Assembly (NCBI RefSeq): GCF_014191255.1
Contig: NZ_JACHWH010000001.1
Coordinates: 620,001-684,000, forward strand
Reading direction: 5' to 3'
From: Amycolatopsis bartoniae
GTDB lineage: Bacteria; Actinomycetota; Actinomycetes; Mycobacteriales; Pseudonocardiaceae
DNA length: 64,000 nucleotides
Shown here: positions 1 through 64,000 of the stretch, piece by piece
Position numbering within the stretch: the first letter of the stretch is position 1
How the letters are laid out: each line of letters starts with the position of its first letter
Notes under the pieces: generated by a model
Database searches by the model: none
What the model was told of the DNA's origin: nothing
What the model saw: only the letters and a program-made list of their open reading frames with translations
Made by a program: the position numbers and the translations under genes

Positions 1-123
1 CCGAGCGTCGAGGTCTTCGACACCACGCACGCTTCGGTCGAAGAATCGGTACACCACGCGACCACCTGGTTCATGCGCCTGTCTACTGTGGACTCCGGCG
101 AGTCCGCTACCCGATCGGAGTAG
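1..123 (+). CDS. C-terminal end of an unidentified protein (5' truncated by window edge)
   Basis: An open frame enters from the left edge and stops at TAG 121-123, giving 40 residues that include the segment VEVFDTTHASVEESVHHA. Third codon positions are mostly G or C, as expected for a real gene on this strand. The DTTHAS-type tail is reminiscent of C-termini of small P-loop kinases, but too little is visible to assign a family. It ends about 140 bases before the next gene and probably belongs to a separate unit. Confidence 0.5.
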   Translation, partial: PSVEVFDTTHASVEESVHHATTWFMRLSTVDSGESATRSE

Positions 124-263
124 TCGCACGGCGCACACGTGGCAACAACCCACGCGACCCCCGCCGATCGTGACCCGGATCTCGCCCGATGGTTGCAAGC
201 AGGGTGCTTGCAGGAGCTAGCAGTAGGGCGTACCGTGGGAGGTGTCGCGAGGAGATGAGCCGA

Positions 264-722
264 ATGGCAGACGAGGGAGACCTCGACGGCTCGCAGGCGG
301 GGCCGATGGAGAAGGTTGGCCACATCGCTTCCGACATCGGTGAGTACATCCGGCAGCAACGCAACACCGCGAAGATCTCGTTGCGGCAGCTGTCGAAGCT
401 CGCCGGGGTGTCCAACCCGTACCTGAGCCAGATCGAGCGGGGCGTCCGCAAGCCGAGCGCGGAGATCCTGCAGCAGATCGCCAAGGGGCTGCGGATCTCG
501 GCCGAGGCGCTGTACGTGCAGGCGGGCATCCTCGACCTGCCGACCGGGGGACCGGTGCCCGACGCGATCCGCGCCGACGCCGGCCTCACCGAGCGGCAGA
601 AGCAGGTCCTGCTCGACGTGTACGAGTCGTTCCGCCGCGAGAACAACAACCCCACGAACTCCCATTCGCCGGACGTTCCGATCAAGGAGAGTGAGCACCA
701 TGGCGAACACCCGGACCGATGA
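264..722 (+). CDS. XRE-family helix-turn-helix transcriptional regulator
   Basis: A 152-residue DNA-binding protein. A Cro/C1-type HTH spans about residues 25-80, with the typical LRQLSKLAGVSNPYLSQIERG core, followed by a short tail. The ATG at 264 was chosen because a GAGGAG ribosome site ends 9 bases upstream; the ATG at 255 abuts that site. The gene overlaps the next one by 23 bases. From recalled gene order, M. tuberculosis also has such a regulator (Rv0474) just before hbhA, so control of the HBHA-like gene is plausible but inferred. Confidence 0.85.
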   Translation: MADEGDLDGSQAGPMEKVGHIASDIGEYIRQQRNTAKISLRQLSKLAGVSNPYLSQIERGVRKPSAEILQQIAKGLRISAEALYVQAGILDLPTGGPVPDAIRADAGLTERQKQVLLDVYESFRRENNNPTNSHSPDVPIKESEHHGEHPDR

Positions 723-1326
723 AGTGCGCAACATCGTGAACAGCGCCGTCGAGCAGCTCCGGACCCCGCTCCTGGCCGCGCTCGGCGCCGGCAACCTCGC
801 CGGCCAGGCCGTCGCCGACGCCGTCGGCAAGGCCAAGGAGCGCGTCGCCGAGAGCGGCGAGGTCGCGCGCAAGAACATCGAAGAACTGCCCACCGAGGTC
901 ACCACGCTGCGCGAGAAGCTGGACCCGACCGAGCTGCGCAAGCTGGTCGACGACTACACCGAGGCCGCGCTCCGGCTGTACAACAAGCTGGCCGAGACCG
1001 GCGAGCAGGCGTGGGACAAGTTCCTCACCGAGCCGCGCGTGAAGGCCGTCCTCGACCAGGTCGAGGGCGTGAGCGCCGAGGCCCGCGGCAAGGTCGAGGA
1101 CGTGCTGGGCCTGGCCGCCAAGAAGACACGCGAGGGCGGCGCGAAGGTCGCCGTCGAGAGCCACGACGTCGCGGCGAAGATCGAGGACGCCGAGGAGACC
1201 GTCGCGCCGAAGCCGGCCGCCAAGTCCACCCCGGCCCGCAAGCCGGCGGGCACCACCCAGCGGACCACCACCACCGCGGCGGCCAAGAAGCCCGCGGGCG
1301 GCACCACGCCGAAGAACACCAAGTAA
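700..1326 (+). CDS. Heparin-binding haemagglutinin (HBHA)-like protein
   Basis: A 208-residue protein with a long Ala/Glu/Lys/Arg-rich predicted coiled-coil (about residues 1-150) and a basic Lys/Pro/Ala/Thr-rich tail (about 165-208, with KPA and KSTPARKP motifs). This is the layout of mycobacterial HBHA, a surface adhesin whose lysine-rich tail binds glycosaminoglycans. The start is ATG 700, with AAGGAG 9-10 bases upstream; a GTG at 691 overlaps that site. Neighbours on both sides match the mycobacterial hbhA locus. In a presumed soil organism, roles in lipid droplets or the envelope are as likely as adhesion. Confidence 0.8.
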   Translation: MANTRTDEVRNIVNSAVEQLRTPLLAALGAGNLAGQAVADAVGKAKERVAESGEVARKNIEELPTEVTTLREKLDPTELRKLVDDYTEAALRLYNKLAETGEQAWDKFLTEPRVKAVLDQVEGVSAEARGKVEDVLGLAAKKTREGGAKVAVESHDVAAKIEDAEETVAPKPAAKSTPARKPAGTTQRTTTTAAAKKPAGGTTPKNTK

Positions 1327-1338
1327 CGAGCAGCATCG

Positions 1339-1383
1339 ACGAACGGTCCGGCCCGCACGGCGTGTGCGGACCGGACCGTTCGT
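1339..1383 (+). terminator. Strong hairpin terminator after the HBHA-like gene
   Basis: Two 20-base arms (1339-1358 and 1364-1383) pair with a single mismatch around a 5-base loop, starting 12 bases after the stop codon. There is no clear T-tract, as is common in actinobacteria. It probably ends the regulator-hbhA transcript. Confidence 0.75.
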
Positions 1384-1441
1384 GGCATTCTGGTCACAAG
1401 GGACACGTCACGCGGGAAACGAAGGGACGTAGGCTGGAGCC

Positions 1442-1738
1442 GTGCCGCCCATCGCGCAATGGATCATGTTGGTCATCGGTTGGGCCGGGACCCTCGTCGG
1501 GCTCGGTGCCTTCTTCCACGCACTCCTGCAGCGCGCGGATGCGTTCACCGCGGCGGACCGCAAGACCAAACCGATCTGGCTGGCCATCACCGGCGCCGGC
1601 ACCATCGCCATGGGACTGTTCGGCTTCGGCGGCGCGGGCACGCTGTTCTGGCTCGCCGGCATCGTCGCCGTCCTGGTCTACCTCGTCGACGTACGGCCCA
1701 AGCTGATCGAGGTCCAGCGCGGCGGCAAGAACTGGTAG
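1442..1738 (+). CDS. DUF2516 family small membrane protein
   Basis: A 98-residue integral membrane protein with three hydrophobic segments, at about residues 5-28, 46-62 and 65-83. The order after an HBHA-like gene matches M. tuberculosis Rv0476, a DUF2516 member of unknown function. The GTG start at 1442 has a GGAG a few bases upstream. It follows the hairpin at 1339-1383 and so likely has its own promoter in the roughly 60-base gap. Confidence 0.75.
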   Translation: MPPIAQWIMLVIGWAGTLVGLGAFFHALLQRADAFTAADRKTKPIWLAITGAGTIAMGLFGFGGAGTLFWLAGIVAVLVYLVDVRPKLIEVQRGGKNW

Positions 1739-1787
1739 CCCACCAGCCCCGCGGTCACCGGTTGGACAGGCGTCCTAGTCTCGTGGC

Positions 1788-2339
1788 ATGAGGAACTGGA
1801 CCATCTCGGGCACCCTGACCGTCCACCCCGCGGACCAGCGCACCGACCTGCTCGCCGAGCCGGTCGCGAAGGCCCTCACCACGCTGGACGGCGAGCAGGT
1901 CGGGGTCGTCGAGATCGACCCGGAACTGGCGGACACCGCCGCGTTCTGCGAGGCGTACTCCGCGCCCCTCACGGCTTCGGCCAACTGCGTCATCGTCGCG
2001 GGCAAGCGGGCCGGTGAGGTCCGGTACGCCGCCGCGCTCGTGCTCGCCACCACCCGCGCCGACGTCAACGGCGTGATCAAGCGCCGGCTGGACGCCCGCA
2101 AGGCGTCGTTCGCGCCCATGGACGAGGCCGTCGAACTCACCGGTATGGCTTACGGCGGCATCACGCCCGTCGGCCTGCCCGCGGACTGGCCGATCCTCAT
2201 CGACAAGGCCGTCGCCGACTCGCCAGAGCTGATCATCGGCAGCGGCGTCCGCAACGGGAAACTGCTGGTCACCGGCGAGTTGCTCGCGTCGCTGCCCAAC
2301 GCCGAAGTCATCGAGGGCCTCGCCAAGCCCGTCGCGTGA
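1788..2339 (+). CDS. YbaK/EbsC-type aminoacyl-tRNA deacylase family protein
   Basis: A 183-residue single-domain protein resembling the YbaK/ProX family, which hydrolyses mischarged aminoacyl-tRNA in trans. Family-type segments include the central ANCVIVAGKRAGE strand with lysine, and the GGITPVGLPADWPILID stretch typical of the C-terminal half. Length is normal. Its TGA overlaps the GTG of the next gene (2336-2339), so the two are translationally coupled. That coupling to a lyase homologue is unusual and could mean a role on an amino-acid analogue, though this is inference. Confidence 0.75.
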   Translation: MRNWTISGTLTVHPADQRTDLLAEPVAKALTTLDGEQVGVVEIDPELADTAAFCEAYSAPLTASANCVIVAGKRAGEVRYAAALVLATTRADVNGVIKRRLDARKASFAPMDEAVELTGMAYGGITPVGLPADWPILIDKAVADSPELIIGSGVRNGKLLVTGELLASLPNAEVIEGLAKPVA

Positions 2340-3808
2340 CCGTCGTCGTCACCGCTCCCGCGGACCTCGATCCCGTCGCCATCGAGCGGATCGCCGAGGG
2401 GGCACCCGTCCGGCTCGACGAGGACCTGCTGGACGCCGTCGCCGCGCAACGCCTGATCGTCCTCACCGCGCTGACCAGCAGCGAACGGCCCGTGTACGGC
2501 GTCAACACCGGCATGGGCAGGCTCGCGGGCACCACGCTCACGGCCGCCCAGCAGGCCGAACACCAGGCGCGGCTGCTGGTCGGGCGGGCTGTGGGCGGCC
2601 CGCCTTGGCTGCCCGCCGAAGACGTGCGGGCCCTGTTCGCCGTCCGGTTGCGCGGGCTGCTCACTCCCGAGACGGGCGCGAGCGCGGACGCGGTCCGGTT
2701 CCTCGCCGACCGCCTCAACGACGGGTTCGTCCCCGCCGTACCGGCCACCGGCAGCGGCGCCGCGGGCGAGATCATCCCGCTGTCCCACGCCTTCCAGACT
2801 TTCCTCGGCCTCGGCACCATGCTCGACGGCAGCACCGCCGCCGACGCCCTCGCCGCGCGCGGCGCCGAGCCGTACCGGCCGGGCCCCAAGGAAGGCGCGA
2901 CCTTCATCCAGGGCACCCCGATCGCCACCGCGCACGGGATCCTGCGCTCCCGAGATACACGCCAGGCCCTCGAACTGCAGACCCTGGCCGCGGCACTGAC
3001 GATCGACGCCCTCGGCGCGCCGCGCGGCCTCTACCGGCCTGATCTCGCCGGACCGGACACCGTCCTCGCCTCGGTCCTGCAACGCGTCGCGGAACTCACC
3101 GCGGGCGGCACTGAGCGCGGTCTCGTGCAGGCGCCCGTGTCGGTCCGGGTGGGTCCGCAAGCGCTTGCGCACGCCCATCGAGTGGCCGACGAACTCAACG
3201 ACGCTGCCGAGCGCCGTCTCGCGACCCCGACCGACTCGCCCGCCTTCCTCGACGACGAGTTCATCTCGACCGGCGGTTTCCACGCCGTCGACCTGGGGCT
3301 GCGCCTGGACGCCGTGACCGCCGCGCTGGTGCACCTCGGCGAAATCGGCGTGCAGCGCACCCACCGCCTCCTCGATGAGCGTTTCAGCGGCCTTCCCGCG
3401 CAGCTCACCCCGGAACCCGGGCCGCACGCCGGGCTGGCGCCGCTGCACAAGCGGGCCGTCGGCGAGCTGCACGCGCTCCGGCGGCTCGCGGCGCCCGCCG
3501 CACTGGGGGCGCTCGACACGTCCTCGGGGCAGGAAGACGTCCAGGTCTTCGCATTGCAGGCGGGCGAGCAGCTGCGGGCCGCGCTCGGGCACCTGCTGGT
3601 GATCACCGCGAGCGAGCTGATCACCGCGCACCAGGCGCACGTCCTGCGTGGTGGACCGGGCGCTCCCGCTCTGCGGGACGTGCACCGGCGGCTCGGCGAG
3701 TTGGTCCCGCCGCTCGGCGAGGACCGGTCGCTCGGGCCCGAGCTCACAGCACTTGTGGCTGCCTTGCGCTCTGGATCGTCAGTCCTTTCGGCACCGCCCA
3801 GCGCGTGA
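2336..3808 (+). CDS. Aromatic amino acid lyase (HAL/PAL) superfamily protein lacking the MIO serine
   Basis: A 490-residue protein of histidine ammonia-lyase size and layout. Retained against recalled P. putida HutH: Tyr54 in VYGVNTGMG, Gln265 and Arg271 in VQAPVSVRV, Phe315 in GGFHA and Glu400 in GQEDV. The Ala-Ser-Gly triad that cyclises to the MIO electrophile is Ala-Ala-Gly (residues 142-144, in GSGAAGEIIPLSH). Catalytic His83 is Arg84, the Asn of NGT is Gln192, and the Tyr of DPYS is Val268. A lysine, Lys372, sits near the active-site helix. It cannot form MIO in the usual way. MIO-independent members are known, notably ergothionase, which eliminates trimethylamine from ergothioneine. 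The adjacent quaternary-amine transporter fits such a substrate, but specificity is inferred. Its 3' end overlaps the convergent permease gene by 65 bases. Confidence 0.8.
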   Translation: MTVVVTAPADLDPVAIERIAEGAPVRLDEDLLDAVAAQRLIVLTALTSSERPVYGVNTGMGRLAGTTLTAAQQAEHQARLLVGRAVGGPPWLPAEDVRALFAVRLRGLLTPETGASADAVRFLADRLNDGFVPAVPATGSGAAGEIIPLSHAFQTFLGLGTMLDGSTAADALAARGAEPYRPGPKEGATFIQGTPIATAHGILRSRDTRQALELQTLAAALTIDALGAPRGLYRPDLAGPDTVLASVLQRVAELTAGGTERGLVQAPVSVRVGPQALAHAHRVADELNDAAERRLATPTDSPAFLDDEFISTGGFHAVDLGLRLDAVTAALVHLGEIGVQRTHRLLDERFSGLPAQLTPEPGPHAGLAPLHKRAVGELHALRRLAAPAALGALDTSSGQEDVQVFALQAGEQLRAALGHLLVITASELITAHQAHVLRGGPGAPALRDVHRRLGELVPPLGEDRSLGPELTALVAALRSGSSVLSAPPSA

Positions 3809-4466
3809 TCAGCGTGAACGCCCCCTCGCACAGCAGCGCGAGCACGACGACCGCGACGCCGCCGGCCAGGATCTCGCCGTAGCCGGCGCGGCCCTGGGCG
3901 AACCCGTCCACGATGTAGCGCCCGAGCCCGCCGCCGTCGTTGACGATCGCGCCGATCGCGACCGTCGCGACGAGCTGCAGGAACGCGACGCGCGCCCCGG
4001 CGAGGATCACCGGCAACGACAACGGCAGCTCGATCCGCAGCATGATCTGGCCCTCGGTGTAGCCGGTGCCGCGGGCCGCGTCCACCGCGTCGGCGTCGAC
4101 CGAGACCACGCCGGCATAGGTGTTGGTGAACAGCGGCGGCAGCGCGAGCGCGACCAGCGCGATGAGCAGCGGCCAGAAGTCGGTGTTCAGGTCCCATCGG
4201 CTGGCCAGGAACCAGAACAGGATGATCAGCCCGAAGCTCGGGATCGCCCTGCCGATGTTGACCACGCTGCTCGCCAGTAACGCGCCGCGGCGGGAGTGCG
4301 CGAGCCACAGCGCGGGCGGAATGGTCAGCGCGGCCGCGATGACCAGCGACAACGCGGAGAAACTCAGGTGCTCGACGGTCCGGTACGGGATGCCCGCCGG
4401 GTCGGTCCAACTCCACCTGTTCGGCTGACCGAGCCAGTCCCATGCCTCCGAAAGGATGTTGCTCAT
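3744..4466 (-). CDS. Quaternary-amine ABC transporter permease (OpuCD/ProW type), second of pair
   Basis: A 240-residue inner-membrane permease of the glycine betaine/carnitine/choline family. Hydrophobic helices run from about residue 30 to 230. The cytoplasmic coupling-loop region lies at about 130-160 (DAARGTGYTEGQIMLRIELPLSLP, shown in part as RIELPLSLP). The start is ATG 4466, overlapping the stop of the upstream permease gene by 4 bases. It ends inside the convergent lyase gene. It works with the permease at 4463-5146 and the lipoprotein at 5253-6167; no ATPase gene is nearby. Confidence 0.88.
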   Translation of the reverse strand: MSNILSEAWDWLGQPNRWSWTDPAGIPYRTVEHLSFSALSLVIAAALTIPPALWLAHSRRGALLASSVVNIGRAIPSFGLIILFWFLASRWDLNTDFWPLLIALVALALPPLFTNTYAGVVSVDADAVDAARGTGYTEGQIMLRIELPLSLPVILAGARVAFLQLVATVAIGAIVNDGGGLGRYIVDGFAQGRAGYGEILAGGVAVVVLALLCEGAFTLITRWAVPKGLTIQSARQPQVL

Positions 4467-5146
4467 GCACGCCCCTTCCGGGTCCAGGGGGCCAGTGCCC
4501 GTTCCGACAGCCAGAGCAGGAGGTCGACCACCACGGCCAGCACGATGGACAACCCGATGCCGACGATGATCGCCGTCGGGTTGGGCGTGGTGGTCTGGAT
4601 GCCCTGCCGGATGAAGAACCCGAGGCCGCCCATGCCCAGCATCGAGGTGACGGTGACGAGCCCGATCGTGGTGACCGCCGCGACCCGCAGCCCGGCGATC
4701 ACGACCGGCAGCGCCAGCGGCAGCTCGACGCGGACCAGCAGCTTCGCCCGCGTGAAGCCCATCCCGACCGCCGCCTCCCGCACGTCGGCGGGCACCTGTT
4801 CGATGCCCGTGACGATGTTGCGCAGCAGGATCAGCAGCGTGTAGGTGGCGAGCGGGATCACCGCGGTGGTGAACGACAGCCCGAAGAACGGCACGAGCAG
4901 CGCGAACGCGCCGAGGCTGGGGACGACGTACAGCGCGCCCGCGGTCGACAGCGCGACCGGGTAGAACCAGCGCCAGCGCAGCGAGAGCACGGCCAGGCCG
5001 ATCGACACCACCAGCCCGATCGCCAGCGCCGTGGCGGTCAGGGACAGGTGCTCGCCCAGCCGCTGGAGGATGTTGTCGGCGTTGCGTTCCACCCAGCGCC
5101 ACTCGAACAGCGGCCGGTCGGAGTCGGCCAGCACGATCACGTTCAC
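4463..5146 (-). CDS. Quaternary-amine ABC transporter permease (OpuCB/ProW type), first of pair
   Basis: A 227-residue permease with about five membrane helices and the family loop VREAAVGMGFTRAKLLVRVELP. The start is taken as GTG 5146, just after the divergent intergenic region; the longer upstream frame has no membrane-protein character. Its TGA overlaps the next permease start. It is divergent from the binding-protein gene, with a roughly 106-base shared promoter region (5147-5252). The predicted import substrates are betaines or other trimethylammonium compounds. Confidence 0.88.
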   Translation of the reverse strand: MNVIVLADSDRPLFEWRWVERNADNILQRLGEHLSLTATALAIGLVVSIGLAVLSLRWRWFYPVALSTAGALYVVPSLGAFALLVPFFGLSFTTAVIPLATYTLLILLRNIVTGIEQVPADVREAAVGMGFTRAKLLVRVELPLALPVVIAGLRVAAVTTIGLVTVTSMLGMGGLGFFIRQGIQTTTPNPTAIIVGIGLSIVLAVVVDLLLWLSERALAPWTRKGRA

Positions 5147-5252
5147 CCGGCGAGCATAGGTCGTAAGGGGAGGTGATTTCCCACGATGTGGTTTCTGTCG
5201 GTGGTCGCGGTTAGGGTTCCTCTGACCGTGCCGAACTGGAGGGTGAAACGGG

Positions 5253-6167
5253 ATGCGCTGGACAAGGGGTCTCAAGGCCGGGGTGGTGCTCGCCGCCGCG
5301 GTGCTCGGGCTGGCCGCCTGCGGAGGGGGAAGTGACCAGTCGGCCGCGCCGAGCAAGGGCGGGAGCCCGATCGTCGTGGCGTCGTTCAACTTCACCGACA
5401 GCCAGATCCTCGCCGAGCTGTACTCGCAGGCGCTGGAGGCCAAGGGCTACCCGGTGACGCGGAAGTTCAACATCGGCTCGCGCGAGCTCGTGTACCCGTC
5501 GCTGAAGTCCGGGGAACTGCAGTTCATCCCCGAGTACCAGGGCGCGGCCATCAGCAGCGGCTTCAACGAGCAGGCGCCGACCGACGCGGACTCCGAGCAC
5601 ACCAAGCTCGCGCAGCTGTTCGCGCCGTCGGGCGTCGAGCTGCTGAACTACGCGCCGGCGGAGAACAAGAACACGTACATCGTGAAGTCGGACCTGGCCA
5701 AGCAGCAGGGCCTGACCAAGATCAGCGACCTCAAGAAGCTGGACAAGGTCGTGCTCGGCGGCCCGCCGGAGTGCGGCACCCGCGCGAACTGCTTCGTGGG
5801 CTTCCGTGACACGTACAAGCTGAACGTCACGTTCCAGAGCATCCAGGAGGCGGGTCCGCGGCTGGAGCAGCTGAAGTCGGGCGCCGTCACGGTGATCCCG
5901 GTCGACTCGGTGAGCCCGCCGACCGCCGACCCGGACTACACGGTCCTGCAGGACGACCTGAACATCGTGGCGACGGAGAACATCGTGCCCGCGGTGAACA
6001 AGAAGGTCCTCGACGAGCGGGGCGCGGACTTCGCGGCGGTGGTCAACGCGGTGAGCGCGAAGCTGACCACCCCGGAGCTGCGTGACCTGAACAAGCAGGT
6101 CGACGCGGACGGTGACACGGTGGCGGACGTCGCGAAGGACTGGCTGAGCAAGCAGGGCCTCGCCTGA
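5253..6167 (+). CDS. Quaternary-amine ABC transporter substrate-binding lipoprotein (OsmF/OpuCC type)
   Basis: A 304-residue lipoprotein with a basic N-terminus, a hydrophobic core and lipobox LAAC (Cys at about residue 23), followed by a Gly/Ser linker. The mature part is a periplasmic-binding-protein type II domain of the OpuAC family; SFNFTDSQILAELYSQALEAKG and the LVYPSLKSGELQFIPEYQG region are typical. ATG 5253 has GGAGGG about 9 bases upstream. It faces away from the two permease genes. Ligand identity cannot be read from sequence; the aromatic-box residues would need modelling. Confidence 0.88.
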   Translation: MRWTRGLKAGVVLAAAVLGLAACGGGSDQSAAPSKGGSPIVVASFNFTDSQILAELYSQALEAKGYPVTRKFNIGSRELVYPSLKSGELQFIPEYQGAAISSGFNEQAPTDADSEHTKLAQLFAPSGVELLNYAPAENKNTYIVKSDLAKQQGLTKISDLKKLDKVVLGGPPECGTRANCFVGFRDTYKLNVTFQSIQEAGPRLEQLKSGAVTVIPVDSVSPPTADPDYTVLQDDLNIVATENIVPAVNKKVLDERGADFAAVVNAVSAKLTTPELRDLNKQVDADGDTVADVAKDWLSKQGLA

Positions 6168-6213
6168 TCACTAGAGTCGCGGTCGAGAACCACGACGGAA
6201 TCGGGGAGTGAGC

Positions 6214-6651
6214 ATGGCTCAGGTCACGGCCACCGCGGAACGCACGATCGACGCGCCGGTGGAGAAGGTGCGCGAACTCGTCGCCGACTACGCCGGCACC
6301 CGGCCCAGGATCCTGACCGAGCAGTACCGGGACTACGAGGTCATCGAGGGCGGCAAGGGCGCGGGCACGAAGGCGAAGTGGAAGCTGCAGGCCACGTCCA
6401 AGCGGGTGCGTGACGTCGCGGTGACCGTGACCGAGCCGGAGCCGGGCAAGCTCGTCGAGACCGACGGCAACTCGAGCATGGTCACCACGTGGACCGTGCG
6501 GGAGGCAGGCGCGGGCCGCAGCCTCGTGCGCATCGAGACCACGTGGCAGGGCGCGGGCGGCATCGGAGGCTTCTTCGAGAAGACCTTCGCGCCGGCCGGT
6601 CTGAAGCGTATCTACGACGGCGTGCTCGGGAAGCTGGCCGAAGTCGCCTGA
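6214..6651 (+). CDS. SRPBCC (START-like) family protein
   Basis: A 145-residue polyketide-cyclase/START-like protein, starting with the usual ERTIDAPVEKVRELVADY helix and ending in an amphipathic helix (KRIYDGVLGKLAEV). Such proteins bind hydrophobic ligands in a helix-grip cavity. ATG 6214 is preferred to GTG 6208 because the GGGGAG ribosome site overlaps the GTG. It lies 10 bases before the phosphoesterase gene, so they probably share a transcript. Ligand is unknown. Confidence 0.75.
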   Translation: MAQVTATAERTIDAPVEKVRELVADYAGTRPRILTEQYRDYEVIEGGKGAGTKAKWKLQATSKRVRDVAVTVTEPEPGKLVETDGNSSMVTTWTVREAGAGRSLVRIETTWQGAGGIGGFFEKTFAPAGLKRIYDGVLGKLAEVA

Positions 6652-6661
6652 GGGACGGCTG

Positions 6662-7906
6662 GTGGAGGACATCGTCGCGCTGACTCCGCGCGACGAGTCG
6701 GGCCACCAGTTCGTGCTGTACAGCGACTCGACCTCCGGTGAGCCCGGCTGCCCGCACGAGGCCCGGCGCCGCCGGGTGACCGAGGTCATCCGGCGGCTCC
6801 GGCCTCGCCCGGAGTTCCTCGCGTTCCCCGGGGACGCCGTGATGGACGGCGCGGACGCGGGGCAGTGGCGGCACTGGCTCGACGTCGAGATGCGGTGGGC
6901 CCGTGACGCCGGGCTGCCGTTGTACCAGGCCACCAGCAACCACCACTGCTACTCGGCCGAGTGCGAACCGGTCTTCCGGCGCCACAACCCGCAGATCCCG
7001 CCGAACGGTCCGGAAGACCAGCGCGGGCTCGCGTACTACGTCCGGCGCGGCAACCTGCTGTACGTCTGCCTGCACCAGCCCGAGCGCAGCGACGAGTACG
7101 AGTCCGCGTTCCGCTTCGACGACACCGCCTGGCTGGAGCGGGTCCTGGCCGAGCACGCCGACGCGGAGTACAAGTTCGTCGCCGGGCACTACCCGGTCTT
7201 CCCGGTCAACGGCTACTCCGAGGCGCCCCAGTGGTGCTTCAAGCCGGACGAGCGGGAGCGGTTCTGGGACGCGCTGGTGCGCCGGGGCGTCGACGCCTAC
7301 TTGTGCAGCCACGTCATCGCCTTCGACGTGCAGGTGCGGAAAGGGATTCCCCAGGTCACGTCGGCCGGTGCGGGCACCAGCCCGCACATGCCCGAGGGTG
7401 TCGAGTACCTGCACGTGACGCAGTTGGCCGTCGATCGTGCGGGGTCGCGCTACCAGGTGCTCGACGTCCACGGGAACGTCCGGGAGCGGCTCGAATGGCC
7501 GTTTCCGGCGGGAGGCGCGAAGGACTGGCCGGTGGTGGACGCCGTCCGGCCGCCGCGGGGCTTCGACGGGATCCTGCTTCTGCAGATCCGGACCGGCGGC
7601 GGCTGGTTGTCCTCGCCGGGGCGCGAGTTCTGGGCAGGTCCCAGCGCCGGAAGGCTCGCTGTCGAGGTGGACCTGCCCGGGTGCGGGACGCAGCGCTGGA
7701 CCGGGCCCGTGCTCGACCGGGCAGCGGTGCAGGTGGCGTTGCACCCCGCCATGGGGCCGGGCGGAGTGCTGTGGCGGTGGACCGACGAGGACTCGTGGTC
7801 GTCGATGGAATCGGCCTCCGCCCGTGGGCTGTCGGGGTTCCGCTGGCCCGCGGAGATCGAGCGGCACGGCGAGGTCGAGGCGCGGTCCCGCTTTCGGGCG
7901 TTGTGA
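6662..7906 (+). CDS. Calcineurin-like metallophosphoesterase with degenerate metal motifs
   Basis: A 414-residue protein with no signal peptide. Residues about 15-260 carry phosphoesterase landmarks in order: LYSDST (for DxH), FPGDAVMD (for GDxxxD), TSNHH (for GNH), AGHYPVF (for the lone His block) and CSHVIAFD (for GHxH). The first histidine is Thr and the last His of GHxH is Ile, so at least two metal ligands differ. The C-terminal 150 residues look beta-rich. Substrate is unknown. It may be a purple-acid-phosphatase-like enzyme with altered metal use, or an inactive relative. Confidence 0.65.
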   Translation: MEDIVALTPRDESGHQFVLYSDSTSGEPGCPHEARRRRVTEVIRRLRPRPEFLAFPGDAVMDGADAGQWRHWLDVEMRWARDAGLPLYQATSNHHCYSAECEPVFRRHNPQIPPNGPEDQRGLAYYVRRGNLLYVCLHQPERSDEYESAFRFDDTAWLERVLAEHADAEYKFVAGHYPVFPVNGYSEAPQWCFKPDERERFWDALVRRGVDAYLCSHVIAFDVQVRKGIPQVTSAGAGTSPHMPEGVEYLHVTQLAVDRAGSRYQVLDVHGNVRERLEWPFPAGGAKDWPVVDAVRPPRGFDGILLLQIRTGGGWLSSPGREFWAGPSAGRLAVEVDLPGCGTQRWTGPVLDRAAVQVALHPAMGPGGVLWRWTDEDSWSSMESASARGLSGFRWPAEIERHGEVEARSRFRAL

Positions 7907-7926
7907 GGTCGCCCCTTCGGGTGTTG

Positions 7927-7943
7927 CACGCGCCTGGCGCGTG
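7927..7943 (+). terminator. Short GC hairpin between phosphoesterase and reductase genes
   Basis: A perfect 7-bp stem, CACGCGC/GCGCGTG, with a CTG loop, 20 bases after the phosphoesterase stop. It has no T-tract, so it could be a weak terminator or attenuator. Confidence 0.4.
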
Positions 7944-7979
7944 GGTAGCCCGAGGCGAAGAGCGACGTTGGGAGTGGGA

Positions 7980-8981
7980 TTGAACACGGCAACCGAGGTC
8001 CGGCTGGCGGCGCGCCCGCAGGGGTGGCCCACGCTGGACGAATTCTCCATTGTGGACACCGACGTACCGCGGCCGGGGCCGGGGCAGCTCCTCGTCCGCA
8101 ACCTTCTGATCAGCGTCGACCCGTACATGCGCGGCCGGATGAGCGCGGCGAAGTCGTACGTGGAGCCGTACGAGGTCGGCAAGGTCATGCAGGGTGGTGC
8201 ACTCGGCGAGGTCGTGGAGTCCACTGTGGACTCCGTTCGGCCGGGCGACGTCGTGCTGCACGGTCTGGGTTGGCGGACGCACGCCGTGGTCGACGCGAAG
8301 CAGGTGAGCAAGGTCGACCCGGACGCCGCGCCGCTCTCCGCGTACCTCGGCGTGCTCGGGATGACGGGGTTGACGGCGTACGCCGGACTGCTCGACGTCG
8401 CCCAGTTCAAGGAGGGCGACGCGGTCTTCGTGTCCGGCGCGGCGGGTGCGGTCGGTTCCGTCGTCGGGCAGCTGGCGAAGCTCAAGGGCGCCAAGCGGGT
8501 GATCGGCAGCGCCGGTTCCGACGAGAAGGTCCGGCACCTGACCGAGGACCTGGGCTTCGACACGGCCTTCAACTACAAGCAGGCGCCCGTGACGGAGCAG
8601 CTCATGAAGGCTGCGCCCGAGGGTGTCGACGTGTACTTCGACAACGTCGGCGGCGACCACCTCGAAGCAGCTGTCGAGGCGGCCAACGTGCACGCCCGCT
8701 TCGCGATCTGCGGGATGATCTCGACCTACAACGCGGCCGAGCCCCCGCCCGGGCCGCGGAACCTGTTCAAGATCGTCGGAAAGCGGCTGACCATCCGTGG
8801 TTTCCTCGTCGGCGACCACGCGCACCTGCGTGAGCGTTTCCTGGCCGAGGTGGCGCCGCTGGTGAAGGACGGCCGACTCAAGCACGAGGAGACGGTCGTC
8901 GACGGCATCCGCAACGCGCCGCAAGCTTTCCTGGACCTGTTGGCCGGAGCGAACACGGGCAAGATGCTGGTGCGCCTGTGA
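7980..8981 (+). CDS. NADP-dependent MDR oxidoreductase (CurA / prostaglandin-reductase type)
   Basis: A 333-residue zinc-independent medium-chain reductase. The N-terminal half has SVDPYMRGRM, characteristic of the leukotriene B4/CurA reductase group. The Rossmann half carries VFVSGAAGAVGSVVGQLAK (nucleotide loop) and VDVYFDNVGG. The expected reaction is NADPH reduction of alpha,beta-unsaturated carbonyls or quinones in the cytosol. TTG 7980 is chosen because GGGAG sits 5 bases upstream; GTG 7974 is also possible. It is convergent with the PI-PLC gene, 18 bases apart. Confidence 0.88.
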   Translation: MNTATEVRLAARPQGWPTLDEFSIVDTDVPRPGPGQLLVRNLLISVDPYMRGRMSAAKSYVEPYEVGKVMQGGALGEVVESTVDSVRPGDVVLHGLGWRTHAVVDAKQVSKVDPDAAPLSAYLGVLGMTGLTAYAGLLDVAQFKEGDAVFVSGAAGAVGSVVGQLAKLKGAKRVIGSAGSDEKVRHLTEDLGFDTAFNYKQAPVTEQLMKAAPEGVDVYFDNVGGDHLEAAVEAANVHARFAICGMISTYNAAEPPPGPRNLFKIVGKRLTIRGFLVGDHAHLRERFLAEVAPLVKDGRLKHEETVVDGIRNAPQAFLDLLAGANTGKMLVRL

Positions 8982-8999
8982 TCGCTCCGGCCAGTCAGC

Positions 9000-10016
9000 T
9001 CAGCCGCGCGGCAGGACCAGCGGGAGCACCGTCGTCAGGGTCCGCCAGTCGGAGCTGACCACGCTCGCGTGCTTGCCCGCCAGCTGCGTGACGCGGTCGG
9101 TCGCCTGCTGCACCGTCGGGTTCGTGTCGTCGATCGCGGGCGACACGTTCTGCGCGTCGGTCATGATGAGGAAGTAGTGGTTGGTGTCGTACCACGACGT
9201 ATCGATACCGCCGTCGACGTAGGCGCTCGCGTCGCCGTCGAAGAACACGAACCACGGCCGGATCGACGTGTCCGAGTACTGGGTGCGCGGGTCGCCGGAC
9301 TTGGCGCCCAGGACGCTGGCGAACGCGGTCGCGTTGCCGAGGGTGCCCGCCGCCTTGAGGTTCTTCAGGTAGGTGGCGTACTCGACGTCGGTGTGCAGGG
9401 TGTCCGTCGGGTTGGACTGCTCGACCGTGCCGGGGATGACCTCCAGGATCATCTTCCCCTTCAACGCGTTCCTGGTGGGCCAGGCGTTCGCGCGAGCCGC
9501 ATCGTCCAAAGTGGAGTACGAACCGATCAGGTCGGCGGGCTTGAACAGCGCGCTGCCCGCGTTGGCCTTGACGTACGCGTCGAACTCGTCGGGCCCCATC
9601 CCGTCGCGGTCGTCGAACCCGAGCTTCAGTTCGACCTTGACGACGACCGGGCCGGCGTCGGGGTGCGCCGCCAGCCAGGTGCGGATGTCCGCGAGGCACG
9701 TGCCGAACGACTGGTTCTGGCTGCCGCCGTACAGGTTCGACGGCGCGACGCAGTTGTTGTCGTTCCCGATCGGGTTCGAGTGGCTGACCTGCCAGGTCTT
9801 GGTGAGAATGTTGTCCCACACGTCCAGCTCGATCAGCGAGCTGCCCGAGTCGAGCCCCTGTGCCAGGTAGTTGTAGGCGGCCTTGTCGTACGTGTTGTGC
9901 ACCCCCACTGTCGTCGCCTGCGACAGCTTGAGCGTGCCGGTGTCGGCGGCGCTCGCCTGCGGGGCGGCGATCACCGTCGCGGCCAGCAGGACTCCCAGTG
10001 CTCGGACGAACCTCAT
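9000..10016 (-). CDS. Secreted phosphatidylinositol-specific phospholipase C X-domain protein
   Basis: A 338-residue exported protein. The signal peptide is MRFVRALGVLLAATVIAAPQ with an ASA-A cleavage site near residue 24. The PI-PLC X-type TIM-barrel core shows the first catalytic His in VGVHNTYDKAAY and the second in QVSHSNP. Metal-type residues follow in KVELKLGFDD. Several cysteines suggest disulfides outside the cell. It could cleave host or environmental phosphoinositides. ATG 10016 is the start that yields the signal peptide; a longer upstream frame is non-coding. Confidence 0.8.
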   Translation of the reverse strand: MRFVRALGVLLAATVIAAPQASAADTGTLKLSQATTVGVHNTYDKAAYNYLAQGLDSGSSLIELDVWDNILTKTWQVSHSNPIGNDNNCVAPSNLYGGSQNQSFGTCLADIRTWLAAHPDAGPVVVKVELKLGFDDRDGMGPDEFDAYVKANAGSALFKPADLIGSYSTLDDAARANAWPTRNALKGKMILEVIPGTVEQSNPTDTLHTDVEYATYLKNLKAAGTLGNATAFASVLGAKSGDPRTQYSDTSIRPWFVFFDGDASAYVDGGIDTSWYDTNHYFLIMTDAQNVSPAIDDTNPTVQQATDRVTQLAGKHASVVSSDWRTLTTVLPLVLPRG

Positions 10017-10168
10017 CAGGTCTCCTTCCCGTCGGGAAAACCCTGGCCGACCAGCGTTACCAGAAAATGATTCACATCTGACGGGAAGGTACTGCGCCGG
10101 GGAACGTACGCGGCAGAGCCGTTCGTAGGGGGACGCTTCGGCGCCCGGTCGAGCCAAGACTGGTCGGC

Positions 10169-10921
10169 ATGACGACGACGATCCCGCAGACGCGGGTCCG
10201 GCCCGTGGAGCGCATCGCCTACGGCGTGGCTGCCGTGCTGTTCCTCAGTGGTCTGGTCCACCTTGCGGTGCTGCTCGTGTCCGGTACGACGTGGGAAGGG
10301 CCGGTGTCCTACCGGAAGGCCACGACGTTCGGGCTGTCGTTCGGGCTCACGCTGGCCACCCTCGCGTGGGCGACGTCCTTCCTGCGCATGCCCTCGCGGG
10401 CCCGGGCGGTCCTGCTGGGTGCGTTCACCGCGGTGAGCGTCGTCGAGGTCGCGCTCGTGACGCTGCAGGTGTGGCGCGGTGTGCCGTCGCACTTCAACTT
10501 CGAGACCGGGTTCGACACGCTCGTCTCGATGACGCTCGCCCTCGGTGGGGCGGTGATCATCGTGACGGTGCTCGGCTTTACGGTCGCCGCGCTGCGTACG
10601 ACGAGCGGGCTGGCGCCGAGCATGCTGCTGGCGCTGCGGTGCGGTCTGGTCGTGCTGGTCGGCGCGCTGGTCGTGGGCGCGCTCATGATCGCCGACGGCG
10701 TCACCCTCTCCCGCGGCGGCGATCCGCAGCTGGCGTACACCACCGCGGGCGCGCTGAAACCCGTGCACGCCGTGGCGATGCACGGGATCCTCGTCCTCCC
10801 GGCGCTCGCGTGGCTGCTCCGCTTCACGCCGTGGCCCGAGCGGCGGCGCACCCGAGTCGTCCAGGCGGCGGCGGTGGCGTACGCGCTCGCCGTCGCGGGG
10901 ACCTGGGTGCTGTTCGGTTGA
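10169..10921 (+). CDS. Multi-pass membrane protein of unknown function
   Basis: A 250-residue protein with about seven hydrophobic segments, near residues 20-38, 50-68, 77-95, 115-138, 150-172, 196-215 and 225-249. No catalytic motif is recognised. A conserved-looking ETGFDTLVSM loop precedes the fourth helix and a histidine-bearing HAVAMHGILVLPALAW helix comes late, which could hint at haem or lipid contact, but this is speculation. It is divergent from the PI-PLC gene with about 150 bases between, and is followed by a hairpin. Confidence 0.7.
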   Translation: MTTTIPQTRVRPVERIAYGVAAVLFLSGLVHLAVLLVSGTTWEGPVSYRKATTFGLSFGLTLATLAWATSFLRMPSRARAVLLGAFTAVSVVEVALVTLQVWRGVPSHFNFETGFDTLVSMTLALGGAVIIVTVLGFTVAALRTTSGLAPSMLLALRCGLVVLVGALVVGALMIADGVTLSRGGDPQLAYTTAGALKPVHAVAMHGILVLPALAWLLRFTPWPERRRTRVVQAAAVAYALAVAGTWVLFG

Positions 10922-10931
10922 ACATGTTTTG

Positions 10932-10948
10932 AAGCGGCGGAGCCGCTT
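10932..10948 (+). terminator. Hairpin after the membrane-protein gene
   Basis: A perfect 7-bp stem, AAGCGGC/GCCGCTT, with a GGA loop starts 11 bases after the stop codon. It is preceded by TTTT rather than followed by it. It is likely to end the 10169-10921 transcript. Confidence 0.5.
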
Positions 10949-11111
10949 GTGTGCGCCGTCAGCTCGCACCGCCGCGGGTTCTGAGGTGGGTCCTGGCGAG
11001 GACAGCTCCGAAGTGGTGACCTGGCGGCCATGATGAGGAGATCCCGGAGCCAGGGGCCGCCTCAGGTTCCGCTACCGGCACCGCTACGCAAACCACCTCT
11101 GGAGAATTGGG

Positions 11112-11972
11112 CTAGAACACCACCGTGCGGTTGCCGTGTACCAGGACGCGGTCCTCCAGGTGCCAGCGCAGCCCTCGGGCCAGCGTCACCTTCTCGATGT
11201 CCCTGCCCTTGCGCACCAGGTCCGGCACCGCGTCGCCGTGGTCGACTCGGATCACGTCCTGCTCGATGATCGGGCCCGCGTCCAGGTCGGCGGTCACGTA
11301 GTGGCACGTCGCGCCGATCAGCTTCACCCCGCGCCGGTGGGCCTGGTGGTACGGGCGGGCGCCCACGAACGACGGCAGGAAGCTGTGGTGGATGTTGATC
11401 GCCCGCCCCGCCCACGCCTCGCACAGCTCCGGCGGCAGGATCTGCATGAACCGCGCCAGCACGATCGCGTGCGGGTCGTGCTCCTCGACCAGCTTCCGCA
11501 CCTCCGCGAACGCCGACGCCTTGTCGCCGGTCGGGAACGGCACGTGGTGGAACGGGATCCCGTGCGCCCGCGTGATCCCCGCCAGCGTCTCGTGGTTCCC
11601 GATCACCGCGGACACCTCGACGTCCAGCTCACCCGACGCGACCCGGCCCAGCAGGTCGTACAGGCAGTGCCCGTCCTTCGACACCAGGATCACCACGCGC
11701 CGCCGGACGTCGGTGTCTTCCACGCGCCAGTTGGACTCCGCCGACAGCGACGCCGCGACCTCCGCGAAGCGCGCCCGCAGCTCGTCGACCCCGAACGGCA
11801 GCGAGTCCGCCCGCACCTCCTGCCGCGTGAAGAACCAGCCCGTGTCCGGATCCGTGTGATACGCCGCCCCCACGATCCACCCACCCGCGTCCGCGAGGAA
11901 GGAGGAGATGCGGGCCACGATCCCCGTGCGGTCGGGGCAGCCGAAAGTGATCACATAACGTCGTTCGGACAC
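11112..11972 (-). CDS. purU: Formyltetrahydrofolate deformylase
   Basis: A 286-residue enzyme that hydrolyses 10-formyl-THF to formate and THF, feeding formate to purine synthesis and balancing one-carbon pools. The N-terminal ACT-like domain (about 1-80) begins with YVITFGCPDRTGIVARISSF. The C-terminal formyltransferase-like domain carries INIHHSFLPSFVGARPYHQA, with the HHSFLPSF signature, and GATCHYVTADLDAGPII. The GTG start at 11972 gives the ordinary family length. It is last in a minus-strand gene run beginning at olsB, 23 bases after the mycothiol-dependent enzyme gene. Confidence 0.93.
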   Translation of the reverse strand: MSERRYVITFGCPDRTGIVARISSFLADAGGWIVGAAYHTDPDTGWFFTRQEVRADSLPFGVDELRARFAEVAASLSAESNWRVEDTDVRRRVVILVSKDGHCLYDLLGRVASGELDVEVSAVIGNHETLAGITRAHGIPFHHVPFPTGDKASAFAEVRKLVEEHDPHAIVLARFMQILPPELCEAWAGRAINIHHSFLPSFVGARPYHQAHRRGVKLIGATCHYVTADLDAGPIIEQDVIRVDHGDAVPDLVRKGRDIEKVTLARGLRWHLEDRVLVHGNRTVVF

Positions 11973-11995
11973 CCCGCCATCATCCCCCGCGCAGC

Positions 11996-12712
11996 TCAGG
12001 GCGCCGCCAGGGGCTCCAACAGCTCGGTACTCCCGGTGATGACGGCCGCGTTCGGCCGGCCCCACACCTGCCGGTAGATCGCGTCCGCCGGGCCCGCGAC
12101 CGTGACGTCACCGGCGGCCCGATCGAAGCTGATCTCCGGGGGCATTCCCGACGACAAGCGCACCGACCAGTCGCGATCCACATCCGTCGCGTGCAGCGCG
12201 ACGATCCCCGAGAAGGCAGAAGAACTCCAGTCCCGCTGCGCGGGCACCATTCCCACGATCAGCTCGTCGATGCCGTCGACGGCGAGCTCCGGATCGAACA
12301 CCACCGGCGGCTCGTCCACCAGCGCGTGCTCCGCGTCCAGCCGGTGGATGGCCGCCTCGTGCGCCTGCCGCCGCGCCCACGAGCCCGCCACCTGCGGATA
12401 CGCCTTGAACGGCAGCCACGCGGGCGCCTTCGGATCGGCCAGGCCCGCGAGCATCCTCGACAGCTGCTCGTCCCACCACGGCAGCAGCTCGGCCCAGTCG
12501 GCAGGCGGCCGCTCCGGCGTCACGTCCTGCCCGCTCGGATCCGCCAGCGCCGCGTTGACCCACGAGTGCACGCGACCGATGTGCGAGACCAGCCTGCTAA
12601 CGGTCCACTTCGGACAGGTGGGCACGACGGCGTCCGGCCCGGCCCGCACCGCCGCCGAGCGCAGGGCTTCGCTCTGGTTCCGGATCGTCGTCAGGTAGTC
12701 GTCGTGCCGCAC
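11996..12712 (-). CDS. Mycothiol-dependent maleylpyruvate isomerase (MDMPI) family enzyme
   Basis: A 238-residue DinB-fold protein. The N-terminal domain has the WTVSRLVSHIGRVHSW helix with a metal-ligand His and AHEAAIHRLDAEHAL with further His, together the usual three-His metal site of MDMPI proteins. The C-terminal domain is SCP2-like (DVTVAGPADAIYRQVWG). Such enzymes use mycothiol as a cofactor, and mshA in this window shows the organism makes it. The actual reaction is unknown. The first 117 bases lie inside the dedA gene, an unusually long same-strand overlap, but the N-terminal helix there is required by the fold. Confidence 0.82.
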   Translation of the reverse strand: MRHDDYLTTIRNQSEALRSAAVRAGPDAVVPTCPKWTVSRLVSHIGRVHSWVNAALADPSGQDVTPERPPADWAELLPWWDEQLSRMLAGLADPKAPAWLPFKAYPQVAGSWARRQAHEAAIHRLDAEHALVDEPPVVFDPELAVDGIDELIVGMVPAQRDWSSSAFSGIVALHATDVDRDWSVRLSSGMPPEISFDRAAGDVTVAGPADAIYRQVWGRPNAAVITGSTELLEPLAAP

Positions 12713-13313
12713 ACCGCGAGCGTATCCGCCGGAGGACCTCCAGCACAGCCACCATGAGCAGGCCCAATGCGAACGACAGCAGCAGCCCCTTGCCCGGCTC
12801 GTCCGCGAAACTCGCCCCGCCGACACACCCGATCGCGACGCTGTAGACCGCCCAGATCCCGCTGCCGAGCAGGTCGAGGGACGCGAACCGGAGCCACGGC
12901 ACGCCCATGCTGCCGGTCGCCAGCCCGCTCGCCACGCGACCGCCGGGCAGGTAACGCGCGGCGACGATCAACAGCGCGTTGTGCCTGTCGACCTGCGTGC
13001 GCGCCCACTCGTAGCGCGCCGCGCCGCGCTCGCCCCGCTGCAGGCGGGCCAGCATCCGCGGCCCGGCGCGCCGGCCGATCCAGTGCGACAGGCAGTCCCC
13101 GGCCAGCGCACCACCGGCGGCCACCGCGGCCAGCAGCGCGAGCCGCGGCAGGTCCGGCCCCAGCAGCACCGCGACCGTCACCACCGTCGTCTCGCTCGGC
13201 ATGAACGGCAGGAGCGCGTCCAGCGCCGCGACGGCGAACACGATCAGCCACAGCCAAGGCGAGGACAGGGTGCCCCGCAGCAGCTCGCCGGCGCCGTTCA
13301 GCAGCTCAAACAT
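12597..13313 (-). CDS. DedA family membrane protein
   Basis: A 238-residue multi-pass membrane protein of the DedA/VTT group, proposed undecaprenyl-phosphate or phospholipid translocases and proton-coupled transporters. Typical features are the re-entrant region AALDALLPFMPSETTVV and ARYLPGGRVASGLATG with the conserved Arg and Gly. The last 40 residues are charged and probably cytoplasmic; their codons overlap the next gene. It starts inside the end of the acyltransferase gene (8-base overlap), so it is part of an olsB-olsA-dedA operon, which fits membrane-lipid handling. Confidence 0.85.
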   Translation of the reverse strand: MFELLNGAGELLRGTLSSPWLWLIVFAVAALDALLPFMPSETTVVTVAVLLGPDLPRLALLAAVAAGGALAGDCLSHWIGRRAGPRMLARLQRGERGAARYEWARTQVDRHNALLIVAARYLPGGRVASGLATGSMGVPWLRFASLDLLGSGIWAVYSVAIGCVGGASFADEPGKGLLLSFALGLLMVAVLEVLRRIRSRCAARRLPDDDPEPERSPALGGGAGRAGRRRAHLSEVDR

Positions 13314-13983
13314 GGGCGGCCCGCCGGACGGCCGCCTCGGCACGTGCGGCCAGCTCCCGCCGGTCGCCGTCCGGCTCGAACGCCGGGTGCGCCTCCACCC
13401 GCACCTGCACGTCGCTTGCCCGCACCACCCGCCGCAACGACGCCAGCAGCGTGTCCTCGCCGACGAAGGCGGCCACGGTGCTCGGCTCGGCGCCCTGCCG
13501 GTACTCGAAGGTCACCGGGCGGATGGGCGCGGCCGCGTCGATCGCCGCCTGGAAGGCCGCGCGGCGAAACGTCCCGCTCCCGCAGCGGCCGCACCACGTC
13601 GTTCCCTCGGGGAACACCACGACCGAATGCCCGGAGCGCAACGTGTCCGCGAGCCCGGCGACGACCTCGGGCAACCCCCGCAGCTCGTCGCGGTCGATGA
13701 ACCGGCTGCCGCACCGCCGCGCGAGCGAGCTGACCACCGGCCAGCGGCCGACCTCGCGCTTCGCCAGGAACGCCGTCGGCTCGACGGCCAGTGCGGCCAC
13801 GACGTCCAGCCACGAGACGTGGTTCGCGACGATCAGCGTGCCGCGGCCGGGTACGCCCAGCCGGTCGGTGTCGCTGGCCAAGTCGACCCCCAGGTCCGTC
13901 AGCAGTCGCCGGGCCCTCGAACGGAGGTCCCCGCCCCGCGTCAGCGCGGAAGCCACGTCCCGCCACCGCCGCACAGCTCGCAT
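13306..13983 (-). CDS. Lysophospholipid / 1-acyl-glycerol-3-phosphate acyltransferase (probable OlsA)
   Basis: A 225-residue PlsC-type acyltransferase with catalytic NHVSWLD (NHx4D) at about residues 54-60, the substrate motif FIDRDELRG and the FPEGTT block at about 125. It lies 68 bases downstream of a GNAT N-acyltransferase gene. In ornithine-lipid synthesis OlsB makes lyso-ornithine lipid and OlsA esterifies a second fatty acid, so this pairing suggests the olsBA pathway. An ordinary phosphatidic-acid role is the alternative. Cytoplasmic face of the membrane. Confidence 0.82.
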   Translation of the reverse strand: MRAVRRWRDVASALTRGGDLRSRARRLLTDLGVDLASDTDRLGVPGRGTLIVANHVSWLDVVAALAVEPTAFLAKREVGRWPVVSSLARRCGSRFIDRDELRGLPEVVAGLADTLRSGHSVVVFPEGTTWCGRCGSGTFRRAAFQAAIDAAAPIRPVTFEYRQGAEPSTVAAFVGEDTLLASLRRVVRASDVQVRVEAHPAFEPDGDRRELAARAEAAVRRAAHV

Positions 13984-14051
13984 TGTGGTCACCTCAGGTC
14001 GCGACGAGATGACGCAGCGCGGTGTACAGGGTGAACAGACGGCCCACGCGT

Positions 14052-14759
14052 TCACCTGACGTCTCCGAAGAAGTAACGCCGGTACCGGTCGCCGACCTGG
14101 TCGAACGACAGCAGCGTGAAGAAGTCGGCGACCGCGAACTCCGGGTCGTGCGCGGGCGGCCCGCACACCCACGCGCCCAGGCGGAGGTAACCGCGCAGGA
14201 GCGGGGGCACGTGGGCGTAGCTGGGGCGTTCGGCGTTGCGGGGCAACGGAACCCACGGCCTTCGCGGGTCGACGCGCAGCTCCGCCGGGGCGAGGTGCCG
14301 CGCCCGCGTGAGCTCCCACGTGTTCGCGGCCGCGGTGCCCCCGTCGGCCAGCGACACCGAGGCGCAGCCGGCGAGGTGCCGGTATCCCGCCGCGGAGACG
14401 TAGCGGCCCATGGTCGTCCACATCAGGTTGATCACCGCACCCGTGCGGTGTGCCGGATGTACGCACGACCGGCCGATCTCGACCAGTTCGGGGCGCAGCG
14501 GCGCCAGCGCGTCGAGGTGGAATTCCCCTTGGGAATAAAGGCGTTCGCTGCGTCCGGGCAGCAGGAGCCGGTAGGTGCCGACCACCTCGCCGTCGTGCAG
14601 CACGGCCAGGTGCTCGCAGATCTCGTCGAACTCGTCGCGGTCCGCGGTCGCGCCGAACTCGGTGGAGAACACCTGCTGCCGCAGGTCCTGGCAGGCGGCC
14701 ACGAGCGCCGGATCCGTGGTCACGAGCGCTTCGTACCGGGTGTCGATGAGCGTCGTCAT
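14052..14759 (-). CDS. GNAT acyltransferase, probable L-ornithine N-alpha-acyltransferase (OlsB-like)
   Basis: A 235-residue protein of the Acetyltransf_5/OlsB group. Visible features are CQDLRQQVFSTEFG near the N-terminus, the VGTYRLLLP strand, ELVEIGRSCVHPAHR (the acyl-donor loop with conserved Arg-Ser-Cys) and late LRLGAWVCGPPAHDPEF, common to OlsB proteins. It would transfer a 3-hydroxyacyl chain from acyl carrier protein to ornithine. It is first in a minus-strand run with the OlsA-like acyltransferase and dedA. Some members of this family acylate other amines, so the substrate is inferred from context. Confidence 0.75.
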   Translation of the reverse strand: MTTLIDTRYEALVTTDPALVAACQDLRQQVFSTEFGATADRDEFDEICEHLAVLHDGEVVGTYRLLLPGRSERLYSQGEFHLDALAPLRPELVEIGRSCVHPAHRTGAVINLMWTTMGRYVSAAGYRHLAGCASVSLADGGTAAANTWELTRARHLAPAELRVDPRRPWVPLPRNAERPSYAHVPPLLRGYLRLGAWVCGPPAHDPEFAVADFFTLLSFDQVGDRYRRYFFGDVR

Positions 14760-14874
14760 GCGCAGATCGTGGCGCCGCCCGACGACCGCCTACCAGGGGT
14801 TTCGGGCTATATCGGGGGAATCTCCGGGTTCGCCCGTACCGGTTGCCCTGCGGGAAGGGTGGGGTTGTCCCCCT

Positions 14875-15666
14875 TCACAGCGGCGCGACGGTGTGCCACG
14901 GGACGGTCAGCTCGCCCAGCCGCCAGCGTTTCGGCCCGTCGAGCACCGGCCAGCCACGGGTCACGAGCATACGCACGGTTTCGAGCCAGCGGAAGCGCGC
15001 GCCGAACGCCTGGTGCGGTGCGGCCGCCGCCCAGCAACTGTCCAAAAGCGACAGCAACTCGTGTACCGGTTCGCCGGGAACGTTGCGGTGGATCAACGCC
15101 TTCGGCAGTCGTTCGGCCACTGTGGACGGACGGTCGAGCGTGCCGAGCTTGACCGACAGCGTGAGGCTCAGCGGGCCGTCCTCGGACAGCGTCACCCACG
15201 AGCACAGCCTGCCGATCTCGTCGCACGTGCCCTCGACGAGCAGCCCGCCGGGCGCCAGCCGGCTCTGGATCACCTTCCACGCGCCGGGCACCTCGTCCTC
15301 GGCGTACTGACGCAGGACGTTGAACGCCCGCACGACCACCGGTGCGGTGCCGGCCAGCTCGAACCCGCCCTGCCGGAAGTCCAGCCACGGCGGTTCGGCG
15401 GACGGCAGGGCGGCGGCGACGCGCTCGGGATCGAGTTCGAGGCCCAGCACCCGCACGCGCGGATGAACGGCCCGCAGCCGGTGCGCCAGCTCGACCGTCG
15501 TGACGCCGTACGCCCCGTACCCGAGGTCGACCACCAGCGGGTTCGCCGCGTGGCGCAGCAGGGCGGACACGCGTGGCGAAGCGGTGAGCCAGCGGTCGAC
15601 CCGGCGCAGCCGGTTGGGGTTGGTGGTGCCTCGGGTGGGGTTGCCTAGGAGTTTGCCTGGAGCCAC
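14875..15666 (-). CDS. Class I SAM-dependent methyltransferase-like protein
   Basis: A 263-residue protein. Motif I is VVDLGYGAYGVTTVELA (about 45-62), the acidic end of strand 2 is VLGLELDPERV, and a motif resembling APGGLLVEGTCDE lies near residue 140. The substrate is not evident. Its GTG start at 15666 lies 22 bases inside the DUF2505 gene, so the two are co-transcribed. The C-terminal part (about 180-263) is an extra helical region not typical of small-molecule methyltransferases. Confidence 0.72.
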   Translation of the reverse strand: MAPGKLLGNPTRGTTNPNRLRRVDRWLTASPRVSALLRHAANPLVVDLGYGAYGVTTVELAHRLRAVHPRVRVLGLELDPERVAAALPSAEPPWLDFRQGGFELAGTAPVVVRAFNVLRQYAEDEVPGAWKVIQSRLAPGGLLVEGTCDEIGRLCSWVTLSEDGPLSLTLSVKLGTLDRPSTVAERLPKALIHRNVPGEPVHELLSLLDSCWAAAAPHQAFGARFRWLETVRMLVTRGWPVLDGPKRWRLGELTVPWHTVAPL

Positions 15667-16145
15667 TGCGCCGAGAGCTCGACTTCACGCTTCAGCAGCT
15701 TGGTGATCTGATCCGCGACGAAGCCCTCCAGCTTGCCCCCGACCAGCGGGATGCGGATCTTCACCTCCCCGATCGCGTGCAGCAGGGTCCGGCCGCCCTC
15801 GGCGCTGAGCACGGTGCGGACGTTGATCTCGCCGGGCACGCCGCTCACCGTGCCCCTGGCCGTCCCGGTGTAACCGCCACCCGACCGGGTCCAGTTCTCC
15901 TGCCGGTCCACGGTCAGGTCCCCGCTGTGCAGGTTCCGCACGATCGAGGGCAGCTTGTCCGCGCCCACGCCCTGCCGCAGCGTGAAGCGCACGCCATCGG
16001 CCGTGGCGGTGTGGTCGAGCAGGGCCGCGTTCTGCCCGCCGACCTCGGCCAGCCGGGCCCGCAGCGCGGGCTCGCTGGTCTGCGCGGCGAACACCTCGTC
16101 GACGCCTTGCGAGAACTCGGCGCGGTGCTCGATACGGGATGCCAT
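15645..16145 (-). CDS. DUF2505 domain-containing protein
   Basis: A 166-residue single-domain protein of the actinobacterial DUF2505 family, a START-like fold: FSQGVDEVFAAQTSEPALRARLAE opens the domain and EGFVADQITKLLKREVEL closes it with the long helix. Function is unknown, probably binding of a hydrophobic ligand. It lies next to murB in opposite orientation with only 26 bases between the start codons, so the two promoters must overlap or one transcript be leaderless. The mycobacterial relative also neighbours murB. Confidence 0.8.
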   Translation of the reverse strand: MASRIEHRAEFSQGVDEVFAAQTSEPALRARLAEVGGQNAALLDHTATADGVRFTLRQGVGADKLPSIVRNLHSGDLTVDRQENWTRSGGGYTGTARGTVSGVPGEINVRTVLSAEGGRTLLHAIGEVKIRIPLVGGKLEGFVADQITKLLKREVELSAQWLQANS

Positions 16146-16171
16146 GACCCGAGACAGTACCGTTTGGTCCC

Positions 16172-17182
16172 GTGACCCGAGTCGAAACCCGCACCGTCCT
16201 GGCCGAGCACACGACGCTGCGCCTCGGCGGCCCCGCCCGCGAGCTCGTCGTCGCCGAGACCGCGGAAGACCTGGTCGCCGCGGTGCGCGCCGCCGGCGAC
16301 CGCGTGCTGCTGCTGGGCGGCGGCTCGAACCTCGTGATCGGCGACGACGGGTTCGACGGCACGGTCGTGAAGATCGCGACGCGGGGCTGGCGGCTCGACG
16401 GCGCCGAGGTCGAGGTGGCCGCCGGGCAGAACTGGGACGAGTTCGTCGCGGGGGTGGTGGAGGCCGGGTTCGGCGGGCTGGAGTGCCTGTCCGGCATCCC
16501 CGGTTCGGTCGGGGCGACGCCCATCCAGAACGTCGGCGCGTACGGCTGCGAGGTGGCCGACCTGCTCACGTCCGTCGAGTGCTACGACCGCCGCACCGGC
16601 GAGGTGCGCACGATGACCGCGGCCGACCTCGGCTTCGCCTACCGCACGAGCGTGCTCAAGGGCACCGACACCGGGATCGTGCTCAGCGTGCGGTTCGCCC
16701 TGCGCGAGGACGGCCTGTCCGCGCCGATCCGCTACGCCGAGCTGGCCCGCAAGCTCGGTGTCGAGCTGGGCGTGCGGGTTCCCGCGGCGCAGGCACGTGC
16801 GGCCGTGCTGGAGCTGCGCCGCGGCAAGGGCATGGTGCTGGACCCGGTGGACCAGGACACGTGGAGCGCGGGCTCGTTCTTCACCAACCCGATCGTCGCC
16901 GAGGACGTGCTGGCGGACGTCGAGATGCCGCGCTACCCGGCCGAGGGCGGCGTGAAGCTGTCCGCGGCTTGGCTGATCGAGCACGCGGGCTTCGGCAAGG
17001 GCTACCCCGGCCCCGGCGGCCGCGTGTCGCTGTCGTCGAAGCACACGCTCGCGCTGACCAACCGCGGCGGTGCCACCACCGCCGACCTGCTTGCGCTGGC
17101 CCGCGAGGTGCGGGACGGGGTCCGGGCGAAGTTCGGCGTGACCCTCCACCCGGAGCCCCTGCTGATCAACTGCTCACTCTGA
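16172..17182 (+). CDS. murB: UDP-N-acetylenolpyruvoylglucosamine reductase
   Basis: A 336-residue FAD enzyme that reduces UDP-GlcNAc-enolpyruvate to UDP-MurNAc with NADPH in the cytosolic stage of peptidoglycan synthesis. FAD-binding residues appear in LGGGSNLVIGDDGF and SGIPGSVGATPIQNVGAYG. The catalytic Ser lies in WSAGSFFTNPI and the C-terminal Glu in HPEPLLIN. The TTLRLGGPA start motif fits type I/IIa MurB. GTG 16172 is the likely start. The 3' end overlaps the convergent SDR gene by 9 bases. Confidence 0.95.
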   Translation: MTRVETRTVLAEHTTLRLGGPARELVVAETAEDLVAAVRAAGDRVLLLGGGSNLVIGDDGFDGTVVKIATRGWRLDGAEVEVAAGQNWDEFVAGVVEAGFGGLECLSGIPGSVGATPIQNVGAYGCEVADLLTSVECYDRRTGEVRTMTAADLGFAYRTSVLKGTDTGIVLSVRFALREDGLSAPIRYAELARKLGVELGVRVPAAQARAAVLELRRGKGMVLDPVDQDTWSAGSFFTNPIVAEDVLADVEMPRYPAEGGVKLSAAWLIEHAGFGKGYPGPGGRVSLSSKHTLALTNRGGATTADLLALAREVRDGVRAKFGVTLHPEPLLINCSL

Positions 17183-17908
17183 GCGGTACGAGCGCGTCCC
17201 GTCGAGCTGCGCCCGCGGCTTGAGCACGATCGAGTCGAGGTTCACGTGCGACGGCCGGGTCGCGGCGAACGCGATCACCTCCGCCACGTCCTGCGCGGTC
17301 AGCGGGGTGAGCCCGCGGTAGACGGCGGCCGCGCGGTCGGTGTCGCCGTCGAACCGGTTGGCCGAGAAGTCCGTCTCGACCATGCCCGGGATGATCTCCG
17401 TGAACCGCACCGGCTCGCCCAGGTGCTCCGAGCGCAGCGTCCGGTGCAGGGCGGACTGCGCGTGCTTCGCCGACGTGTAGCCGGAACCGCCGTCGTACAC
17501 CTCGTGCCCGGCGATCGACGTGACAGTGATCACGTGCCCGTCACCGGAGCCGACGAGCTTCGGCAGCAGCGCCTTCGTCATCCGCAGCGTGCCGAGGACG
17601 TTGGCCTCCCACATCCAGCGCCAGTGGTCCTCGTCCGCGTCGACCACGCGCTCCAGGCCACGGGCACCGCCCGCGTTGTTGACCAGGACGTGGCACTCCG
17701 GGACGGCCTCGACGAAAGCGGCGACCGACGCGGGGTCGGTGACGTCCAGCTGGTGCGCGGTCCCGGACACGTCCGCGGCCACCTTCTCCAGGCGGTCGAG
17801 GCGGCGGGCACCGAGCACGACGGAGAAACCGGCCTCGGCCAGCGCGCGGGCGGTGGCCTCGCCGATCCCCGCGCTGGCCCCGGTGACGACTGCGGTTCGT
17901 TCGCTCAT
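17174..17908 (-). CDS. Short-chain dehydrogenase/reductase
   Basis: A 244-residue classical SDR. The cofactor loop is TGASAGIG near the N-terminus, then NNAG at about 80, then catalytic Ser in TVTSIAGHE and YTSAK (Tyr and Lys). An Arg after the glycine motif (ARRLDR) points to NADP(H). The substrate is unknown; it resembles YdfG-like 3-hydroxy acid dehydrogenases. The gene sits between murB and mshA as in mycobacteria (Rv0484c). ATG 17908 is used; ATG 17917 is an alternative. Confidence 0.9.
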   Translation of the reverse strand: MSERTAVVTGASAGIGEATARALAEAGFSVVLGARRLDRLEKVAADVSGTAHQLDVTDPASVAAFVEAVPECHVLVNNAGGARGLERVVDADEDHWRWMWEANVLGTLRMTKALLPKLVGSGDGHVITVTSIAGHEVYDGGSGYTSAKHAQSALHRTLRSEHLGEPVRFTEIIPGMVETDFSANRFDGDTDRAAAVYRGLTPLTAQDVAEVIAFAATRPSHVNLDSIVLKPRAQLDGTRSYRSE

Positions 17909-18039
17909 GCCGCCCATACTTCCAGTCCGCCCGCCGGCCCGATTGCCCGTTCGGGAAGATGACGGGGGTCCTCCGGTGTTGCGTTGAGGGGCGGGCCCTC
18001 CGCTTCGTTGCGGACAGGACACAACGGGAGTGAACCAGG

Positions 18040-19347
18040 GTGACGATCTCGCTGCGCGCAGCTCGGCGGAACACGATCTGGCCGCGCAGGGTCGCGGTGC
18101 TGTCCGTGCACACCTCACCGCTGGAGCAACCGGGGACCGGGGACGCGGGCGGCATGAACGTCTACATCGCGCAGACCGCCGCCGAGATGGCGAAGCGCGG
18201 CATCTCCGTCGAGGTCTTCACGCGGGCCACGTCGTCCGATCAGCCGCCGGTCGCGGAGCTGGCGCCGGGGGTGCTCGTGCGACACGTTCCGGCGGGCCCG
18301 TTCGAACCGCTGGGCCGCGACGAGCTGCCCGCGCAGCTGTGCGCGTTCACGTCGGGTGTACTGCGCGCGGAGGCGTTCCACGAGCCCGGCTACTACGACG
18401 TGATCCACTCGCACTACTGGCTGTCCGGCCAGGTCGGCTGGCTCGCCCGCGACCGGTGGGGCGTGCCGCTCGTGCACACCGCACACACGCTGGCCAAGGT
18501 CAAGAACGCCGCGCTCGCGGAGGGGGACAAGCCGGAGCCGCGGACGCGGGTGTTCGGCGAGGAGCAGGTGGTCGCCGAGGCGGACTGTCTGGTGGCGAAC
18601 ACGCCCGTCGAGGCGCGGCAGCTGGTGAGCCTCTACGCCGCCGACCCGCGCGCGGTGCACACCGTCGCGCCGGGGGTGGACCTGGGCCGCTTCACGCCCG
18701 GTTCCCAGGCCGCGGCACGCGAGCGGTTCGGCCTGCCTCGGGACGCGGTCGTGCTGGCGTTCGCCGGGCGGATCCAACCCCTGAAGGCGCCCGACGTGCT
18801 GTTGCGCGCCGCCGCGCGCCTGCTCGAACGCCGCCCGGGGCTGCGGGACAGGCTCGTGGTGCTGGTGGTCGGCGGACCGTCCGGAACCGGGCTGGCACAG
18901 CCGCAGGCGCTCAAGGAACTGGCGGCGACGCTGGGCATCCAGGAGCAGACACGGTTCCTGCCGCCGCAGCCTGGCGAGCGGCTCGCCGAGGTTTACCGCG
19001 CCGCCGACGTGGTAGCAGTGCCCAGCTACAACGAGTCGTTCGGGCTGGTCGCGCTGGAGGCGCAGGCCTGCGGGACGCCCGTGGTCGCCGCCGAGGTGGG
19101 CGGGCTGCCGGTCGCCGTGGCGCACGGGGTGTCGGGGCTGCTGGTGCCCTCGCACTCGGCGCCGGACTGGGCGGCCGCGCTGGCGAGTGTCGCGCTGCGG
19201 CCGGACCGGCGTGCCGAGCTGGCGGCCAACGCCGTGGAGCACGCGCGGCGGTTCTCGTGGCAGCGCACCACGGCAGCGCTGCTGGACACCTACGCCGCGG
19301 CGGCCCACTCGTTCCGAAACGCACTACGGCCGGAGGTTGCGGTTTGA
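18040..19347 (+). CDS. mshA: D-inositol-3-phosphate glycosyltransferase (mycothiol biosynthesis, first step)
   Basis: A 435-residue GT4 glycosyltransferase that joins UDP-GlcNAc to 1L-myo-inositol-1-phosphate. It shows the N-terminal [19 protein letters not shown] loop typical of Msh[13 protein letters not shown], the R/K nucleotide-sugar site in [12 protein letters not shown], and the EX7E element [19 protein letters not shown]. The start is GTG 18040. Its stop overlaps the TTG of the YbjN gene. It establishes that the organism makes mycothiol, matching the MDMPI-family enzyme at 11996-12712. Confidence 0.95.
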
Positions 19348-19856
19348 GCATCGACCAGGTGATCCAGTCCACCTTGGACAAGGCGGAGCTGAAGTACGAC
19401 CGGAAGGCGGAGGGCCGGTACTTCGTCACGCTGCCGGGCACGAAGAAGCTGCAGACGAACTGCTGGCTGATCGTGCGGGAGCACGCCTTCGCGGTCGAGG
19501 CGTTCGTGTGCCGCCGCCCGGACGAGGCCCACGAGGAGGTGTACCGCTTCCTGTTGCGCCGCAACGCGAAGCTTTACGGCGTCCACTACACGGTGGACGC
19601 ACTGGGCGACATCTACCTGGTGGGCAAGCTCAACAAGGACACGCTCACCGAGGACGAGCTGGACAAACTCCTTGGGCAGGTCCTGGAAGCCGCGGACGGC
19701 GACTTCAACACGATCCTGGAGATCGGCTTCGCCACGAGCATCAAACGCGAATGGGACTGGCGAGTGAGCCGAGGCGAGTCCCTGGCCAACCTACAAGCCT
19801 TCAAGCACCTGGTAGAACCAGCACAACCCCACCAACCGGGCACTCTCACCGACTGA
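19344..19856 (+). CDS. YbjN domain-containing protein
   Basis: A 170-residue protein with a YbjN fold (about residues 5-145), resembling type III secretion chaperone-like or tRNA-binding families but of unknown function. The TTG start at 19344 overlaps the mshA TGA and has GGAGG 7 bases upstream, so the genes are coupled. The same pair, mshA followed by a YbjN protein (Rv0487), occurs in mycobacteria. The C-terminal tail ([11 protein letters not shown]) looks disordered. Confidence 0.85.
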
Positions 19857-20417
19857 CCGGAACCAAACAACCCCAACGCAACCACGCGGGATGGGGGTCC
19901 AGGGGGCTTGCCCCCTGGCGGGGGTCTGGGGGTTCGACCCCCAGGAAGGATGAGTGATCGCCGAAGAAGGCGAGCGCGCAGCGCGAGCATGCTTCGGGGA
20001 GGCGGGACGGCTCGAGGGAGGGGGAGTCGCGAACTCGAGCCGCCCCGCTGACGCTCCCGCCGCTGTGGACCCGGTGGCGAGGGGGAGTGCCAACGGGGCC
20101 GGCGGGGCCGCAGCTCGGCAGGGGGGAGACGAGCTGCGGTCGTACCCCGGTCCGCTGGGGAGTGCGTGGAATCCAGCGGAGCGGGACGTAAGTCAACTTG
20201 TCAGATGTCGACGGGTAATCACAAGACTACTGGATACTCCATTCGAGTGAAATTTATAACGTCTGTTAACACAGCGCAGTGAGTGTCACTTTCCGCGCCG
20301 GTCCTGACGGCCCCCTCCTGCGGGCGAGTGATCGCGTTACCGGGTAGTAACGCACTGTGCGTAGACCCGCCACCACCCTGCCCGGAGCCGCTCGCCGTGG
20401 CGCATTAGATTCGGGGC
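19857..20417 (+). other. Long intergenic region with hairpin cluster and the gpmA promoter
   Basis: No gene is supported over 561 bases. The first part holds two adjacent G/C hairpins (19899-19918 and 19926-19944) and a third long-range one with 9-bp arms (CGGCTCGAG at 20008-20016, CTCGAGCCG at 20034-20042). The last part (about 20205-20340) is clearly A/T-richer, with AATTTATAAC and GTTAACA segments, and is the likely promoter region of gpmA. Reading frames across it lack coding character. Confidence 0.6.
19899..19944. repeat. Tandem pair of perfect G/C hairpins
   Basis: CCAGGGGG-CTTG-CCCCCTGG (19899-19918) is followed after 7 bases by CTGGGGGT-TCG-ACCCCCAG (19926-19944). Each has an 8-bp perfect stem. 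They lie 42 bases after the ybjN stop and could terminate the mshA-ybjN transcript. The matched, self-similar form also suggests a dispersed intergenic repeat family, which cannot be tested from one window. Confidence 0.6.
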
Positions 20418-21167
20418 ATGGCCGAACTTGGGACGTTGGTGCTGCTCCGGCACGGGCAGAGCACGTGGAACGCGGAGAACCTGTTCACCGGCTGGGTCGA
20501 CGTGCCCCTGTCGGAGGCGGGGCAGGCGGAGGCCCGCAAGGGCGGGGAGTTGCTGGCCGAGGCGGGGCTGCTGCCGGACGTGGTGCACACGTCGCTGCTG
20601 CGCCGGGCGATCTCGACCGCGAACATCGCGCTCGACGTCGCCGACCGGCACTGGATCGAGGTGCGGCGCGACTGGCGGCTCAACGAGCGGCACTACGGCG
20701 CGCTGCAGGGCAAGAACAAGAAGCAGGTCCGCGACGAGTTCGGCGAGGACCAGTTCATGCTGTGGCGCCGCTCGTACGACGTGCCGCCGCCGCCCATCGA
20801 GCGGGGCAGCGAGTTCAGCCAGGACGCCGACGCGCGCTACGCCGGCCTCGGTGACCAGGCGCCGCTGACGGAGTGCCTGAAGGACGTCGTGGCGCGGCTG
20901 CTGCCGTACTGGGAATCGGCGATCGTGCCGGACCTGCGCGCCGGGAAGACCGTGCTGGTCGCCGCGCACGGCAACTCGCTGCGGGCGCTGGTCAAGCACC
21001 TCGACGGCATCTCGGACGAGGCCATCGCGGGGCTCAACATTCCGACCGGCATCCCGCTGCGCTACGACCTCACGGCCGACCTGAAGCCCGTCACCCCGGG
21101 CGGCACGTACCTCGACCCGGCCGCGGCGGAGGAAGCCGCCGCCGCGGTGGCGAACCAGGGCCGCTGA
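20418..21167 (+). CDS. gpmA: 2,3-bisphosphoglycerate-dependent phosphoglycerate mutase
   Basis: A 249-residue enzyme interconverting 3- and 2-phosphoglycerate in glycolysis. It has phospho-histidine motif [10 protein letters not shown] (His about 13), substrate-loop [16 protein letters not shown], second catalytic stretch [19 protein letters not shown] and [11 protein letters not shown] near 190. All residues of the dPGM family are present and length is normal. Position between the mshA-ybjN pair and senX3-regX3 matches mycobacterial gpm1. Confidence 0.96.
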
Positions 21168-21182
21168 CGCATCCGGGGGTGG

Positions 21183-21207
21183 GAGCGGGGCTCGACCGGC
21201 TCCGCTC
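21183..21207 (+). terminator. Hairpin terminator after gpmA
   Basis: Arms GAGCGGGGC (21183-21191) and GCTCCGCTC (21199-21207) pair over 9 bp with one G-T pair, 16 bases after the gpmA stop. The remaining sequence to 21442 has no gene. It contains a direct repeat of CCCCGCCTGCTTCGG at 21249 and 21301. Confidence 0.55.
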
Positions 21208-21442
21208 TCACGCCCGCGGGGCTGGGGCGGCGCGGGCCGGTGACTTGACCCCGCCTGCTTCGGCCCGCGCGGCTGGGGTTCGGCGCGAGGCCGTCGCTCG
21301 CCCCGCCTGCTTCGGTCCGCCGGGCGAGGCTCGACGAGGGCTGAGCCTCCGAGCCGGGGGCGCCAGCCGCCAGATGTGGCTCGGTGCCGCTCGTCGCCCC
21401 GGGCATCGGCGCCGCCATCTCCGCCGCGCCCGCCACTCCGGG

Positions 21443-22066
21443 CTACACCAGCCCCAGCTCCCGGGCCCGCACGCCGGCCTGGAACCGTGACTCCGCGCCG
21501 AGCGCGTTCATCAGCTCCGCCACCCGGCGCCGGTACGTGCGCAGGCCCAGGCCGAGCGTCCGGGCCGCTGACTCGTCCTTGCAGCCCGACGCCAGCATGT
21601 CCAGTATCCGCGGCGCCAGTGCCCGCACCTCGGCGAACTGCATCTCGAACACCGCCAGCTCGGTCGCCGTGCGCCAGGCCGCGTCGAACAGTGACGTCAC
21701 GCTCCGCACGACCTCCGGGCGCGTCACCACGCTGTAGCTGCGCTCCCCGCTTGCCCGGTCACCGGCCAGTATCGCCGCCCGGTCGTCGAAGATGATCGTC
21801 TCGTTGATCTCCGCCGGGGTGATCCGCACCTGCACGCCCAGCTGCGCCCGCTCCCGCACGTGCTGCGTCTGCACCGGGTCGAGGAGCACGCCGGGCCGGT
21901 AGAGCTTGCGGATCGAACCGGCCCCGACCGGCGCGTGCTTCGCGTGCCGGGTCACGGCCCACGTGTGCAGGTCGTCCGCCGCGCAGGCGAGCGACCCGGC
22001 CGACTCGAACAGGTGCGCCGCGCGTGCCAACAGCTCGGCCTCGCCCCGTACCACCGCCACGTCCAT
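21443..22066 (-). CDS. LuxR-type helix-turn-helix transcriptional regulator
   Basis: A 207-residue protein. A C-terminal LuxR-like HTH (about 145-205) has LASGCKDESAARTLGLGLRTYRRRVAELM, shown here as its key element, with GLRTYRRRV as recognition helix. The N-terminal 140 residues form a putative sensor region (RKLYRPGVLLDP, ITPAEINETIIFDDRAAIL). No receiver domain is present. It is divergent from an aldo/keto reductase gene, and a near-perfect palindrome sits between them, so it probably regulates that gene and itself. Confidence 0.75.
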   Translation of the reverse strand: MDVAVVRGEAELLARAAHLFESAGSLACAADDLHTWAVTRHAKHAPVGAGSIRKLYRPGVLLDPVQTQHVRERAQLGVQVRITPAEINETIIFDDRAAILAGDRASGERSYSVVTRPEVVRSVTSLFDAAWRTATELAVFEMQFAEVRALAPRILDMLASGCKDESAARTLGLGLRTYRRRVAELMNALGAESRFQAGVRARELGLV

Positions 22067-22070
22067 GCCT

Positions 22071-22097
22071 CCAGTTTGGCAGCAAACTGCCAACTGG
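22071..22097. promoter_or_regulatory. Palindromic operator candidate in the divergent regulator/AKR intergenic region
   Basis: CCAGTTTGGCAG and CTGCCAACTGG are inverted repeats around a 4-base spacer, identical apart from one extra T in the left arm. The site begins 5 bases upstream of the regulator start codon and ends 36 bases before the reductase ATG, where a regulator of both genes would bind. Confidence 0.6.
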
Positions 22098-22132
22098 CGG
22101 CGTGGCTCGCGACCGCTGCGCAAGCTGGCCTC

Positions 22133-22981
22133 ATGACGACAGAAACGATCACCGCCGCCGCGGCGGGCACCTGGACCCTCGGCGACCGCACCGTCAACCG
22201 GATCGGCTTCGGCGCGATGCGCCTGGCGTCCGACCGCGAGCAGTCCATCGCCGTGCTGCGCCGTGCCGTCGAGCTCGGCGTGAACCACATCGACACCGCC
22301 GCGTTCTACTTCTCCCCGTTGCTCTCGGCCAACGAGCTGATCAACTCCGCGCTGTACCCGTACCCCGAGGACCTGGTGCTCACCACCAAAGTCGGCCCCG
22401 GCCGGGACCCGTCCGGCGAGTTCCACTTCGCGCGCCCCGAGCAGCTGCGCGGCCAGGTCGAGGAGAACCTGCGCCAGCTCGGCCGCGACCACCTCGACGT
22501 CGTGAACCTGCGCCTCGGCGACAACCTCGACCGCGGCACCGGCTCCCTCGCCGACCACTTCGGCGCGCTCGCGGAACTGCGCGAGGCGGGCCTGATCCGG
22601 CACCTCGGCATCTCGAACGTCAGCGCGGAACACCTGGCGGAGGCGCAGGCGATCGCGCCCGTGGTGTGCGTGCAGAACATGTACGGCCTCTCCGCCCGGC
22701 GCGAGGACGACGAGCTGCTGCGGCTGTGCGGCGAGCAGGGCATCGCGTTCGTGCCGTTCTTCGCGATCACCCACGGGCAGGAGGACCCCGCGGTCGAGGC
22801 CGTCGCCGCCGCGCACGGCGCGACGCCCGCCCAGGTCCGGCTCGCCTGGACCCTCCACCAGGGGCCACAGGTGCTCGCCATCCCCGGCACGGGCAACCCG
22901 GAGCACCTCGAAGAGAACATCGGGGCGGGCGCGCTGCGTCTGTCCGAAGAGGAACTGCGCCAGCTGGACCCGATCCGGTGA
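22133..22981 (+). CDS. Aldo/keto reductase family oxidoreductase
   Basis: A 282-residue AKR barrel. Catalytic Asp and Tyr lie in NHIDTAAFYFSP and Lys in LVLTTKVG. The usual His after strand 4 is replaced: the segment reads DVVNLRLG, as in a bacterial AKR subgroup. The cofactor end has IPGTGNPEHLEENIGA, which suggests NADP(H). Substrate is unknown. It is expressed divergently from the LuxR-type regulator and probably under its control, for instance in carbonyl detoxification. Confidence 0.88.
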   Translation: MTTETITAAAAGTWTLGDRTVNRIGFGAMRLASDREQSIAVLRRAVELGVNHIDTAAFYFSPLLSANELINSALYPYPEDLVLTTKVGPGRDPSGEFHFARPEQLRGQVEENLRQLGRDHLDVVNLRLGDNLDRGTGSLADHFGALAELREAGLIRHLGISNVSAEHLAEAQAIAPVVCVQNMYGLSARREDDELLRLCGEQGIAFVPFFAITHGQEDPAVEAVAAAHGATPAQVRLAWTLHQGPQVLAIPGTGNPEHLEENIGAGALRLSEEELRQLDPIR

Positions 22982-23003
22982 ATCACGGTGGAGCGGCGGT
23001 CCC

Positions 23004-23021
23004 GTGAACACGGCCTGAACC
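23004..23021. promoter_or_regulatory. PHO-box-like direct repeat upstream of senX3-regX3
   Basis: GTGAACACGGCCTGAACC holds two TGAAC units exactly 11 bases apart. On the opposite strand they read GTTCA...GTTCA, the unit and spacing of actinobacterial PHO boxes bound by PhoP/RegX3. It lies about 95 bases before the senX3 GTG. The senX3-regX3 pair is known to be autoregulated in mycobacteria, so this is a good candidate site. Confidence 0.5.
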
Positions 23022-23114
23022 AGCGGCCAACAGTTTCCGTGAAGGTGTCACAGGCGTCACGACAAGGCCGTCAAGACTAGGTCAAATGGTCAGCTTCGTG
23101 CTTACGATTCAGCC

Positions 23115-24314
23115 GTGAGCGTGACTGCCGCACTCGCCCTGGCCGTCGGCTGCCTGTTGGTCGGCGGAATCGCTGGTTCCCTGGTCAGCCGGGCGCGGCG
23201 GCGCCGGGACGACCGCCGCCCCACCGGCCCCACCGTGGCCGAGCTGCTGCTCCGCCTCGTGCGGTCGTCCCACAACGGCGTGCTCGTCCTCAACCGCTTC
23301 GGCGACATGGTCCTGCACAACGACCGGTCCGAGGTGCTCGGGCTCGTCCGCGACAACCGCGCCGATCCCCGCGCCCGCAAGGCGGCGGAGCAGGTCATCG
23401 AGACCGACGAGCCCCTCGAGGTCGACCTTTCGCCGCTCGAAGCGCGGGGCCGCCAGCCGGAGGCCGTCGTCGGGCACGTCCGCCCGCTCGGCGACGGCTT
23501 CACCGTCGTCGAGGCGGTGGACCACTCCGAAGCCGCCCGCCTGGAAATGGTGCGCCGCGACTTCGTGGCCAACGTCAGCCACGAGCTGAAAACGCCGGTC
23601 GGCGCGATCGCGCTGCTCGCCGAGGCCGTGCTGGACGCGGCGGAGGACACCGAGGAGGTGCGCCGCTTCGGCGGCAAGATCCTGCACGAGTCCACGCGGC
23701 TGGGCAGGCTCGTCACCGAGCTGATCGCGTTGTCGCGCCTGCAGGGCGCCGAGCGGCTGCCCGACCTGAACGTGGTCGAGGTGGACGCCGTCGTGCGCGA
23801 GGCGCTCGGCCGCACCTCGATGTCCGCCGAGTCGGCCGACATCGATGTCACCGCCGACGCCCCGAGCGGTCTGCTCATCGAAGGCGACCGGACACTGCTG
23901 GTCACGGCCCTGTCCAACCTGCTGGAGAACGCCGTCGCGTACTCCCCGCCCGGTAGCCCCGTCTCGGTCAGCAGGCGGCAGGTGGACGGCATGGTCGAGA
24001 TCGCGGTCACCGACCGCGGCATCGGCATCGCCGAGGAGGACCAGCAGCGTGTCTTCGAGCGCTTCTACCGCGCCGACAAGGCCCGCTCGCGCGCGACGGG
24101 CGGCACGGGGCTCGGGCTCGCGATCGTCAAGCACGTCGCCGCCAACCACGGTGGCGAGGTCAAGCTGTGGAGCATGCCGGGGACGGGTTCGACGTTCACC
24201 CTCCGGCTGCCCGCGTACCAGGGCGCGTCGTCGAACGGCGGCGCGGCCGACAAGAACCCCGAGCGCCTACCCCGGCTCGTGGGAACCAGCCAGGAACAGG
24301 GAGGAAAGCAGTGA
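23115..24314 (+). CDS. senX3: Phosphate-responsive sensor histidine kinase
   Basis: A 399-residue kinase with one obvious N-terminal membrane helix (about 4-24), a PAS-like region (about 45-135) and a HisKA domain with phospho-acceptor His156 in FVANVSHELKTP. The ATPase domain follows: N box NLLENAVAYSPPG, G1 DRGIGIAEED, G2 GGTGLGLAIVKH. It overlaps regX3 by 4 bases. In relatives SenX3 is held in check by PstSCAB/PhoU when phosphate is plentiful. The GTG start lies only about 7 bases after a TACGAT -10-like hexamer, so the mRNA may be nearly leaderless. Confidence 0.93.
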   Translation: MSVTAALALAVGCLLVGGIAGSLVSRARRRRDDRRPTGPTVAELLLRLVRSSHNGVLVLNRFGDMVLHNDRSEVLGLVRDNRADPRARKAAEQVIETDEPLEVDLSPLEARGRQPEAVVGHVRPLGDGFTVVEAVDHSEAARLEMVRRDFVANVSHELKTPVGAIALLAEAVLDAAEDTEEVRRFGGKILHESTRLGRLVTELIALSRLQGAERLPDLNVVEVDAVVREALGRTSMSAESADIDVTADAPSGLLIEGDRTLLVTALSNLLENAVAYSPPGSPVSVSRRQVDGMVEIAVTDRGIGIAEEDQQRVFERFYRADKARSRATGGTGLGLAIVKHVAANHGGEVKLWSMPGTGSTFTLRLPAYQGASSNGGAADKNPERLPRLVGTSQEQGGKQ

Positions 24315-25000
24315 CGAGGGTGCTCATCGTCGAGGACGAGGAGTCGTTCGCCGACCCGTTGGCCTTCCTGCTGCGCAAGGAAGGCTTCACCGCCGCGGTG
24401 GCCACCACCGGCCAGCAGGCCCTGGAGGAGTTCGACCGCAACGGTGCCGACATCGTGCTGCTGGACCTCATGCTGCCCGGCATGAGCGGCACCGACGTCT
24501 GCAAGCAGCTGCGGCAGCGCTCCGCGGTGCCGGTGATCATGGTGACCGCACGCGACAGCGAGATCGACAAGGTGGTCGGCCTGGAGCTGGGCGCCGACGA
24601 CTACGTGACGAAGCCGTACTCGGCGCGCGAGCTGATCGCCCGCGTGCGCGCCGTGCTGCGCCGCGGCGGCGAGAACGGCGCCGAGGGCGAGCTGGCGCCG
24701 CCGGTGCTGGCCGCGGGCCCGGTGCGGATGGACGTCGAGCGGCACGTGGTGACCGTCGACGGCGGCGAGGTCTCGCTGCCGCTCAAGGAGTTCGACCTGC
24801 TGGAGTACCTGCTGCGCAACGTCGGCCGGGTGCTCACGCGCGGGCAGCTGATCGACCGGGTGTGGGGCGCGGACTACGTGGGCGACACGAAGACCCTGGA
24901 CGTGCACGTCAAGCGGCTGCGGTCGAAGATCGAGCCCGACCCGGGCTCGCCGCGCCACCTCGTGACGGTGCGCGGTCTTGGTTACAAGTTCGAGACTTAA
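24311..25000 (+). CDS. regX3: Two-component response regulator RegX3 (OmpR family)
   Basis: A 229-residue regulator. The receiver domain has acidic pair Glu8-Asp9, phospho-acceptor Asp52 in LLDLMLPG, Thr79 region MVTARD and Lys101 in VTKPYSA. The C-terminal winged helix (about 130-229) has DTKTLDVHVKRLRSKIEPDPG and ends in VRGLGYKFE. The GTG start overlaps the senX3 TGA. With SenX3 it should activate phosphate-scavenging genes via PHO-box repeats; one such candidate lies upstream of senX3. Confidence 0.95.
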   Translation: MTRVLIVEDEESFADPLAFLLRKEGFTAAVATTGQQALEEFDRNGADIVLLDLMLPGMSGTDVCKQLRQRSAVPVIMVTARDSEIDKVVGLELGADDYVTKPYSARELIARVRAVLRRGGENGAEGELAPPVLAAGPVRMDVERHVVTVDGGEVSLPLKEFDLLEYLLRNVGRVLTRGQLIDRVWGADYVGDTKTLDVHVKRLRSKIEPDPGSPRHLVTVRGLGYKFET

Positions 25001-25027
25001 GCCTTCTTCCGGGTACGGTAGGGCTTT

Positions 25028-26041
25028 GTGCGCCTAGGGGTACTCGACGTGGGGTCCAACACCGTGCATCTGCTGGTGGTGGACGCCCATCGTGGTGCCC
25101 ACCCGACGCCCATGCACTCGGAGAAGATCGTCCTGCGGCTCGCCGAGCAGATCACCAAGCACGGTGAGCTGAGCAAGGCGGGCGCGCAGGGCCTGGTCGA
25201 CGCCGTCGCGACGGCGAAGAAGTCGGCCGCCGAGCTGGGCTGCGAGGAGGTCATGGCGTTCGCGACGTCGGCCGTGCGCGAGGCGACCAACTCGGCGAAG
25301 GTGCTGCGCAAGGTCCGCGACGAGACGGGCATCGAGCTGAGAGCGCTTTCCGGGCCCGACGAGGCGCGGGTGACGTTCCTCGCGGTGCGCCGCTGGTTCG
25401 GCTGGTCGGCCGGGCAGCTGCTGGTGCTCGACATCGGCGGCGGCTCGCTCGAAGTGGCGATGGGCATGGACGAGGAGCCGGTGCTCGCGGAGTCGCTGCC
25501 GCTGGGCGCGGGCCGCACGACGCGGACCCGGTTCTCGCACGACCCGCCCAGCCGCTCGGAGCTCGTCGAGACCTCGGCGTGGCTCGACGAGCAGCTCGCG
25601 CCGCTCGCCCGCAAGGTCGCCGACCTCGGCGAACCGGACCGCGTGGTGGCCACGTCGAAGACCTTCCGCTCGCTGGCCAGGCTGGCCGGAGCGGCTCCCT
25701 CCGCCGCGGGCCCGCGGGTACGCCGTACCCTGTCCGACACCGCACTGCGGCAGCTCATCGCCTTCATCTCCCGGATGACGGCGGCCGACCTCGCCGAGCT
25801 GGAAGGCGTCAGCGCGAGCCGGGCCCACCAGCTGGTGGGCGGCGCGCTCGTGGCGCAGGCCGCGATGCGGGCGCTGTCGGTGCACGAGCTGGAGATCTGC
25901 CCGTGGGCTCTGCGAGAGGGGCTGATCCTGCGGCGACTGGACCGTTCGAACGGTACGGACGACACTGCACCGGACGCGTGGCGCAGTTCGTCGCGCGAAC
26001 GGACCGGTGACAGCACCCCGGTGGACGGGAGTGCGCGTTGA
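25028..26041 (+). CDS. Ppx/GppA exopolyphosphatase family protein
   Basis: A 337-residue member of the ASKHA fold. The phosphate-1 loop is LDVGSNTVHLLVVD at the N-terminus and the phosphate-2 loop is LVLDIGGGSLEV at about 135-146, with catalytic Glu region PDEARVTF. It is short like mycobacterial Ppx1 (Rv0496), which hydrolyses short polyphosphate, and lacks the C-terminal HD-type domain of long Ppx. Location just after senX3-regX3 links it to phosphate homeostasis. The last 35 residues are low-complexity. Confidence 0.88.
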   Translation: MRLGVLDVGSNTVHLLVVDAHRGAHPTPMHSEKIVLRLAEQITKHGELSKAGAQGLVDAVATAKKSAAELGCEEVMAFATSAVREATNSAKVLRKVRDETGIELRALSGPDEARVTFLAVRRWFGWSAGQLLVLDIGGGSLEVAMGMDEEPVLAESLPLGAGRTTRTRFSHDPPSRSELVETSAWLDEQLAPLARKVADLGEPDRVVATSKTFRSLARLAGAAPSAAGPRVRRTLSDTALRQLIAFISRMTAADLAELEGVSASRAHQLVGGALVAQAAMRALSVHELEICPWALREGLILRRLDRSNGTDDTAPDAWRSSSRERTGDSTPVDGSAR

Positions 26042-26154
26042 GGGCACGGTGGAAAGGTGGAAGGGATGCGTGAGGCGGTGCTGCACGTGTGCCGTGCCCG
26101 GAGCCGGGCTCGCAGGCTACCCGAGGACGAACGTGCGGTGGGGGTGAAACGCTG

Positions 26155-27744
26155 ATGAGTCGGGAAAGCGGTCAGGACCGCTCGCAGAAGACGGTCGCCG
26201 AGCTGCTCGCCCAGCACGGCGGGAACGTCGAGGGCAGGCGGCGGCACCGGCGTGCCGCCGAGGAGGACGACGAGCAGCAGCCGAACGGTGCCCCGAACGG
26301 CACCGAGGCGCCTCGACGGGCCCGCGGGGTCACCGACACCGGTCCGCACGCGATCATCGACCGGGTGCGCGGGGACAACCCGCCGCCGCCGAACGGCCGC
26401 CGCAACGGTGGTCGCCGGGCGCTGCCCGACGACGAGGCGCCGCCCGCGCCTCCGGTGCCGCCCGCCGCGCCGCGGCAGGACCCGGTCGCGCCGCCGCGGC
26501 CCAACGGCGTCCCGCCTTCAGGTGCGTTCCCCAGGCCCAACGGGGCGGTACCGCCGCCCAACGGCGCCGTGCCCCCGCCCGTGTCGGGCGCGTTCCCCAA
26601 GCCTCCGATCCCGCCCAAGGCGCCGGAGTCCGGTGGGTTCCCGCAGTCCGACTCTGGCGCGTTCCCGCAGCCGCCCGCCGCTCCGCCGGAGTCCGGCGCG
26701 TTCCCGCGGCCGCCGCAGGAGTCCGGCGCGTTCTCCCGGCCCGGCCCGGACTCGGGTGGTTTCCCCCGCCCGAACCTGGCGCCCCCGCCGGAGTCGGGCG
26801 CGTTCCCGCGGCCCGACGTCCAGGGCCGCCGCCCGCGCCTGCCGCAGCGCCCGCCCCAGGAGTCCGGCGCGCTGCCGCTGCCGGAGGACGGCCCTCGCGG
26901 TCCCGAGGAGACCCGTCAGGTGCAGCCGCTGCGCCGTCCGCCCACGGGCGGGCTGGCGGCGCGGCTCGACGGCGACGCCCCGGAGGACACGCCGGACCCC
27001 GGTCCTCCGCAGGGCGCGATGCCGAGTGGTGCGTTCCCCGCGCCGCCGCGCCGTATCCGCCGCGCGCCGGGCAGGCCGCCTGCCGAGCCCGAGCCGCACA
27101 CGGAGCAGTTCCAGGCCGTCAACGGCAAGCAGCCCCCGGAGGCCGCGGTCCCGCCGGACGCGCCGCCAGCCGGGCTGTCGCGCTGGCGCAGGCAGCGGGA
27201 CCACGCGGGCGCGGAGGACACCGAGGTCGGCGTGATGCCGGCCGTGCGCGACCAGCCCCCGCAACACCCGTCCGGGTTCGCGCGGCCGCCGCAGGCGCCC
27301 GAGGAGCCCCTCGAAGCCACCGGCTTCCACGACCCGTTCGCCGAGGACGACGACGACGTCGACGAGTTCGGTGAGTTCGGCGAGGCCGAGCCCGAGCGGC
27401 TCGGCGGCTACGACTACGAGCCCGAGGAGCGGGCCGAGGACGAGGACTACGCGGAGGAGGACGAGCCCGAGCGCGCGGCCTCGCCCGCGAAGCAGTGGCT
27501 GTCGATGGCCGCGCAGCTCGCGCTGGGCGTGCTCGGCGGTGCCGCCGTGTGGCTCGGCTTCAACTGGCTGTGGGGTCAGATCCCCGCCGCCGCGCTGGTC
27601 GTCGCGCTCGTGGTGATCATCGGTCTGGTGTGGATCGTGCGGAAGATCCGCCGCGCGGACGACATCCAGACGATGGTGCTCGCGGTGCTGGTCGGGCTGG
27701 TGGTCACGGTCTCACCCGCGGCCCTGCTGCTGCTGTCGCGTTGA
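26155..27744 (+). CDS. Large proline-rich protein with C-terminal membrane helices
   Basis: A 529-residue protein. Residues about 75-400 are Pro/Gly/Arg-rich with at least nine degenerate units of the form ESGAFPRP or SGAFPxP. An acidic stretch (about 385-440, DDDDVDEFGEFGE) and three hydrophobic helices (about 445-467, 473-493, 503-527) follow, so the long tail is cytoplasmic or exposed and anchored at the C-terminus. The position after ppx matches Rv0497. The TTGA overlap couples it to the isomerase gene. Start ATG 26155 was chosen over an upstream in-frame ATG at 26089 that lacks conserved sequence. Function unknown. Confidence 0.8.
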   Translation: MSRESGQDRSQKTVAELLAQHGGNVEGRRRHRRAAEEDDEQQPNGAPNGTEAPRRARGVTDTGPHAIIDRVRGDNPPPPNGRRNGGRRALPDDEAPPAPPVPPAAPRQDPVAPPRPNGVPPSGAFPRPNGAVPPPNGAVPPPVSGAFPKPPIPPKAPESGGFPQSDSGAFPQPPAAPPESGAFPRPPQESGAFSRPGPDSGGFPRPNLAPPPESGAFPRPDVQGRRPRLPQRPPQESGALPLPEDGPRGPEETRQVQPLRRPPTGGLAARLDGDAPEDTPDPGPPQGAMPSGAFPAPPRRIRRAPGRPPAEPEPHTEQFQAVNGKQPPEAAVPPDAPPAGLSRWRRQRDHAGAEDTEVGVMPAVRDQPPQHPSGFARPPQAPEEPLEATGFHDPFAEDDDDVDEFGEFGEAEPERLGGYDYEPEERAEDEDYAEEDEPERAASPAKQWLSMAAQLALGVLGGAAVWLGFNWLWGQIPAAALVVALVVIIGLVWIVRKIRRADDIQTMVLAVLVGLVVTVSPAALLLLSR

Positions 27745-28529
27745 TCCCGGTCGGGCTGTCGACCGCGTCGGTGTGGCCGTTGCGTGCCGGCACGGCCTTC
27801 GAGCTGGCCGCGGACCTCGGCTACGACGGGGTCGAGGTGATGGTCTGGGTCGATCCGTTGAGCCAGCACGTCCCCGAGCTGCGCCGGTGGTCGCGGCGCA
27901 CGGGGATGCCGGTGCTGTCGGTGCACTCGCCGTCGCTGCTGATCACGCAGCGGGTGTGGTCGCCGGATCCGGAGGTCCGGCTGCGCCGCAGCGTCGAGGC
28001 CGCCCTGGACCTGGAGGCGCGGACCGTCGTCGTGCACCCGCCGTTCCGGTGGCAGCGCCGCTACGGCGACGCGTTCGGCGACCTGGTGGCCGAGCTGGAG
28101 GACGAGAGCGGCATCGAGATCGCGGTCGAGAACATGTTCAAGGTGCGGCCACCAGGTGGCCGCAAGGACGCGCGGATGTCGGCGTTCCGGCCGTCGATCG
28201 ACCCCACCGACGTCGGCTACCGGCACTACACGCTGGATCTGTCGCACGCGGCCGCCGCTCAAATGGACGCGCTCGCGCTGGCCGACCGCATGGGAACGGG
28301 GCTCACCCACGTGCATCTCGCCGACGGCACGGGCGTACCGAAGGACGAGCACCTCGTGCCCGGTCGTGGCGGCCAGCCCTGCGCGGAACTGCTCGAAAAG
28401 CTCAGCAGCGAGCACTACGACGGGCAGATCGTGCTCGAAGTGAACACCCGGCGGGCGCCCAGCTCCGCGCATCGGATGAAGGACCTGGCCGAGGCCCTGT
28501 TGTTCGCCCGCTTCCACCTCGGCGACTGA
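27741..28529 (+). CDS. Sugar phosphate isomerase/epimerase family protein (TIM barrel)
   Basis: A 262-residue AP-endonuclease-2-type TIM barrel. Metal-binding residues are suggested by GYDGVEVMVW, VVHPPFRW (His), IAVENMFK (Glu), YTLDLSHA (Asp/His), THVHLADG and IVLEVNTR (Glu), together the pattern of xylose-isomerase-like enzymes. Substrate unknown. The TTG start at 27741 overlaps the previous stop. It corresponds to Rv0498 in mycobacteria, also between Rv0497 and proC. Confidence 0.82.
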   Translation: MIPVGLSTASVWPLRAGTAFELAADLGYDGVEVMVWVDPLSQHVPELRRWSRRTGMPVLSVHSPSLLITQRVWSPDPEVRLRRSVEAALDLEARTVVVHPPFRWQRRYGDAFGDLVAELEDESGIEIAVENMFKVRPPGGRKDARMSAFRPSIDPTDVGYRHYTLDLSHAAAAQMDALALADRMGTGLTHVHLADGTGVPKDEHLVPGRGGQPCAELLEKLSSEHYDGQIVLEVNTRRAPSSAHRMKDLAEALLFARFHLGD

Positions 28530-28610
28530 ACACGCGACAAGATCAACTTCACTCGGTTCGCGCCGTCCGGAGCATGGGCTTCCGATATGTGACCCCGTAA
28601 AGTTTCGTCC

Positions 28611-29537
28611 GTGAACCCGTTGCGCTCGCTGATCCTCGCCGCCGCCGGAAGCGACACGGTCCGCCGTGTGGTGACCGGGGCGCCCGCCACGAGAGGTGTC
28701 GTCGACCGCTTCATCGCGGGGGAGACCGTCACCGACGCCCTCGCCGTCGTCACCCGCCTGGCCGAGGACGGCCTCTACGTCACGCTCGACCACCTGGGGG
28801 AGCACACCGAGGACGTGCAGCAGGCGGAAGAGGCGGTCCAGGCGTGCCTCGGCCTGCTGGACCGGCTGCACAGCGAGGGCCTGTCGGTGCGCGCGGAGGT
28901 CAGCCTCAAGCTGTCCGCGATCGGGCTCGGGCTCGACGAGAAGCTCGCGCTCGACAACGCGTACCGCGTCTGCGCCGCCGCCGAGCAGTGCGCGACGACG
29001 GTGACGCTGGACATGGAGGAGTACGACAGCGTCGACGCGACCCTCCGCGTGCACGCGGAGCTGCGGCGCACGTGGCCGTGGGTCGGCGCGGTGCTGCAGT
29101 CGTACCTGAAACGCACGGAGGCCGACGCGGTCGCGCTCGCGCAGCCCGACTCGCGGGTGCGGCTGTGCAAGGGGGCCTACGCGGCCGGCGCGGGGGTAGC
29201 CCATCCGGGTGGACACGAGGTCGACCTGAGCTACGTCCGTGCGGCGAACACCCTGCTGGCCGGGGATGGTTACCCCATGTTCGCCACGCACGACCCACGG
29301 TTGATCCCGCTGCTGCGGGAGCGCGTCCACTGGTACGGCCGCAAGCAGGGCACGTACGAGTACCAGATGCTCTACGGCGTCCGGCCCGACGAGCAGCGGC
29401 GCCTCGCGGCCGAGGGGGAGACCGTGCGCGTGTACGTGCCGTTCGGGCGCAATTCGTACGGATACCTCATGCGGCGGCTGGCCGAACGGCCCGCGAACCT
29501 GGCCTTCTTCCTGCGCTCACTGGCCAGCCGTTCGTGA
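28611..29537 (+). CDS. Proline dehydrogenase (monofunctional PutA-type)
   Basis: A 308-residue FAD enzyme oxidising proline to delta-1-pyrroline-5-carboxylate. It shows the EVSLKLSAIGLGLD motif, TLDMEEYDSVDATL, LQSYLKRTEADA, RLCKGAYAAG and a C-terminal YVPFGRNSYGYLMRRLAERP, where the RRxxERP binds substrate carboxylate. Length suits the short actinobacterial ProDH. No P5C dehydrogenase is adjacent. It lies two genes before proC, so a proline/P5C cycle could be closed locally. The GTG start is at 28611. Confidence 0.92.
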   Translation: MNPLRSLILAAAGSDTVRRVVTGAPATRGVVDRFIAGETVTDALAVVTRLAEDGLYVTLDHLGEHTEDVQQAEEAVQACLGLLDRLHSEGLSVRAEVSLKLSAIGLGLDEKLALDNAYRVCAAAEQCATTVTLDMEEYDSVDATLRVHAELRRTWPWVGAVLQSYLKRTEADAVALAQPDSRVRLCKGAYAAGAGVAHPGGHEVDLSYVRAANTLLAGDGYPMFATHDPRLIPLLRERVHWYGRKQGTYEYQMLYGVRPDEQRRLAAEGETVRVYVPFGRNSYGYLMRRLAERPANLAFFLRSLASRS

Positions 29538-30361
29538 GCACCCTGGAGGCCCAGGACCCCGCGTCCTTCGAGGTGGCGTGCGCGGTGAGGTCCCTGGGAG
29601 ACGGCACTCTGACCGCCGACCTTCGCCCTGAGTGGTCGATCGGTAACCACCCGCACGGGGGATTTCTGATGTCCCTGCTCGCGAAGGCCGCGGTCGCGGT
29701 GCTCGCCGAGCGCGGTGAGCCCGCCGCCGAGCCGCTCGTGGTGAGCGCCGAGTTCCTGCGCCCGCCCGCGATCGGCCCCGTGCTGCTCCGGACCGACCTG
29801 CGCAAGGTCGGCCGCCGCGCCACGGTGGTCGCGGTGCGGCTGGAGCAGCGCGGACGCAGCTGCGTCGAGGCGAGCGTCACGGCCGGGCGGCTGCCGATCC
29901 GCCGTCCTGAGTGGAGCGACCTGGCGCCGATGCCCGCCGAACCGCCGCCGCGGGCGATCCCGCTGGGCGGCGACACCGCCGAAGGCGTCTTCCACCTGGC
30001 GAAGGGCTGCGACGTGCGGCTCGACCCGGCCACCGCCGGCTACCTCACGGGCCGCACCGGCGAGCCGCCGCGGCTGAGGCTGTGGGTGCGGCCGCGGCAC
30101 GTCGTGCCGGACCCGTACTTCGCGCTGCTCGCCGGCGATGTGAATCCGCCCGTGGTGTTCAACCTCGGCCGCTTCGGCTGGGCGCCGACAGTGCAGCTGA
30201 CGGCGATGCTGCGGGCCCGGCCCGCGAACGGCTGGCTGCGGGTGCAGGTCGAGTGCCGCTCGGTGCACGAGGCGTGGTTCGACTCGGACGCGACGGTGAT
30301 CGACTCGGCCGGACGGCTCGTCTGCCAGGCCCGGCAGCTGGCGCTGGCGCCCTCGCCTTAA
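29534..30361 (+). CDS. Acyl-CoA thioesterase family protein (TesB-like double hotdog)
   Basis: A 275-residue protein with two hotdog repeats. The first has RPEWSIGNHPHGGFLMSLLAKA (hydrophobic helix with His-Gly-Gly) and SAEFLRPPAIGPVLLRTD; the second has GRFGWAPTVQLTAML and VQVECRSVHEAWFDSDATVID, with the DSDATVID segment typical of TesB-like enzymes. The GTG start overlaps the proline dehydrogenase stop by 4 bases. Actual acyl substrate is unknown. Confidence 0.82.
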   Translation: MSTLEAQDPASFEVACAVRSLGDGTLTADLRPEWSIGNHPHGGFLMSLLAKAAVAVLAERGEPAAEPLVVSAEFLRPPAIGPVLLRTDLRKVGRRATVVAVRLEQRGRSCVEASVTAGRLPIRRPEWSDLAPMPAEPPPRAIPLGGDTAEGVFHLAKGCDVRLDPATAGYLTGRTGEPPRLRLWVRPRHVVPDPYFALLAGDVNPPVVFNLGRFGWAPTVQLTAMLRARPANGWLRVQVECRSVHEAWFDSDATVIDSAGRLVCQARQLALAPSP

Positions 30362-30370
30362 TCTCCAAGC

Positions 30371-31168
30371 ATGACGACCATCGCTGTGCTGGGTGCGGGA
30401 AAGATCGGTGAGGCGCTGCTGGCCGGGCTGCTCAAGGGCGGCCGCAGCGCGGACGAGCTGCTGTTCACCGAGCGGCATCCGGAGCGCGCGGCCGAGCTGA
30501 CCGGGCAGTACGGCATCGCGGGCGTCGAGGTCGACGAGGCGGCCAAGCGGGCGGACGTGCTGTTCGTCGCCGTCAAGCCGCAGGACATCGAGCCGGTGCT
30601 GACGGAGCTGGCGCCCGTCGTGGGCCCGTCGTCGCTCGTCGTGTCGCTGTGCGCGGGCCTGCCGACGGCGCTGTACGAGCGCCGCCTGCCCGAGGGCGTC
30701 CCGGTCGTGCGGGTCATGCCGAACACGCCGATGGTGGTCGGCGAGGCGATGAGCGCGATCTCGCCGGGTACGCACGCCACTCCGGAGCACCTGGCGCTGG
30801 TCAAGGAGCTGCTGTCGTCGGTCGGCCAGGTCATCGAGGTGCCCGAGAAGCAGCAGGACGCGGTCACCGCGTTGTCCGGTTCCGGCCCGGCGTACTTCTT
30901 CTACCTGGTCGAGGCCATGATCGACGCCGGGATCCTGCTCGGCCTGCCGCGGGCGGTCGCGGAGAAGCTGATCGTGCAGTCGGCCGTCGGCGCGGCGAAG
31001 ATGCTGGCGCAGAGCAGCGAGCACCCGGTGATCCTCCGCGAGGCGGTCACATCCCCCGCAGGCACCACGATCAACGCGATCCGCGAGCTGGAGAAGCACG
31101 GCGTCCGTGCGGCGCTGCTGGACGCGATCGAGGCCGCGCGGGACCGTTCGATCGAACTCGGCAAGTGA
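30371..31168 (+). CDS. proC: Pyrroline-5-carboxylate reductase
   Basis: A 265-residue enzyme catalysing the last step of proline synthesis with NAD(P)H. The Rossmann loop is VLGAGKIGEALLAG. The family signatures are MPNTPMVVGEAMSAI and the C-terminal substrate helix SGSGPAYFFYLVEAM, SPAGTTINAIRELE. It starts 10 bases after the thioesterase gene. The order sugar isomerase, proC, small HTH and bS22 is the same as in mycobacteria (Rv0498-Rv0500B). Confidence 0.96.
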   Translation: MTTIAVLGAGKIGEALLAGLLKGGRSADELLFTERHPERAAELTGQYGIAGVEVDEAAKRADVLFVAVKPQDIEPVLTELAPVVGPSSLVVSLCAGLPTALYERRLPEGVPVVRVMPNTPMVVGEAMSAISPGTHATPEHLALVKELLSSVGQVIEVPEKQQDAVTALSGSGPAYFFYLVEAMIDAGILLGLPRAVAEKLIVQSAVGAAKMLAQSSEHPVILREAVTSPAGTTINAIRELEKHGVRAALLDAIEAARDRSIELGK

Positions 31169-31403
31169 CGCTGCGTCGAAGGCGATGTGACGCACCGCTG
31201 CGCCGTTCGGCGTCGCAACCGGGCAATTCCGGCCGGTCCGGGTCGACAATGCGCAGGTGACCGAGCCCGTACGGACCAATTCGCGCAAGAGACGTCGCAT
31301 TGGTCCCACCAGTCCCGCTACCCTCAGGGATTAAGCACGTGCGTGTCGAACCGCCGGTGGGGAAGCCGAGCGGCACGATGCGTGTCGAAGGGCACGGTGA
31401 CGT

Positions 31404-31616
31404 ATGCCGTCGAACAAGAAGGACGTGCCCGCTGTCGGGCAGGTCCAGTTCCTGACGGTCGCCGAGGTGGCCTCGCTGATGCGGGTCTCCAAGATGACCG
31501 TCTACCGCCTCGTGCATTCGGGCGAGCTGCCGGCCGTAAGGGTCGGCAAATCGTTCCGGGTGCCGGAGAAGGCGGTGCACGAATACCTGGAAGGCGCCTA
31601 TTTCGACGTCGGCTAG
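31404..31616 (+). CDS. Small BldC/excisionase-type helix-turn-helix DNA-binding protein
   Basis: A 70-residue MerR-like single-domain HTH: FLTVAEVASLMRVSKMTVYRL is the HTH and RVGKSFRVPEKAVHEYLE the wing. The same small gene lies between proC and bS22 in M. tuberculosis (Rv0500A) and a Streptomyces relative exists. Such proteins bind direct repeats cooperatively, like BldC. It has its own roughly 235-base upstream region (31169-31403), with no other gene in it. Targets unknown. Confidence 0.88.
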   Translation: MPSNKKDVPAVGQVQFLTVAEVASLMRVSKMTVYRLVHSGELPAVRVGKSFRVPEKAVHEYLEGAYFDVG

Positions 31617-31742
31617 GTAGGGGGTGTGCGCTTGCCCGGAGAGCCCGAGGGTAATCTGGGAGACCGCTCGCGCCTGTGCGCTCCAACCGATGGACGCTGC
31701 GCCGGGCAGCGTCGGATCGACGGGAAACGTGAAGGAGCACCT

Positions 31743-31844
31743 GTGGGCTCGGTCATCAAGAAGCGCCGCAAGCGCATGTCCAAGAAGAAGCACCGCAAGC
31801 TGCTGCGCCGTACGCGGATGCAGCGTCGCAAGCAGGGCAAGTGA
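31743..31844 (+). CDS. Small ribosomal subunit protein bS22 (AURKAIP1/COX24-domain, 33 aa)
   Basis: A 33-residue, extremely basic peptide: [19 protein letters not shown], then [14 protein letters not shown]. This is the actinobacterial AURKAIP1/COX24-type protein seen as bS22 in the mycobacterial 30S subunit (Rv0500B position). The GTG start at 31743 has AAGGAG 6 bases upstream. A strong terminator follows. It is easy to miss because of its length. Confidence 0.92.
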
Positions 31845-31866
31845 GGTCCTGAGCGACCGCTTCTTC

Positions 31867-31897
31867 GCGACCCGTCCGGGCCACCCGGGCGGGTCGC
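31867..31897 (+). terminator. Strong hairpin terminator after the bS22 gene
   Basis: Fourteen-base arms (31867-31880 and 31884-31897) pair with one G-T pair around a CCA loop. It begins 22 bases after the stop codon. Confidence 0.75.
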
Positions 31898-32017
31898 TGC
31901 CGTTTGAGTGAAGTCGCTGACCTGCGTGAATACCAGGTGAGAGCCCCTGACTTCGGCCCGACGACGGAGTAACATCGCACCGCCGCCGAAACTCGAGCCC
32001 TGTCGTCAGGGGGTTGA

Positions 32018-33061
32018 ATGCCGTCCAGAGTAGTGCTCGTCACCGGGGTCGGAGGTGAGCTCGGTGGGCGCCTGCTGGCGCGGCTGGGCACCAACCCGGA
32101 GTTCGAACGCGTGCTCGGTGTGGACACCACGCCGCCGCCGCAGCAGGTCCAGCGCAGGCTCGGCCGCGCCGAGTTCGTGCGCGCCGACATCCGCAACCCG
32201 CTGATCGCGAAGATCCTCGCGGACGCGCACGTCGACACGGTCGTGCACGCGGCCACCATGTGCCACCCGGCCGCACCCGTCCGCCGGGGCGCGCTGAAGG
32301 AAGTCAACGTCATCGGCACCATGCGGCTGCTCGCCGCGTGCCAGCGTTCGGCGTCGGTGCGCAAGCTCGTCGTCAAGTCCACTGCCGCGGTCTACGGGGC
32401 CGGCGCGCGCTCGCCCGCGGTGTGCACGGAGGACTCGGAGCTGATCCCGGCGTCGAGCACGGGTTACGCCAAGGATGCCATCGAGATGGAGGGCTACGTC
32501 CGTGGCGTGGCCCGGCGCCGTCCCGACCTCACGGTCACCACGCTGCGGTTCGCGCACGTCGTCGGGCCGGAGGTGGACACCGTGCTGGCCCGGTACTTCG
32601 CGCTGCCGGTGGTGCCGACCGTGCTCGGCTACGACGCCCGCCTGCAGCTGCTGCACCCCGCGGACGCGCTCGCCGTGCTGGAGCGGGCGACGCTGGGGGA
32701 CCGGCCGGGCGTGTTCAACGTCGCCGCGGACGGGGTACTCACCCTCGCACAGGCCGTCCGGAGGGCGGGCCGGGTCGAGCTGCCGGTGCCGCGATCGCTG
32801 ATTCCCTCGGTCGCGAAGGTCCTGCGCGGTGCGCGGGTGGTCGACTTCTCCGCCGACCAGGTGCGGCTGCTGAACTACGGCCGGGTCGTGGACACCACGC
32901 GGCTGAAGGAGGTCTTCGGCTTCCGTCCGCGCTGGACCACGGCCGCGGCGTTCGACGACTACGTGCGCGGCCGCGGGCTGCGCCCCGTCGTGGACGGTGC
33001 CCGGCTGGCCGCGGTGGCGGGCCGGATGCTCACCGCCGCCGCGACGGGTCAGGCCAGATGA
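32018..33061 (+). CDS. NAD-dependent epimerase/dehydratase (extended SDR, GalE2-like)
   Basis: A 347-residue extended SDR with TGVGGELGGRLLARL (cofactor loop), an Asp-containing VLGVDTTPP after strand 2, KSTAAVYGAGARS (Ser region) and a YAKDAIEME (YxxxK) motif. The C-terminal half binds the sugar nucleotide. It corresponds to Rv0501, annotated galE2, but UDP-galactose activity is not shown by the sequence. It lies just upstream of an acyltransferase gene (22-base gap), which suggests envelope glycolipid work. Confidence 0.85.
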   Translation: MPSRVVLVTGVGGELGGRLLARLGTNPEFERVLGVDTTPPPQQVQRRLGRAEFVRADIRNPLIAKILADAHVDTVVHAATMCHPAAPVRRGALKEVNVIGTMRLLAACQRSASVRKLVVKSTAAVYGAGARSPAVCTEDSELIPASSTGYAKDAIEMEGYVRGVARRRPDLTVTTLRFAHVVGPEVDTVLARYFALPVVPTVLGYDARLQLLHPADALAVLERATLGDRPGVFNVAADGVLTLAQAVRRAGRVELPVPRSLIPSVAKVLRGARVVDFSADQVRLLNYGRVVDTTRLKEVFGFRPRWTTAAAFDDYVRGRGLRPVVDGARLAAVAGRMLTAAATGQAR

Positions 33062-33083
33062 CGACGAATCCAGGAGCGGACGA

Positions 33084-34016
33084 GTGACCACCAGCGCGGA
33101 AGCCAAGGTCATCCCCCTGCGCCGGCCGCACGAGCAGCCGTCGCGTCCCGTCCAGGCCGTGTCCGCGGCGCCGGAACCCGAGGTGGATCCGGTCACGCGG
33201 GCGCTGGCCTTCCTGCGCAACCGCCTGACCGGTGACTACGAGGTCGACGAGTTCGGCTTCGACCGGGAGCTGACCGACAATGTGCTGCTGCCGCCGCTGC
33301 GGCTGCTGTACGAGAAGTGGTTCCGCGTCACCACCGTGGGCATCGACAACGTGCCGAAGGAGGGCGGGGCGCTCATCGTGTGCAACCACTCGGGCGCGCT
33401 GCCGTTCGACGCGGTGATGACGGCGGTCGCGGTGCACGACGAGCACCCGGCGCACCGGTACCTGCGGATGCTCGGCGCGGACCTCGTGTTTCGCACCCCG
33501 TTGCTCGGCGCGCTGGCGCGCAAGTCCGGCCAGACGCTCGCGTGCCACCCGGACGCCGAGCGGCTGCTGTGCTCGGGCGAGCTGGTCGGCGTGTGGCCGG
33601 AGGGCTTCAAGGGCATCGGGAAACCGTTTTCGGCGCGGTACAAACTGCAGCGCTTCGGCCGCGGCGGCTTCGTGTCGGCGGCGCTGCGGACGGGCGTGCC
33701 GATCGTGCCTTGCGCGATCGTGGGGGCCGAGGAGATCTACCCGAAGATCGGAGACCTCAAGCCGCTCGCCCGGCTGCTGGGGCTGCCGTACTTCCCGGTG
33801 ACGCCGTTCTTCCCGCTGCTGGGCCCGCTGGGCGCCATCCCGCTGCCGACGAAGTGGACGATCGAGTTCGGCGAGCCGCTGCGAACGGACCACATCCCGC
33901 CGGAGGACCACGACGACCCGATGCTGGTCTTCAACCTGACGGACCAGGTGCGCGAGTCGATCCAGCAGACCCTGTACCGCCGCCTGGCCGACCGGCGGAG
34001 CGTCTTTCAGGGTTGA
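33084..34016 (+). CDS. Lysophospholipid acyltransferase family protein
   Basis: A 310-residue membrane-associated acyltransferase. After a 40-residue variable N-terminus come LIVCNHSGALPFDAVM (NHx4D equivalent, NHSGALPFD), the ADLVFRTPLLG helix, GVWPEGFKGIGKPF (PEG motif) and VPIVPCAIVGAEEIYP. GTG 33084 has AGGAG about 7 bases upstream. It matches Rv0502 by order. The substrate is probably a lysolipid or a glycolipid intermediate. It is convergent with the HAD hydrolase gene, 3 bases apart. Confidence 0.85.
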   Translation: MTTSAEAKVIPLRRPHEQPSRPVQAVSAAPEPEVDPVTRALAFLRNRLTGDYEVDEFGFDRELTDNVLLPPLRLLYEKWFRVTTVGIDNVPKEGGALIVCNHSGALPFDAVMTAVAVHDEHPAHRYLRMLGADLVFRTPLLGALARKSGQTLACHPDAERLLCSGELVGVWPEGFKGIGKPFSARYKLQRFGRGGFVSAALRTGVPIVPCAIVGAEEIYPKIGDLKPLARLLGLPYFPVTPFFPLLGPLGAIPLPTKWTIEFGEPLRTDHIPPEDHDDPMLVFNLTDQVRESIQQTLYRRLADRRSVFQG

Positions 34017-34019
34017 GGG

Positions 34020-34922
34020 TCAGCGCCGCCGGTACGCCATCCCCGCCGCGACTGCGCCTGCCACCGCGCCGGCGCCCAGTACCGACGGGACGCCGATCTT
34101 CGCCGCCTTGCGGCCGGTGCGGAAGTCGCGGATCTCCCAGCCTCGGGCGCGGGCGATCTCGCGCAGGCCCGTGTCCGGGTTGACCGCCACCGCCGTGCCC
34201 ACCACGGACAGCATGGGCACGTCGTTCGACGAGTCCGAGTACGCCGTGCAGCGGCGCAGGTTCAGGCCCTCCCTCGCGGCCAGCGCGCGCACCGCGTGCG
34301 CCTTCGCGCGGCCGTGCAGCAGGTCACCGACCAACCGCCCGGTGTAGACGCCGTCCACGTGCTCCGCGACCGTGCCCAGCGCGCCCGTCAGCCCGAGCCG
34401 CCGCGAGATGATCGCCGCCAGTTCCACCGGGGTCGCCGTGACCAGCCACACCCGCTGCCCCGCGTCGAGGTGCATCTGGGCGAGCGCGCGCGTGCCGGAC
34501 CAGATCTTGTCCGCCATCAGCTCGTCGTAGATCTCCTCGCCGACCGCGGTCATCTCCTCGACCGTCTTGCCCGCGACGAACGACAGCGCCTGCTCACGGC
34601 TGACCTTGACGGTGTCCTGCGTCTCCCGCCCGCCCACGCGGAACTTCACCTGCCGCCACGCGAAGCCCGCGAGGTCGGACGCCGTGAAGTACTTGCGGGC
34701 CGCGAGCCCCCGCGCGAAGTGGAAGATCGACGCGCCCATCATCATCGTGTTGTCCACGTCGAAGAACGCGGCCGCGGTCAGGTCCGGCTGCGCCGGGGCC
34801 GGCGGCAGCTCGACGCCGTCGAGCTGCGCGTTCTCCATGGCGACGGCGGCGTCGGCGGACGCTTCGCCTGCCAGCGTGGCGAGTCGTTCGAGTTCCGGGC
34901 CCTTGCCCCTGCCGCGCCACAC
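34020..34922 (-). CDS. HAD-IB family hydrolase (SerB-like)
   Basis: A 300-residue HAD phosphatase. Motif I is [13 protein letters not shown] (DxDxT-type nucleophile), motif [15 protein letters not shown], motif III Lys region [12 protein letters not shown] and motif [15 protein letters not shown]-terminal hydrophobic helix (about 277-296) may anchor it. It belongs to the actinobacterial group containing Rv0505c (serB1), though substrate is uncertain; lysophospholipid phosphatases also sit here. GTG 34922 is preferred because AGGAGG lies 8 bases upstream. It is third in the bldN-rsbN-HAD run. Confidence 0.85.
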
Positions 34923-34974
34923 GCAGACCGCCTCCTGAGTCGGGTGTCCGGAACCCAAGGGTAGCGATTCCCCC

Positions 34975-35982
34975 TCAGCCGATCCCCACCCCGGGAAGGC
35001 CGGGGAGCAGGGGCGGAAGCGTGATCCACGGCAGCTGCGGCGTGGTCGTCGGCGTCAGCCGCGGACTGGTCGGCGCGAGCACCGGCGGCTGGACCGCGGA
35101 CGGCGCCGGCACGGCCGTCGTCGGCCGCAGCGGGGCGGTCGGTCCGGTGGACGACGGCGTCGGTACCGGCGTGGACGTGGACGTTTGCTGCGCGGGTGGT
35201 GGTTCGCTGCTCGGCGCGGCCGGCAGCGGGACAGGCGGCTGCTGCCCGGTGATCGCGTCGACGGGCGGTCCGCACGAACCCGAGTCGGGCACCGCGCCGA
35301 GGTCGTCGGTCTCGCCGGTGGTGATCTGGAAGCAGCTCAGCCGGGCCATCAGGGTCTGCGCCCGCGCCTCGATCCGGTCGAGGAGTTCCGCCGAAGAGGT
35401 GAATTCCGGCCGGGCGGCCGCGGGTGCGTCCACTGCGGCGGCCGCGAGCTTCGCCCGCTGGTCGAGCGACCAGGTGCGCAGCTGGTCGAGCTGCTGGCCA
35501 CTGCCCTGCGTCGCGAGCTGGGTCAGCTGCGCGGTGCCGGCCTTGGCCTCGTTCGCGAAGTCGGTGAGGGTGGCCTGGTACGCGCCGGGGTCCGACCCGG
35601 CCAGCGCCTCCAGCTCGTCGAGCCGGTTCGACGCGAACTCCAGGTGCTTCTGCGCCTTCGCGGAGTCGCCGAACGCCAGGCTCAGCTCGGCCGACTCACC
35701 CGCCCGCTTGATGCCGTAGAGGGTGTCGCCGGGCAGCGCGTTCCTCGACAGCAGCAGCCCGACCCCGCCCAGCGCGATGGCGAGCGCGACGGCGGCCGCC
35801 AGCACCTCGGCGAGGATGCGGCGCCTGCGGCTCGGCCGGGCCCGCTCCTGCTCGGCCAGCCGTTCGAGGATGCCGTCCTTGATCCGCGCGCGCGTCTCGG
35901 CGTCCGGGTTCGCGGTGTCGCCGAGGTGCCGCAGCCCGGAGATGACCTCCAGGTCGCGTCCTGACCACCCGGGCACGTCCAC
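34975..35982 (-). CDS. DUF5667 single-pass membrane protein, probable anti-sigma factor RsbN
   Basis: A 335-residue protein with a cytoplasmic N-terminal helical part (about 1-55, [14 protein letters not shown]), one membrane helix (about 58-78), and an extracytoplasmic DUF5667 helical domain beginning [17 protein letters not shown] long Pro/Thr/Ser-rich tail (about 245-335) follows. It lies 38 bases after the BldN-like sigma gene. In Streptomyces the neighbouring gene encodes RsbN, the membrane anti-sigma that holds BldN, so the same role is inferred here from layout and position. Confidence 0.78.
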
Positions 35983-36020
35983 GTCGTGGTGAACGACCGA
36001 TGCCCTGGATCGTTACGGTT

Positions 36021-36671
36021 TCACCGCCAGGTCGGGGGCAACGACTGGGCGAGCTTGCGGACCGCCCGGTGCTGCAGCGCCTTGATGGCACCCTCGTTGC
36101 GCTTCATGATCTGCGCGGTCTCGGTGAGCGACAGGCCCTGGATGAACCTCAGCACGATGCATTCGCGCTGGTCGTCCCCGAGGTCGGCGATGCACTTGAG
36201 CAGCGCCTCGCGGGTCGCCGCGGCGAGCGCCTGCTGCTCCGGCCCGCTGCCCTCGGCGGTGCTCTGGCCGACGAACGGGGCGGCCCCGGTCTCGGAGACC
36301 TCGTCGGTGACCACTTCGAGCTTGAACCGGCTGGACTTCACGTGGTCGAACACGATGTTGCGGGCGATCGTGATGAACCACGCGCCGACATCGCGGCCCT
36401 GGTAGCTGACGGACGTGATCCGGCGCAGCGCGCGCAGGAACGTCTCGCTCGTGATGTCCTCGGCCAGCTCGCGGTCCCCGAGGCGGAAGTACACGTACCG
36501 GTACACCACGTCGACATAGCGGTCGTACAGCGTGCCGAAGGCGGTGCTGTCACCCTTCTGCGCCGAGTGGACGAGGTCCCAGGAGTCCGGCTGCTCGTCC
36601 GGCAGGTCCACGGGACGCGCGAGCGTGCCGACGTGCAGCCCCATGGGGCGTGCAGCAAGCCAGTTCGTCAC
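36021..36671 (-). CDS. bldN: ECF RNA polymerase sigma factor, BldN-like
   Basis: A 216-residue ECF sigma factor. Sigma2 (about 40-115) has GTLYDRYVDVVYRYVYFRLGD, AEDITSETFLRALRR and GRDVGAWFITIARN. Sigma4 (about 150-210) has RECIVLRFIQGLSLTETAQIM, its key element shown, and EGAIKALQHRAVRKLAQ. These segments closely resemble Streptomyces BldN from memory. The long N-terminal pro-sequence of that protein is absent, so no processing is expected. GTG 36671 has GAGGAG 6-7 bases upstream. It is divergent from the acyl-CoA ligase gene across about 157 bases. Confidence 0.82.
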   Translation of the reverse strand: MTNWLAARPMGLHVGTLARPVDLPDEQPDSWDLVHSAQKGDSTAFGTLYDRYVDVVYRYVYFRLGDRELAEDITSETFLRALRRITSVSYQGRDVGAWFITIARNIVFDHVKSSRFKLEVVTDEVSETGAAPFVGQSTAEGSGPEQQALAAATREALLKCIADLGDDQRECIVLRFIQGLSLTETAQIMKRNEGAIKALQHRAVRKLAQSLPPTWR

Positions 36672-36828
36672 GGCGACTCCTCTGTCCCGAACCCGAGTGA
36701 TGACCACCACTACGGGCGCAGAAGCAGCATACGTGTTGTTACCCAGAAGTAGGTAGTGGTGTGCGTCCCGGAAGTGCGACGATCCGCGAACCCGCCCATG
36801 ACGAGCGGCGAGAGGAGACACTGGGGAC

Positions 36829-38292
36829 ATGGCCAACATCGCCGATCTGCCCGCCACGGCCGCCGCCCGCGTGCCCGGGGAGCCCGCGCTCGCCGACACC
36901 ACCTCCGGTACGAGTTTCACCTGGTCGGAGCTGGACGCCGCGATCAACGGACAGGCGCGCGCGTTGCGCGGGCACGGCGTGGGCGCGGGCGACCGGGTGC
37001 TGCTGCGGCTGCCGACGTCCGCCGACTTCGCCGTCTCGCTGTTCGCCGTGGCCCGCGCCGGGGCGATCGCGGTGCCCGTCTCCCCGCTGGCGCCCGAGCC
37101 CGAGGTCAGGAACGTCGTCGAGCACAGCGGCGCCCGCTTCACGATCAGCCGGGAGCCGGGCGACGTGCCGCCGCAGGCCGGGCCGGGGGAGCCGGTCGAG
37201 GCGGTCGGCGACGGCGAGGACATCGCCGTGCTGTCGTACACGTCGGGCACCACCGGCCCGTCCCGCGGCGTGATGCTGTCGCACCGGGCGCTGCTGGCGA
37301 ACCTCGAACAGATCGGCGCGGTCCCCGGCACGCCGCGCGCCGGCGACCGGGTGTTCCTCGCGATCCCGCTGTTCCACGTGTACGGCCTCGGTCCCGGCCT
37401 GCTGCACTCGGTGGCGGTCGGCGCCCGCGTGGTGCTCGCCGAGCGGTTCGACGTCGTCAAGGCGCTGGCGGTGTGCGCCGAGCACCAGGTGACCGTCATC
37501 GGCGGCGTGCCCGCGATGTACGCCGAGTTCGCGGAACGGGACACCGAGGAGCTGCGCGCGGGCCTGGCCTCGGTGCGCCTGCTCACCTCTGGCGCCGCGC
37601 CGCTGCACCCGAAGGTCCTCGCGGCCATCCGCGACAAGACGGGCCTGTCGGTCTTCGAGGGCTACGGCCTCACCGAGACCGCGCCCGTGCTGACCTCGAC
37701 GCTGGTCACCGGCTACGCCAAGCCGGGGTCCGTCGGTCGTCCGCTGCCGGGCGTGGAGCTGCGGCTGGTGGAGTCCGACGGGCTCGCCGAGCCCGTGCCG
37801 CTGGACCCGGACGACCTCGACGACGCCTTCGTCGAAGAGGACGCGGGCGCGGGCCTGGTGTCCGTGCGCGGCGCGAACCTGTTCTCCGGCTACTGGCCGG
37901 ATGGCGCGCACGGTCCCGACAGTGAGGGCTGGTACCGCACCGGCGACGTGGGCTACCTCGACGTCGACGGCGACCTGCACCTGGTGGACCGCGCCAACGA
38001 CCTGATCATCGTCAACGGATTCAACGTGTTCCCGCACGAGGTCGAGGAGGCCATCGCGGCGCTGCCCGGAGTGGCCGAGGTCGCCGTGGTGGGCGCGATC
38101 GACGAGCGCAGCGGGGAGTCCGTGCGGGCCGTCGTGGTGCCGGCCGCCGGGGCCGCGCTGTCCGAGCAGCAGGTCGTGGACCACTGTGCCGAGCGGCTCG
38201 CGGGGTACAAGGTGCCGCGCACGGTCGAGTTCGCGGAGTCCCTGCCGCATTCGCCGATCGGCAAGCTCCGGCGGGTACGTTTGCGGGCATGA
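36829..38292 (+). CDS. AMP-binding acyl-CoA ligase/synthetase
   Basis: A 487-residue ANL-family enzyme. The P-loop is VLSYTSGTTGPSRGVML, motif II YGLTETAPV, the hinge region LVDRANDLIIVNGFNV, and the catalytic Lys near the C-terminus in SPIGKLRRV. It would activate a carboxylic acid (fatty or aryl) to the adenylate and load it on CoA. It is slightly short, with a trimmed N-terminal domain. The stop overlaps the glutaredoxin start by 4 bases. Substrate unknown. Confidence 0.9.
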   Translation: MANIADLPATAAARVPGEPALADTTSGTSFTWSELDAAINGQARALRGHGVGAGDRVLLRLPTSADFAVSLFAVARAGAIAVPVSPLAPEPEVRNVVEHSGARFTISREPGDVPPQAGPGEPVEAVGDGEDIAVLSYTSGTTGPSRGVMLSHRALLANLEQIGAVPGTPRAGDRVFLAIPLFHVYGLGPGLLHSVAVGARVVLAERFDVVKALAVCAEHQVTVIGGVPAMYAEFAERDTEELRAGLASVRLLTSGAAPLHPKVLAAIRDKTGLSVFEGYGLTETAPVLTSTLVTGYAKPGSVGRPLPGVELRLVESDGLAEPVPLDPDDLDDAFVEEDAGAGLVSVRGANLFSGYWPDGAHGPDSEGWYRTGDVGYLDVDGDLHLVDRANDLIIVNGFNVFPHEVEEAIAALPGVAEVAVVGAIDERSGESVRAVVVPAAGAALSEQQVVDHCAERLAGYKVPRTVEFAESLPHSPIGKLRRVRLRA

Positions 38293-38537
38293 CTCAGGTG
38301 ACCGTGATGAGCCGCGAGGGCTGCCACGCGTGTGAGCAGGCCGAGCGGGACGTCGAGCGGATCTGCGGCGAGCTGGGCGTGGCGTGGGGCACGGCGGACG
38401 TGGACTCCGACCCGGAGTGGCGCGCGGAGTACGGCGACCGCGTGCCGGTGATCCTGATCGACGACGTGGAGCACGGGTACTGGAAGGTCGAGGAGGACCG
38501 CCTCCGTAAGGCTCTCGTAACCGCCGCCGAACGCTGA
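38289..38537 (+). CDS. Glutaredoxin family thiol-disulfide protein
   Basis: An 82-residue thioredoxin-fold protein with a CHAC active site (about residues 12-15) in SREGCHACEQAER and the cis-Pro in RVPVILID. Its single domain is like Rv0508, which also precedes hemA. In a mycothiol producer it may act as a mycoredoxin-like partner, though its CxxC context differs from Mrx1. ATGA overlap with the ligase gene suggests coupling. Confidence 0.85.
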   Translation: MTQVTVMSREGCHACEQAERDVERICGELGVAWGTADVDSDPEWRAEYGDRVPVILIDDVEHGYWKVEEDRLRKALVTAAER

Positions 38538-38567
38538 TCCCACGGTTCTCGCGCGAACAATGGTGGG

Positions 38568-40091
38568 GTGACCACCGACCTGCGTGAAGCCCCGCCCGTC
38601 GCGGCGCCTCGGCTGACCCCCGCCGTCGCCGGGCTCACCGGCGTGCTTTCGCTGGCGGCGGCGGTCGGTGCCGGGCACCTCGTGGCGGCGTTCGTCGGCT
38701 CGAACGCCTCGCCGTTCCTGGCGGTCGGCAACGCGGCGATCGACCTCACGCCGACGTGGCTGAAGAACTTCGCGGTCGACGCCTTCGGCACCGGTGACAA
38801 GCCCGTGCTGCTGGCCGGGATGGCCGTGGTGCTGCTGCTCGTCGCCGTCGGCGCCGGGCTGCTTTCGCGGACGCGGGCGCTGCCGGGGCAGGTCGTCGTC
38901 GTGGTGTTCGGCGCTGTGGGCGTCGCCGCCGTCTACACCCGGCCGGACGTGGGGCAGCTCGCGCTCGCCGCCCCGCTCGCGAGCCTCGTCGCCGGGGTGC
39001 TGGTGTTCCGCTGGCTGCACGGTGCGGCGCTGTCCCGCGGGATGTCGGGGAGCCGCAGGGAGTTCTTGGTCACAGCGGTCGCGGCCGGGGTCGCGGGCGC
39101 GGTGGGGCAGTGGCTGGGCTCGCGCAAGGACGCCGAAGGCTCCCGCGCGGCGGTCGGTCCGCTGACCGCGGCGGAGCCCGCGCCGCCCGTGCCCGCCGGG
39201 GCGGATTTCGCGAAGCTGGGCACGCCGTCGTTCATCACGTCGAACTCGGACTTCTACCGCATCGACACGGCACTCGTGCTGCCGCAGGTGCCTGCCGAGG
39301 ACTGGACGCTGCGGATCCACGGCATGGTCGACCGCGAGCTGACGTTCAGCTACGCCGACATCCGGAACCGGCCGCTCGTCGAGCGGATCGTCACACTGTG
39401 CTGCGTGTCCAACCCGGTCGGCGGACCGTACATCTCGACCGCGCGTTTCCTCGGCGTCGACCTGGCCGAGCTGCTGCGCGAAGCCGGGGTGCGCGACGGT
39501 GCCGAGCAGCTGTTCTCGACCAGCTCGGACGGCTTCACCGCGGGCACGCCGGTGTCGACGATCCTCGAACCGGGGCGCGGCGCGATGCTCGCCATCGGGA
39601 TGAACGGCGAGCCCTTGCCGATCGCGCACGGCTTTCCCGCGCGGCTCGTCGTGCCGGGCCTCTACGGCTACGTCTCCGCGACGAAGTGGGTCACCGACCT
39701 CGAACTCACGACGTGGGACGCGAAGCAGGCGTACTGGCTGCAACGCGGCTGGTCGGAGCAGGGGCCGATCAAGACCGAGTCGCGCATCGACGCCACGCGC
39801 AGCGCCGCGGGCAAGGTCCGCGTCGCCGGGATCGCGTGGGCCCAGCACACCGGTATCGACAAGGTCGAGGTGCGGCTGGACGGCGGGGCCTGGCAGCAGG
39901 CCGTGCTCTCCACCGAAGTGACCACCGACGCGTGGCGCATGTGGTGGGCGGAACTCGACGCCACGCCAGGCAGCCACACCGCGACCGTGCGGGCCACCGA
40001 CCGCTCCGGCTACACGCAGACCGACCGGATCGCCGACGTCGTGCCGGACGGCGCGACGGGGTGGCACACGCTCACTTTCACCGCCCAGTGA
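38568..40091 (+). CDS. Membrane-anchored molybdopterin oxidoreductase (sulfite-oxidase family)
   Basis: A 507-residue protein with five N-terminal membrane helices (about residues 15-45, 75-96, 104-124, 130-150 and 162-180) followed by an extracytoplasmic SUOX-type domain. The molybdenum-ligand Cys is in VTLCCVSNPVGGPYI, and the domain shows ARFLGVDLAELL, HGFPARLVVPGLYG and KWVTDLEL, then a C-terminal Mo-co dimerisation-like beta domain (about 395-507). No Tat signal is seen, and the helices likely serve export. Electron acceptor and substrate are unknown; sulfite or methionine sulfoxide-type compounds are possible. Confidence 0.85.
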   Translation: MTTDLREAPPVAAPRLTPAVAGLTGVLSLAAAVGAGHLVAAFVGSNASPFLAVGNAAIDLTPTWLKNFAVDAFGTGDKPVLLAGMAVVLLLVAVGAGLLSRTRALPGQVVVVVFGAVGVAAVYTRPDVGQLALAAPLASLVAGVLVFRWLHGAALSRGMSGSRREFLVTAVAAGVAGAVGQWLGSRKDAEGSRAAVGPLTAAEPAPPVPAGADFAKLGTPSFITSNSDFYRIDTALVLPQVPAEDWTLRIHGMVDRELTFSYADIRNRPLVERIVTLCCVSNPVGGPYISTARFLGVDLAELLREAGVRDGAEQLFSTSSDGFTAGTPVSTILEPGRGAMLAIGMNGEPLPIAHGFPARLVVPGLYGYVSATKWVTDLELTTWDAKQAYWLQRGWSEQGPIKTESRIDATRSAAGKVRVAGIAWAQHTGIDKVEVRLDGGAWQQAVLSTEVTTDAWRMWWAELDATPGSHTATVRATDRSGYTQTDRIADVVPDGATGWHTLTFTAQ

Positions 40092-40130
40092 TCGCCGGTG
40101 TGTCGCCGGTCATGCCCGCGACCAGCGACT

Positions 40131-40148
40131 TTGTGCCTGCGTTCACAA
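40131..40148. promoter_or_regulatory. Rex operator (ROP) upstream of rex-hemACD
   Basis: TTGTGCCTGCGTTCACAA closely matches the Rex operator palindrome TTGTGAAnnnnTTCACAA: the right half is perfect and the left half differs by AA to CC. It lies 133-150 bases before the rex start codon. Autoregulation of rex-hemACD by NADH/NAD-sensing Rex is established in Streptomyces, which makes the assignment strong. Confidence 0.75.
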
Positions 40149-40280
40149 GTGGACTACCGTAGGGCCAGACCCCCGCGCAGCCCCGGCATCGAACCGGACT
40201 TCGCTTCCCGGGTCAAGAGGAAGTTTCTTCCCAGCGGTAGCGAAGCGGATTCGACGGTGTCTGACGAGGAGGCCAGCGTG

Positions 40281-41057
40281 GTGGCACGGCGTGGCCGGCG
40301 GAACGGCGCCGAGGTCCCCTTCGACGCCGACAACGCCCCCACGGCGGAGATGCCCGCCGTCACCGACGCCGACCCGGTGGTCCGCGCGAAGTCCATCCCC
40401 GAAGCGGCCGTCGCGCGCCTCGCCGTCTACCTGCGGGTGCTGTCGGCGATGGCCGAGCAGGGCTCCACCACCGTCGCGAGCGAGGAGCTGGCCGCCGCCG
40501 CCGGGGTGAACTCCGCGAAGCTCCGCAAGGACCTGTCGTACCTCGGCTCGTACGGCACGCGTGGCGTGGGTTACGACGTGCAGGTGCTGGTGGGGCAGAT
40601 CGAGCGCACGCTGGGCCTGACGCGGCAGCACAAGGTGGCCGTGGTGGGAATCGGGAACCTCGGTCACGCGTTGGCAAACTACGGCGGGTTTCCCGGCAGG
40701 GGTTTCCCGGTCGAAGCGCTGTTCGACGTAGACGCCGACCTGATGGGGGTGCCCGTGGGCGGTATCCCGGTGTCGCACCTCGACGACATCCCGAAGGTGT
40801 GCGCCGAGCGCGGCATCTCGATCGGGGTGATCGCGACGCCGCCGACCGCCGCCCAGTCCGTCTGCGACCGCTTGGTCGCCGGCGGCGTTCAGTGCATCCT
40901 GAACTTCGCGCCCGTGGTGCTGCAGGTACCCGAGCACATCGAGGTGCGGAAGGTGGATCTCGCGGTGGAGCTGCAGATCCTGTCCTTCCACGTCGCACGG
41001 CGCGCGGATGAGACGAAGGGTTCCCATCCGGTGGGCAACGGAATGGTGGTGCGGTAA
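40281..41057 (+). CDS. rex: Redox-sensing transcriptional repressor Rex
   Basis: A 258-residue dimeric repressor released from DNA by NADH. The N-terminal winged helix (about 40-105) has SIPEAAVARLAVYLRVL, GVNSAKLRKDLSYLGSYGTRGVGY; the Rossmann domain has VAVVGIGNLGHALANY and FDVDADLMG, and domain-swap helix AVELQILSFHVAR at the C-terminus. GTG 40281 is 8 bases after GAGGAGG; GTG 40278 is also possible. A Rex operator sits upstream. It heads a unit with hemA, hemC and hemD, tying haem supply to redox state. Confidence 0.95.
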   Translation: MARRGRRNGAEVPFDADNAPTAEMPAVTDADPVVRAKSIPEAAVARLAVYLRVLSAMAEQGSTTVASEELAAAAGVNSAKLRKDLSYLGSYGTRGVGYDVQVLVGQIERTLGLTRQHKVAVVGIGNLGHALANYGGFPGRGFPVEALFDVDADLMGVPVGGIPVSHLDDIPKVCAERGISIGVIATPPTAAQSVCDRLVAGGVQCILNFAPVVLQVPEHIEVRKVDLAVELQILSFHVARRADETKGSHPVGNGMVVR

Positions 41058-42380
41058 GTGTCTGTTCTGGCCGTGGGGCTGTCGTATCGCACTGCCGACC
41101 TGCGGACGCTCGAGCGGGTCGCGGTCGGTGCCGGCGAGCTGGACAAGCTGCTGCACCAGCTGCAGCAGTCGGAGCACGTCGACGAGGCGATGCTCGTCTC
41201 CACGTGCAACCGCATCGAGGTCTACGCGGTCGTCGAGACGTTCCACGGCGGCCTGGCCGACGTGTCGGAGGTGCTCGCGCGCCACGCCGGCTGCGCCACC
41301 GCCGACCTGTACGACAACCTGTACGTGCACTACGCGGGTGCCGCGGTCGAGCACATCTTCTCGGTGGCCTCGGGGCTGGACTCGATGGTCGTCGGCGAGA
41401 CCCAGATCCTCGGCCAGGTCCGCAACTCCTACGCCACCGCGCGCGAGGCCGGCACGGTCGGCCGCACGCTGCACGAGCTGATCCAGACCACGTTGCGCGT
41501 CGGCAAGCGCGTGCACAGCGAGACCGGCCTGGACGCCCTCGGCGCCTCCGTCGTGTCGGAGGCGCTGGGCGAGGCGCCGGACCTGTCGGGCAAGCACGCG
41601 GTGATCGTCGGCGCGGGCTCGATGGGCGCGCTGTCCGCGAGCCAGCTGCGCAAGGCGGGCATCGGCTCGATCACCGTGGTCAACCGCACGCTGGAGAACG
41701 CCCAGCGGCTCGCGGCGAACGTCAGCGAGCTGGGCGTGCCCGCCGTCGCCGCGCCGATGCCCGAGCTGGCCGACCGGCTCGCCGGCGCGGACCTCGCCGT
41801 CAGCTGCACCGGCGCGCAGGACGTCGTGCTGACGGCGGAACACATCCTCCCGCGCGAGGGCCGTGAGCTCGTGATCTGCGACCTCGGCCTGCCACGCGAC
41901 GTCGACCCGGCCGTGGCGGCGGTGCCGGACGTGCGCGTGGTGGACCTGGAGACCGTGCGCCGCCGGATGGACGACACCGGCGGCCGGTCGTCGGCGCGGC
42001 AGATCGCCCGCGCCACCGGAATCGTGCTCGACGAGGTGCGTGAGTACCTCGCGGGCCAGCGCAGCGCCGCGGTCACCCCGACCGTCACCGCGCTGCGCAA
42101 GCGCGCCGCCGAAGTCGTCGACGCGGAACTGCTGCGCCTCGACCACCGCCTGCCCGACCTGGAGCCGGGGGTGCGCGACGAGTTCGCGCGCACCGTGCGC
42201 CGGGTCGTGGACAAGCTGCTGCACGCCCCCACGGTGCGGGTCAAGCAGCTCGCGGCGGCCGACGCGAAGGGCACCGATTACGCGAACGCCCTGCGGGAAC
42301 TCTTCGAGCTCGACCCCGCCTCGCCCGCCGTGGTCGCGAGCCCCTCTCCCCAACCCAACACAGACGGTGAAACCCAGTGA
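41058..42380 (+). CDS. hemA: Glutamyl-tRNA reductase
   Basis: A 440-residue enzyme reducing Glu-tRNA to glutamate-1-semialdehyde, the first step of C5 haem synthesis. The catalytic Cys50 lies in [30 protein letters not shown] is the family signature, the NADPH loop is [13 protein letters not shown], and a C-terminal dimerisation helix follows. It starts right after the rex stop, and its stop overlaps the hemC GTG by 4 bases. Probably controlled by Rex. Confidence 0.97.
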
Positions 42381-43336
42381 CACGAACCATCAGGATCGGG
42401 ACCCGGGGCAGCGCGCTCGCCCTGACCCAGACCGGCACGATCGCGGACGCCCTGCGCGCGGCCGGGGAGAACGTCGAGATCGTGAAGGTCTCCACGCCCG
42501 GCGACCGCGACCAGCGCACTTCGGTCTCCGAGATCGGCGTCGGGGTGTTCACCTCCGCGCTGCGCGAAGCCCTGCTGAACAAGCAGGTCGACGTGGCCGT
42601 GCACTCGTACAAGGACCTGCCGACGGCGCCGGAGCCCGGCATCGTGCTGGCCGCCGTGCCGCGCCGGGAAGACCCGCGCGACGCGCTGATCGCCCGCGAC
42701 GGGCTGACCCTGGGCGAGCTGCCGCCCGGCTCGAAGGTGGGCACGGGCGCGGCGCGCCGGGTCTCGCAACTGCGTGCGCTCGGGCTCGGTTTGGAAATCG
42801 TGCCGATCCGGGGCAACATAGACACCCGGCTGCGGAAGGTCGCCGACGGCGAGCTGGACGCGGTCGTGCTGGCCAGGGCCGGTCTCGCGCGCCTCGGCAG
42901 GGCGGGTGAGATCACCGAGACCCTGGACCCGATCCAGATGCTGCCCGCGCCCGCTCAGGGGGCGCTGGCGGTGGAGTGCCGCGTCGACGACGTGGACATC
43001 GAGCACCTGCTTCGGTCCACTGTGGACGACGAAGCGACGCGGGCCGCGGTGACGGCCGAGCGCGCCATGCTGGCCGCGCTCGAGGCCGGGTGCAGCGCGC
43101 CCGTGGGTGCATTGGCCGAGGTGGTGGAGGACCTGGACGCGGACGGCTCGGTGGTCGAGCGCGTGTCGCTGCGCGGGGTCGCCGCCGCCGGACTCGACGG
43201 CGAGTCCGTGGAAATGGTCCGCGCGTCGGCCGTCGCGGACAAGAGCGAAGCGGAGCGACTCGGCCGGGACCTGGCCGCGGAGCTGCTCGACCTGGGCGCC
43301 GGTGCGCTGTCCGGCCCGGGCCGCAACTCACGTTGA
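42377..43336 (+). CDS. hemC: Porphobilinogen deaminase (hydroxymethylbilane synthase)
   Basis: A 319-residue enzyme that joins four porphobilinogens into hydroxymethylbilane. It opens with [14 protein letters not shown] and shows [13 protein letters not shown] (catalytic Asp region), [22 protein letters not shown], and the cofactor Cys in [17 protein letters not shown] 42377 overlaps the hemA stop. The 34-base gap to hemD is A/T-rich. Confidence 0.97.
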
Positions 43337-43370
43337 CAGAGCTATTTTCGGTACTGGAGAAAGAAAGCTG

Positions 43371-44903
43371 ATGACCCCCGCGCGGAACACCGCTGGGCGC
43401 GTCGCGTTCGTGGGCTCGGGCCCAGGCGACGCCGGATTGTTGACCGTTCGAGCCCAGGAACTGCTGGCCAAGGCCGAGGTCGTGGTGATCGACCCCGACG
43501 TGCCCGCCGGTGTGCTCGCCGCCGCCAGTGCGGACGCCGAGGTGCGTCCCGCCGTCGGCGACCCGGGTGAGGTGGCGAAGGACCTGGCCGGGGAGGCGAA
43601 GGCGGGCCGGCTCGTGCTGCGGCTCGTCAGCGGCGACCCGCTGACCCTGCCCGCCGTCGTCGCCGAGGTGCAGGCGGTGGGCAAGACCAGCGCCGTGTTC
43701 GAGATCGTGCCCGGGGTTTCGCCCGGGGTCGCGGTGCCCGCGTACGCCGGGATCGCGCTGGGCGGTACGTACGCCGAGGTGGACGTCCGTGGTGACGTCG
43801 ACTGGGCGGGACTGGCCCGCACGCCGGGCCCGGTCGTGCTGCACGCGACGTCGGCGCACCTGGCCGAGGCGGCGGGCGCGCTGGTCGAGCACGGTCTCGC
43901 GGCGCAGACGCCCGTCGCGGTGACGTCGAACGGCACGATCAACACGCAGCGCACGCTGGACAGCACGCTGGCCACGCTGGCGCAGGACGCGGGCGAGCTG
44001 GTGGGCCCGCTGGTCGTCACGATCGGTGAGGCCGCCGGGCAGCGGTCGAAGCTGTCGTGGTGGGAGTCGCGGGCGCTGTACGGCTGGAAGGTGCTGGTGC
44101 CGCGGACGAAGGAGCAGGCCGGCGAGATGGCCGAGCGCCTGCGCCAGCACGGTGCGACGTCGCACGAGGTGCCGACGATTTCGGTGGAGCCGCCGCGCAG
44201 CCCGGCGCAGATGGAGCGTTCGGTGAAGGGCCTGGTCGACGGCCGGTACCAGTGGATCGTCTTCACCTCGGCGAATGCGGTGCGTGCGGTGTGGGAGAAG
44301 TTCGAGGAGTTCGGGCTGGATGCCAGGGCCTTCTCGGGCGTGAAGATCGCGTGTGTCGGCGAGGCGACGGCGGAGCGCGTCCGTGCGTTCGGCATCAACC
44401 CGGAGTTGATTCCGAAGGGCGAGCAGTCGAGCGAGGGGCTGCTGGCGGAGTTCCCGCCGTACGACGACATCCTGGATCCGGTCAACCGCGTGCTGTTGCC
44501 GAGGGCCGACATCGCCACGGAGACGCTCTCGGCGGGCCTGGTGGAGCGCGGCTGGGAGGTCGACGACGTGACGGCGTACCGGACCGTGCGCGCCGCCCCG
44601 CCGCCCGCGGAGACCCGCGAGATGATCAAGACGGGCGGTTTCGACGCGGTGTGCTTCACGTCGTCGTCGACGGTCCGGAACCTGGTCGGCATCGCGGGCA
44701 AGCCGCACACCAGGACGCTGGTCGCGTGCATCGGCCCGAAGACCGCGGAGACCGCGGTGGAGTTCGGCCTGCGCGTGGACGTCCAGCCGGAGAAGGCGGA
44801 CGTCCCCAGCCTGGTCGACGCACTGGCCGCCCACGCGGCGAAGCTCCGCGCCGAGGGCGCCCTGCCGCCGCCCCGAAAGGCCAAGCGGACGCGACGGAGT
44901 TGA
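43371..44903 (+). CDS. hemD: Bifunctional uroporphyrinogen-III methyltransferase/synthase (CobA-HemD fusion)
   Basis: A 510-residue fusion. The N-terminal SUMT-like domain (about 1-235) has VAFVGSGPGDAGLLT and EIVPGVSPGVAVPAYAGIAL; the usual KGGDPFIFGRG loop is degenerate (RLVSGDPLTLPAV), so methylase activity is doubtful. The C-terminal uroporphyrinogen-III synthase domain (about 240-495) has WIVFTSANAVRAVWEKF and AVCFTSSSTVRNLVG, as in active HemD. A basic tail KAKRTRRS ends it. The last gene of rex-hemACD, followed by a long hairpin. Confidence 0.93.
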   Translation: MTPARNTAGRVAFVGSGPGDAGLLTVRAQELLAKAEVVVIDPDVPAGVLAAASADAEVRPAVGDPGEVAKDLAGEAKAGRLVLRLVSGDPLTLPAVVAEVQAVGKTSAVFEIVPGVSPGVAVPAYAGIALGGTYAEVDVRGDVDWAGLARTPGPVVLHATSAHLAEAAGALVEHGLAAQTPVAVTSNGTINTQRTLDSTLATLAQDAGELVGPLVVTIGEAAGQRSKLSWWESRALYGWKVLVPRTKEQAGEMAERLRQHGATSHEVPTISVEPPRSPAQMERSVKGLVDGRYQWIVFTSANAVRAVWEKFEEFGLDARAFSGVKIACVGEATAERVRAFGINPELIPKGEQSSEGLLAEFPPYDDILDPVNRVLLPRADIATETLSAGLVERGWEVDDVTAYRTVRAAPPPAETREMIKTGGFDAVCFTSSSTVRNLVGIAGKPHTRTLVACIGPKTAETAVEFGLRVDVQPEKADVPSLVDALAAHAAKLRAEGALPPPRKAKRTRRS

Positions 44904-44924
44904 GCGGAGGAAATTAACTTGTGT

Positions 44925-44968
44925 AAATGGTTAGCGGGCGTCGCCCTGTCGGCGCCCGCTAACCATTT
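44925..44968 (+). terminator. Long perfect inverted repeat after hemD
   Basis: Two perfectly complementary 16-base arms (44925-44940 and 44953-44968, AAATGGTTAGCGGGCG and its complement) flank a 12-base loop, 21 bases after the hemD stop. It probably terminates the rex-hem transcript. It also lies exactly at the start of the low-G+C insert, so it could be a mobile-element end. Confidence 0.65.
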
Positions 44969-45424
44969 GCGGTATTGTTCAAATATCACTGAATCTGAGT
45001 GAGGCTAGCCGCTTCCCGCTGGAACGAATAGTGAGAAAAGGCGGCGAATCAGAAGACTTTCGTGAGAGTAGCCAGCGTGGTGTGATGTTGTAGTCTTTCT
45101 GGTGCTCCGCCTTCCCTGTCACTACAGATCCTATTGAAGCGGTGCCATTTCAGCTTTCCGATTAAGTAATCGCTCTTATGTAGCGATCATAGAGTTCGGC
45201 GTCGCCTGGCTAGGTCGCGAGCCAACCTATCGCGGGTGTTGTCAGTATTTGAGAATATCCACTCGCATCGCGTATGGATGATGCTCTTTTTTGGTCGGTC
45301 AAGTTATTCGTGGTGCACCTACTATCTACATTCCTCTCTGGCGAAACGAAGCCTCAGGCGACCTCAACGGGCCTCGCCTACTGTTGCACTAGGGAAGCGT
45401 GTCAAACCAGGAAAGTGGACCTTG
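44969..45424 (+). other. A/T-rich intergenic stretch at the left side of the hem island
   Basis: About 455 bases with base composition well below the flanking chromosome and no convincing gene. An in-frame upstream extension of the pyruvyltransferase frame begins at a TTG (45236) but has no family resemblance. The stretch probably contains the promoter for that gene. Confidence 0.5.
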
Positions 45425-46642
45425 ATGAGTAATCCTAGCAAGTCGTCAAAACGTGTCGCGGTGATCACTGCGCCGAATCTTGGCTGGGTGAACGCCGGCA
45501 TGGTGACCGTGGATCTCGCCTTCGAGGCCATGAGGAAGCGAATGGGTGGGGGTGTTCAGGCCGACTGGTATAGCCTGCATCCAGCTGAAGTTCGATCATT
45601 CAGAAGGGATGTCCGACCCGAAGACCTTCCATTTTGCTCCTCTTCGGTAATAGACCGCCTGCAAGAAATCTATGAGCATGACGCGGTGATTTTTTGGGGT
45701 GACTTCCTGCATGCGCGGCACTATCTGGAGCAGGATGCCATTATCAACCTGAAGCTTCATGGGCACCTCAATGATCTTGGTGCAATGCGTTCCTTATTGC
45801 ACCAGACAATGTTGTTCAGGGATGCGTCTGACGATGTTCTGTCGAAGACGCTGCTCTATGGCGGCACGCTTCTGCATAATTCGCAGAGTGATTATGCGGA
45901 TGAGGGCTACTGCTCGGCATTCAGTCGCCTTATTACTCAGGCGAACGCGGTGTGGGTTCGTGATCCGCTCTCGGCAGCGAAGGTGAAGCATTGGCGGCAG
46001 AATAGTGCTATCGACCACTTTGGCACGGACGCGGCTATGCTGCTTCAACCTGGGGACCTCGATCTACTTCCGACGACCGGATGGGCTGACGAAATCCCGA
46101 AGGAAGAAGTTGCTGGGGTCTTCCTCGGCAACCGGACGCGGGTACCACGATGGTTTTACCGGTTTGCCCAAGGCCTCGCCAACCAGACCGGTACGCAACT
46201 GGAGTGGTTGCCATGGTATGACAGCCCGAGGTTCCGTACTAGGCACATGAACACTCGGCCAGAGAAGGAGCGCACGCTCGGGGATGTGTTCGCCGCTTTG
46301 TCCAGGTACAAGTTCATAGTTACCGACACGTACCACCTCTGTGTCAATTCCTGGCGCGCCGGAACGCCCGCAATTTGTATCGGATCCCCACAGCCTGCAA
46401 ATGACTCTCTGGAAGGTTTACTTACGCTGAATGATTTGAAGAAATACGTTTTCTATAGCGCTTATGATGCTGCTGACTTTTTCGTTTCCACTTCCGAAAG
46501 TTCCCACAGAGCGCGGGCTGGCCATTTTGACCGTCTGCTCCAGTTGTTGGAGGGCGGTTTCGAGCCGGTAGTACATAGGATGCAATTGCACGCCAAGCGC
46601 TCTGCAGGAAGCTTCGAAAAAACTCTCAGGGGCTTGCTATGA
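45425..46642 (+). CDS. Polysaccharide pyruvyl transferase family protein
   Basis: A 405-residue protein of the PF04230 type. It opens with RVAVITAPNLGWVNAGMV (nucleotide-sugar-transferase-like first strand) and has the family C-terminal block KFIVTDTYHLCVNSWRAGTPAICIG, where a His in a Tyr-His-x3-Asn-x-Trp-Arg-x-Gly setting is typical. Such enzymes add pyruvate ketals to glycans or modify sugars. GC-poor codons mark it as foreign. ATG 45425 has AGGAAAG upstream. It is convergent with a FAD oxidoreductase gene and no other glycan genes are nearby. Confidence 0.75.
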   Translation: MSNPSKSSKRVAVITAPNLGWVNAGMVTVDLAFEAMRKRMGGGVQADWYSLHPAEVRSFRRDVRPEDLPFCSSSVIDRLQEIYEHDAVIFWGDFLHARHYLEQDAIINLKLHGHLNDLGAMRSLLHQTMLFRDASDDVLSKTLLYGGTLLHNSQSDYADEGYCSAFSRLITQANAVWVRDPLSAAKVKHWRQNSAIDHFGTDAAMLLQPGDLDLLPTTGWADEIPKEEVAGVFLGNRTRVPRWFYRFAQGLANQTGTQLEWLPWYDSPRFRTRHMNTRPEKERTLGDVFAALSRYKFIVTDTYHLCVNSWRAGTPAICIGSPQPANDSLEGLLTLNDLKKYVFYSAYDAADFFVSTSESSHRARAGHFDRLLQLLEGGFEPVVHRMQLHAKRSAGSFEKTLRGLL

Positions 46643-46643
46643 T

Positions 46644-46689
46644 TTCTTAATCATCGGCTACTTCTCTTCTTAATCATCGGCTACTTCTC
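46644..46689. repeat. Perfect 23-bp tandem duplication at the convergent gene junction
   Basis: Two head-to-tail copies (46644-46666 and 46667-46689) are identical. The right copy contains the last 9 bases, including the stop codon, of the minus-strand FAD oxidoreductase gene; the left copy is spare sequence just after the pyruvyltransferase stop. Such a duplication reads like replication slippage or a repair or insertion scar. Confidence 0.9.
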
Positions 46690-48945
46690 GTAACAAAGCA
46701 GTTCAAAAATTGCTAACGGGGTATCGCCGTGGCTGCCAAGCAATTGAATAGTTAGCTCGGATGTTTCGACGGGAGGATTAAAGATATGGACATTCCGAGT
46801 TTGGTGATTGTTGCACTGTTCGACGATGACTCGACTACCAGCGCGTACAATGTAGTCGCTAACGCAGAAGGGCATCGCGGCCTCGTGGTGCCGGGTTATA
46901 ACTGATTCCATAGCGTGGTCGAAGTCAGTGTCAAAAGCGAGTACGAGTTTCCCAATCTTTTTCGTCGCGGACCATAGTAGCAAGAGTTCTGGTTCGCTGT
47001 CTTGCGGGTCTGCAACCCATGCGTTTGGGCTTGCGGTAGGACGTGCGAATCCGTTACGGACGTTTTCACGCCCGAATGGGTGAATGGGTGGCTCGATACT
47101 GATGGCCAAATTTTGTCCATGTGGTCGACGTTCGGGTGACCAAAATTCTATTCGCGGTCGGCCGATCACGTCGTCTCGTTCTTGTGTATCCCTGTGTCTA
47201 ACTGAGACTAGGCCGGTCAACCGTTGTTCGCTCGTACGGACTGCTACGTATTTATTGCGCATAAAACAGAAAAAGACATATCGCTCTTCGGTGAGATTAG
47301 CGTTGATATCAATTTTGAGATGCTGTCCATCGCCGACGTTTAGTTCGAACTGCTGGACGTCGAGGACCATGTCCGGCGTGTAGTCGTCCGGTGTCCTGCC
47401 AGTGCGGGCTTCAAAATGGAGTGTGGTTGGTGCGGCGACATCGACGATAAACGTCACTTGGGGTAGTCGGCCGGGGGGAAGGGGAATCAGTTGTGCCCGC
47501 GAGGTGCTCAACGGTACGCTGGGACCATCGGGTGGAAGTTCCGTTAGCACAAACTCACTTGAGGTGTGCACCTCGGCTTCTTGAACTAAATTTTCTGGAT
47601 CTTCCAGCGGCACCCCAGGGATATGCTGCCCCGTGCGGAGCAGTTGTCGGCGTAATTCGCGCATCCGTCCGCTTTCTAGCAGGGCGATGGGGTCGAGTTC
47701 GTCTCGAGCGCAAAGCGCGGCTGCCATGCCCACGGCTTGTCCCATATGGGCGCATGTGGCCATTACGCGAGTGGAACCGAATGCGACATGGGTGGCGCTG
47801 ATCAGGCGGCCACCGAGGAACAGATTTGGTACGCTCCTGCTGAGTAGACAGCGATAAGGGATCTGATATATCCCTCGCGGCCACAGCAAATTTGCGGCGG
47901 GATATTCGCTAAAGATGCCATCGGCCGGGTGAAGATCGATTGCCCAGCCTCCGAAAGCTACGGCGTCGCCATGTCGGGCTTGTTCGATTATATCTTTCTG
48001 GTGGAGCATGTAGTGACCTTCGAAGCGACGACTTTCACGCTTCCCGGCGATGGTTCCGATCCATTCAAGCGTGAGATTCTCTGCATCTGGGTACTTGCCT
48101 GAATTCTTCAAGTGATCCCAAATGCCGTATACAATTTTCCAGAGTTCCCACTTAATCTGTTCGGCGTCGTTAATGGTATCAAGTCGGCCGCCGTGATCTA
48201 GCCACCAAAGCATGGCGCCGTACTCGTCGGTCTTAAAGTTTCGATATTGACTGGTCTCTGCTATGTCGAGACGTGCAAAGTTTGGGGGCGTGAATTTAAC
48301 CGGATGTCCTGCATTCTTGCTGTAGAAGAATAATGAGTTGGGTAGCAGTTCCCCGTACTCTTCTGAAGGTGCGAAGCCTTCGTCAAACTCTTGGTTGGAT
48401 TCCGCGCCGACACGAAATGAGGCCCCGGCAAGATAGCCCAGCGCGCCGTCGCCCGATGCATCGCAGAATAGTGGGGCGGAGAGTTTGTAGATTGTTTGGT
48501 TCTGGCTATTAAATCCGAGAACGAACGAAATCCGGTCCCCCTCTTTTTCGGAATTGATCAGCGAGGTGTTGAGCAAAAGCTTGATGTTAGGTTCTGCTGA
48601 TACCTTGTCAAGCAGTACGGCGTCGAAGAGTACGACATTTCCGTCTGGGTTTCGGTAGGTGTTCTCAACGAGGATCTCATCGATCACTCCGCCTTCCCGT
48701 GCCCACCGGTTGTTCACATTCATGTGGGCGTTCGCGCTCTGCACCCACAACCTGACTTCGCTGGATGCGTTGCCGCCGAGCACTGGCCGATCTTGCGCAA
48801 GGATCACCCGAGCCCCTGCCCGAGCGGCCGTGATGGCGCAGCACGTCCCCGCCATGCCGCCGCCGACGACCACGAGGTCAGCGTCCAAGTCCTCAACCCG
48901 GAATTCACGTCGGTCGGTACTCGGTACGATGAGGTTCTGATGCAC
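46681..48945 (-). CDS. FAD-dependent oxidoreductase with beta-rich C-terminal region
   Basis: A 754-residue protein. The N-terminal FAD domain (about 1-440) has the dinucleotide loop VVVGGGMAGTCCAITAARAG, RPVLGGNASSEVRLWV, FCDASGDGALGYLAG and a late FAD-binding segment NLFLGGRLISATHVAFGSTR. This FAD_oxidored family often acts on carbohydrates or related substrates. Residues about 480-754 look beta-sandwich-like. No signal peptide, membrane helix or haem motif is visible. A/T-rich codons indicate transfer. It faces the pyruvyltransferase gene, and the pair forms the cargo of the insert between hemD and hemB. Confidence 0.82.
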   Translation of the reverse strand: MHQNLIVPSTDRREFRVEDLDADLVVVGGGMAGTCCAITAARAGARVILAQDRPVLGGNASSEVRLWVQSANAHMNVNNRWAREGGVIDEILVENTYRNPDGNVVLFDAVLLDKVSAEPNIKLLLNTSLINSEKEGDRISFVLGFNSQNQTIYKLSAPLFCDASGDGALGYLAGASFRVGAESNQEFDEGFAPSEEYGELLPNSLFFYSKNAGHPVKFTPPNFARLDIAETSQYRNFKTDEYGAMLWWLDHGGRLDTINDAEQIKWELWKIVYGIWDHLKNSGKYPDAENLTLEWIGTIAGKRESRRFEGHYMLHQKDIIEQARHGDAVAFGGWAIDLHPADGIFSEYPAANLLWPRGIYQIPYRCLLSRSVPNLFLGGRLISATHVAFGSTRVMATCAHMGQAVGMAAALCARDELDPIALLESGRMRELRRQLLRTGQHIPGVPLEDPENLVQEAEVHTSSEFVLTELPPDGPSVPLSTSRAQLIPLPPGRLPQVTFIVDVAAPTTLHFEARTGRTPDDYTPDMVLDVQQFELNVGDGQHLKIDINANLTEERYVFFCFMRNKYVAVRTSEQRLTGLVSVRHRDTQERDDVIGRPRIEFWSPERRPHGQNLAISIEPPIHPFGRENVRNGFARPTASPNAWVADPQDSEPELLLLWSATKKIGKLVLAFDTDFDHAMESVITRHHEAAMPFCVSDYIVRAGSRVIVEQCNNHQTRNVHIFNPPVETSELTIQLLGSHGDTPLAIFELLCYEK

Positions 48946-49148
48946 CTAAGATCACTTTCCTGTCCATGGTAGTGCGACCAAGGAGTTGCAGGGTCGCGCA
49001 TGAGAAAGAGCTTCAGAAGGAAAGTGTTCGTAGTCGGTCTTACCGTGCCAGGCTTGTCCACACAAGTCTCAGGCCTGACCTTCATCGATGCCCACCGCAA
49101 CTCGACGGCGTCTGACCAACCCCAACCACTGGGAGTACCGTCGTTGGC

Positions 49149-50120
49149 GTGTTTCCCGAGCATCGTCCCCGGAGGTTGCGGACCACTCCCGCCATGCGGC
49201 GGCTCGTGAGTGAGACCACGCTCCGTCCCCGCCAGCTGATCCTGCCCATGTTCGTCGCGGAGGGGCTTGAGCAGCCGCGGCCCATCGCGAGCATGCCTGG
49301 GGTTGTCCAGCACACCCGGGAGAGCCTGCGCAAGGCCGCCGTCGACGCGGTGCGCGCCGGGGTCGGCGGGCTCATGCTGTTCGGCATTCCGGAGCGCCGC
49401 GACGCCACCGGGTCCGCCGGCTGCGACGAGAACGGCATCCTCAACGTCGCCCTGCGCGACCTGCGCAGCGAGCTCGGCGACGACACCGTGCTGATGGCCG
49501 ACACGTGCCTCGACGAGTTCACCGACCACGGTCACTGCGGTGTCCTCGACGCCGACGGCGGGGTCGACAACGACGCCACCCTCAAGCTGTACGCCGAGAT
49601 GGGCGTGGCACAGGCCGAAGCCGGGGCGCACCTGCTCGGGCCCAGCGGCATGATGGACGGCCAGGTCGGCGTGATCCGCGAGGCGCTCGACGACGCCGGC
49701 TACCAGGACACCGGCATCCTCGCCTACTCCGCCAAGTACGCGAGCGCCTTCTACGGCCCCTTCCGCGAGGCCGTCGATTCGCAGCTCAAGGGCGACCGCA
49801 AGACCTACCAGCAGGACCCGGGCAACGCGCGCGAGGCACTGCGCGAGATCGAGCTGGACGTCGCCGAGGGCGCGGACGCCATCATGATCAAGCCCGCGCT
49901 GTCGTACCTCGACGTGCTGCGCGCTGCCGCCGAGGTCTCGCCCGTGCCGGTGGCCGCGTACAACATCTCCGGCGAGTACGCGATGGTCGAGGCGGCCGCC
50001 GCGAACGGCTGGCTCGACCGCGAGCGCACCATCCTCGAGGTGCTCACGTCGATCCGCCGCGCCGGCGCCGACATGATCCTCACCTACTGGGCCACCGAAG
50101 CCGCCGCCTGGCTCGACTAG
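49149..50120 (+). CDS. hemB: Delta-aminolevulinic acid dehydratase (porphobilinogen synthase)
   Basis: A 323-residue enzyme condensing two ALA molecules to porphobilinogen. One active-site Lys is in [19 protein letters not shown] and the Schiff-base Lys in [12 protein letters not shown]. The metal loop reads [15 protein letters not shown]; one Cys of the three-Cys zinc site is Asp, which suggests a magnesium-type or mixed enzyme. The GTG start at 49149 gives normal length. It is normally right after hemD but is here separated by the low-G+C insert, so it must have its own promoter. The 3' end is part of a tandem repeat. Confidence 0.96.
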
Positions 50121-50412
50121 GGAGTGGCCGCTGGCTGGTTCGGCTGGGCCACCGAAGTCGCCGCCTGGCTCGGCCGGGAGTGGCCGCCGCCTGGCTTGGC
50201 TGAAGAGTGGCCGTCAGTCGCTCAACTGCGGAGCGGTCGCCGCCTGGCTGAGCTGGGGATCGCCCGCGATTTGGCTGGATTGGGGAGCGGCCGCCGTCTG
50301 GCTCGGCCAGGGATTGGCTGCCGCCTGGCCCGGCCGGGAGCGGCCGCGGTCTGGCCCGGCTGGGCTGCCGAAGGTCGCCACCTCGCTCGGCTGGAGACTG
50401 GCCCTCGGCTGG
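50088..50412 (+). repeat. Degenerate tandem repeats derived from the 3' end of hemB
   Basis: A 57-bp unit covering the hemB end (50088-50144, encoding [10 protein letters not shown] and stop) is repeated at 50145-50201 with about 8 changes. Beyond it, roughly 27-bp units of the form GAGCGGCCGCCGCCTGGCTCGG continue to about 50412 with drift. The stretch 50121-50479 has no independently supported gene. The hemB frame stays open after the stop until a TGA at 50481-50483, four bases into the next gene's start. Confidence 0.8.
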
Positions 50413-50479
50413 GGAGCCCACCGCGAGCACCCGCCCCAGCCTCCGCTGCCCGGCGTCGCCCCACGGCTATCCTTCCCGG

Positions 50480-50995
50480 GTGACCGAATCGGACGATGAA
50501 CGCCGCGCGAAGGGGTTGCCGCCCGCGCCCGCACTGCCCGGTGAGGAGCCCGAGCGCTACGACCCACCCAAGCCGGTGCAGGTCTCGTTCTGGCTGTGGG
50601 TCGCTTCGGGCGTCGTCTTCATCATCGGGTACGCGATCATCTTCTTCGCCCGCGGCACCTTCATCGACCAGCTGATCAGGAACAACACCAACACCACCGC
50701 GACCCCCGACGACATCCGGCGCGGCACCACCGTGCTGCTGGCCGTCCTGCTGGTCGGCGCGATCTCGTTCGCGCTGCTGTACGTGCTGTTCGCCTACAAG
50801 GCCCGCCAGGGCACGCGCTCGGCCCGCACGGTGCTCACCGTCCTGATGGTCGTCACCCTCCTCTTCCAGCTCGTCGGCCAGTTCGCGAGCCTCGTCACGC
50901 TGATCGCCACGCTCCTCGGCCTGGTCGCGCTGCTGCTGATGTACCTGCCGAGCGCCAACCCGTACTTCCCGAAGGTCGGCCGCAAAGCATCGTGA
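50480..50995 (+). CDS. Membrane protein of unknown function (Rv0513-like)
   Basis: A 171-residue protein: a charged, Pro-rich N-terminus (RRAKGLPPAPALPGEEPERYDPP) then four hydrophobic helices (about 37-56, 85-106, 117-135, 137-158). It corresponds by position and size to the membrane protein downstream of hemB in mycobacteria. No catalytic motif is visible. The GTG start at 50480 is shared with the end of the repeat-derived open frame. It overlaps the next gene by 4 bases. Confidence 0.75.
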   Translation: MTESDDERRAKGLPPAPALPGEEPERYDPPKPVQVSFWLWVASGVVFIIGYAIIFFARGTFIDQLIRNNTNTTATPDDIRRGTTVLLAVLLVGAISFALLYVLFAYKARQGTRSARTVLTVLMVVTLLFQLVGQFASLVTLIATLLGLVALLLMYLPSANPYFPKVGRKAS

Positions 50996-51411
50996 GCGAG
51001 CCGCGGTTTCTCGAGTACGGCGCGAAGTGGACGGCGCTGCTCTACGGCCCGCTGTTCGCCCTCGCCGGGTACCTCGCCGAGCTGGCGACGGGCGCCACGC
51101 ACGCCGTCGCGTGGGTGCTCGTCGGGCTCGGGCTGGCCGCGATCACCGCGCCCTGGGTGCACGCGCGCCGCAGGTTCCTCACCGTCCGCGTCACCGACAC
51201 CGAGCTGTGGCAGGGCCGGGAGTCGCTTCCGCTGACCGACATCGCCGAGACCCGGGACGTCGGCACCCCCGCCGGTGCCCGCGTACTCGGCGGCGGCTGG
51301 AGCACGCCCCGCAAGTACGACGAGCTGCCGCTGCGGCTGACCGACGGCACGGTGGTCCTCGCCTGGGCGAAGGACACCGAAGCACTGCGTGCCGCGCTGG
51401 AGCGGTCGTGA
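50992..51411 (+). CDS. Small membrane protein, PH-like (DUF3093-type) domain
   Basis: A 139-residue protein with two membrane helices (about 10-31 and 36-54), then a beta-rich domain (RRFLTVRVTDTELWQGRESLPLTDI, EYD-LPLRLTDGTVVLAWAKD) resembling bacterial PH domains found in DUF3093-type proteins. Function unknown. It starts within the end of the previous gene (GTGA overlap) and is followed 13 bases later by another small membrane-protein gene, so these three likely form one unit leading to hemL. Confidence 0.65.
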   Translation: MSEPRFLEYGAKWTALLYGPLFALAGYLAELATGATHAVAWVLVGLGLAAITAPWVHARRRFLTVRVTDTELWQGRESLPLTDIAETRDVGTPAGARVLGGGWSTPRKYDELPLRLTDGTVVLAWAKDTEALRAALERS

Positions 51412-51424
51412 GACTCTGGCTCCC

Positions 51425-51757
51425 GTGAACACTCAGCCCAAGCTGCACCAGCCGCGACGCGCGCTGGTCGCCGCCGTCGAGGTGGTACTCGCGGCCGTCG
51501 CGATCTGGGGCGCGTTCCCGCTTTGGCACCACGCCGTGCGCACGCTCACCACGAACCTCGACGACGGCGTGGTCCTCACCTCGACGCGCCTGCTCGGCGA
51601 CTGGGTGGCCGCGTCGATCGGGCTGGGTCTCGTCGCCGCGCTCCTGCTGGTCGACGCCGTCCGCGAGGTGCTGCTCGCCGTCCGCGCGAAGCACCGGCCG
51701 AGGAACGAAGAGCAGGAGCCCGAGGGTGCCTTCCAGGGGCACCTCGACGAGGTGTGA
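51425..51757 (+). CDS. Small two-helix membrane protein of unknown function
   Basis: A 110-residue protein with two hydrophobic segments (about 15-35 and 61-80) and a charged C-terminus ([23 protein letters not shown]). GTG 51425 is favoured as the start because it directly follows the previous gene. Similar small membrane proteins lie between hemB and hemL in mycobacteria (Rv0514 region). It ends 11 bases before hemL. Confidence 0.65.
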
Positions 51758-51768
51758 GACTGGCAGTC

Positions 51769-53064
51769 GTGACGCACGATCAGTCGAAGGCATGGTTCGC
51801 ACGCGCGACGGGCGTGACACCGGGTGGCGTGAACTCTCCGGTGCGCGCGTTCAACTCGGTCGGGGGCACGCCCCGCTTCATGGTCCGCGGCGAAGGCCCG
51901 TACCTGTGGGACGTCGACGGCAACCGCTACGTCGACCTGGTGTCCTCGTGGGGTCCGATGATCCTCGGGCACGCCCACCCCGCGGTCGTCGAGGCGGCGC
52001 GCAAGGCCGCGACGAACGGTCTGTCGTTCGGCACGCCGACCACGGGTGAGGTCGAGCTCGCGGAGGAGATCATCGCCCGCGTCGACCCCGTGCACCAGGT
52101 GCGGCTGGTCAACTCCGGCACCGAGGCGACGATGAGCGCCATCCGCCTCGCCCGCGGCTTCACCGGCCGCTCGAAGATCGTCAAGTTCGCCGGCTGCTAC
52201 CACGGGCATGTGGACGCGCTGCTCGCGCAGGCCGGTTCCGGCGTCGCCACGCTGGGTCTGCCCACCTCGCCCGGTGTCACGGGTGCGCAGGCCGCGGACA
52301 CGATCGTCCTGCCCTACAACGACCTCGACGCCGTGCGACAGTCCTTTGCGGACAATCCCGGCGAGATCGCGGCGATCATCACCGAGGCCGCGGCCGGCAA
52401 CATGGGCGCGGTCGCGCCCGTCGACGGCTTCAACGCCGGGCTGCTGGAGCTGGCGCACGAGAACGGCGCGCTGCTGATCATGGACGAGGTCATGACCGGT
52501 TTCCGCGTCTCGCGCTCGGGCTGGTTCGGCCTGGAAGCGGTGCCCGGTGACCTGTACACGTTCGGCAAGGTCATGTCGGGCGGCCTGCCGGCGGCGGCGT
52601 TCGGCGGCCGCTCGGAGGTCATGGCCAAGCTCGCGCCGGGCGGCCCGGTCTACCAGGCCGGCACGCTGTCCGGGAACCCCGTCGCGGTCGCCGCCGGGCT
52701 GGCGACGCTACGCGCGGCCGACGACGACGTGTACCGCGCGCTGGACGCGAACTCGCAGCGCCTGGGCGCCCTGTTCACCGAGGCGCTCACCAAGGCGGGC
52801 GTCGCGCACCACGTCGCGTACGCGGGCAACCTGGTGACTGTGTTCTTCAGCGAGGAGCCGGTGCGCAATTACCACGAAGCGACCGGCACCGAGACCTGGC
52901 GCTTTCCGCCGTTCTTCCACGCGCTGCTCGAACGGGGCGTGTACGCGCCGCCGAGCCCGTACGAGGCGTGGTTCGTGAACGCGGCGATGGACGACGCCGC
53001 GTTCGAGACCATCGAAGCCGCGCTGCCCGCAGCGGCCGCCGCGGCGGCGGAGGCGAGCCGGTGA
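51769..53064 (+). CDS. hemL: Glutamate-1-semialdehyde 2,1-aminomutase
   Basis: A 431-residue PLP enzyme converting glutamate-1-semialdehyde to 5-aminolevulinate. Characteristic segments are [60 protein letters not shown]-type ([14 protein letters not shown]) and the PLP-Lys in [17 protein letters not shown]. The GTG start at 51769 was chosen; an earlier GTG at 51754 is possible. Overlaps the phosphatase gene start by 4 bases. Confidence 0.96.
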
Positions 53065-53687
53065 CGACGATCGTCCACCTGCTCCGGCACGGCGAAGTGC
53101 ACAACCCGGACCAGATCCTCTACGGCCGCCTGCCCGGTTTCCGGCTCTCCGAACGAGGGCAGCGGCAGGCCCTCACGGTGGCCGAGGCGCTCGCGGGCCA
53201 CGACATCACGCACGTCGTCGCGTCGCCGTTGCAGCGCGCGCAGGAGACCGCGGCCCCGATCGCGGGAGCGCACAGGCTCGACGTGCAGACGGACGCGCGG
53301 CTCATTGAAGCCGGCAACCAGTTCGAGGGAAAGCGGGTGGCCGTCGGTGACGGTGCGCTGCGGGACCCCCGGCACTGGCCGATCCTGCGCAACCCGTTCG
53401 TGCCTTCGTGGGGTGAGCCGTACCTGGAGATCGCGCGCCGGATGCTCGGCGCCGTGTACCGGGCGCGCGCGGCGGCCGAGGGGCACGAGGCATTGTGCGT
53501 CTCACACCAGCTGCCGATCTGGACGCTCCGCCGGTTCCTCGAAGCGAAGCCGCTGTGGCACGATCCGCGCCGCCGCCAGTGCTCGCTCGCGTCGCTGACC
53601 AGCCTGGTCTTCGATGGCGAGGAGCTGGTCGACATCGCGTACAGCGAGCCGGCGGGTACCACCGACCCGAAGGTCACCGGGGCATGA
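53061..53687 (+). CDS. Histidine phosphatase (phosphoglycerate mutase-like) family protein
   Basis: A 208-residue histidine-acid-phosphatase-fold protein with [12 protein letters not shown] (RHG motif), [14 protein letters not shown] (Arg of the phosphate pocket), and [16 protein letters not shown] (second His). Residues [20 protein letters not shown] are typical of the actinobacterial group next to hemL (Rv0525). Substrate unknown. Its stop overlaps the TlpA start by 4 bases, so it is embedded in the cytochrome c maturation unit. Confidence 0.9.
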
Positions 53688-54256
53688 GAAAGCTCATCGT
53701 GGGGTTGCTCACGGTCTTCCTCGTGGCCGGTTGCTCGACGGGCAAGGACGCGGTCTCGCAGGGCGACACGTTCCAGTTCGTCGCGCCGGGCGGCAAGACC
53801 GACATCGTCTACGACGCGAGCGACCGCAAGACAGTCCCGAACCTGTCCGGCGACGACTTGATGAACGACGGCAAGCAGCTCTCGCTCGCCGACTTCAAGG
53901 GCAAGGTCGTCGTGCTCAACATCTGGGGCCAGTGGTGCGCGCCGTGCCGCACCGAGTCACCCGAGATGGAGAAGCTCTACCAGGCCACGCAGGCCCAGGG
54001 CGTGCAGGTGCTGGGCTTCGACGTGCGGGACTACGACCGCTCCGCGCCGCAGGACTTCATGCGCAACCGGGGCCTCACGTACCCGTCGATCTACGACCCG
54101 GCGGGTCGCGGGCTGCTGAAGCTGTCCGGTTACCCGGTGAACGTCGTGCCGTCGACCATCGTGATCGACAAGCAACAGCGCGTTGCGGCGGTCTACCTGC
54201 GCACCCTGCTCGCCGGCGACATCCAGCCCCTGGTTCAGCAGCTCGCAGCCGAGTAG
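53684..54256 (+). CDS. TlpA/ResA-type thiol-disulfide lipoprotein
   Basis: A 190-residue lipoprotein. The signal ends in lipobox LVAGC (Cys about 17), and the mature domain is a thioredoxin fold with active site WCAPC in WGQWCAPCRTESPEM and cis-Pro in VNVVPSTIVID. In system II cytochrome c maturation this ResA-like protein reduces the apocytochrome CxxCH thiols on the outer face, fed by CcdA. It stands just upstream of ccdA, resB and ccsB (Rv0526 in mycobacteria). Confidence 0.93.
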   Translation: MRKLIVGLLTVFLVAGCSTGKDAVSQGDTFQFVAPGGKTDIVYDASDRKTVPNLSGDDLMNDGKQLSLADFKGKVVVLNIWGQWCAPCRTESPEMEKLYQATQAQGVQVLGFDVRDYDRSAPQDFMRNRGLTYPSIYDPAGRGLLKLSGYPVNVVPSTIVIDKQQRVAAVYLRTLLAGDIQPLVQQLAAE

Positions 54257-54304
54257 GCCAGCCCCGCGAAGCTCACACCGAACTCACTGCTTAGTCTCAG
54301 CAGA

Positions 54305-55075
54305 GTGAACGCGACCGAGTTGGCGACCTCCGGGCCGCTCGTTCTCGCCGCCGGACTCGCTCTCGTCGCCGGCGCGGTCTCGTTCGCGTCGCCGTGTGTC
54401 GTGCCGCTCGTGCCCGGTTACCTCGCCTACCTCGCCGCGCTGGTCGGTGCGGACGCGCCCGCCGTCACCCCTGGCGAGGAGCGCAAGAAGGGCCGGTACT
54501 CCGTCGTCGGCGCGGCCGCCCTGTTCGTGCTCGGGTTCACCGTCGTCTTCGTCGCCGGGCTCGGCACCCTGGTCTGGCTCGCCGACGCGGTGCTGGGCAA
54601 CCAGGACCTGCTGCAGCGCATCGGCGGCGTCGTCACGATCGCGATGGGCCTGGTGTTCCTCGGCCTGATCCCCGCGCTGCAGAAGGACATCCGCTCGCAC
54701 CGCGTACCGCGCGGCGGCCTGCTCGGCGCCCCGCTGCTGGGTGCGGTGTTCGGCCTCGGCTGGACGCCGTGCATCGGCCCGACGCTGTCCGGCGTGCTGG
54801 CCATCGCGACCGCCACCGGCGGCGAAGGCGCCCGCGGCTTCCTGCTGGTGCTGGTCTACTGCCTCGGCCTCGGGCTGCCGTTCCTGCTGATCGCGCTGGG
54901 CGCCCGCTGGGCCGTCCGCGCCACTGACTGGCTGCGCCGCAACGGCCGCCGCGTCCAGCTGTTCGGCGGCGGGCTGCTGCTGGTCGTCGGGGTCCTGCTG
55001 GTCACGGGCCTGTGGGGAGACCTGGTGAGCTGGCTGCGCGACGCGTTCGTCACGGACACGGTGCTGCCGCTGTGA
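54305..55075 (+). CDS. ccdA: Cytochrome c biogenesis protein CcdA (thiol-disulfide transporter)
   Basis: A 256-residue membrane protein with six predicted helices. The redox Cys pair appears as FASPCVVPLVPGYLAYL and WTPCIGPTLSGVLAI. It passes electrons from cytosolic thioredoxin to the ResA-like lipoprotein. The GTG start at 54305 lies 48 bases after that gene. Its stop overlaps the resB GTG by 4 bases. Confidence 0.94.
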   Translation: MNATELATSGPLVLAAGLALVAGAVSFASPCVVPLVPGYLAYLAALVGADAPAVTPGEERKKGRYSVVGAAALFVLGFTVVFVAGLGTLVWLADAVLGNQDLLQRIGGVVTIAMGLVFLGLIPALQKDIRSHRVPRGGLLGAPLLGAVFGLGWTPCIGPTLSGVLAIATATGGEGARGFLLVLVYCLGLGLPFLLIALGARWAVRATDWLRRNGRRVQLFGGGLLLVVGVLLVTGLWGDLVSWLRDAFVTDTVLPL

Positions 55076-56679
55076 CCGCCACCGAAGCCCGGCCGACGCC
55101 GCAGTACCGCCCCACGCCCGGCAGGCGCGTGCTGAGCTTCCTCCGCAACACCTGGCGCGGGCTCACCGCGATGCGCACCGCGCTGATCCTGCTGTTCCTG
55201 CTCGCGCTGGGCGCCATGCCGGGCGCGTTGCTGCCGCAGCGCGCGCTGAACCCGACCAAGACCAGCCAGTACATCACCGACCACGGCTGGTGGGGCACGC
55301 TGCTGGACCGGCTCCAGTTCTTCGACGTCTACTCCAGCGTCTGGTTCTCCGCGATCTACCTGCTGCTGATGGTGTCGCTGGTCGGCTGCCTCACCCCGCG
55401 CAGCTGGGAGTACGTCAGGTCGATGCGGGCCAAGCCCGTGCTGACGCCGCGGAACCTCGCGCGCATGCCGCACTTCCGCGAGGCGACGCTCGAACGGAGC
55501 GCCGACGACGTGCTGGCCGGGGCGCGCAAGCGCCTGCGGGGCTGGCGGACCGCCGAGCGCGAGGAGGCCGACGGCGCCCGCACGATCAGCGCGGAACGCG
55601 GTTACCTGCGTGAGACCGGCAACCTGATCTTCCACTTCGCCATGCTCGGGCTGATCATCTCGTTCGCGCTGGGCAAGATGTACAGCTACGACGGTCAGGT
55701 GATCGTCCAGGCCACCGGTGGCGCGGACGCGCAGTTCTGCAACTCCGGCATCTACGCCTACGACTCGTTCAACCCGGGCCTGCGCGTCGACGGCACCGAC
55801 CTCGACCCGTTCTGTGTGAAGGTGAACGACTTCACAGCGCAGTACACGGCCACGGGCGAGCCGGTCCACTACTCGTCGAACATCGATTACCAGTCCGGGA
55901 ACGACCTCACCACGGGTATCTGGCGACCGTACTTCCTCGAAGTCAACTCGCCGCTGCGCACCGCGGGTGACCGCGTCTACCTGCTCAACCACGGTTACTC
56001 CCCGCAGTTCACCGTCACCTTTCCGGATGGCGAGGTGCGCAAGCAGGCCGTTCAGTGGGTGCCCGAGGACACCAAGACGTACCTGTCGCAGGGTGCCGTC
56101 AAGTTCGACCCCCCGGACGTTCCCGACGCGGCCGAGCGGCGCACGAAGCAGCTTGCGATTACCGGTGTCTTCGCGCCGACCTCGTTCGTGCACGGCGGTG
56201 TGCTCACCTCCACCGCGCCGGTCCTGAACAACCCGATGGTGGCTGTCGACGTGCTGCGCGGCGACCTCGGCCTCGACTCCGGGCAGAGCCAGTCGATCTT
56301 CAGCGTGGACCAGTCCATGGTCGACGACGGCAGGCTCAAGCGGGTCGCCCGCCAGAACCTCGCCGTCGGCCAGTCGATCACCCTCGACGACGGCACGAAG
56401 ATCAGCTTCGACGGCGTCCAGCAGTGGGTCGCGCTGCAGGTCTCGCACGACCCGACGCAGGACTACGTGCTGGTCTTCGCGGTCGCGATGCTGGTCGGCC
56501 TGGGTGCGTCGCTGCTGGTCAAGCGGCGGCGCGTGTGGCTGCGGGTACGCCCTGCGGACGGGGACGAAAACGGTACCGTTGTTCAGGTGGGCGGACTCGC
56601 TCGCACCGACCAGGCGGGCTATGGCGAGGAGTTCACCCGGCTAGCGGATGAGCTGCTCACTGGCGGAAAGAGGAAGTAG
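55072..56679 (+). CDS. resB: Cytochrome c biogenesis protein ResB (CcsA/CcsB partner)
   Basis: A 535-residue membrane protein: helices at about 33-55, 85-108, 182-203 and a last one near 465-485, with a large extracytoplasmic loop (about 205-460). Conserved pieces are ALLPQRALNPTKT, SVWFSAIYLLLMVSLVGC, GNLIFHFAMLGLIISF (with the haem-relevant His) and FDVYSS. It forms the haem-export and ligation complex with CcsB. The stop lies 2 bases before the ccsB start. Confidence 0.93.
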   Translation: MTATEARPTPQYRPTPGRRVLSFLRNTWRGLTAMRTALILLFLLALGAMPGALLPQRALNPTKTSQYITDHGWWGTLLDRLQFFDVYSSVWFSAIYLLLMVSLVGCLTPRSWEYVRSMRAKPVLTPRNLARMPHFREATLERSADDVLAGARKRLRGWRTAEREEADGARTISAERGYLRETGNLIFHFAMLGLIISFALGKMYSYDGQVIVQATGGADAQFCNSGIYAYDSFNPGLRVDGTDLDPFCVKVNDFTAQYTATGEPVHYSSNIDYQSGNDLTTGIWRPYFLEVNSPLRTAGDRVYLLNHGYSPQFTVTFPDGEVRKQAVQWVPEDTKTYLSQGAVKFDPPDVPDAAERRTKQLAITGVFAPTSFVHGGVLTSTAPVLNNPMVAVDVLRGDLGLDSGQSQSIFSVDQSMVDDGRLKRVARQNLAVGQSITLDDGTKISFDGVQQWVALQVSHDPTQDYVLVFAVAMLVGLGASLLVKRRRVWLRVRPADGDENGTVVQVGGLARTDQAGYGEEFTRLADELLTGGKRK

Positions 56680-56681
56680 AC

Positions 56682-57650
56682 GTGCCTGTCAACGAGACGT
56701 TGTCCCAGTACAGCGACTGGTCGTACACCACCGCGACCGCCATCTACGTCCTGGCGCTGGTGTTCTTCCTCATCGAGCAGTCCTTCGGCGCCAACGGCCG
56801 CCGCGCCGCGGAGCGCACCAAGGCCCGCCAGCTGGTGGGCGCGGGCGCGCCGGTCGAGGCCACCGCGGACGTGCCGGAGCCGCCCGTGCGGCGCGGCCGG
56901 GTCGAGCGCATCGGCCGGATGGGTGCGGCGCTGACGGTGCTCGGCGTGCTGCTGCACTTCGCCGCCCTGCTGCTGCGCGGCCTCGCGACGCACCGCGTGC
57001 CCTGGGGCAACATGTACGAGTACATCATGGCGGTGACGTTCATCGCCGTGGTCACGTGGCTGTGGGCGATCCGCAAGTTCCCGGTGCGTCACCTGTCCGG
57101 GTTCATGCTGCTGCCGATCGTGATCCTGATGTTCATCGGCGGCACCGTGCTGTACACGGTCGCGGCGCCGGTGGTGCCCGCGCTGCAGTCGTACTGGCTC
57201 GTGATCCACGTGTCCGCCGCGGCGACGTCGTCGGGCATCTTCCTGGTGCCGGGCGTGGCGAGCATCCTGTACATGATCCGCAACGCGTACGACCGGAACC
57301 CGAAGCGCTTCGCCCGGTTCGGCTCGCGGCTGCCCGAGGCCGACGTGCTCGACCGCGTCGCGTACCGGACCACGGTGTTCGCGTTCCCGCTGTTCACGTT
57401 CGGCGTGCTGTGCGGCGCGATCTGGGCCGAGTCGGCCTGGGGCCGGTTCTGGGGCTGGGACCCCAAGGAGACCACGGCGTTCGTCGCCTGGGTGGTCTAC
57501 GCGGCATACCTGCACTCGCGGGCCACGGCCGGCTGGCGCGGCACCCGCGCCGCGGTGATCAACACCCTCGGCTTCGCGGTCACCGTGTTCAACCTGTTCT
57601 TCGTCAACCTGGTCACGACGGGCTTGCACTCCTACGCCGGAGTCGGCTGA
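56682..57650 (+). CDS. ccsB: Cytochrome c biogenesis protein CcsB/CcsA (haem handling, WWD domain)
   Basis: A 322-residue membrane protein with eight helices. The WWD-type haem site reads WGRFWGWDPKETTAFVAW. Flanking His residues are in LVIHVSAAATSSG and AAYLHSRATAGWRG and in an N-terminal LLHFAALLLRG. With ResB it presents and attaches haem to apocytochromes. ATGA overlap with the downstream ParA-like gene couples them. It corresponds to Rv0529 (ccsA). Confidence 0.94.
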   Translation: MPVNETLSQYSDWSYTTATAIYVLALVFFLIEQSFGANGRRAAERTKARQLVGAGAPVEATADVPEPPVRRGRVERIGRMGAALTVLGVLLHFAALLLRGLATHRVPWGNMYEYIMAVTFIAVVTWLWAIRKFPVRHLSGFMLLPIVILMFIGGTVLYTVAAPVVPALQSYWLVIHVSAAATSSGIFLVPGVASILYMIRNAYDRNPKRFARFGSRLPEADVLDRVAYRTTVFAFPLFTFGVLCGAIWAESAWGRFWGWDPKETTAFVAWVVYAAYLHSRATAGWRGTRAAVINTLGFAVTVFNLFFVNLVTTGLHSYAGVG

Positions 57651-58723
57651 TGACGGATCCTCGCGAGTTCTCCGAGGAGCGCACGGACTCCACGTCCCAC
57701 CCGGGACGGCCGCAGCAGCTGCCGCCGTTCCCGCCCGGGTACGACCCGAACCTGCCGCCGTTGCAGCCGGGCTCGCCGTACCCACCGCTGCCGCAGCCGT
57801 CGCGGGCCCGGCCGGAGATGCCCAGGAACGTCGTGCGGCCGCCGAAGCGTGCGCCCCGGTCGGGTTGGCGTAAGGCCGTCTACGTGGGCAGCGGGAAGCT
57901 GATCAACCCGGGGGAGAGCCCGGCGGAGCGGCGGCAGCGCGAGCTGGTCGCGCGGGTGAACCAGCCGCTGCGGGGCTGCTTCAAGATCGCGATGATGAGC
58001 CTCAAGGGCGGGGTGGGCAAGACCACGATCACCACCACGCTGGGCGCCACGTTCGGGTCCCTGCGCGGGGACAGGGTGATCGCGGTGGACGCGAATCCCG
58101 ACCGCGGCACGCTGTCGCAGAAGATCCCGATCGAGACCACGGCGACGGTGCGGCACCTGCTGCGGGACGCCGACAAGATCACCCGGTACAGCGACGTGCG
58201 GGCGTACACGTCCCAGGGCGCGTCCCGGCTGGAGATCCTCGCCAGCGAGCAGGACCCGGCGGTGTCGGAGGCGTTCTCGGAGACCGACTACCTGCGGGTG
58301 GTCAGCCTGCTGGAGCACTACTACAACATCGTGCTCACCGACTGCGGCACCGGCCTGATGCATTCGGCGATGAAGGGCGTGCTGGACCTCGCGGACGCGC
58401 TGGTGGTGGTGTCGTCGGGCTCGGTGGACGGCGCGACGAGCGCCTCGGCGACGATCGACTGGCTGGAGGCGCACGGCTACGGGGACCTGGTGAAACGGTC
58501 CATCGTGGTGATCAACTCGGTGCGCCCGAAGGCCGGTTCGGTTGACCTCGACAAGCTCGCGGCCCACTTCGAGGCCCGGGCGCGCGCGGTGTGCCAGATC
58601 CCGTTCGACCCGCACCTGGAGGAGGGCGCGGAGATCGAGCTGGAACGCCTGCAGCCGGGGACGCGCCTGGCGCTGCTGGAACTGGCCGCCGCGATGGCGG
58701 ACGCGTTCCCGCTGAAGAACTGA
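57650..58723 (+). CDS. MinD/ParA-like P-loop ATPase
   Basis: A 357-residue protein with a proline-rich 100-residue leader and a C-terminal MinD-type ATPase. The deviant Walker A is SLKGGVGKTTITTTLG (about 123-131), switch II is IVLTDCGTGLMHSAM (Cys in place of the more usual Pro), and a later DALVVVSSGSVDGATSA. Relatives sit in mycobacteria next to ccsA (Rv0530) and among ESX loci. Presumed role is membrane-associated positioning or regulation of secretion or respiration, but nothing more can be read from sequence. Confidence 0.83.
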   Translation: MTDPREFSEERTDSTSHPGRPQQLPPFPPGYDPNLPPLQPGSPYPPLPQPSRARPEMPRNVVRPPKRAPRSGWRKAVYVGSGKLINPGESPAERRQRELVARVNQPLRGCFKIAMMSLKGGVGKTTITTTLGATFGSLRGDRVIAVDANPDRGTLSQKIPIETTATVRHLLRDADKITRYSDVRAYTSQGASRLEILASEQDPAVSEAFSETDYLRVVSLLEHYYNIVLTDCGTGLMHSAMKGVLDLADALVVVSSGSVDGATSASATIDWLEAHGYGDLVKRSIVVINSVRPKAGSVDLDKLAAHFEARARAVCQIPFDPHLEEGAEIELERLQPGTRLALLELAAAMADAFPLKN

Positions 58724-58728
58724 GGGCT

Positions 58729-58908
58729 TTATCCCTCGTCGTCGGGACGGCGCTGCTGCTGCTCGCCGAGCTTGCGCAGGAAGTCGGGGTCGTCGTCGGG
58801 GGCGAGCGGGGCCCGGCGGGACGAGACGCCGACCCGCTCCGGTCCGAAGGCCCGCCAGAACAGGACGGCGATGGTGAGCGCCCCGATCACTGCGAGCAGG
58901 TAGATCAT
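58729..58908 (-). CDS. Small membrane protein, 59 aa
   Basis: Minus-strand reading from ATG 58908 gives MIYLLAVIGALTIAVLFWRA, then FGPERVGVSSRRAPLAPD, a DDDPDFLRKLGE segment and QQQRRPDDEG, ended by TAA at 58729. One N-terminal membrane helix (about 3-19) is followed by a charged cytoplasmic tail. GGGAG lies 4-5 bases upstream. Composition, good ribosome site and sensible topology favour a real gene, although it is very short. Function unknown. It is convergent with the ParA-like gene. Confidence 0.7.
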   Translation of the reverse strand: MIYLLAVIGALTIAVLFWRAFGPERVGVSSRRAPLAPDDDPDFLRKLGEQQQRRPDDEG

Positions 58909-59044
58909 GCCCGCTCCCTTCCGAGTCCTGGTGCGGCGTACTCCAGCACCGAGGGTAACTCGTCCCCAGGTTTGGCGGGCGTGGGGCGCCAGTGGGCCCG
59001 CGGCTTCCGGCTCGTTCGCCGGGCCGCGGGTCTGGTGAACGAGC

Positions 59045-59254
59045 TCAGGCGCGCGTGGGCTCGCTGGCGTCCGTGGTGAGCTCGGCGAGCAGCGCGTTGA
59101 CCTCGGACTCGCGGAACCGCCGGTGCCCGCCGGGGGTGCGGATGGAGCCGATCCGGCCCGCGGTCGCCCAGCGCGTCACCGTCTTCGGGTCCACTCGGAA
59201 CAATGCGGCGACCTCGCCGGGAGTGAGCAACCGTCCACCAACGCTCGCGGTCAT
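59045..59254 (-). CDS. bldC: BldC-family DNA-binding protein
   Basis: A 69-residue MerR-like HTH: GGRLLTPGEVAALFRVDPKT is the start of the domain, KTVTRWATAGRIGSIRTPGGH the HTH-wing core and RRFRESEVNALLAEL the end. This is very close to Streptomyces BldC, which controls the timing of development through head-to-tail oligomers on direct repeats. ATG 59254 has GGAGG upstream on the minus strand. It is the second BldC-like protein in the window (see 31404-31616). Divergent from the Lrp-type gene. Confidence 0.9.
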   Translation of the reverse strand: MTASVGGRLLTPGEVAALFRVDPKTVTRWATAGRIGSIRTPGGHRRFRESEVNALLAELTTDASEPTRA

Positions 59255-59410
59255 TTTCCGCCTCCTTAACGCCCCTACTGCTATACCGAAAGCGTTCCGA
59301 CGCTTCGGAAACCAACACGGCAATCGTTGCACTTCACCCGGCAGGTACTCGAACGGTTGTCGAAGAGTAAAGAGGTAGTAAGGGACAAATCGCCCACGTT
59401 GGACAGGGCT

Positions 59411-59881
59411 ATGGTGACCTGTGTGGACGCACTGGACCGCAAGATCATCGCCGCGCTCCGCCTCAACGGGAGGGCCACGTACGCGGAGTTGGGCAGAACG
59501 GTCGGGCTGTCCGCGTCGTCGGTCCACGAGCGCGTGGGCAAGCTCGAAGCGGCCGGCGTGATCACCGGGTACCACGCGGTCGTGGACCCGAGCACCGTCG
59601 GTCTCGGGGTCACCGCACTGGTCGGTATCCAGCCCACCGACACGGCCGAGAACGACGAGCTCGCGGACGCGCTGGGCGGCCTGCCGGAGGTGGAGAGCTG
59701 CTACGCGGTGGCCGGCGACGAGGCGTTCGTGGTCAAGGTGCGGGTCGCGACGGTCGACGAGCTGGAGCAGACGCTGGGGCGGCTCCGGCGGATCACGGGG
59801 GTCGCGCGCACGCGCACCACGGTCGTCTTGTCGACCCGCTTCGAGGGGCGACCCAACAACACCGAGTTGGACGACGCGTAG
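59411..59881 (+). CDS. Lrp/AsnC family transcriptional regulator
   Basis: A 156-residue regulator. The N-terminal HTH has DALDRKIIAALRLNGRATYA and GLSASSVHERVGKLEAAGVI; the C-terminal RAM domain binds an amino acid (about 70-150). The ATG at 59411 fits the usual start; the frame is open upstream but with no conservation. It lies upstream of a cysteine-synthase-like gene, so cysteine or a related amino acid could be its effector, though this is only contextual. Confidence 0.85.
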   Translation: MVTCVDALDRKIIAALRLNGRATYAELGRTVGLSASSVHERVGKLEAAGVITGYHAVVDPSTVGLGVTALVGIQPTDTAENDELADALGGLPEVESCYAVAGDEAFVVKVRVATVDELEQTLGRLRRITGVARTRTTVVLSTRFEGRPNNTELDDA

Positions 59882-59892
59882 CCTTGTCAGGC

Positions 59893-60159
59893 GTGAGCGA
59901 ACGACAGACTCTGGGCCGTGACCTGACGCTTTACCTGCTGGCGCGCTTCGGGCTGATCGCCGTCGTCGCCGTCGTGCTGGTCCTGGTCAAGGTGCCGCTG
60001 CTGGTCGCGCTCGCGGTCGGGATCGTCGTGGGGCTGCCGGTCGGGCTGCTCGCGTTCCGCGGGCTCAACGCGCGCGTCACCGCCGGGCTCGCCGCCCGCA
60101 ACGAGCGCCGGGCGAAGGAGCGCGCCAAGCTGCGTGCCGAGCTGCGCGAGGCGGAGTGA
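59893..60159 (+). CDS. DUF4229 family small membrane protein
   Basis: An 88-residue protein with two membrane helices (about 16-34 and 38-58) and a strongly basic C-terminal coiled tail ([19 protein letters not shown]). It matches the actinobacterial DUF4229 family, function unknown. GTG 59893 is chosen; a TTG at 59884 in frame is weaker. The stop overlaps the cds1 start by 4 bases, so they are co-expressed. Confidence 0.75.
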
Positions 60160-61226
60160 ACCGCGCCTGGGTGCGCGAGGCGGTCCGGCTCATCGAGGCC
60201 GACGCGAACCGCAGCGCGGACACGCACCTGCACGTTTTTCCGCTGCCGCCCTCGTGGGGCATCGACCTGTATTTGAAGGACGAGTCGGTCCACCCGACGG
60301 GCTCGCTGAAGCACCGGCTGGCGCGTTCGTTGTTGCTGTACGGGCTGGTGAACGGCCAGATCGGCCCGGACACGCCGTTGATCGAGGCGTCGAGTGGCTC
60401 GACCGCGGTGTCGGAGGCGTACTTCGCGCGGATGCTGGGGCTGGAGTTCGTCGCGGTGGTGCCGCGCAAGACCAGCCCGGAGAAGGTGCAGCTGATCGAG
60501 TTCTACGGCGGCCGGTGTCATTTCGTCGACCGGCCGCCGGAGGTGTACAGCGAGGCGGAGCGGCTGGCCGCGGAGTGCGGCGGGCACTACCTGGACCAGT
60601 TCACGTACGCCGAGCGGGCGACGGACTGGCGGGGGAACAACAACATCGCGGAGTCGGTGTTCGCGCAGATGCGCCTGGAGCGTCATCCCGTGCCGTCGTG
60701 GATCGTGGTGGGTGCGGGCACGGGTGGCACGAGCGCGACCTTCGGCAGGTATGTGCGGTATCGCAGGCACACCACGAAGGTGTGCGTGGTGGACCCGGAG
60801 AACTCGTCGTTCTACGGCGCCTGGGAGACGGGCGCGATGGACTACGCGACGGGAATGCCGTCGCGGATCGAGGGCATCGGCCGCCCGCGCGTGGAGCCGT
60901 CGTTCGTGCCGCAGGTGATCGACGAGATGATCCAGGTCCCGGACGCCGCGTCCGTGGCGGCTGTGCGGTTGCTGCGGGAGCGGACGGGCCACTGGGCAGG
61001 CGGCTCGACGGGCACGAACCTGTACGGGGCGTTCCAGCTGATCGCCCGCATGCTCGCCGCCGGCCAGACGGGGTCCGTAGTGACCTTGCTCTGCGACGGC
61101 GGCGAGCGCTACGCGCACACGTACTACAACGACGAGTGGGTCACCGAGCAGGGCCTGGACATCGAGAAGTATGGCAATGCGCTGCAGGACTTCTTGATGA
61201 GTGGATCATTGAATCCGTTTGAGTGA
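60156..61226 (+). CDS. cds1: PLP-dependent cysteine synthase family protein, probable L-cysteine desulfhydrase Cds1
   Basis: A 356-residue enzyme close in sequence to recalled M. tuberculosis Cds1: [15 protein letters not shown]-type segment (here [14 protein letters not shown], with the PLP Lys), [63 protein letters not shown] and [10 protein letters not shown]. It would release H2S, pyruvate and ammonia from cysteine and so affect redox state and respiration. The last about 50 bases (after roughly 61170) are A/T-rich, as is the insert that follows, and the C-terminus is about 14 residues shorter than the recalled Cds1. Confidence 0.85.
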
Positions 61227-61522
61227 ATTTTTCTTCTTGAAAAGAAGACTTCTGGTGCGACTGCTAATACTACTCGATTGAGTAGCGATGGATTCTTTAG
61301 TGATGGCTAATTTAGCCGCCTGTTGTTCTGTTGTCAGCCTGCGAAGATGGATCTGTTCACTCCAATTGTCAAGGATGTCGATCTCGGAGGCGTGACATAC
61401 GGTGACTATGGAAGTAACGATCGAGCTACTATCGAAAGCCTGCAAAGAATTGCAGTCTGCGCGTTTCTGTCCGGAATTGTACATTCCATCCTTATTCTGA
61501 GATGCAAGGATAGAACCGCTCT
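61227..61522. other. A/T-rich intergenic stretch at the left side of the cds1-menA insert
   Basis: No convincing gene; small frames exist (61323-61526 plus, 61206-61484 minus) but lack family character or ribosome sites. A weak hairpin follows cds1 (TCTTCTT 61232-61238 and AAGAAGA 61242-61248 with a GAA loop). The promoter for the MFS gene is probably here. Confidence 0.5.
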
Positions 61523-62752
61523 ATGATTGCCATGCGAGGCGAAATAGGATACCGAAGAAGAATGGCATTCCTGGTGGAGCCTGGAGTTCCTCGTGTTGTT
61601 GTTGCCACAATGCTCGGACGCCTTCCCATGGGGATGACAAGTCTAACCTTGATATTACTTGTTAGAAGTGGTGGTGACAGCTATGTCGACGCCGGTTTAG
61701 TTACTGCCGCTTTCACTGTAGGAATTGCATTACTACAGCCTCTAGCTGCTATTGCGGTTGATCGTTACGGGGCATCGCCGGTGCTTTGTGTGCTCGGCGT
61801 CGCCCTTCCTGTTACGATGATACTGCTGTTGTTGAGTGTGAACCTGCATGCCCCGCTAGTACTTACTCTACTCGCAGCCGTAGTAGCGGCGGGGACGCTA
61901 CCTCCGTTAGGACCGTGCATGCGGGCACTCTGGCGTCAAGTGGTGAAAGGTCCGGCGCTTGACCGTGCCTACGCCTTCGAAGCGACAGCTCAACAAGGGC
62001 CGGTAATTGCGGGTCCATTCCTAGTTACCGCTTTGGTCTATTGTACCTCGGCGGGAGTAGCTCTTATCATCGCTGCATTCGCTGGAACTATGGGTGCTAT
62101 ATTGTTCGCGAAGGCACCCATTGTGGCGGCCGTCGCTCGAACTCGATCTCGAGCGGCAGATATCGTCGTGACAGAGCATGTTCGACTACTTGCTCAGCCC
62201 GGACTGCAGACAATATTGACCACTAGTGCACTGATGGCAATGAGCGCAGGGGCAATTACCCTATCGGTGCCCGCGTTCGCGGAGGGGCATGGGAGTGCGG
62301 CCAGTGCTGGTCTTATTTTAGGTTCATTCGCTGCGGGTTCGATTTTTGGCGGTATGGCCCTGACGTTCGTTAGGTTGAGGGCCGATACGCCTTTTGCGTA
62401 CACCGCTGCTTTGGCTGTGTCAGCCGGAACGGCAGTCCTTCTAGTGGTCGTCAACACTATTCCATGGATGATGGTTGTTGCTTGGGCCGTAGGGCTTCCT
62501 ACGGCGCCGTCAGCGGCCATCTCGTTCGCGCTGCTCAATCGCCATTCCCCGGCCCATCGAATCACGACAGCGTTCGGCTTCTTCAACTCGGCCATCACGG
62601 GCGGCACAGCTGCCGGTAGTGCTTTGTGCGGTGCGCTGCTGCAGAGTTTTGGATCTGCATGGGGGTTCATGTTCGCTGTCGGCCTTGGAGGGCTATCCGC
62701 ACTAGTCTGTATATTGCGTTACCGCTCACTGCAACCGAGAAAGATATGTTGA
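61523..62752 (+). CDS. Major facilitator superfamily transporter
   Basis: A 409-residue membrane protein with about twelve hydrophobic helices. It shows MFS-type loops: DRYGASPVLCVLG (between helices 2 and 3, in place of GxLaDrxGrr), PLGPCMRALWRQVV and a symmetric second half beginning near residue 215. It is probably an efflux or small-molecule exporter, substrate unknown. Codon use is clearly A/T-richer than neighbours, so it is likely a transferred gene. ATG 61523 is used; ATG 61532 and 61562 are alternatives. Confidence 0.82.
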   Translation: MIAMRGEIGYRRRMAFLVEPGVPRVVVATMLGRLPMGMTSLTLILLVRSGGDSYVDAGLVTAAFTVGIALLQPLAAIAVDRYGASPVLCVLGVALPVTMILLLLSVNLHAPLVLTLLAAVVAAGTLPPLGPCMRALWRQVVKGPALDRAYAFEATAQQGPVIAGPFLVTALVYCTSAGVALIIAAFAGTMGAILFAKAPIVAAVARTRSRAADIVVTEHVRLLAQPGLQTILTTSALMAMSAGAITLSVPAFAEGHGSAASAGLILGSFAAGSIFGGMALTFVRLRADTPFAYTAALAVSAGTAVLLVVVNTIPWMMVVAWAVGLPTAPSAAISFALLNRHSPAHRITTAFGFFNSAITGGTAAGSALCGALLQSFGSAWGFMFAVGLGGLSALVCILRYRSLQPRKIC

Positions 62753-62836
62753 AACTGCACTGACCGTATCACTTTCGTGGCTTGTGGAGCCTGCAGTTTA
62801 GGCCAGGCCTGTAAACCGTAAAAGTGGCTGACCAGA

Positions 62837-63718
62837 TCAGCTCAATCCCAACGCAACCCCGCTGAGCACCGACCACCCCAGCATCACCAGTCCGGTGTCG
62901 CGGAGCACCGGAATCAACCCCCGCCCCGTCCCGCCGGTCACGATGGCCTTCACGGGGCCCCACAGCAGCACCGCCGTGACCAGGCCGATCAACACCAACG
63001 GGTGCCACACCCCGAGCAGCACCGTCACCACGTACGGCACCGTGACCAGCGCCAGGTACAACCGACGAGTGCCGCCGTCACCCAGGCGGACGGCCAGCGT
63101 GTTCTTGCCGACCTCACGGTCCGTGGGAATGTCACGCAGGTTGTTCGCCGTCAGCACGGCCATCGAGAAGCAGCCCACGGCCACCGCGGCGCCGAGCGCC
63201 GCCCAGCTCACCCGGCCGGCCTGCACGTACACCGTGCCGAGCACCGCTGCCAGGCCGAAGAACACGAACACCGCGATCTCGCCGAGCCCGGCGTACCCGT
63301 ACGGCTTCTTCCCGCCCGTGTAGAACCACGCGCCGAGGATGCACGCCGCCCCCAGGATCAACAGCCACCAGTGCCCCGAAAAAACCACGAGCACCAGGCC
63401 CAGCACCCCCGCCAGCCCGAGGCAGCCGAGAGCCGCTCCCAGCACCAGGCGTGGCGCCGCGACACCCGAACCGACCAGTCGCAGCGGGCCGACGCGGTTC
63501 TCGTCCGTGCCCCGGATGCCGTCCGAATAGTCGTTGGCGAAGTTCACGCCGATGATCAGCGACAGCGCGACCAGCAGCGCCAGCAGCGACTGCCACCACG
63601 AGAAAGCACCCAGCTGGATTGTCGCGCCGACTCCCGCCACCACCGGGGCCACCGCGTTCGGCAGGGTCCGCGGGCGCGCGCCCTCGACCCATTGTGCAAC
63701 TGTCGCCATGTCACCCAT
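62837..63718 (-). CDS. menA: 1,4-dihydroxy-2-naphthoate polyprenyltransferase
   Basis: A 293-residue membrane prenyltransferase of the UbiA family that attaches the polyprenyl tail to DHNA in menaquinone synthesis. The first Asp-rich motif is [20 protein letters not shown] and the second lies in [22 protein letters not shown]. It has about eight or nine helices. The start is ATG 63718 or 63709. Menaquinone feeds the respiratory chain served by the haem and cytochrome c genes earlier in the window. Confidence 0.95.
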
Positions 63719-63733
63719 TGTGGTGGACGGCTG

Positions 63734-63871
63734 TTACTCCCCGTCAGTCGGGACGGCCCAGGTGAGCGTGCCGCTGCCCGGCTCGTCCGTCACCTGGGAG
63801 GCGGCCGCGACCGGGGCGGCGGCGATCGCGAGCGTCACGAAGGCGAGGGCCGCGAGAGCGAAGCGTTTCAT
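63734..63871 (-). CDS. Small predicted secreted peptide, 45 aa
   Basis: Minus-strand reading from ATG 63871 gives MKRFALAALAFVTLAIAAAP, then VAAASQVTDEPGSG and TLTWAVPTDGE before TAA at 63734. This is a textbook signal peptide (MKRF start, hydrophobic core, AAA-S cleavage near residue 24) followed by only about 20 mature residues. The stop lies 16 bases before the menA start, so they are transcribed together. Function unknown. It could be a leader or remnant rather than a functional protein. Confidence 0.55.
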   Translation of the reverse strand: MKRFALAALAFVTLAIAAAPVAAASQVTDEPGSGTLTWAVPTDGE

Positions 63872-63902
63872 CCGCTGAGTGAAAAACGGTAACCCGGCCG
63901 TG

Positions 63903-64000
63903 TCAACCGAGTGTGGCGAAAACGTGCGACACCACGGCCGCGCGGTCGACCTTCCCCGGCCCCCGCAACGGCAGCGCGTCCACGAACGCGAACCGCTTCG
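63903..64000 (-). CDS. menE: C-terminal fragment of an AMP-binding ligase, probable o-succinylbenzoate-CoA ligase MenE
   Basis: The minus-strand frame ends at TGA 63903-63905; visible residues include FVDALPLRGPGKVDRAAVVS then HVFATLG. LPLRGPGKVDR is the terminal catalytic-lysine motif of ANL ligases (PxxxxGKxDR). Adjacent to menA, MenE is the natural identity, but other ligases share the motif and the rest lies beyond the window. Confidence 0.65.
   Translation of the reverse strand, partial: KRFAFVDALPLRGPGKVDRAAVVSHVFATLG

Follow-up and report, generated by a model that had tools for sequence, protein, structure and literature searches.

The window analysed here, a 64,000-nucleotide stretch of Amycolatopsis bartoniae DNA, encodes a lyase of the histidine ammonia-lyase (HAL) fold with an altered MIO triad. 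We tentatively propose, at slightly below even confidence and on the strength of sequence comparison, that it acts without MIO as a C–N lyase, releasing trimethylamine from a histidine betaine, for instance hercynine or ergothioneine. Trimethylamine release from a compound of this kind is predicted from what stands beside such lyases elsewhere, namely an importer, a partner enzyme and histidine-breakdown genes, and hercynine is put first because the linked hydratases examined are of the urocanate type. MIO-free lyases, either of the clade to which the window protein belongs or of the ergothionase branch, recur with one subfamily of ornithine cyclodeaminase-like (OCD-like) proteins, with PF04069-type importers and sometimes with hut genes, and this module spans distant Actinomycetota and proteobacterial plasmids.

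Table 1. Coordinates of the lyase, its active-site codons, its neighbours and related genes at other loci.
Feature	Coordinates	Strand	Basis or remark
MIO-free PF00221 lyase, 490 aa	2336..3808	+	PF00221 275 bits; alignment; clade 100/100
A-A-G codons 142-144, at the position of the MIO triad A-S-G, loop one residue short	2759..2767	+	alignments
R84 codon (HAL H83 position)	2585..2587	+	R in 241/241; H in HALs and T. denticola ergothionase
V268 codon (HAL Y280 position)	3137..3139	+	V, L or I in 241/241
K372 codon, aligned with a lysine of ergothionase 6s7j	3449..3451	+	K in 241/241; alignment
E400 codon (HAL E414 position)	3533..3535	+	E in 241/241; alignment
YbaK-like gene (PF04073), overlaps lyase by 4 bases	1788..2339	+	PF04073 match; resident beside permease in lyase-free relatives
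ABC permease 2 (PF00528)	3744..4469	-	PF00528 match
ABC permease 1 (PF00528), start codon not settled	4463..5182	-	PF00528 match
PF04069 binding lipoprotein	5253..6167	+	keeps E173 and R177, has R77, without full aromatic cage
OCD-like subfamily members	L056:8316-9323; L064:8266-9258; L128:6340-7368; L179:12001-13002		
PhnD/SsuA-like ORFs	L179:14496-15296; L181:13020-13856; L184:15350-16150; L190:8550-9362		may be enzyme or binding protein

Active site of the lyase

The lyase gene is an uninterrupted open reading frame with a GTG start. Its residues were compared in a 27-sequence alignment that includes HALs and the T. denticola ergothionase chain 6s7j, and across 241 aligned sequences drawn from the best matches listed, of which 120 are far and 121 near, the near set counting both the window protein and its copy in the database. 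In the 27-sequence alignment residues 142-144 are Ala-Ala-Gly, as the initial annotation had stated, and are followed by Glu; the triad loop is one residue shorter than that of HAL both here and in ergothionase, and the short loop is common to all 241 listed sequences. The other residue assignments of that annotation were borne out by the same alignment: His83, Asn195 and Tyr280 of HAL are replaced by R84, Q192 and V268, and Y54, Q265, R271, F315 and E400 are retained. The column of K372 holds Lys in 6s7j (residue 383 of the chain by our count) and Val or Tyr in HALs.

Among the matches listed, R84, K372, Y54, R271, E400 and the short loop are invariant (241/241), and the middle residue of the triad is Ala in 172 sequences, Ser in 68 and Pro in one. 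On a FastTree tree built without the loop, this middle residue switches between Ala and Ser at least nine times. Given that the surrounding residues and the short loop stay fixed while the triad middle flips in this way, MIO looks dispensable, and the enzymes of this clade look, as judged from their sequences, able to function without need of it. A sequencing error or a pseudogene could be dismissed, since the changes are common to all 241 listed relatives and dN/dS against one relative (L028) is 0.162/0.630 = 0.26. The corresponding values against L028 are 0.07 for the lipoprotein and 0.14 for the YbaK-like gene, so the lyase is under purifying selection that is weaker than that on its neighbours.

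An AF2 model of the lyase (pLDDT 92.5) had HAL 7tqr as its top match among solved structures, with ergothionase at rank 9 (TM-score 0.88). Model and alignment together suggest that the window lyase would combine the HAL fold with the absence of MIO, as ergothionase does. HutH (PF00221, TIGR01225) shares the fold and much of the active site, but it has A-S-G instead of A-A-G, a full loop and none of R84, Q192 and V268; the window lyase scores 231.8 bits against the TIGR01225 hutH equivalog, far under the cut-off of 539.15. Wherever the listed relatives of the window lyase carry a name, it is HAL or aromatic amino acid lyase. An NCBIfam search with six lyases of the MIO-free kind listed no ergothionase match, and none of the 16 pattern matches in a scan of viral contigs was a relative of the lyase. 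The 7.76 Mb genome holds two further PF00221 genes; the better-scoring of these reaches 613 bits, and the ORF adjoining it reads like a urocanate hydratase.

Phylogeny of the lyase

In our main tree of 40 proteins, the window lyase falls within a 17-row actinobacterial clade (100/100), a starred clade that lies apart both from T. denticola ergothionase and from the MIO-type HALs. The latter form one branch (98/94, starred), and one change parts the MIO rows from the MIO-free rows. The initial annotation had considered that the protein might sit within the MIO-containing HALs with a local sequence change at residue 143; the tree places it outside them in a clade of its own, and such a change is excluded by the 241 listed sequences. 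The solved ergothionase groups at 100/100 with OCD-linked lyases of Polaromonas and Paraburkholderia plasmids (L181, L186). The tree bears out the suggested link to ergothionase in so far as the solved enzyme groups with two lyases sharing an OCD-like neighbour; the window lyase itself belongs to the separate clade. T. denticola ergothionase (PDB 6s7j/6s7q) and the window lyase have in common the HAL fold, the absence of MIO, the short loop, an aliphatic residue for Tyr280, Lys at the K372 column and Y54, R271 and E400; they differ in clade, in the His that ergothionase has at the R84 position and in overall sequence (about 22% identity in the structural alignment).

In the 40-protein tree, R84 and K372 are found together in 26 rows at two places. 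One place is the window's clade, and the other is a group of nine rows (89/67, not starred) whose sources are rhizobia, Azospirillum, Martelella, a Rhodobacteraceae strain and Streptomyces. With a different set of rows the deeper branching is not settled, and in a further tree the MIO-free rows form one side (94/84); a single loss of MIO would fit. Three further MIO-free lyases are ergothionase-like, with His84 and no Lys372 (L135:13275-14834, L125:14757-16232 and L127:6185-7639); they adjoin hut genes and do not directly adjoin an OCD-like gene. The L135 protein scores 261 bits against 6s7j.

Genes surrounding the lyase in the window

The lyase gene shares 4 bases with the YbaK-like gene and about 65 with the convergent permease gene. 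The initial annotation had read the first of these overlaps as coupling to a YbaK deacylase; the overlap stands, but in lyase-free relatives the YbaK-like gene remains directly beside the permease in at least five of seven stretches. We therefore set it aside as a functional partner, and it is probably a resident neighbour outside the module.

The same annotation had placed the lyase next to an OpuC/EgtU-type betaine transporter. A PF04069 protein and two permeases are indeed present, but the lipoprotein lacks the aromatic cage. No OpuCA-type ATPase (>50% identity) was found in positions 1-20000 of the window. An isolated ATPase of this type is encoded elsewhere in the genome (L163:1471-2550; G000 C1:1607659), between protease-like and malic-enzyme-like ORFs, and is a possible partner of the window permeases. 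A second lipoprotein (G000 C18:13690-14601; L171:9688-10605) is 71% identical to the window's and has no permease of its own in the stretch read.

Distribution in the genus and family

Within the window's genus, the clade lyase was found in 8 of 19 genomes when all candidates were scored (absent from 11), and the importer lipoprotein in all 19. In a sample of 346 family genomes the lipoprotein is present in 64 and the lyase in at least 55, a lower bound because four candidates were scored per genome and the lyases of G221 and G261 were missed.

A uniform census covered 33 family stretches, which represent part of the lyase-bearing family genomes, and 13 distant stretches; gene calls in unannotated loci came from our own codon-score script. 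A transporter component is present in 27/33 family and 9/13 distant stretches, and an OCD-like gene in 17/33 (L107, L108 and L110-L112 having been chosen for theirs) and 7/13; one distant stretch, L160, was brought in by the OCD search, and leaving it out gives distant counts of 8/12 for the transporter and 6/12 for OCD. Genes of the hut type occur in 0/33 family and 5/13 distant stretches. The distant clade loci leave out L135, which has an ordinary HutH together with a gene of the ergothionase-like kind, and L004-L007 were not recounted. Co-location of lyase and importer in other genomes, on which the initial annotation had made its case depend, is thus upheld by these counts and by the rhizobial-type plasmids described below. 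The proposed linkage of import to elimination is not supported in the form in which it was put: the window's lipoprotein lacks the aromatic cage, the importer's lipoprotein is in 19/19 genomes of the genus against 8/19 for the lyase, and genus g20 has the OCD-lyase pair without an importer.

Gene order varies around this theme. In the window's genus it is YbaK - lyase, with no OCD-like gene found; in the g16 stretches with an OCD-like gene it is YbaK - OCD - lyase - convergent permeases - lipoprotein; and in one g19 genome the ATPase, both permeases, binding protein, OCD and lyase are consecutive in the same direction. Beside the g19 module, on other strands, ORFs at L064:10768-15764 read like a thioesterase, a carnitine dehydrogenase, a beta-keto acid cleavage enzyme and a BCCT carrier. 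RpiR-type regulator ORFs recur beside modules (L064:3737-4585, L125:3415-4269 and L135:12298-13128, with 43-45% identity to the L064 one).

The OCD-like partner

The partner protein matches several models of the ornithine cyclodeaminase/mu-crystallin family (PF02423 type), all below the curated NCBIfam cut-offs. Its subfamily differs from that family in an Arg at the second-glycine position of the nucleotide-binding motif, together with other fixed residues, and has the fixed motifs GARGTA in the nucleotide site and FWHRGL near the C-terminus. Among solved structures, a pyrroline-carboxylate reductase and alanine dehydrogenase come closest.

An orthologue was not found in the window's genome, where the best candidate has 32% identity, so this partner is invisible from the window alone. 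In the family sample the OCD-like gene is present in 28 of 346 genomes and lies directly beside the lyase in 27 of these (25 by gene coordinates and two by a separate look), the exception being G045. On two plasmids, from Comamonadaceae and Rhodococcus, the OCD-like gene accompanies an ordinary HutH of the MIO type, in the Comamonadaceae case within a complete hut operon, and the subfamily is therefore not specific to MIO-free lyases; in Terrarubrum it occurs with no lyase within the stretch. The subfamily is found on 84 plasmid records, 69 of them from Rhizobium. A literature search over titles and abstract openings found no paper on the lyase-OCD pair.

Loci in distant Actinomycetota and on plasmids

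At L128 and L129 the order OCD - lyase - OpuCA - permease - permease - binding protein runs in one direction. In a phylum sample of 396 genomes the OCD-like gene occurs in 12, ten of which also have a lyase; nine of these ten are in our lyase list, and in the tenth the lyase gene is cut off after its start by the end of a contig. No lyase was found in G545, which has the OCD-like gene. Six further OCD stretches from this sample have ABC genes beside the OCD-like gene in every case and hutF/hutI-type genes in three. Instead of a clade lyase, G506 has a lyase of the ergothionase branch carrying R84 and K372; both residues, and a triad loop one residue short, are found in all 120 homologues listed for it, and those that are named are nearly all from Streptomyces.

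Plasmids of Rhizobium acidisoli and Sinorhizobium B11 carry an ABC system with a PF04069-type binding protein, two LLM-type oxidoreductases (matching NtaA/DmoA models in R. acidisoli), OCD, an annotated histidine ammonia-lyase and a PhnD-like protein. Annotated HutC genes stand beside the lyase in Martelella, R. leguminosarum and R. lentis, a Paraburkholderia plasmid has the order OCD - urocanate hydratase - MIO-free lyase, and a Rhodobacteraceae plasmid has OCD and lyase with no importer. Four linked urocanate hydratases score above the hutU cut-off and below the cut-offs of the thiourocanate models. Cysteine-dioxygenase-type genes are near L125, L127 and L159, rhodanese near L127 and L157, and YeiH-family genes near L127, L181, L182, L193 and, weakly, L185; these neighbours hint at sulfur and hence at ergothioneine. 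In several plasmid loci a PhnD/SsuA-like protein without a transporter of its own directly follows the OCD-like gene or the lyase.

Binding pocket of the importer

The report on EgtUC describes an ergothioneine site in which F293, Y341, Y419 and Y443 lie over N339, K242, T296 and R379 contact the carboxylate and E375 contacts the ring (PMC9732360). At positions 293, 419 and 443 the window lipoprotein has Y95, D218 and E242, and at 341 the residue depends on the alignment, being Tyr in one and Asn in another. Positions 242 and 244 are F45 and F47, R77 replaces T275, and the equivalents of E375 and R379 are kept as E173 and R177. Like the EgtU/OpuC/ProX-type importers (PF04069), the window system thus has a lipoprotein of this family, two permeases and the E375 and R379 equivalents; unlike them, it has lost the aromatic cage (F293/Y341/Y419/Y443) and the K242 and G244 equivalents, and no ATPase is encoded alongside. 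EgtU-type ergothioneine binding by the window lipoprotein is rejected on these pocket residues. A Cys-x5-Cys pair at residues 174 and 180 flanks the Arg matching EgtUC R379 and could form a disulfide at the pocket; the pair is also present in the g16 and g19 binding proteins and absent from L125 and L128.

Of 13 actinobacterial module binding proteins, the window's lipoprotein among them, none has an aromatic residue at 443 or the full cage; they have an acidic or amide residue at 443 and Arg at 275, and both E375 and R379 are retained. In rhizobial-type modules, three binding proteins (L179, L180 and L184b) have all four cage aromatics together with K242, T296, N339 and R379, and a fourth (L193) has three of the four cage positions, with Ala at 419; L184a, a second Martelella binding protein of another subtype, is outside this count. 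Judged by these residues, the proteobacterial modules appear to give the betaine proposal its best support and the importer of the window the least.

Discussion

The reaction that we envisage is one in which the leaving amine, most likely trimethylamine, would already be a good leaving group. As in HAL, the carboxylate would be held by R271 and Y54; with V268 and the short loop, the space that Tyr280 and MIO take up in HAL would be free for a bulky amine, and E400, R84 and K372 may surround the ring and the beta-proton; the product, urocanate or thiourocanate, would then pass to the hut pathway. We count in favour of this proposal the invariant residues with at least nine Ala/Ser switches, the 100/100 grouping of ergothionase with OCD-linked lyases, the OCD-lyase pairing and the full cage in three rhizobial-type proteins. 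Ergothionase is described as lacking MIO (PMC13405746). Counted against it are the 13 actinobacterial binding proteins without a cage, R84 in place of the His of ergothionase and the finding of hut genes near none of the 33 family lyases, and the strongest counter-evidence is the lost cage together with an importer that is independent of the lyase in this genus. No one betaine is favoured by all of the evidence, because the hydratases are of the urocanate type whereas the sulfur-type neighbours point to ergothioneine. In the window's lineage, which lacks the OCD-like partner and has an altered importer pocket, the substrate may have drifted.

The cage-free pockets of the 13 actinobacterial binding proteins, which show an acidic or amide residue at 443 and an additional Arg at 275 and retain E375 and R379, could also suit a different substrate for the actinobacterial branch. 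This would be a histidine-like compound, such as an opine-like N-carboxyalkyl-histidine, whose amine is not quaternary and which carries a second acidic group; R84 and K372 would bind its extra carboxylate while the OCD-like enzyme handles an imine or the released amino acid. The invariance of R84 in the 241 listed sequences agrees with this, as do the structures nearest to the OCD-like protein and the fact that the OCD family acts on imines. We consider it unlikely all the same, because rhizobial-type modules with the same OCD subfamily and R84/K372 lyases have betaine-type cages, and because an ordinary amine leaving group gives no reason for the loss of MIO. That the enzyme is an ergothionase in the strict sense, converting ergothioneine to thiourocanate and trimethylamine, is quite improbable: the loop shortening and the lysine shared with 6s7j speak for it, as do the cysteine-dioxygenase-type, rhodanese or YeiH-family genes near some module loci, but the window lyase lies outside the branch of T. 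denticola ergothionase with R84 for H83, the four linked hydratases fall below the thiourocanate cut-offs and the window lipoprotein lacks the EgtU specificity residues.

That the protein catalyses a different reaction or none, for example as an isomerase, a mutase or a ligand sensor, would accord with its faster change relative to the neighbouring genes and with its absence from 11 of the 19 genomes of the genus; we hold it improbable in view of the invariant HAL active-site residues Y54, R271 and E400 and of operons with metabolic enzymes and importers. Ser at the triad middle in 68 of the 241 listed relatives might even suggest an ordinary aromatic amino acid ammonia-lyase in which MIO or an equivalent is still formed, yet Ala in the window, a loop that is short in 241/241, the separate clade and the score far under the hutH cut-off leave this with hardly any probability.

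Returning to histidine betaine elimination, we regard it as possible, and advance it with some caution, that R84/K372 MIO-free lyases, at two places in the PF00221 tree, constitute with OCD, a PF04069 importer and hut genes an undescribed and widespread route that strips trimethylamine from histidine betaines, hercynine foremost, and delivers the product to histidine breakdown, the Amycolatopsis form being reduced and its importer re-tuned. An importer with an extra histidase-type gene inside a hut locus has a parallel in Pseudomonas fluorescens, where the hut insert hutTu-hutXWV-hutH1 combines an ABC importer with an extra histidase gene that is dispensable for growth on histidine (PMC8871633).

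If this proposal is true, hercynine or ergothioneine would have a bacterial sink in soil and in legume symbionts, and the predicted release of trimethylamine makes the idea directly testable. To our knowledge, in the literature covered, ergothionase is the sole characterised MIO-free enzyme of the HAL fold. A second MIO-free clade would correct many gene names that now read HAL or aromatic amino acid lyase, and would show the HAL fold at work when the leaving group needs no cofactor.
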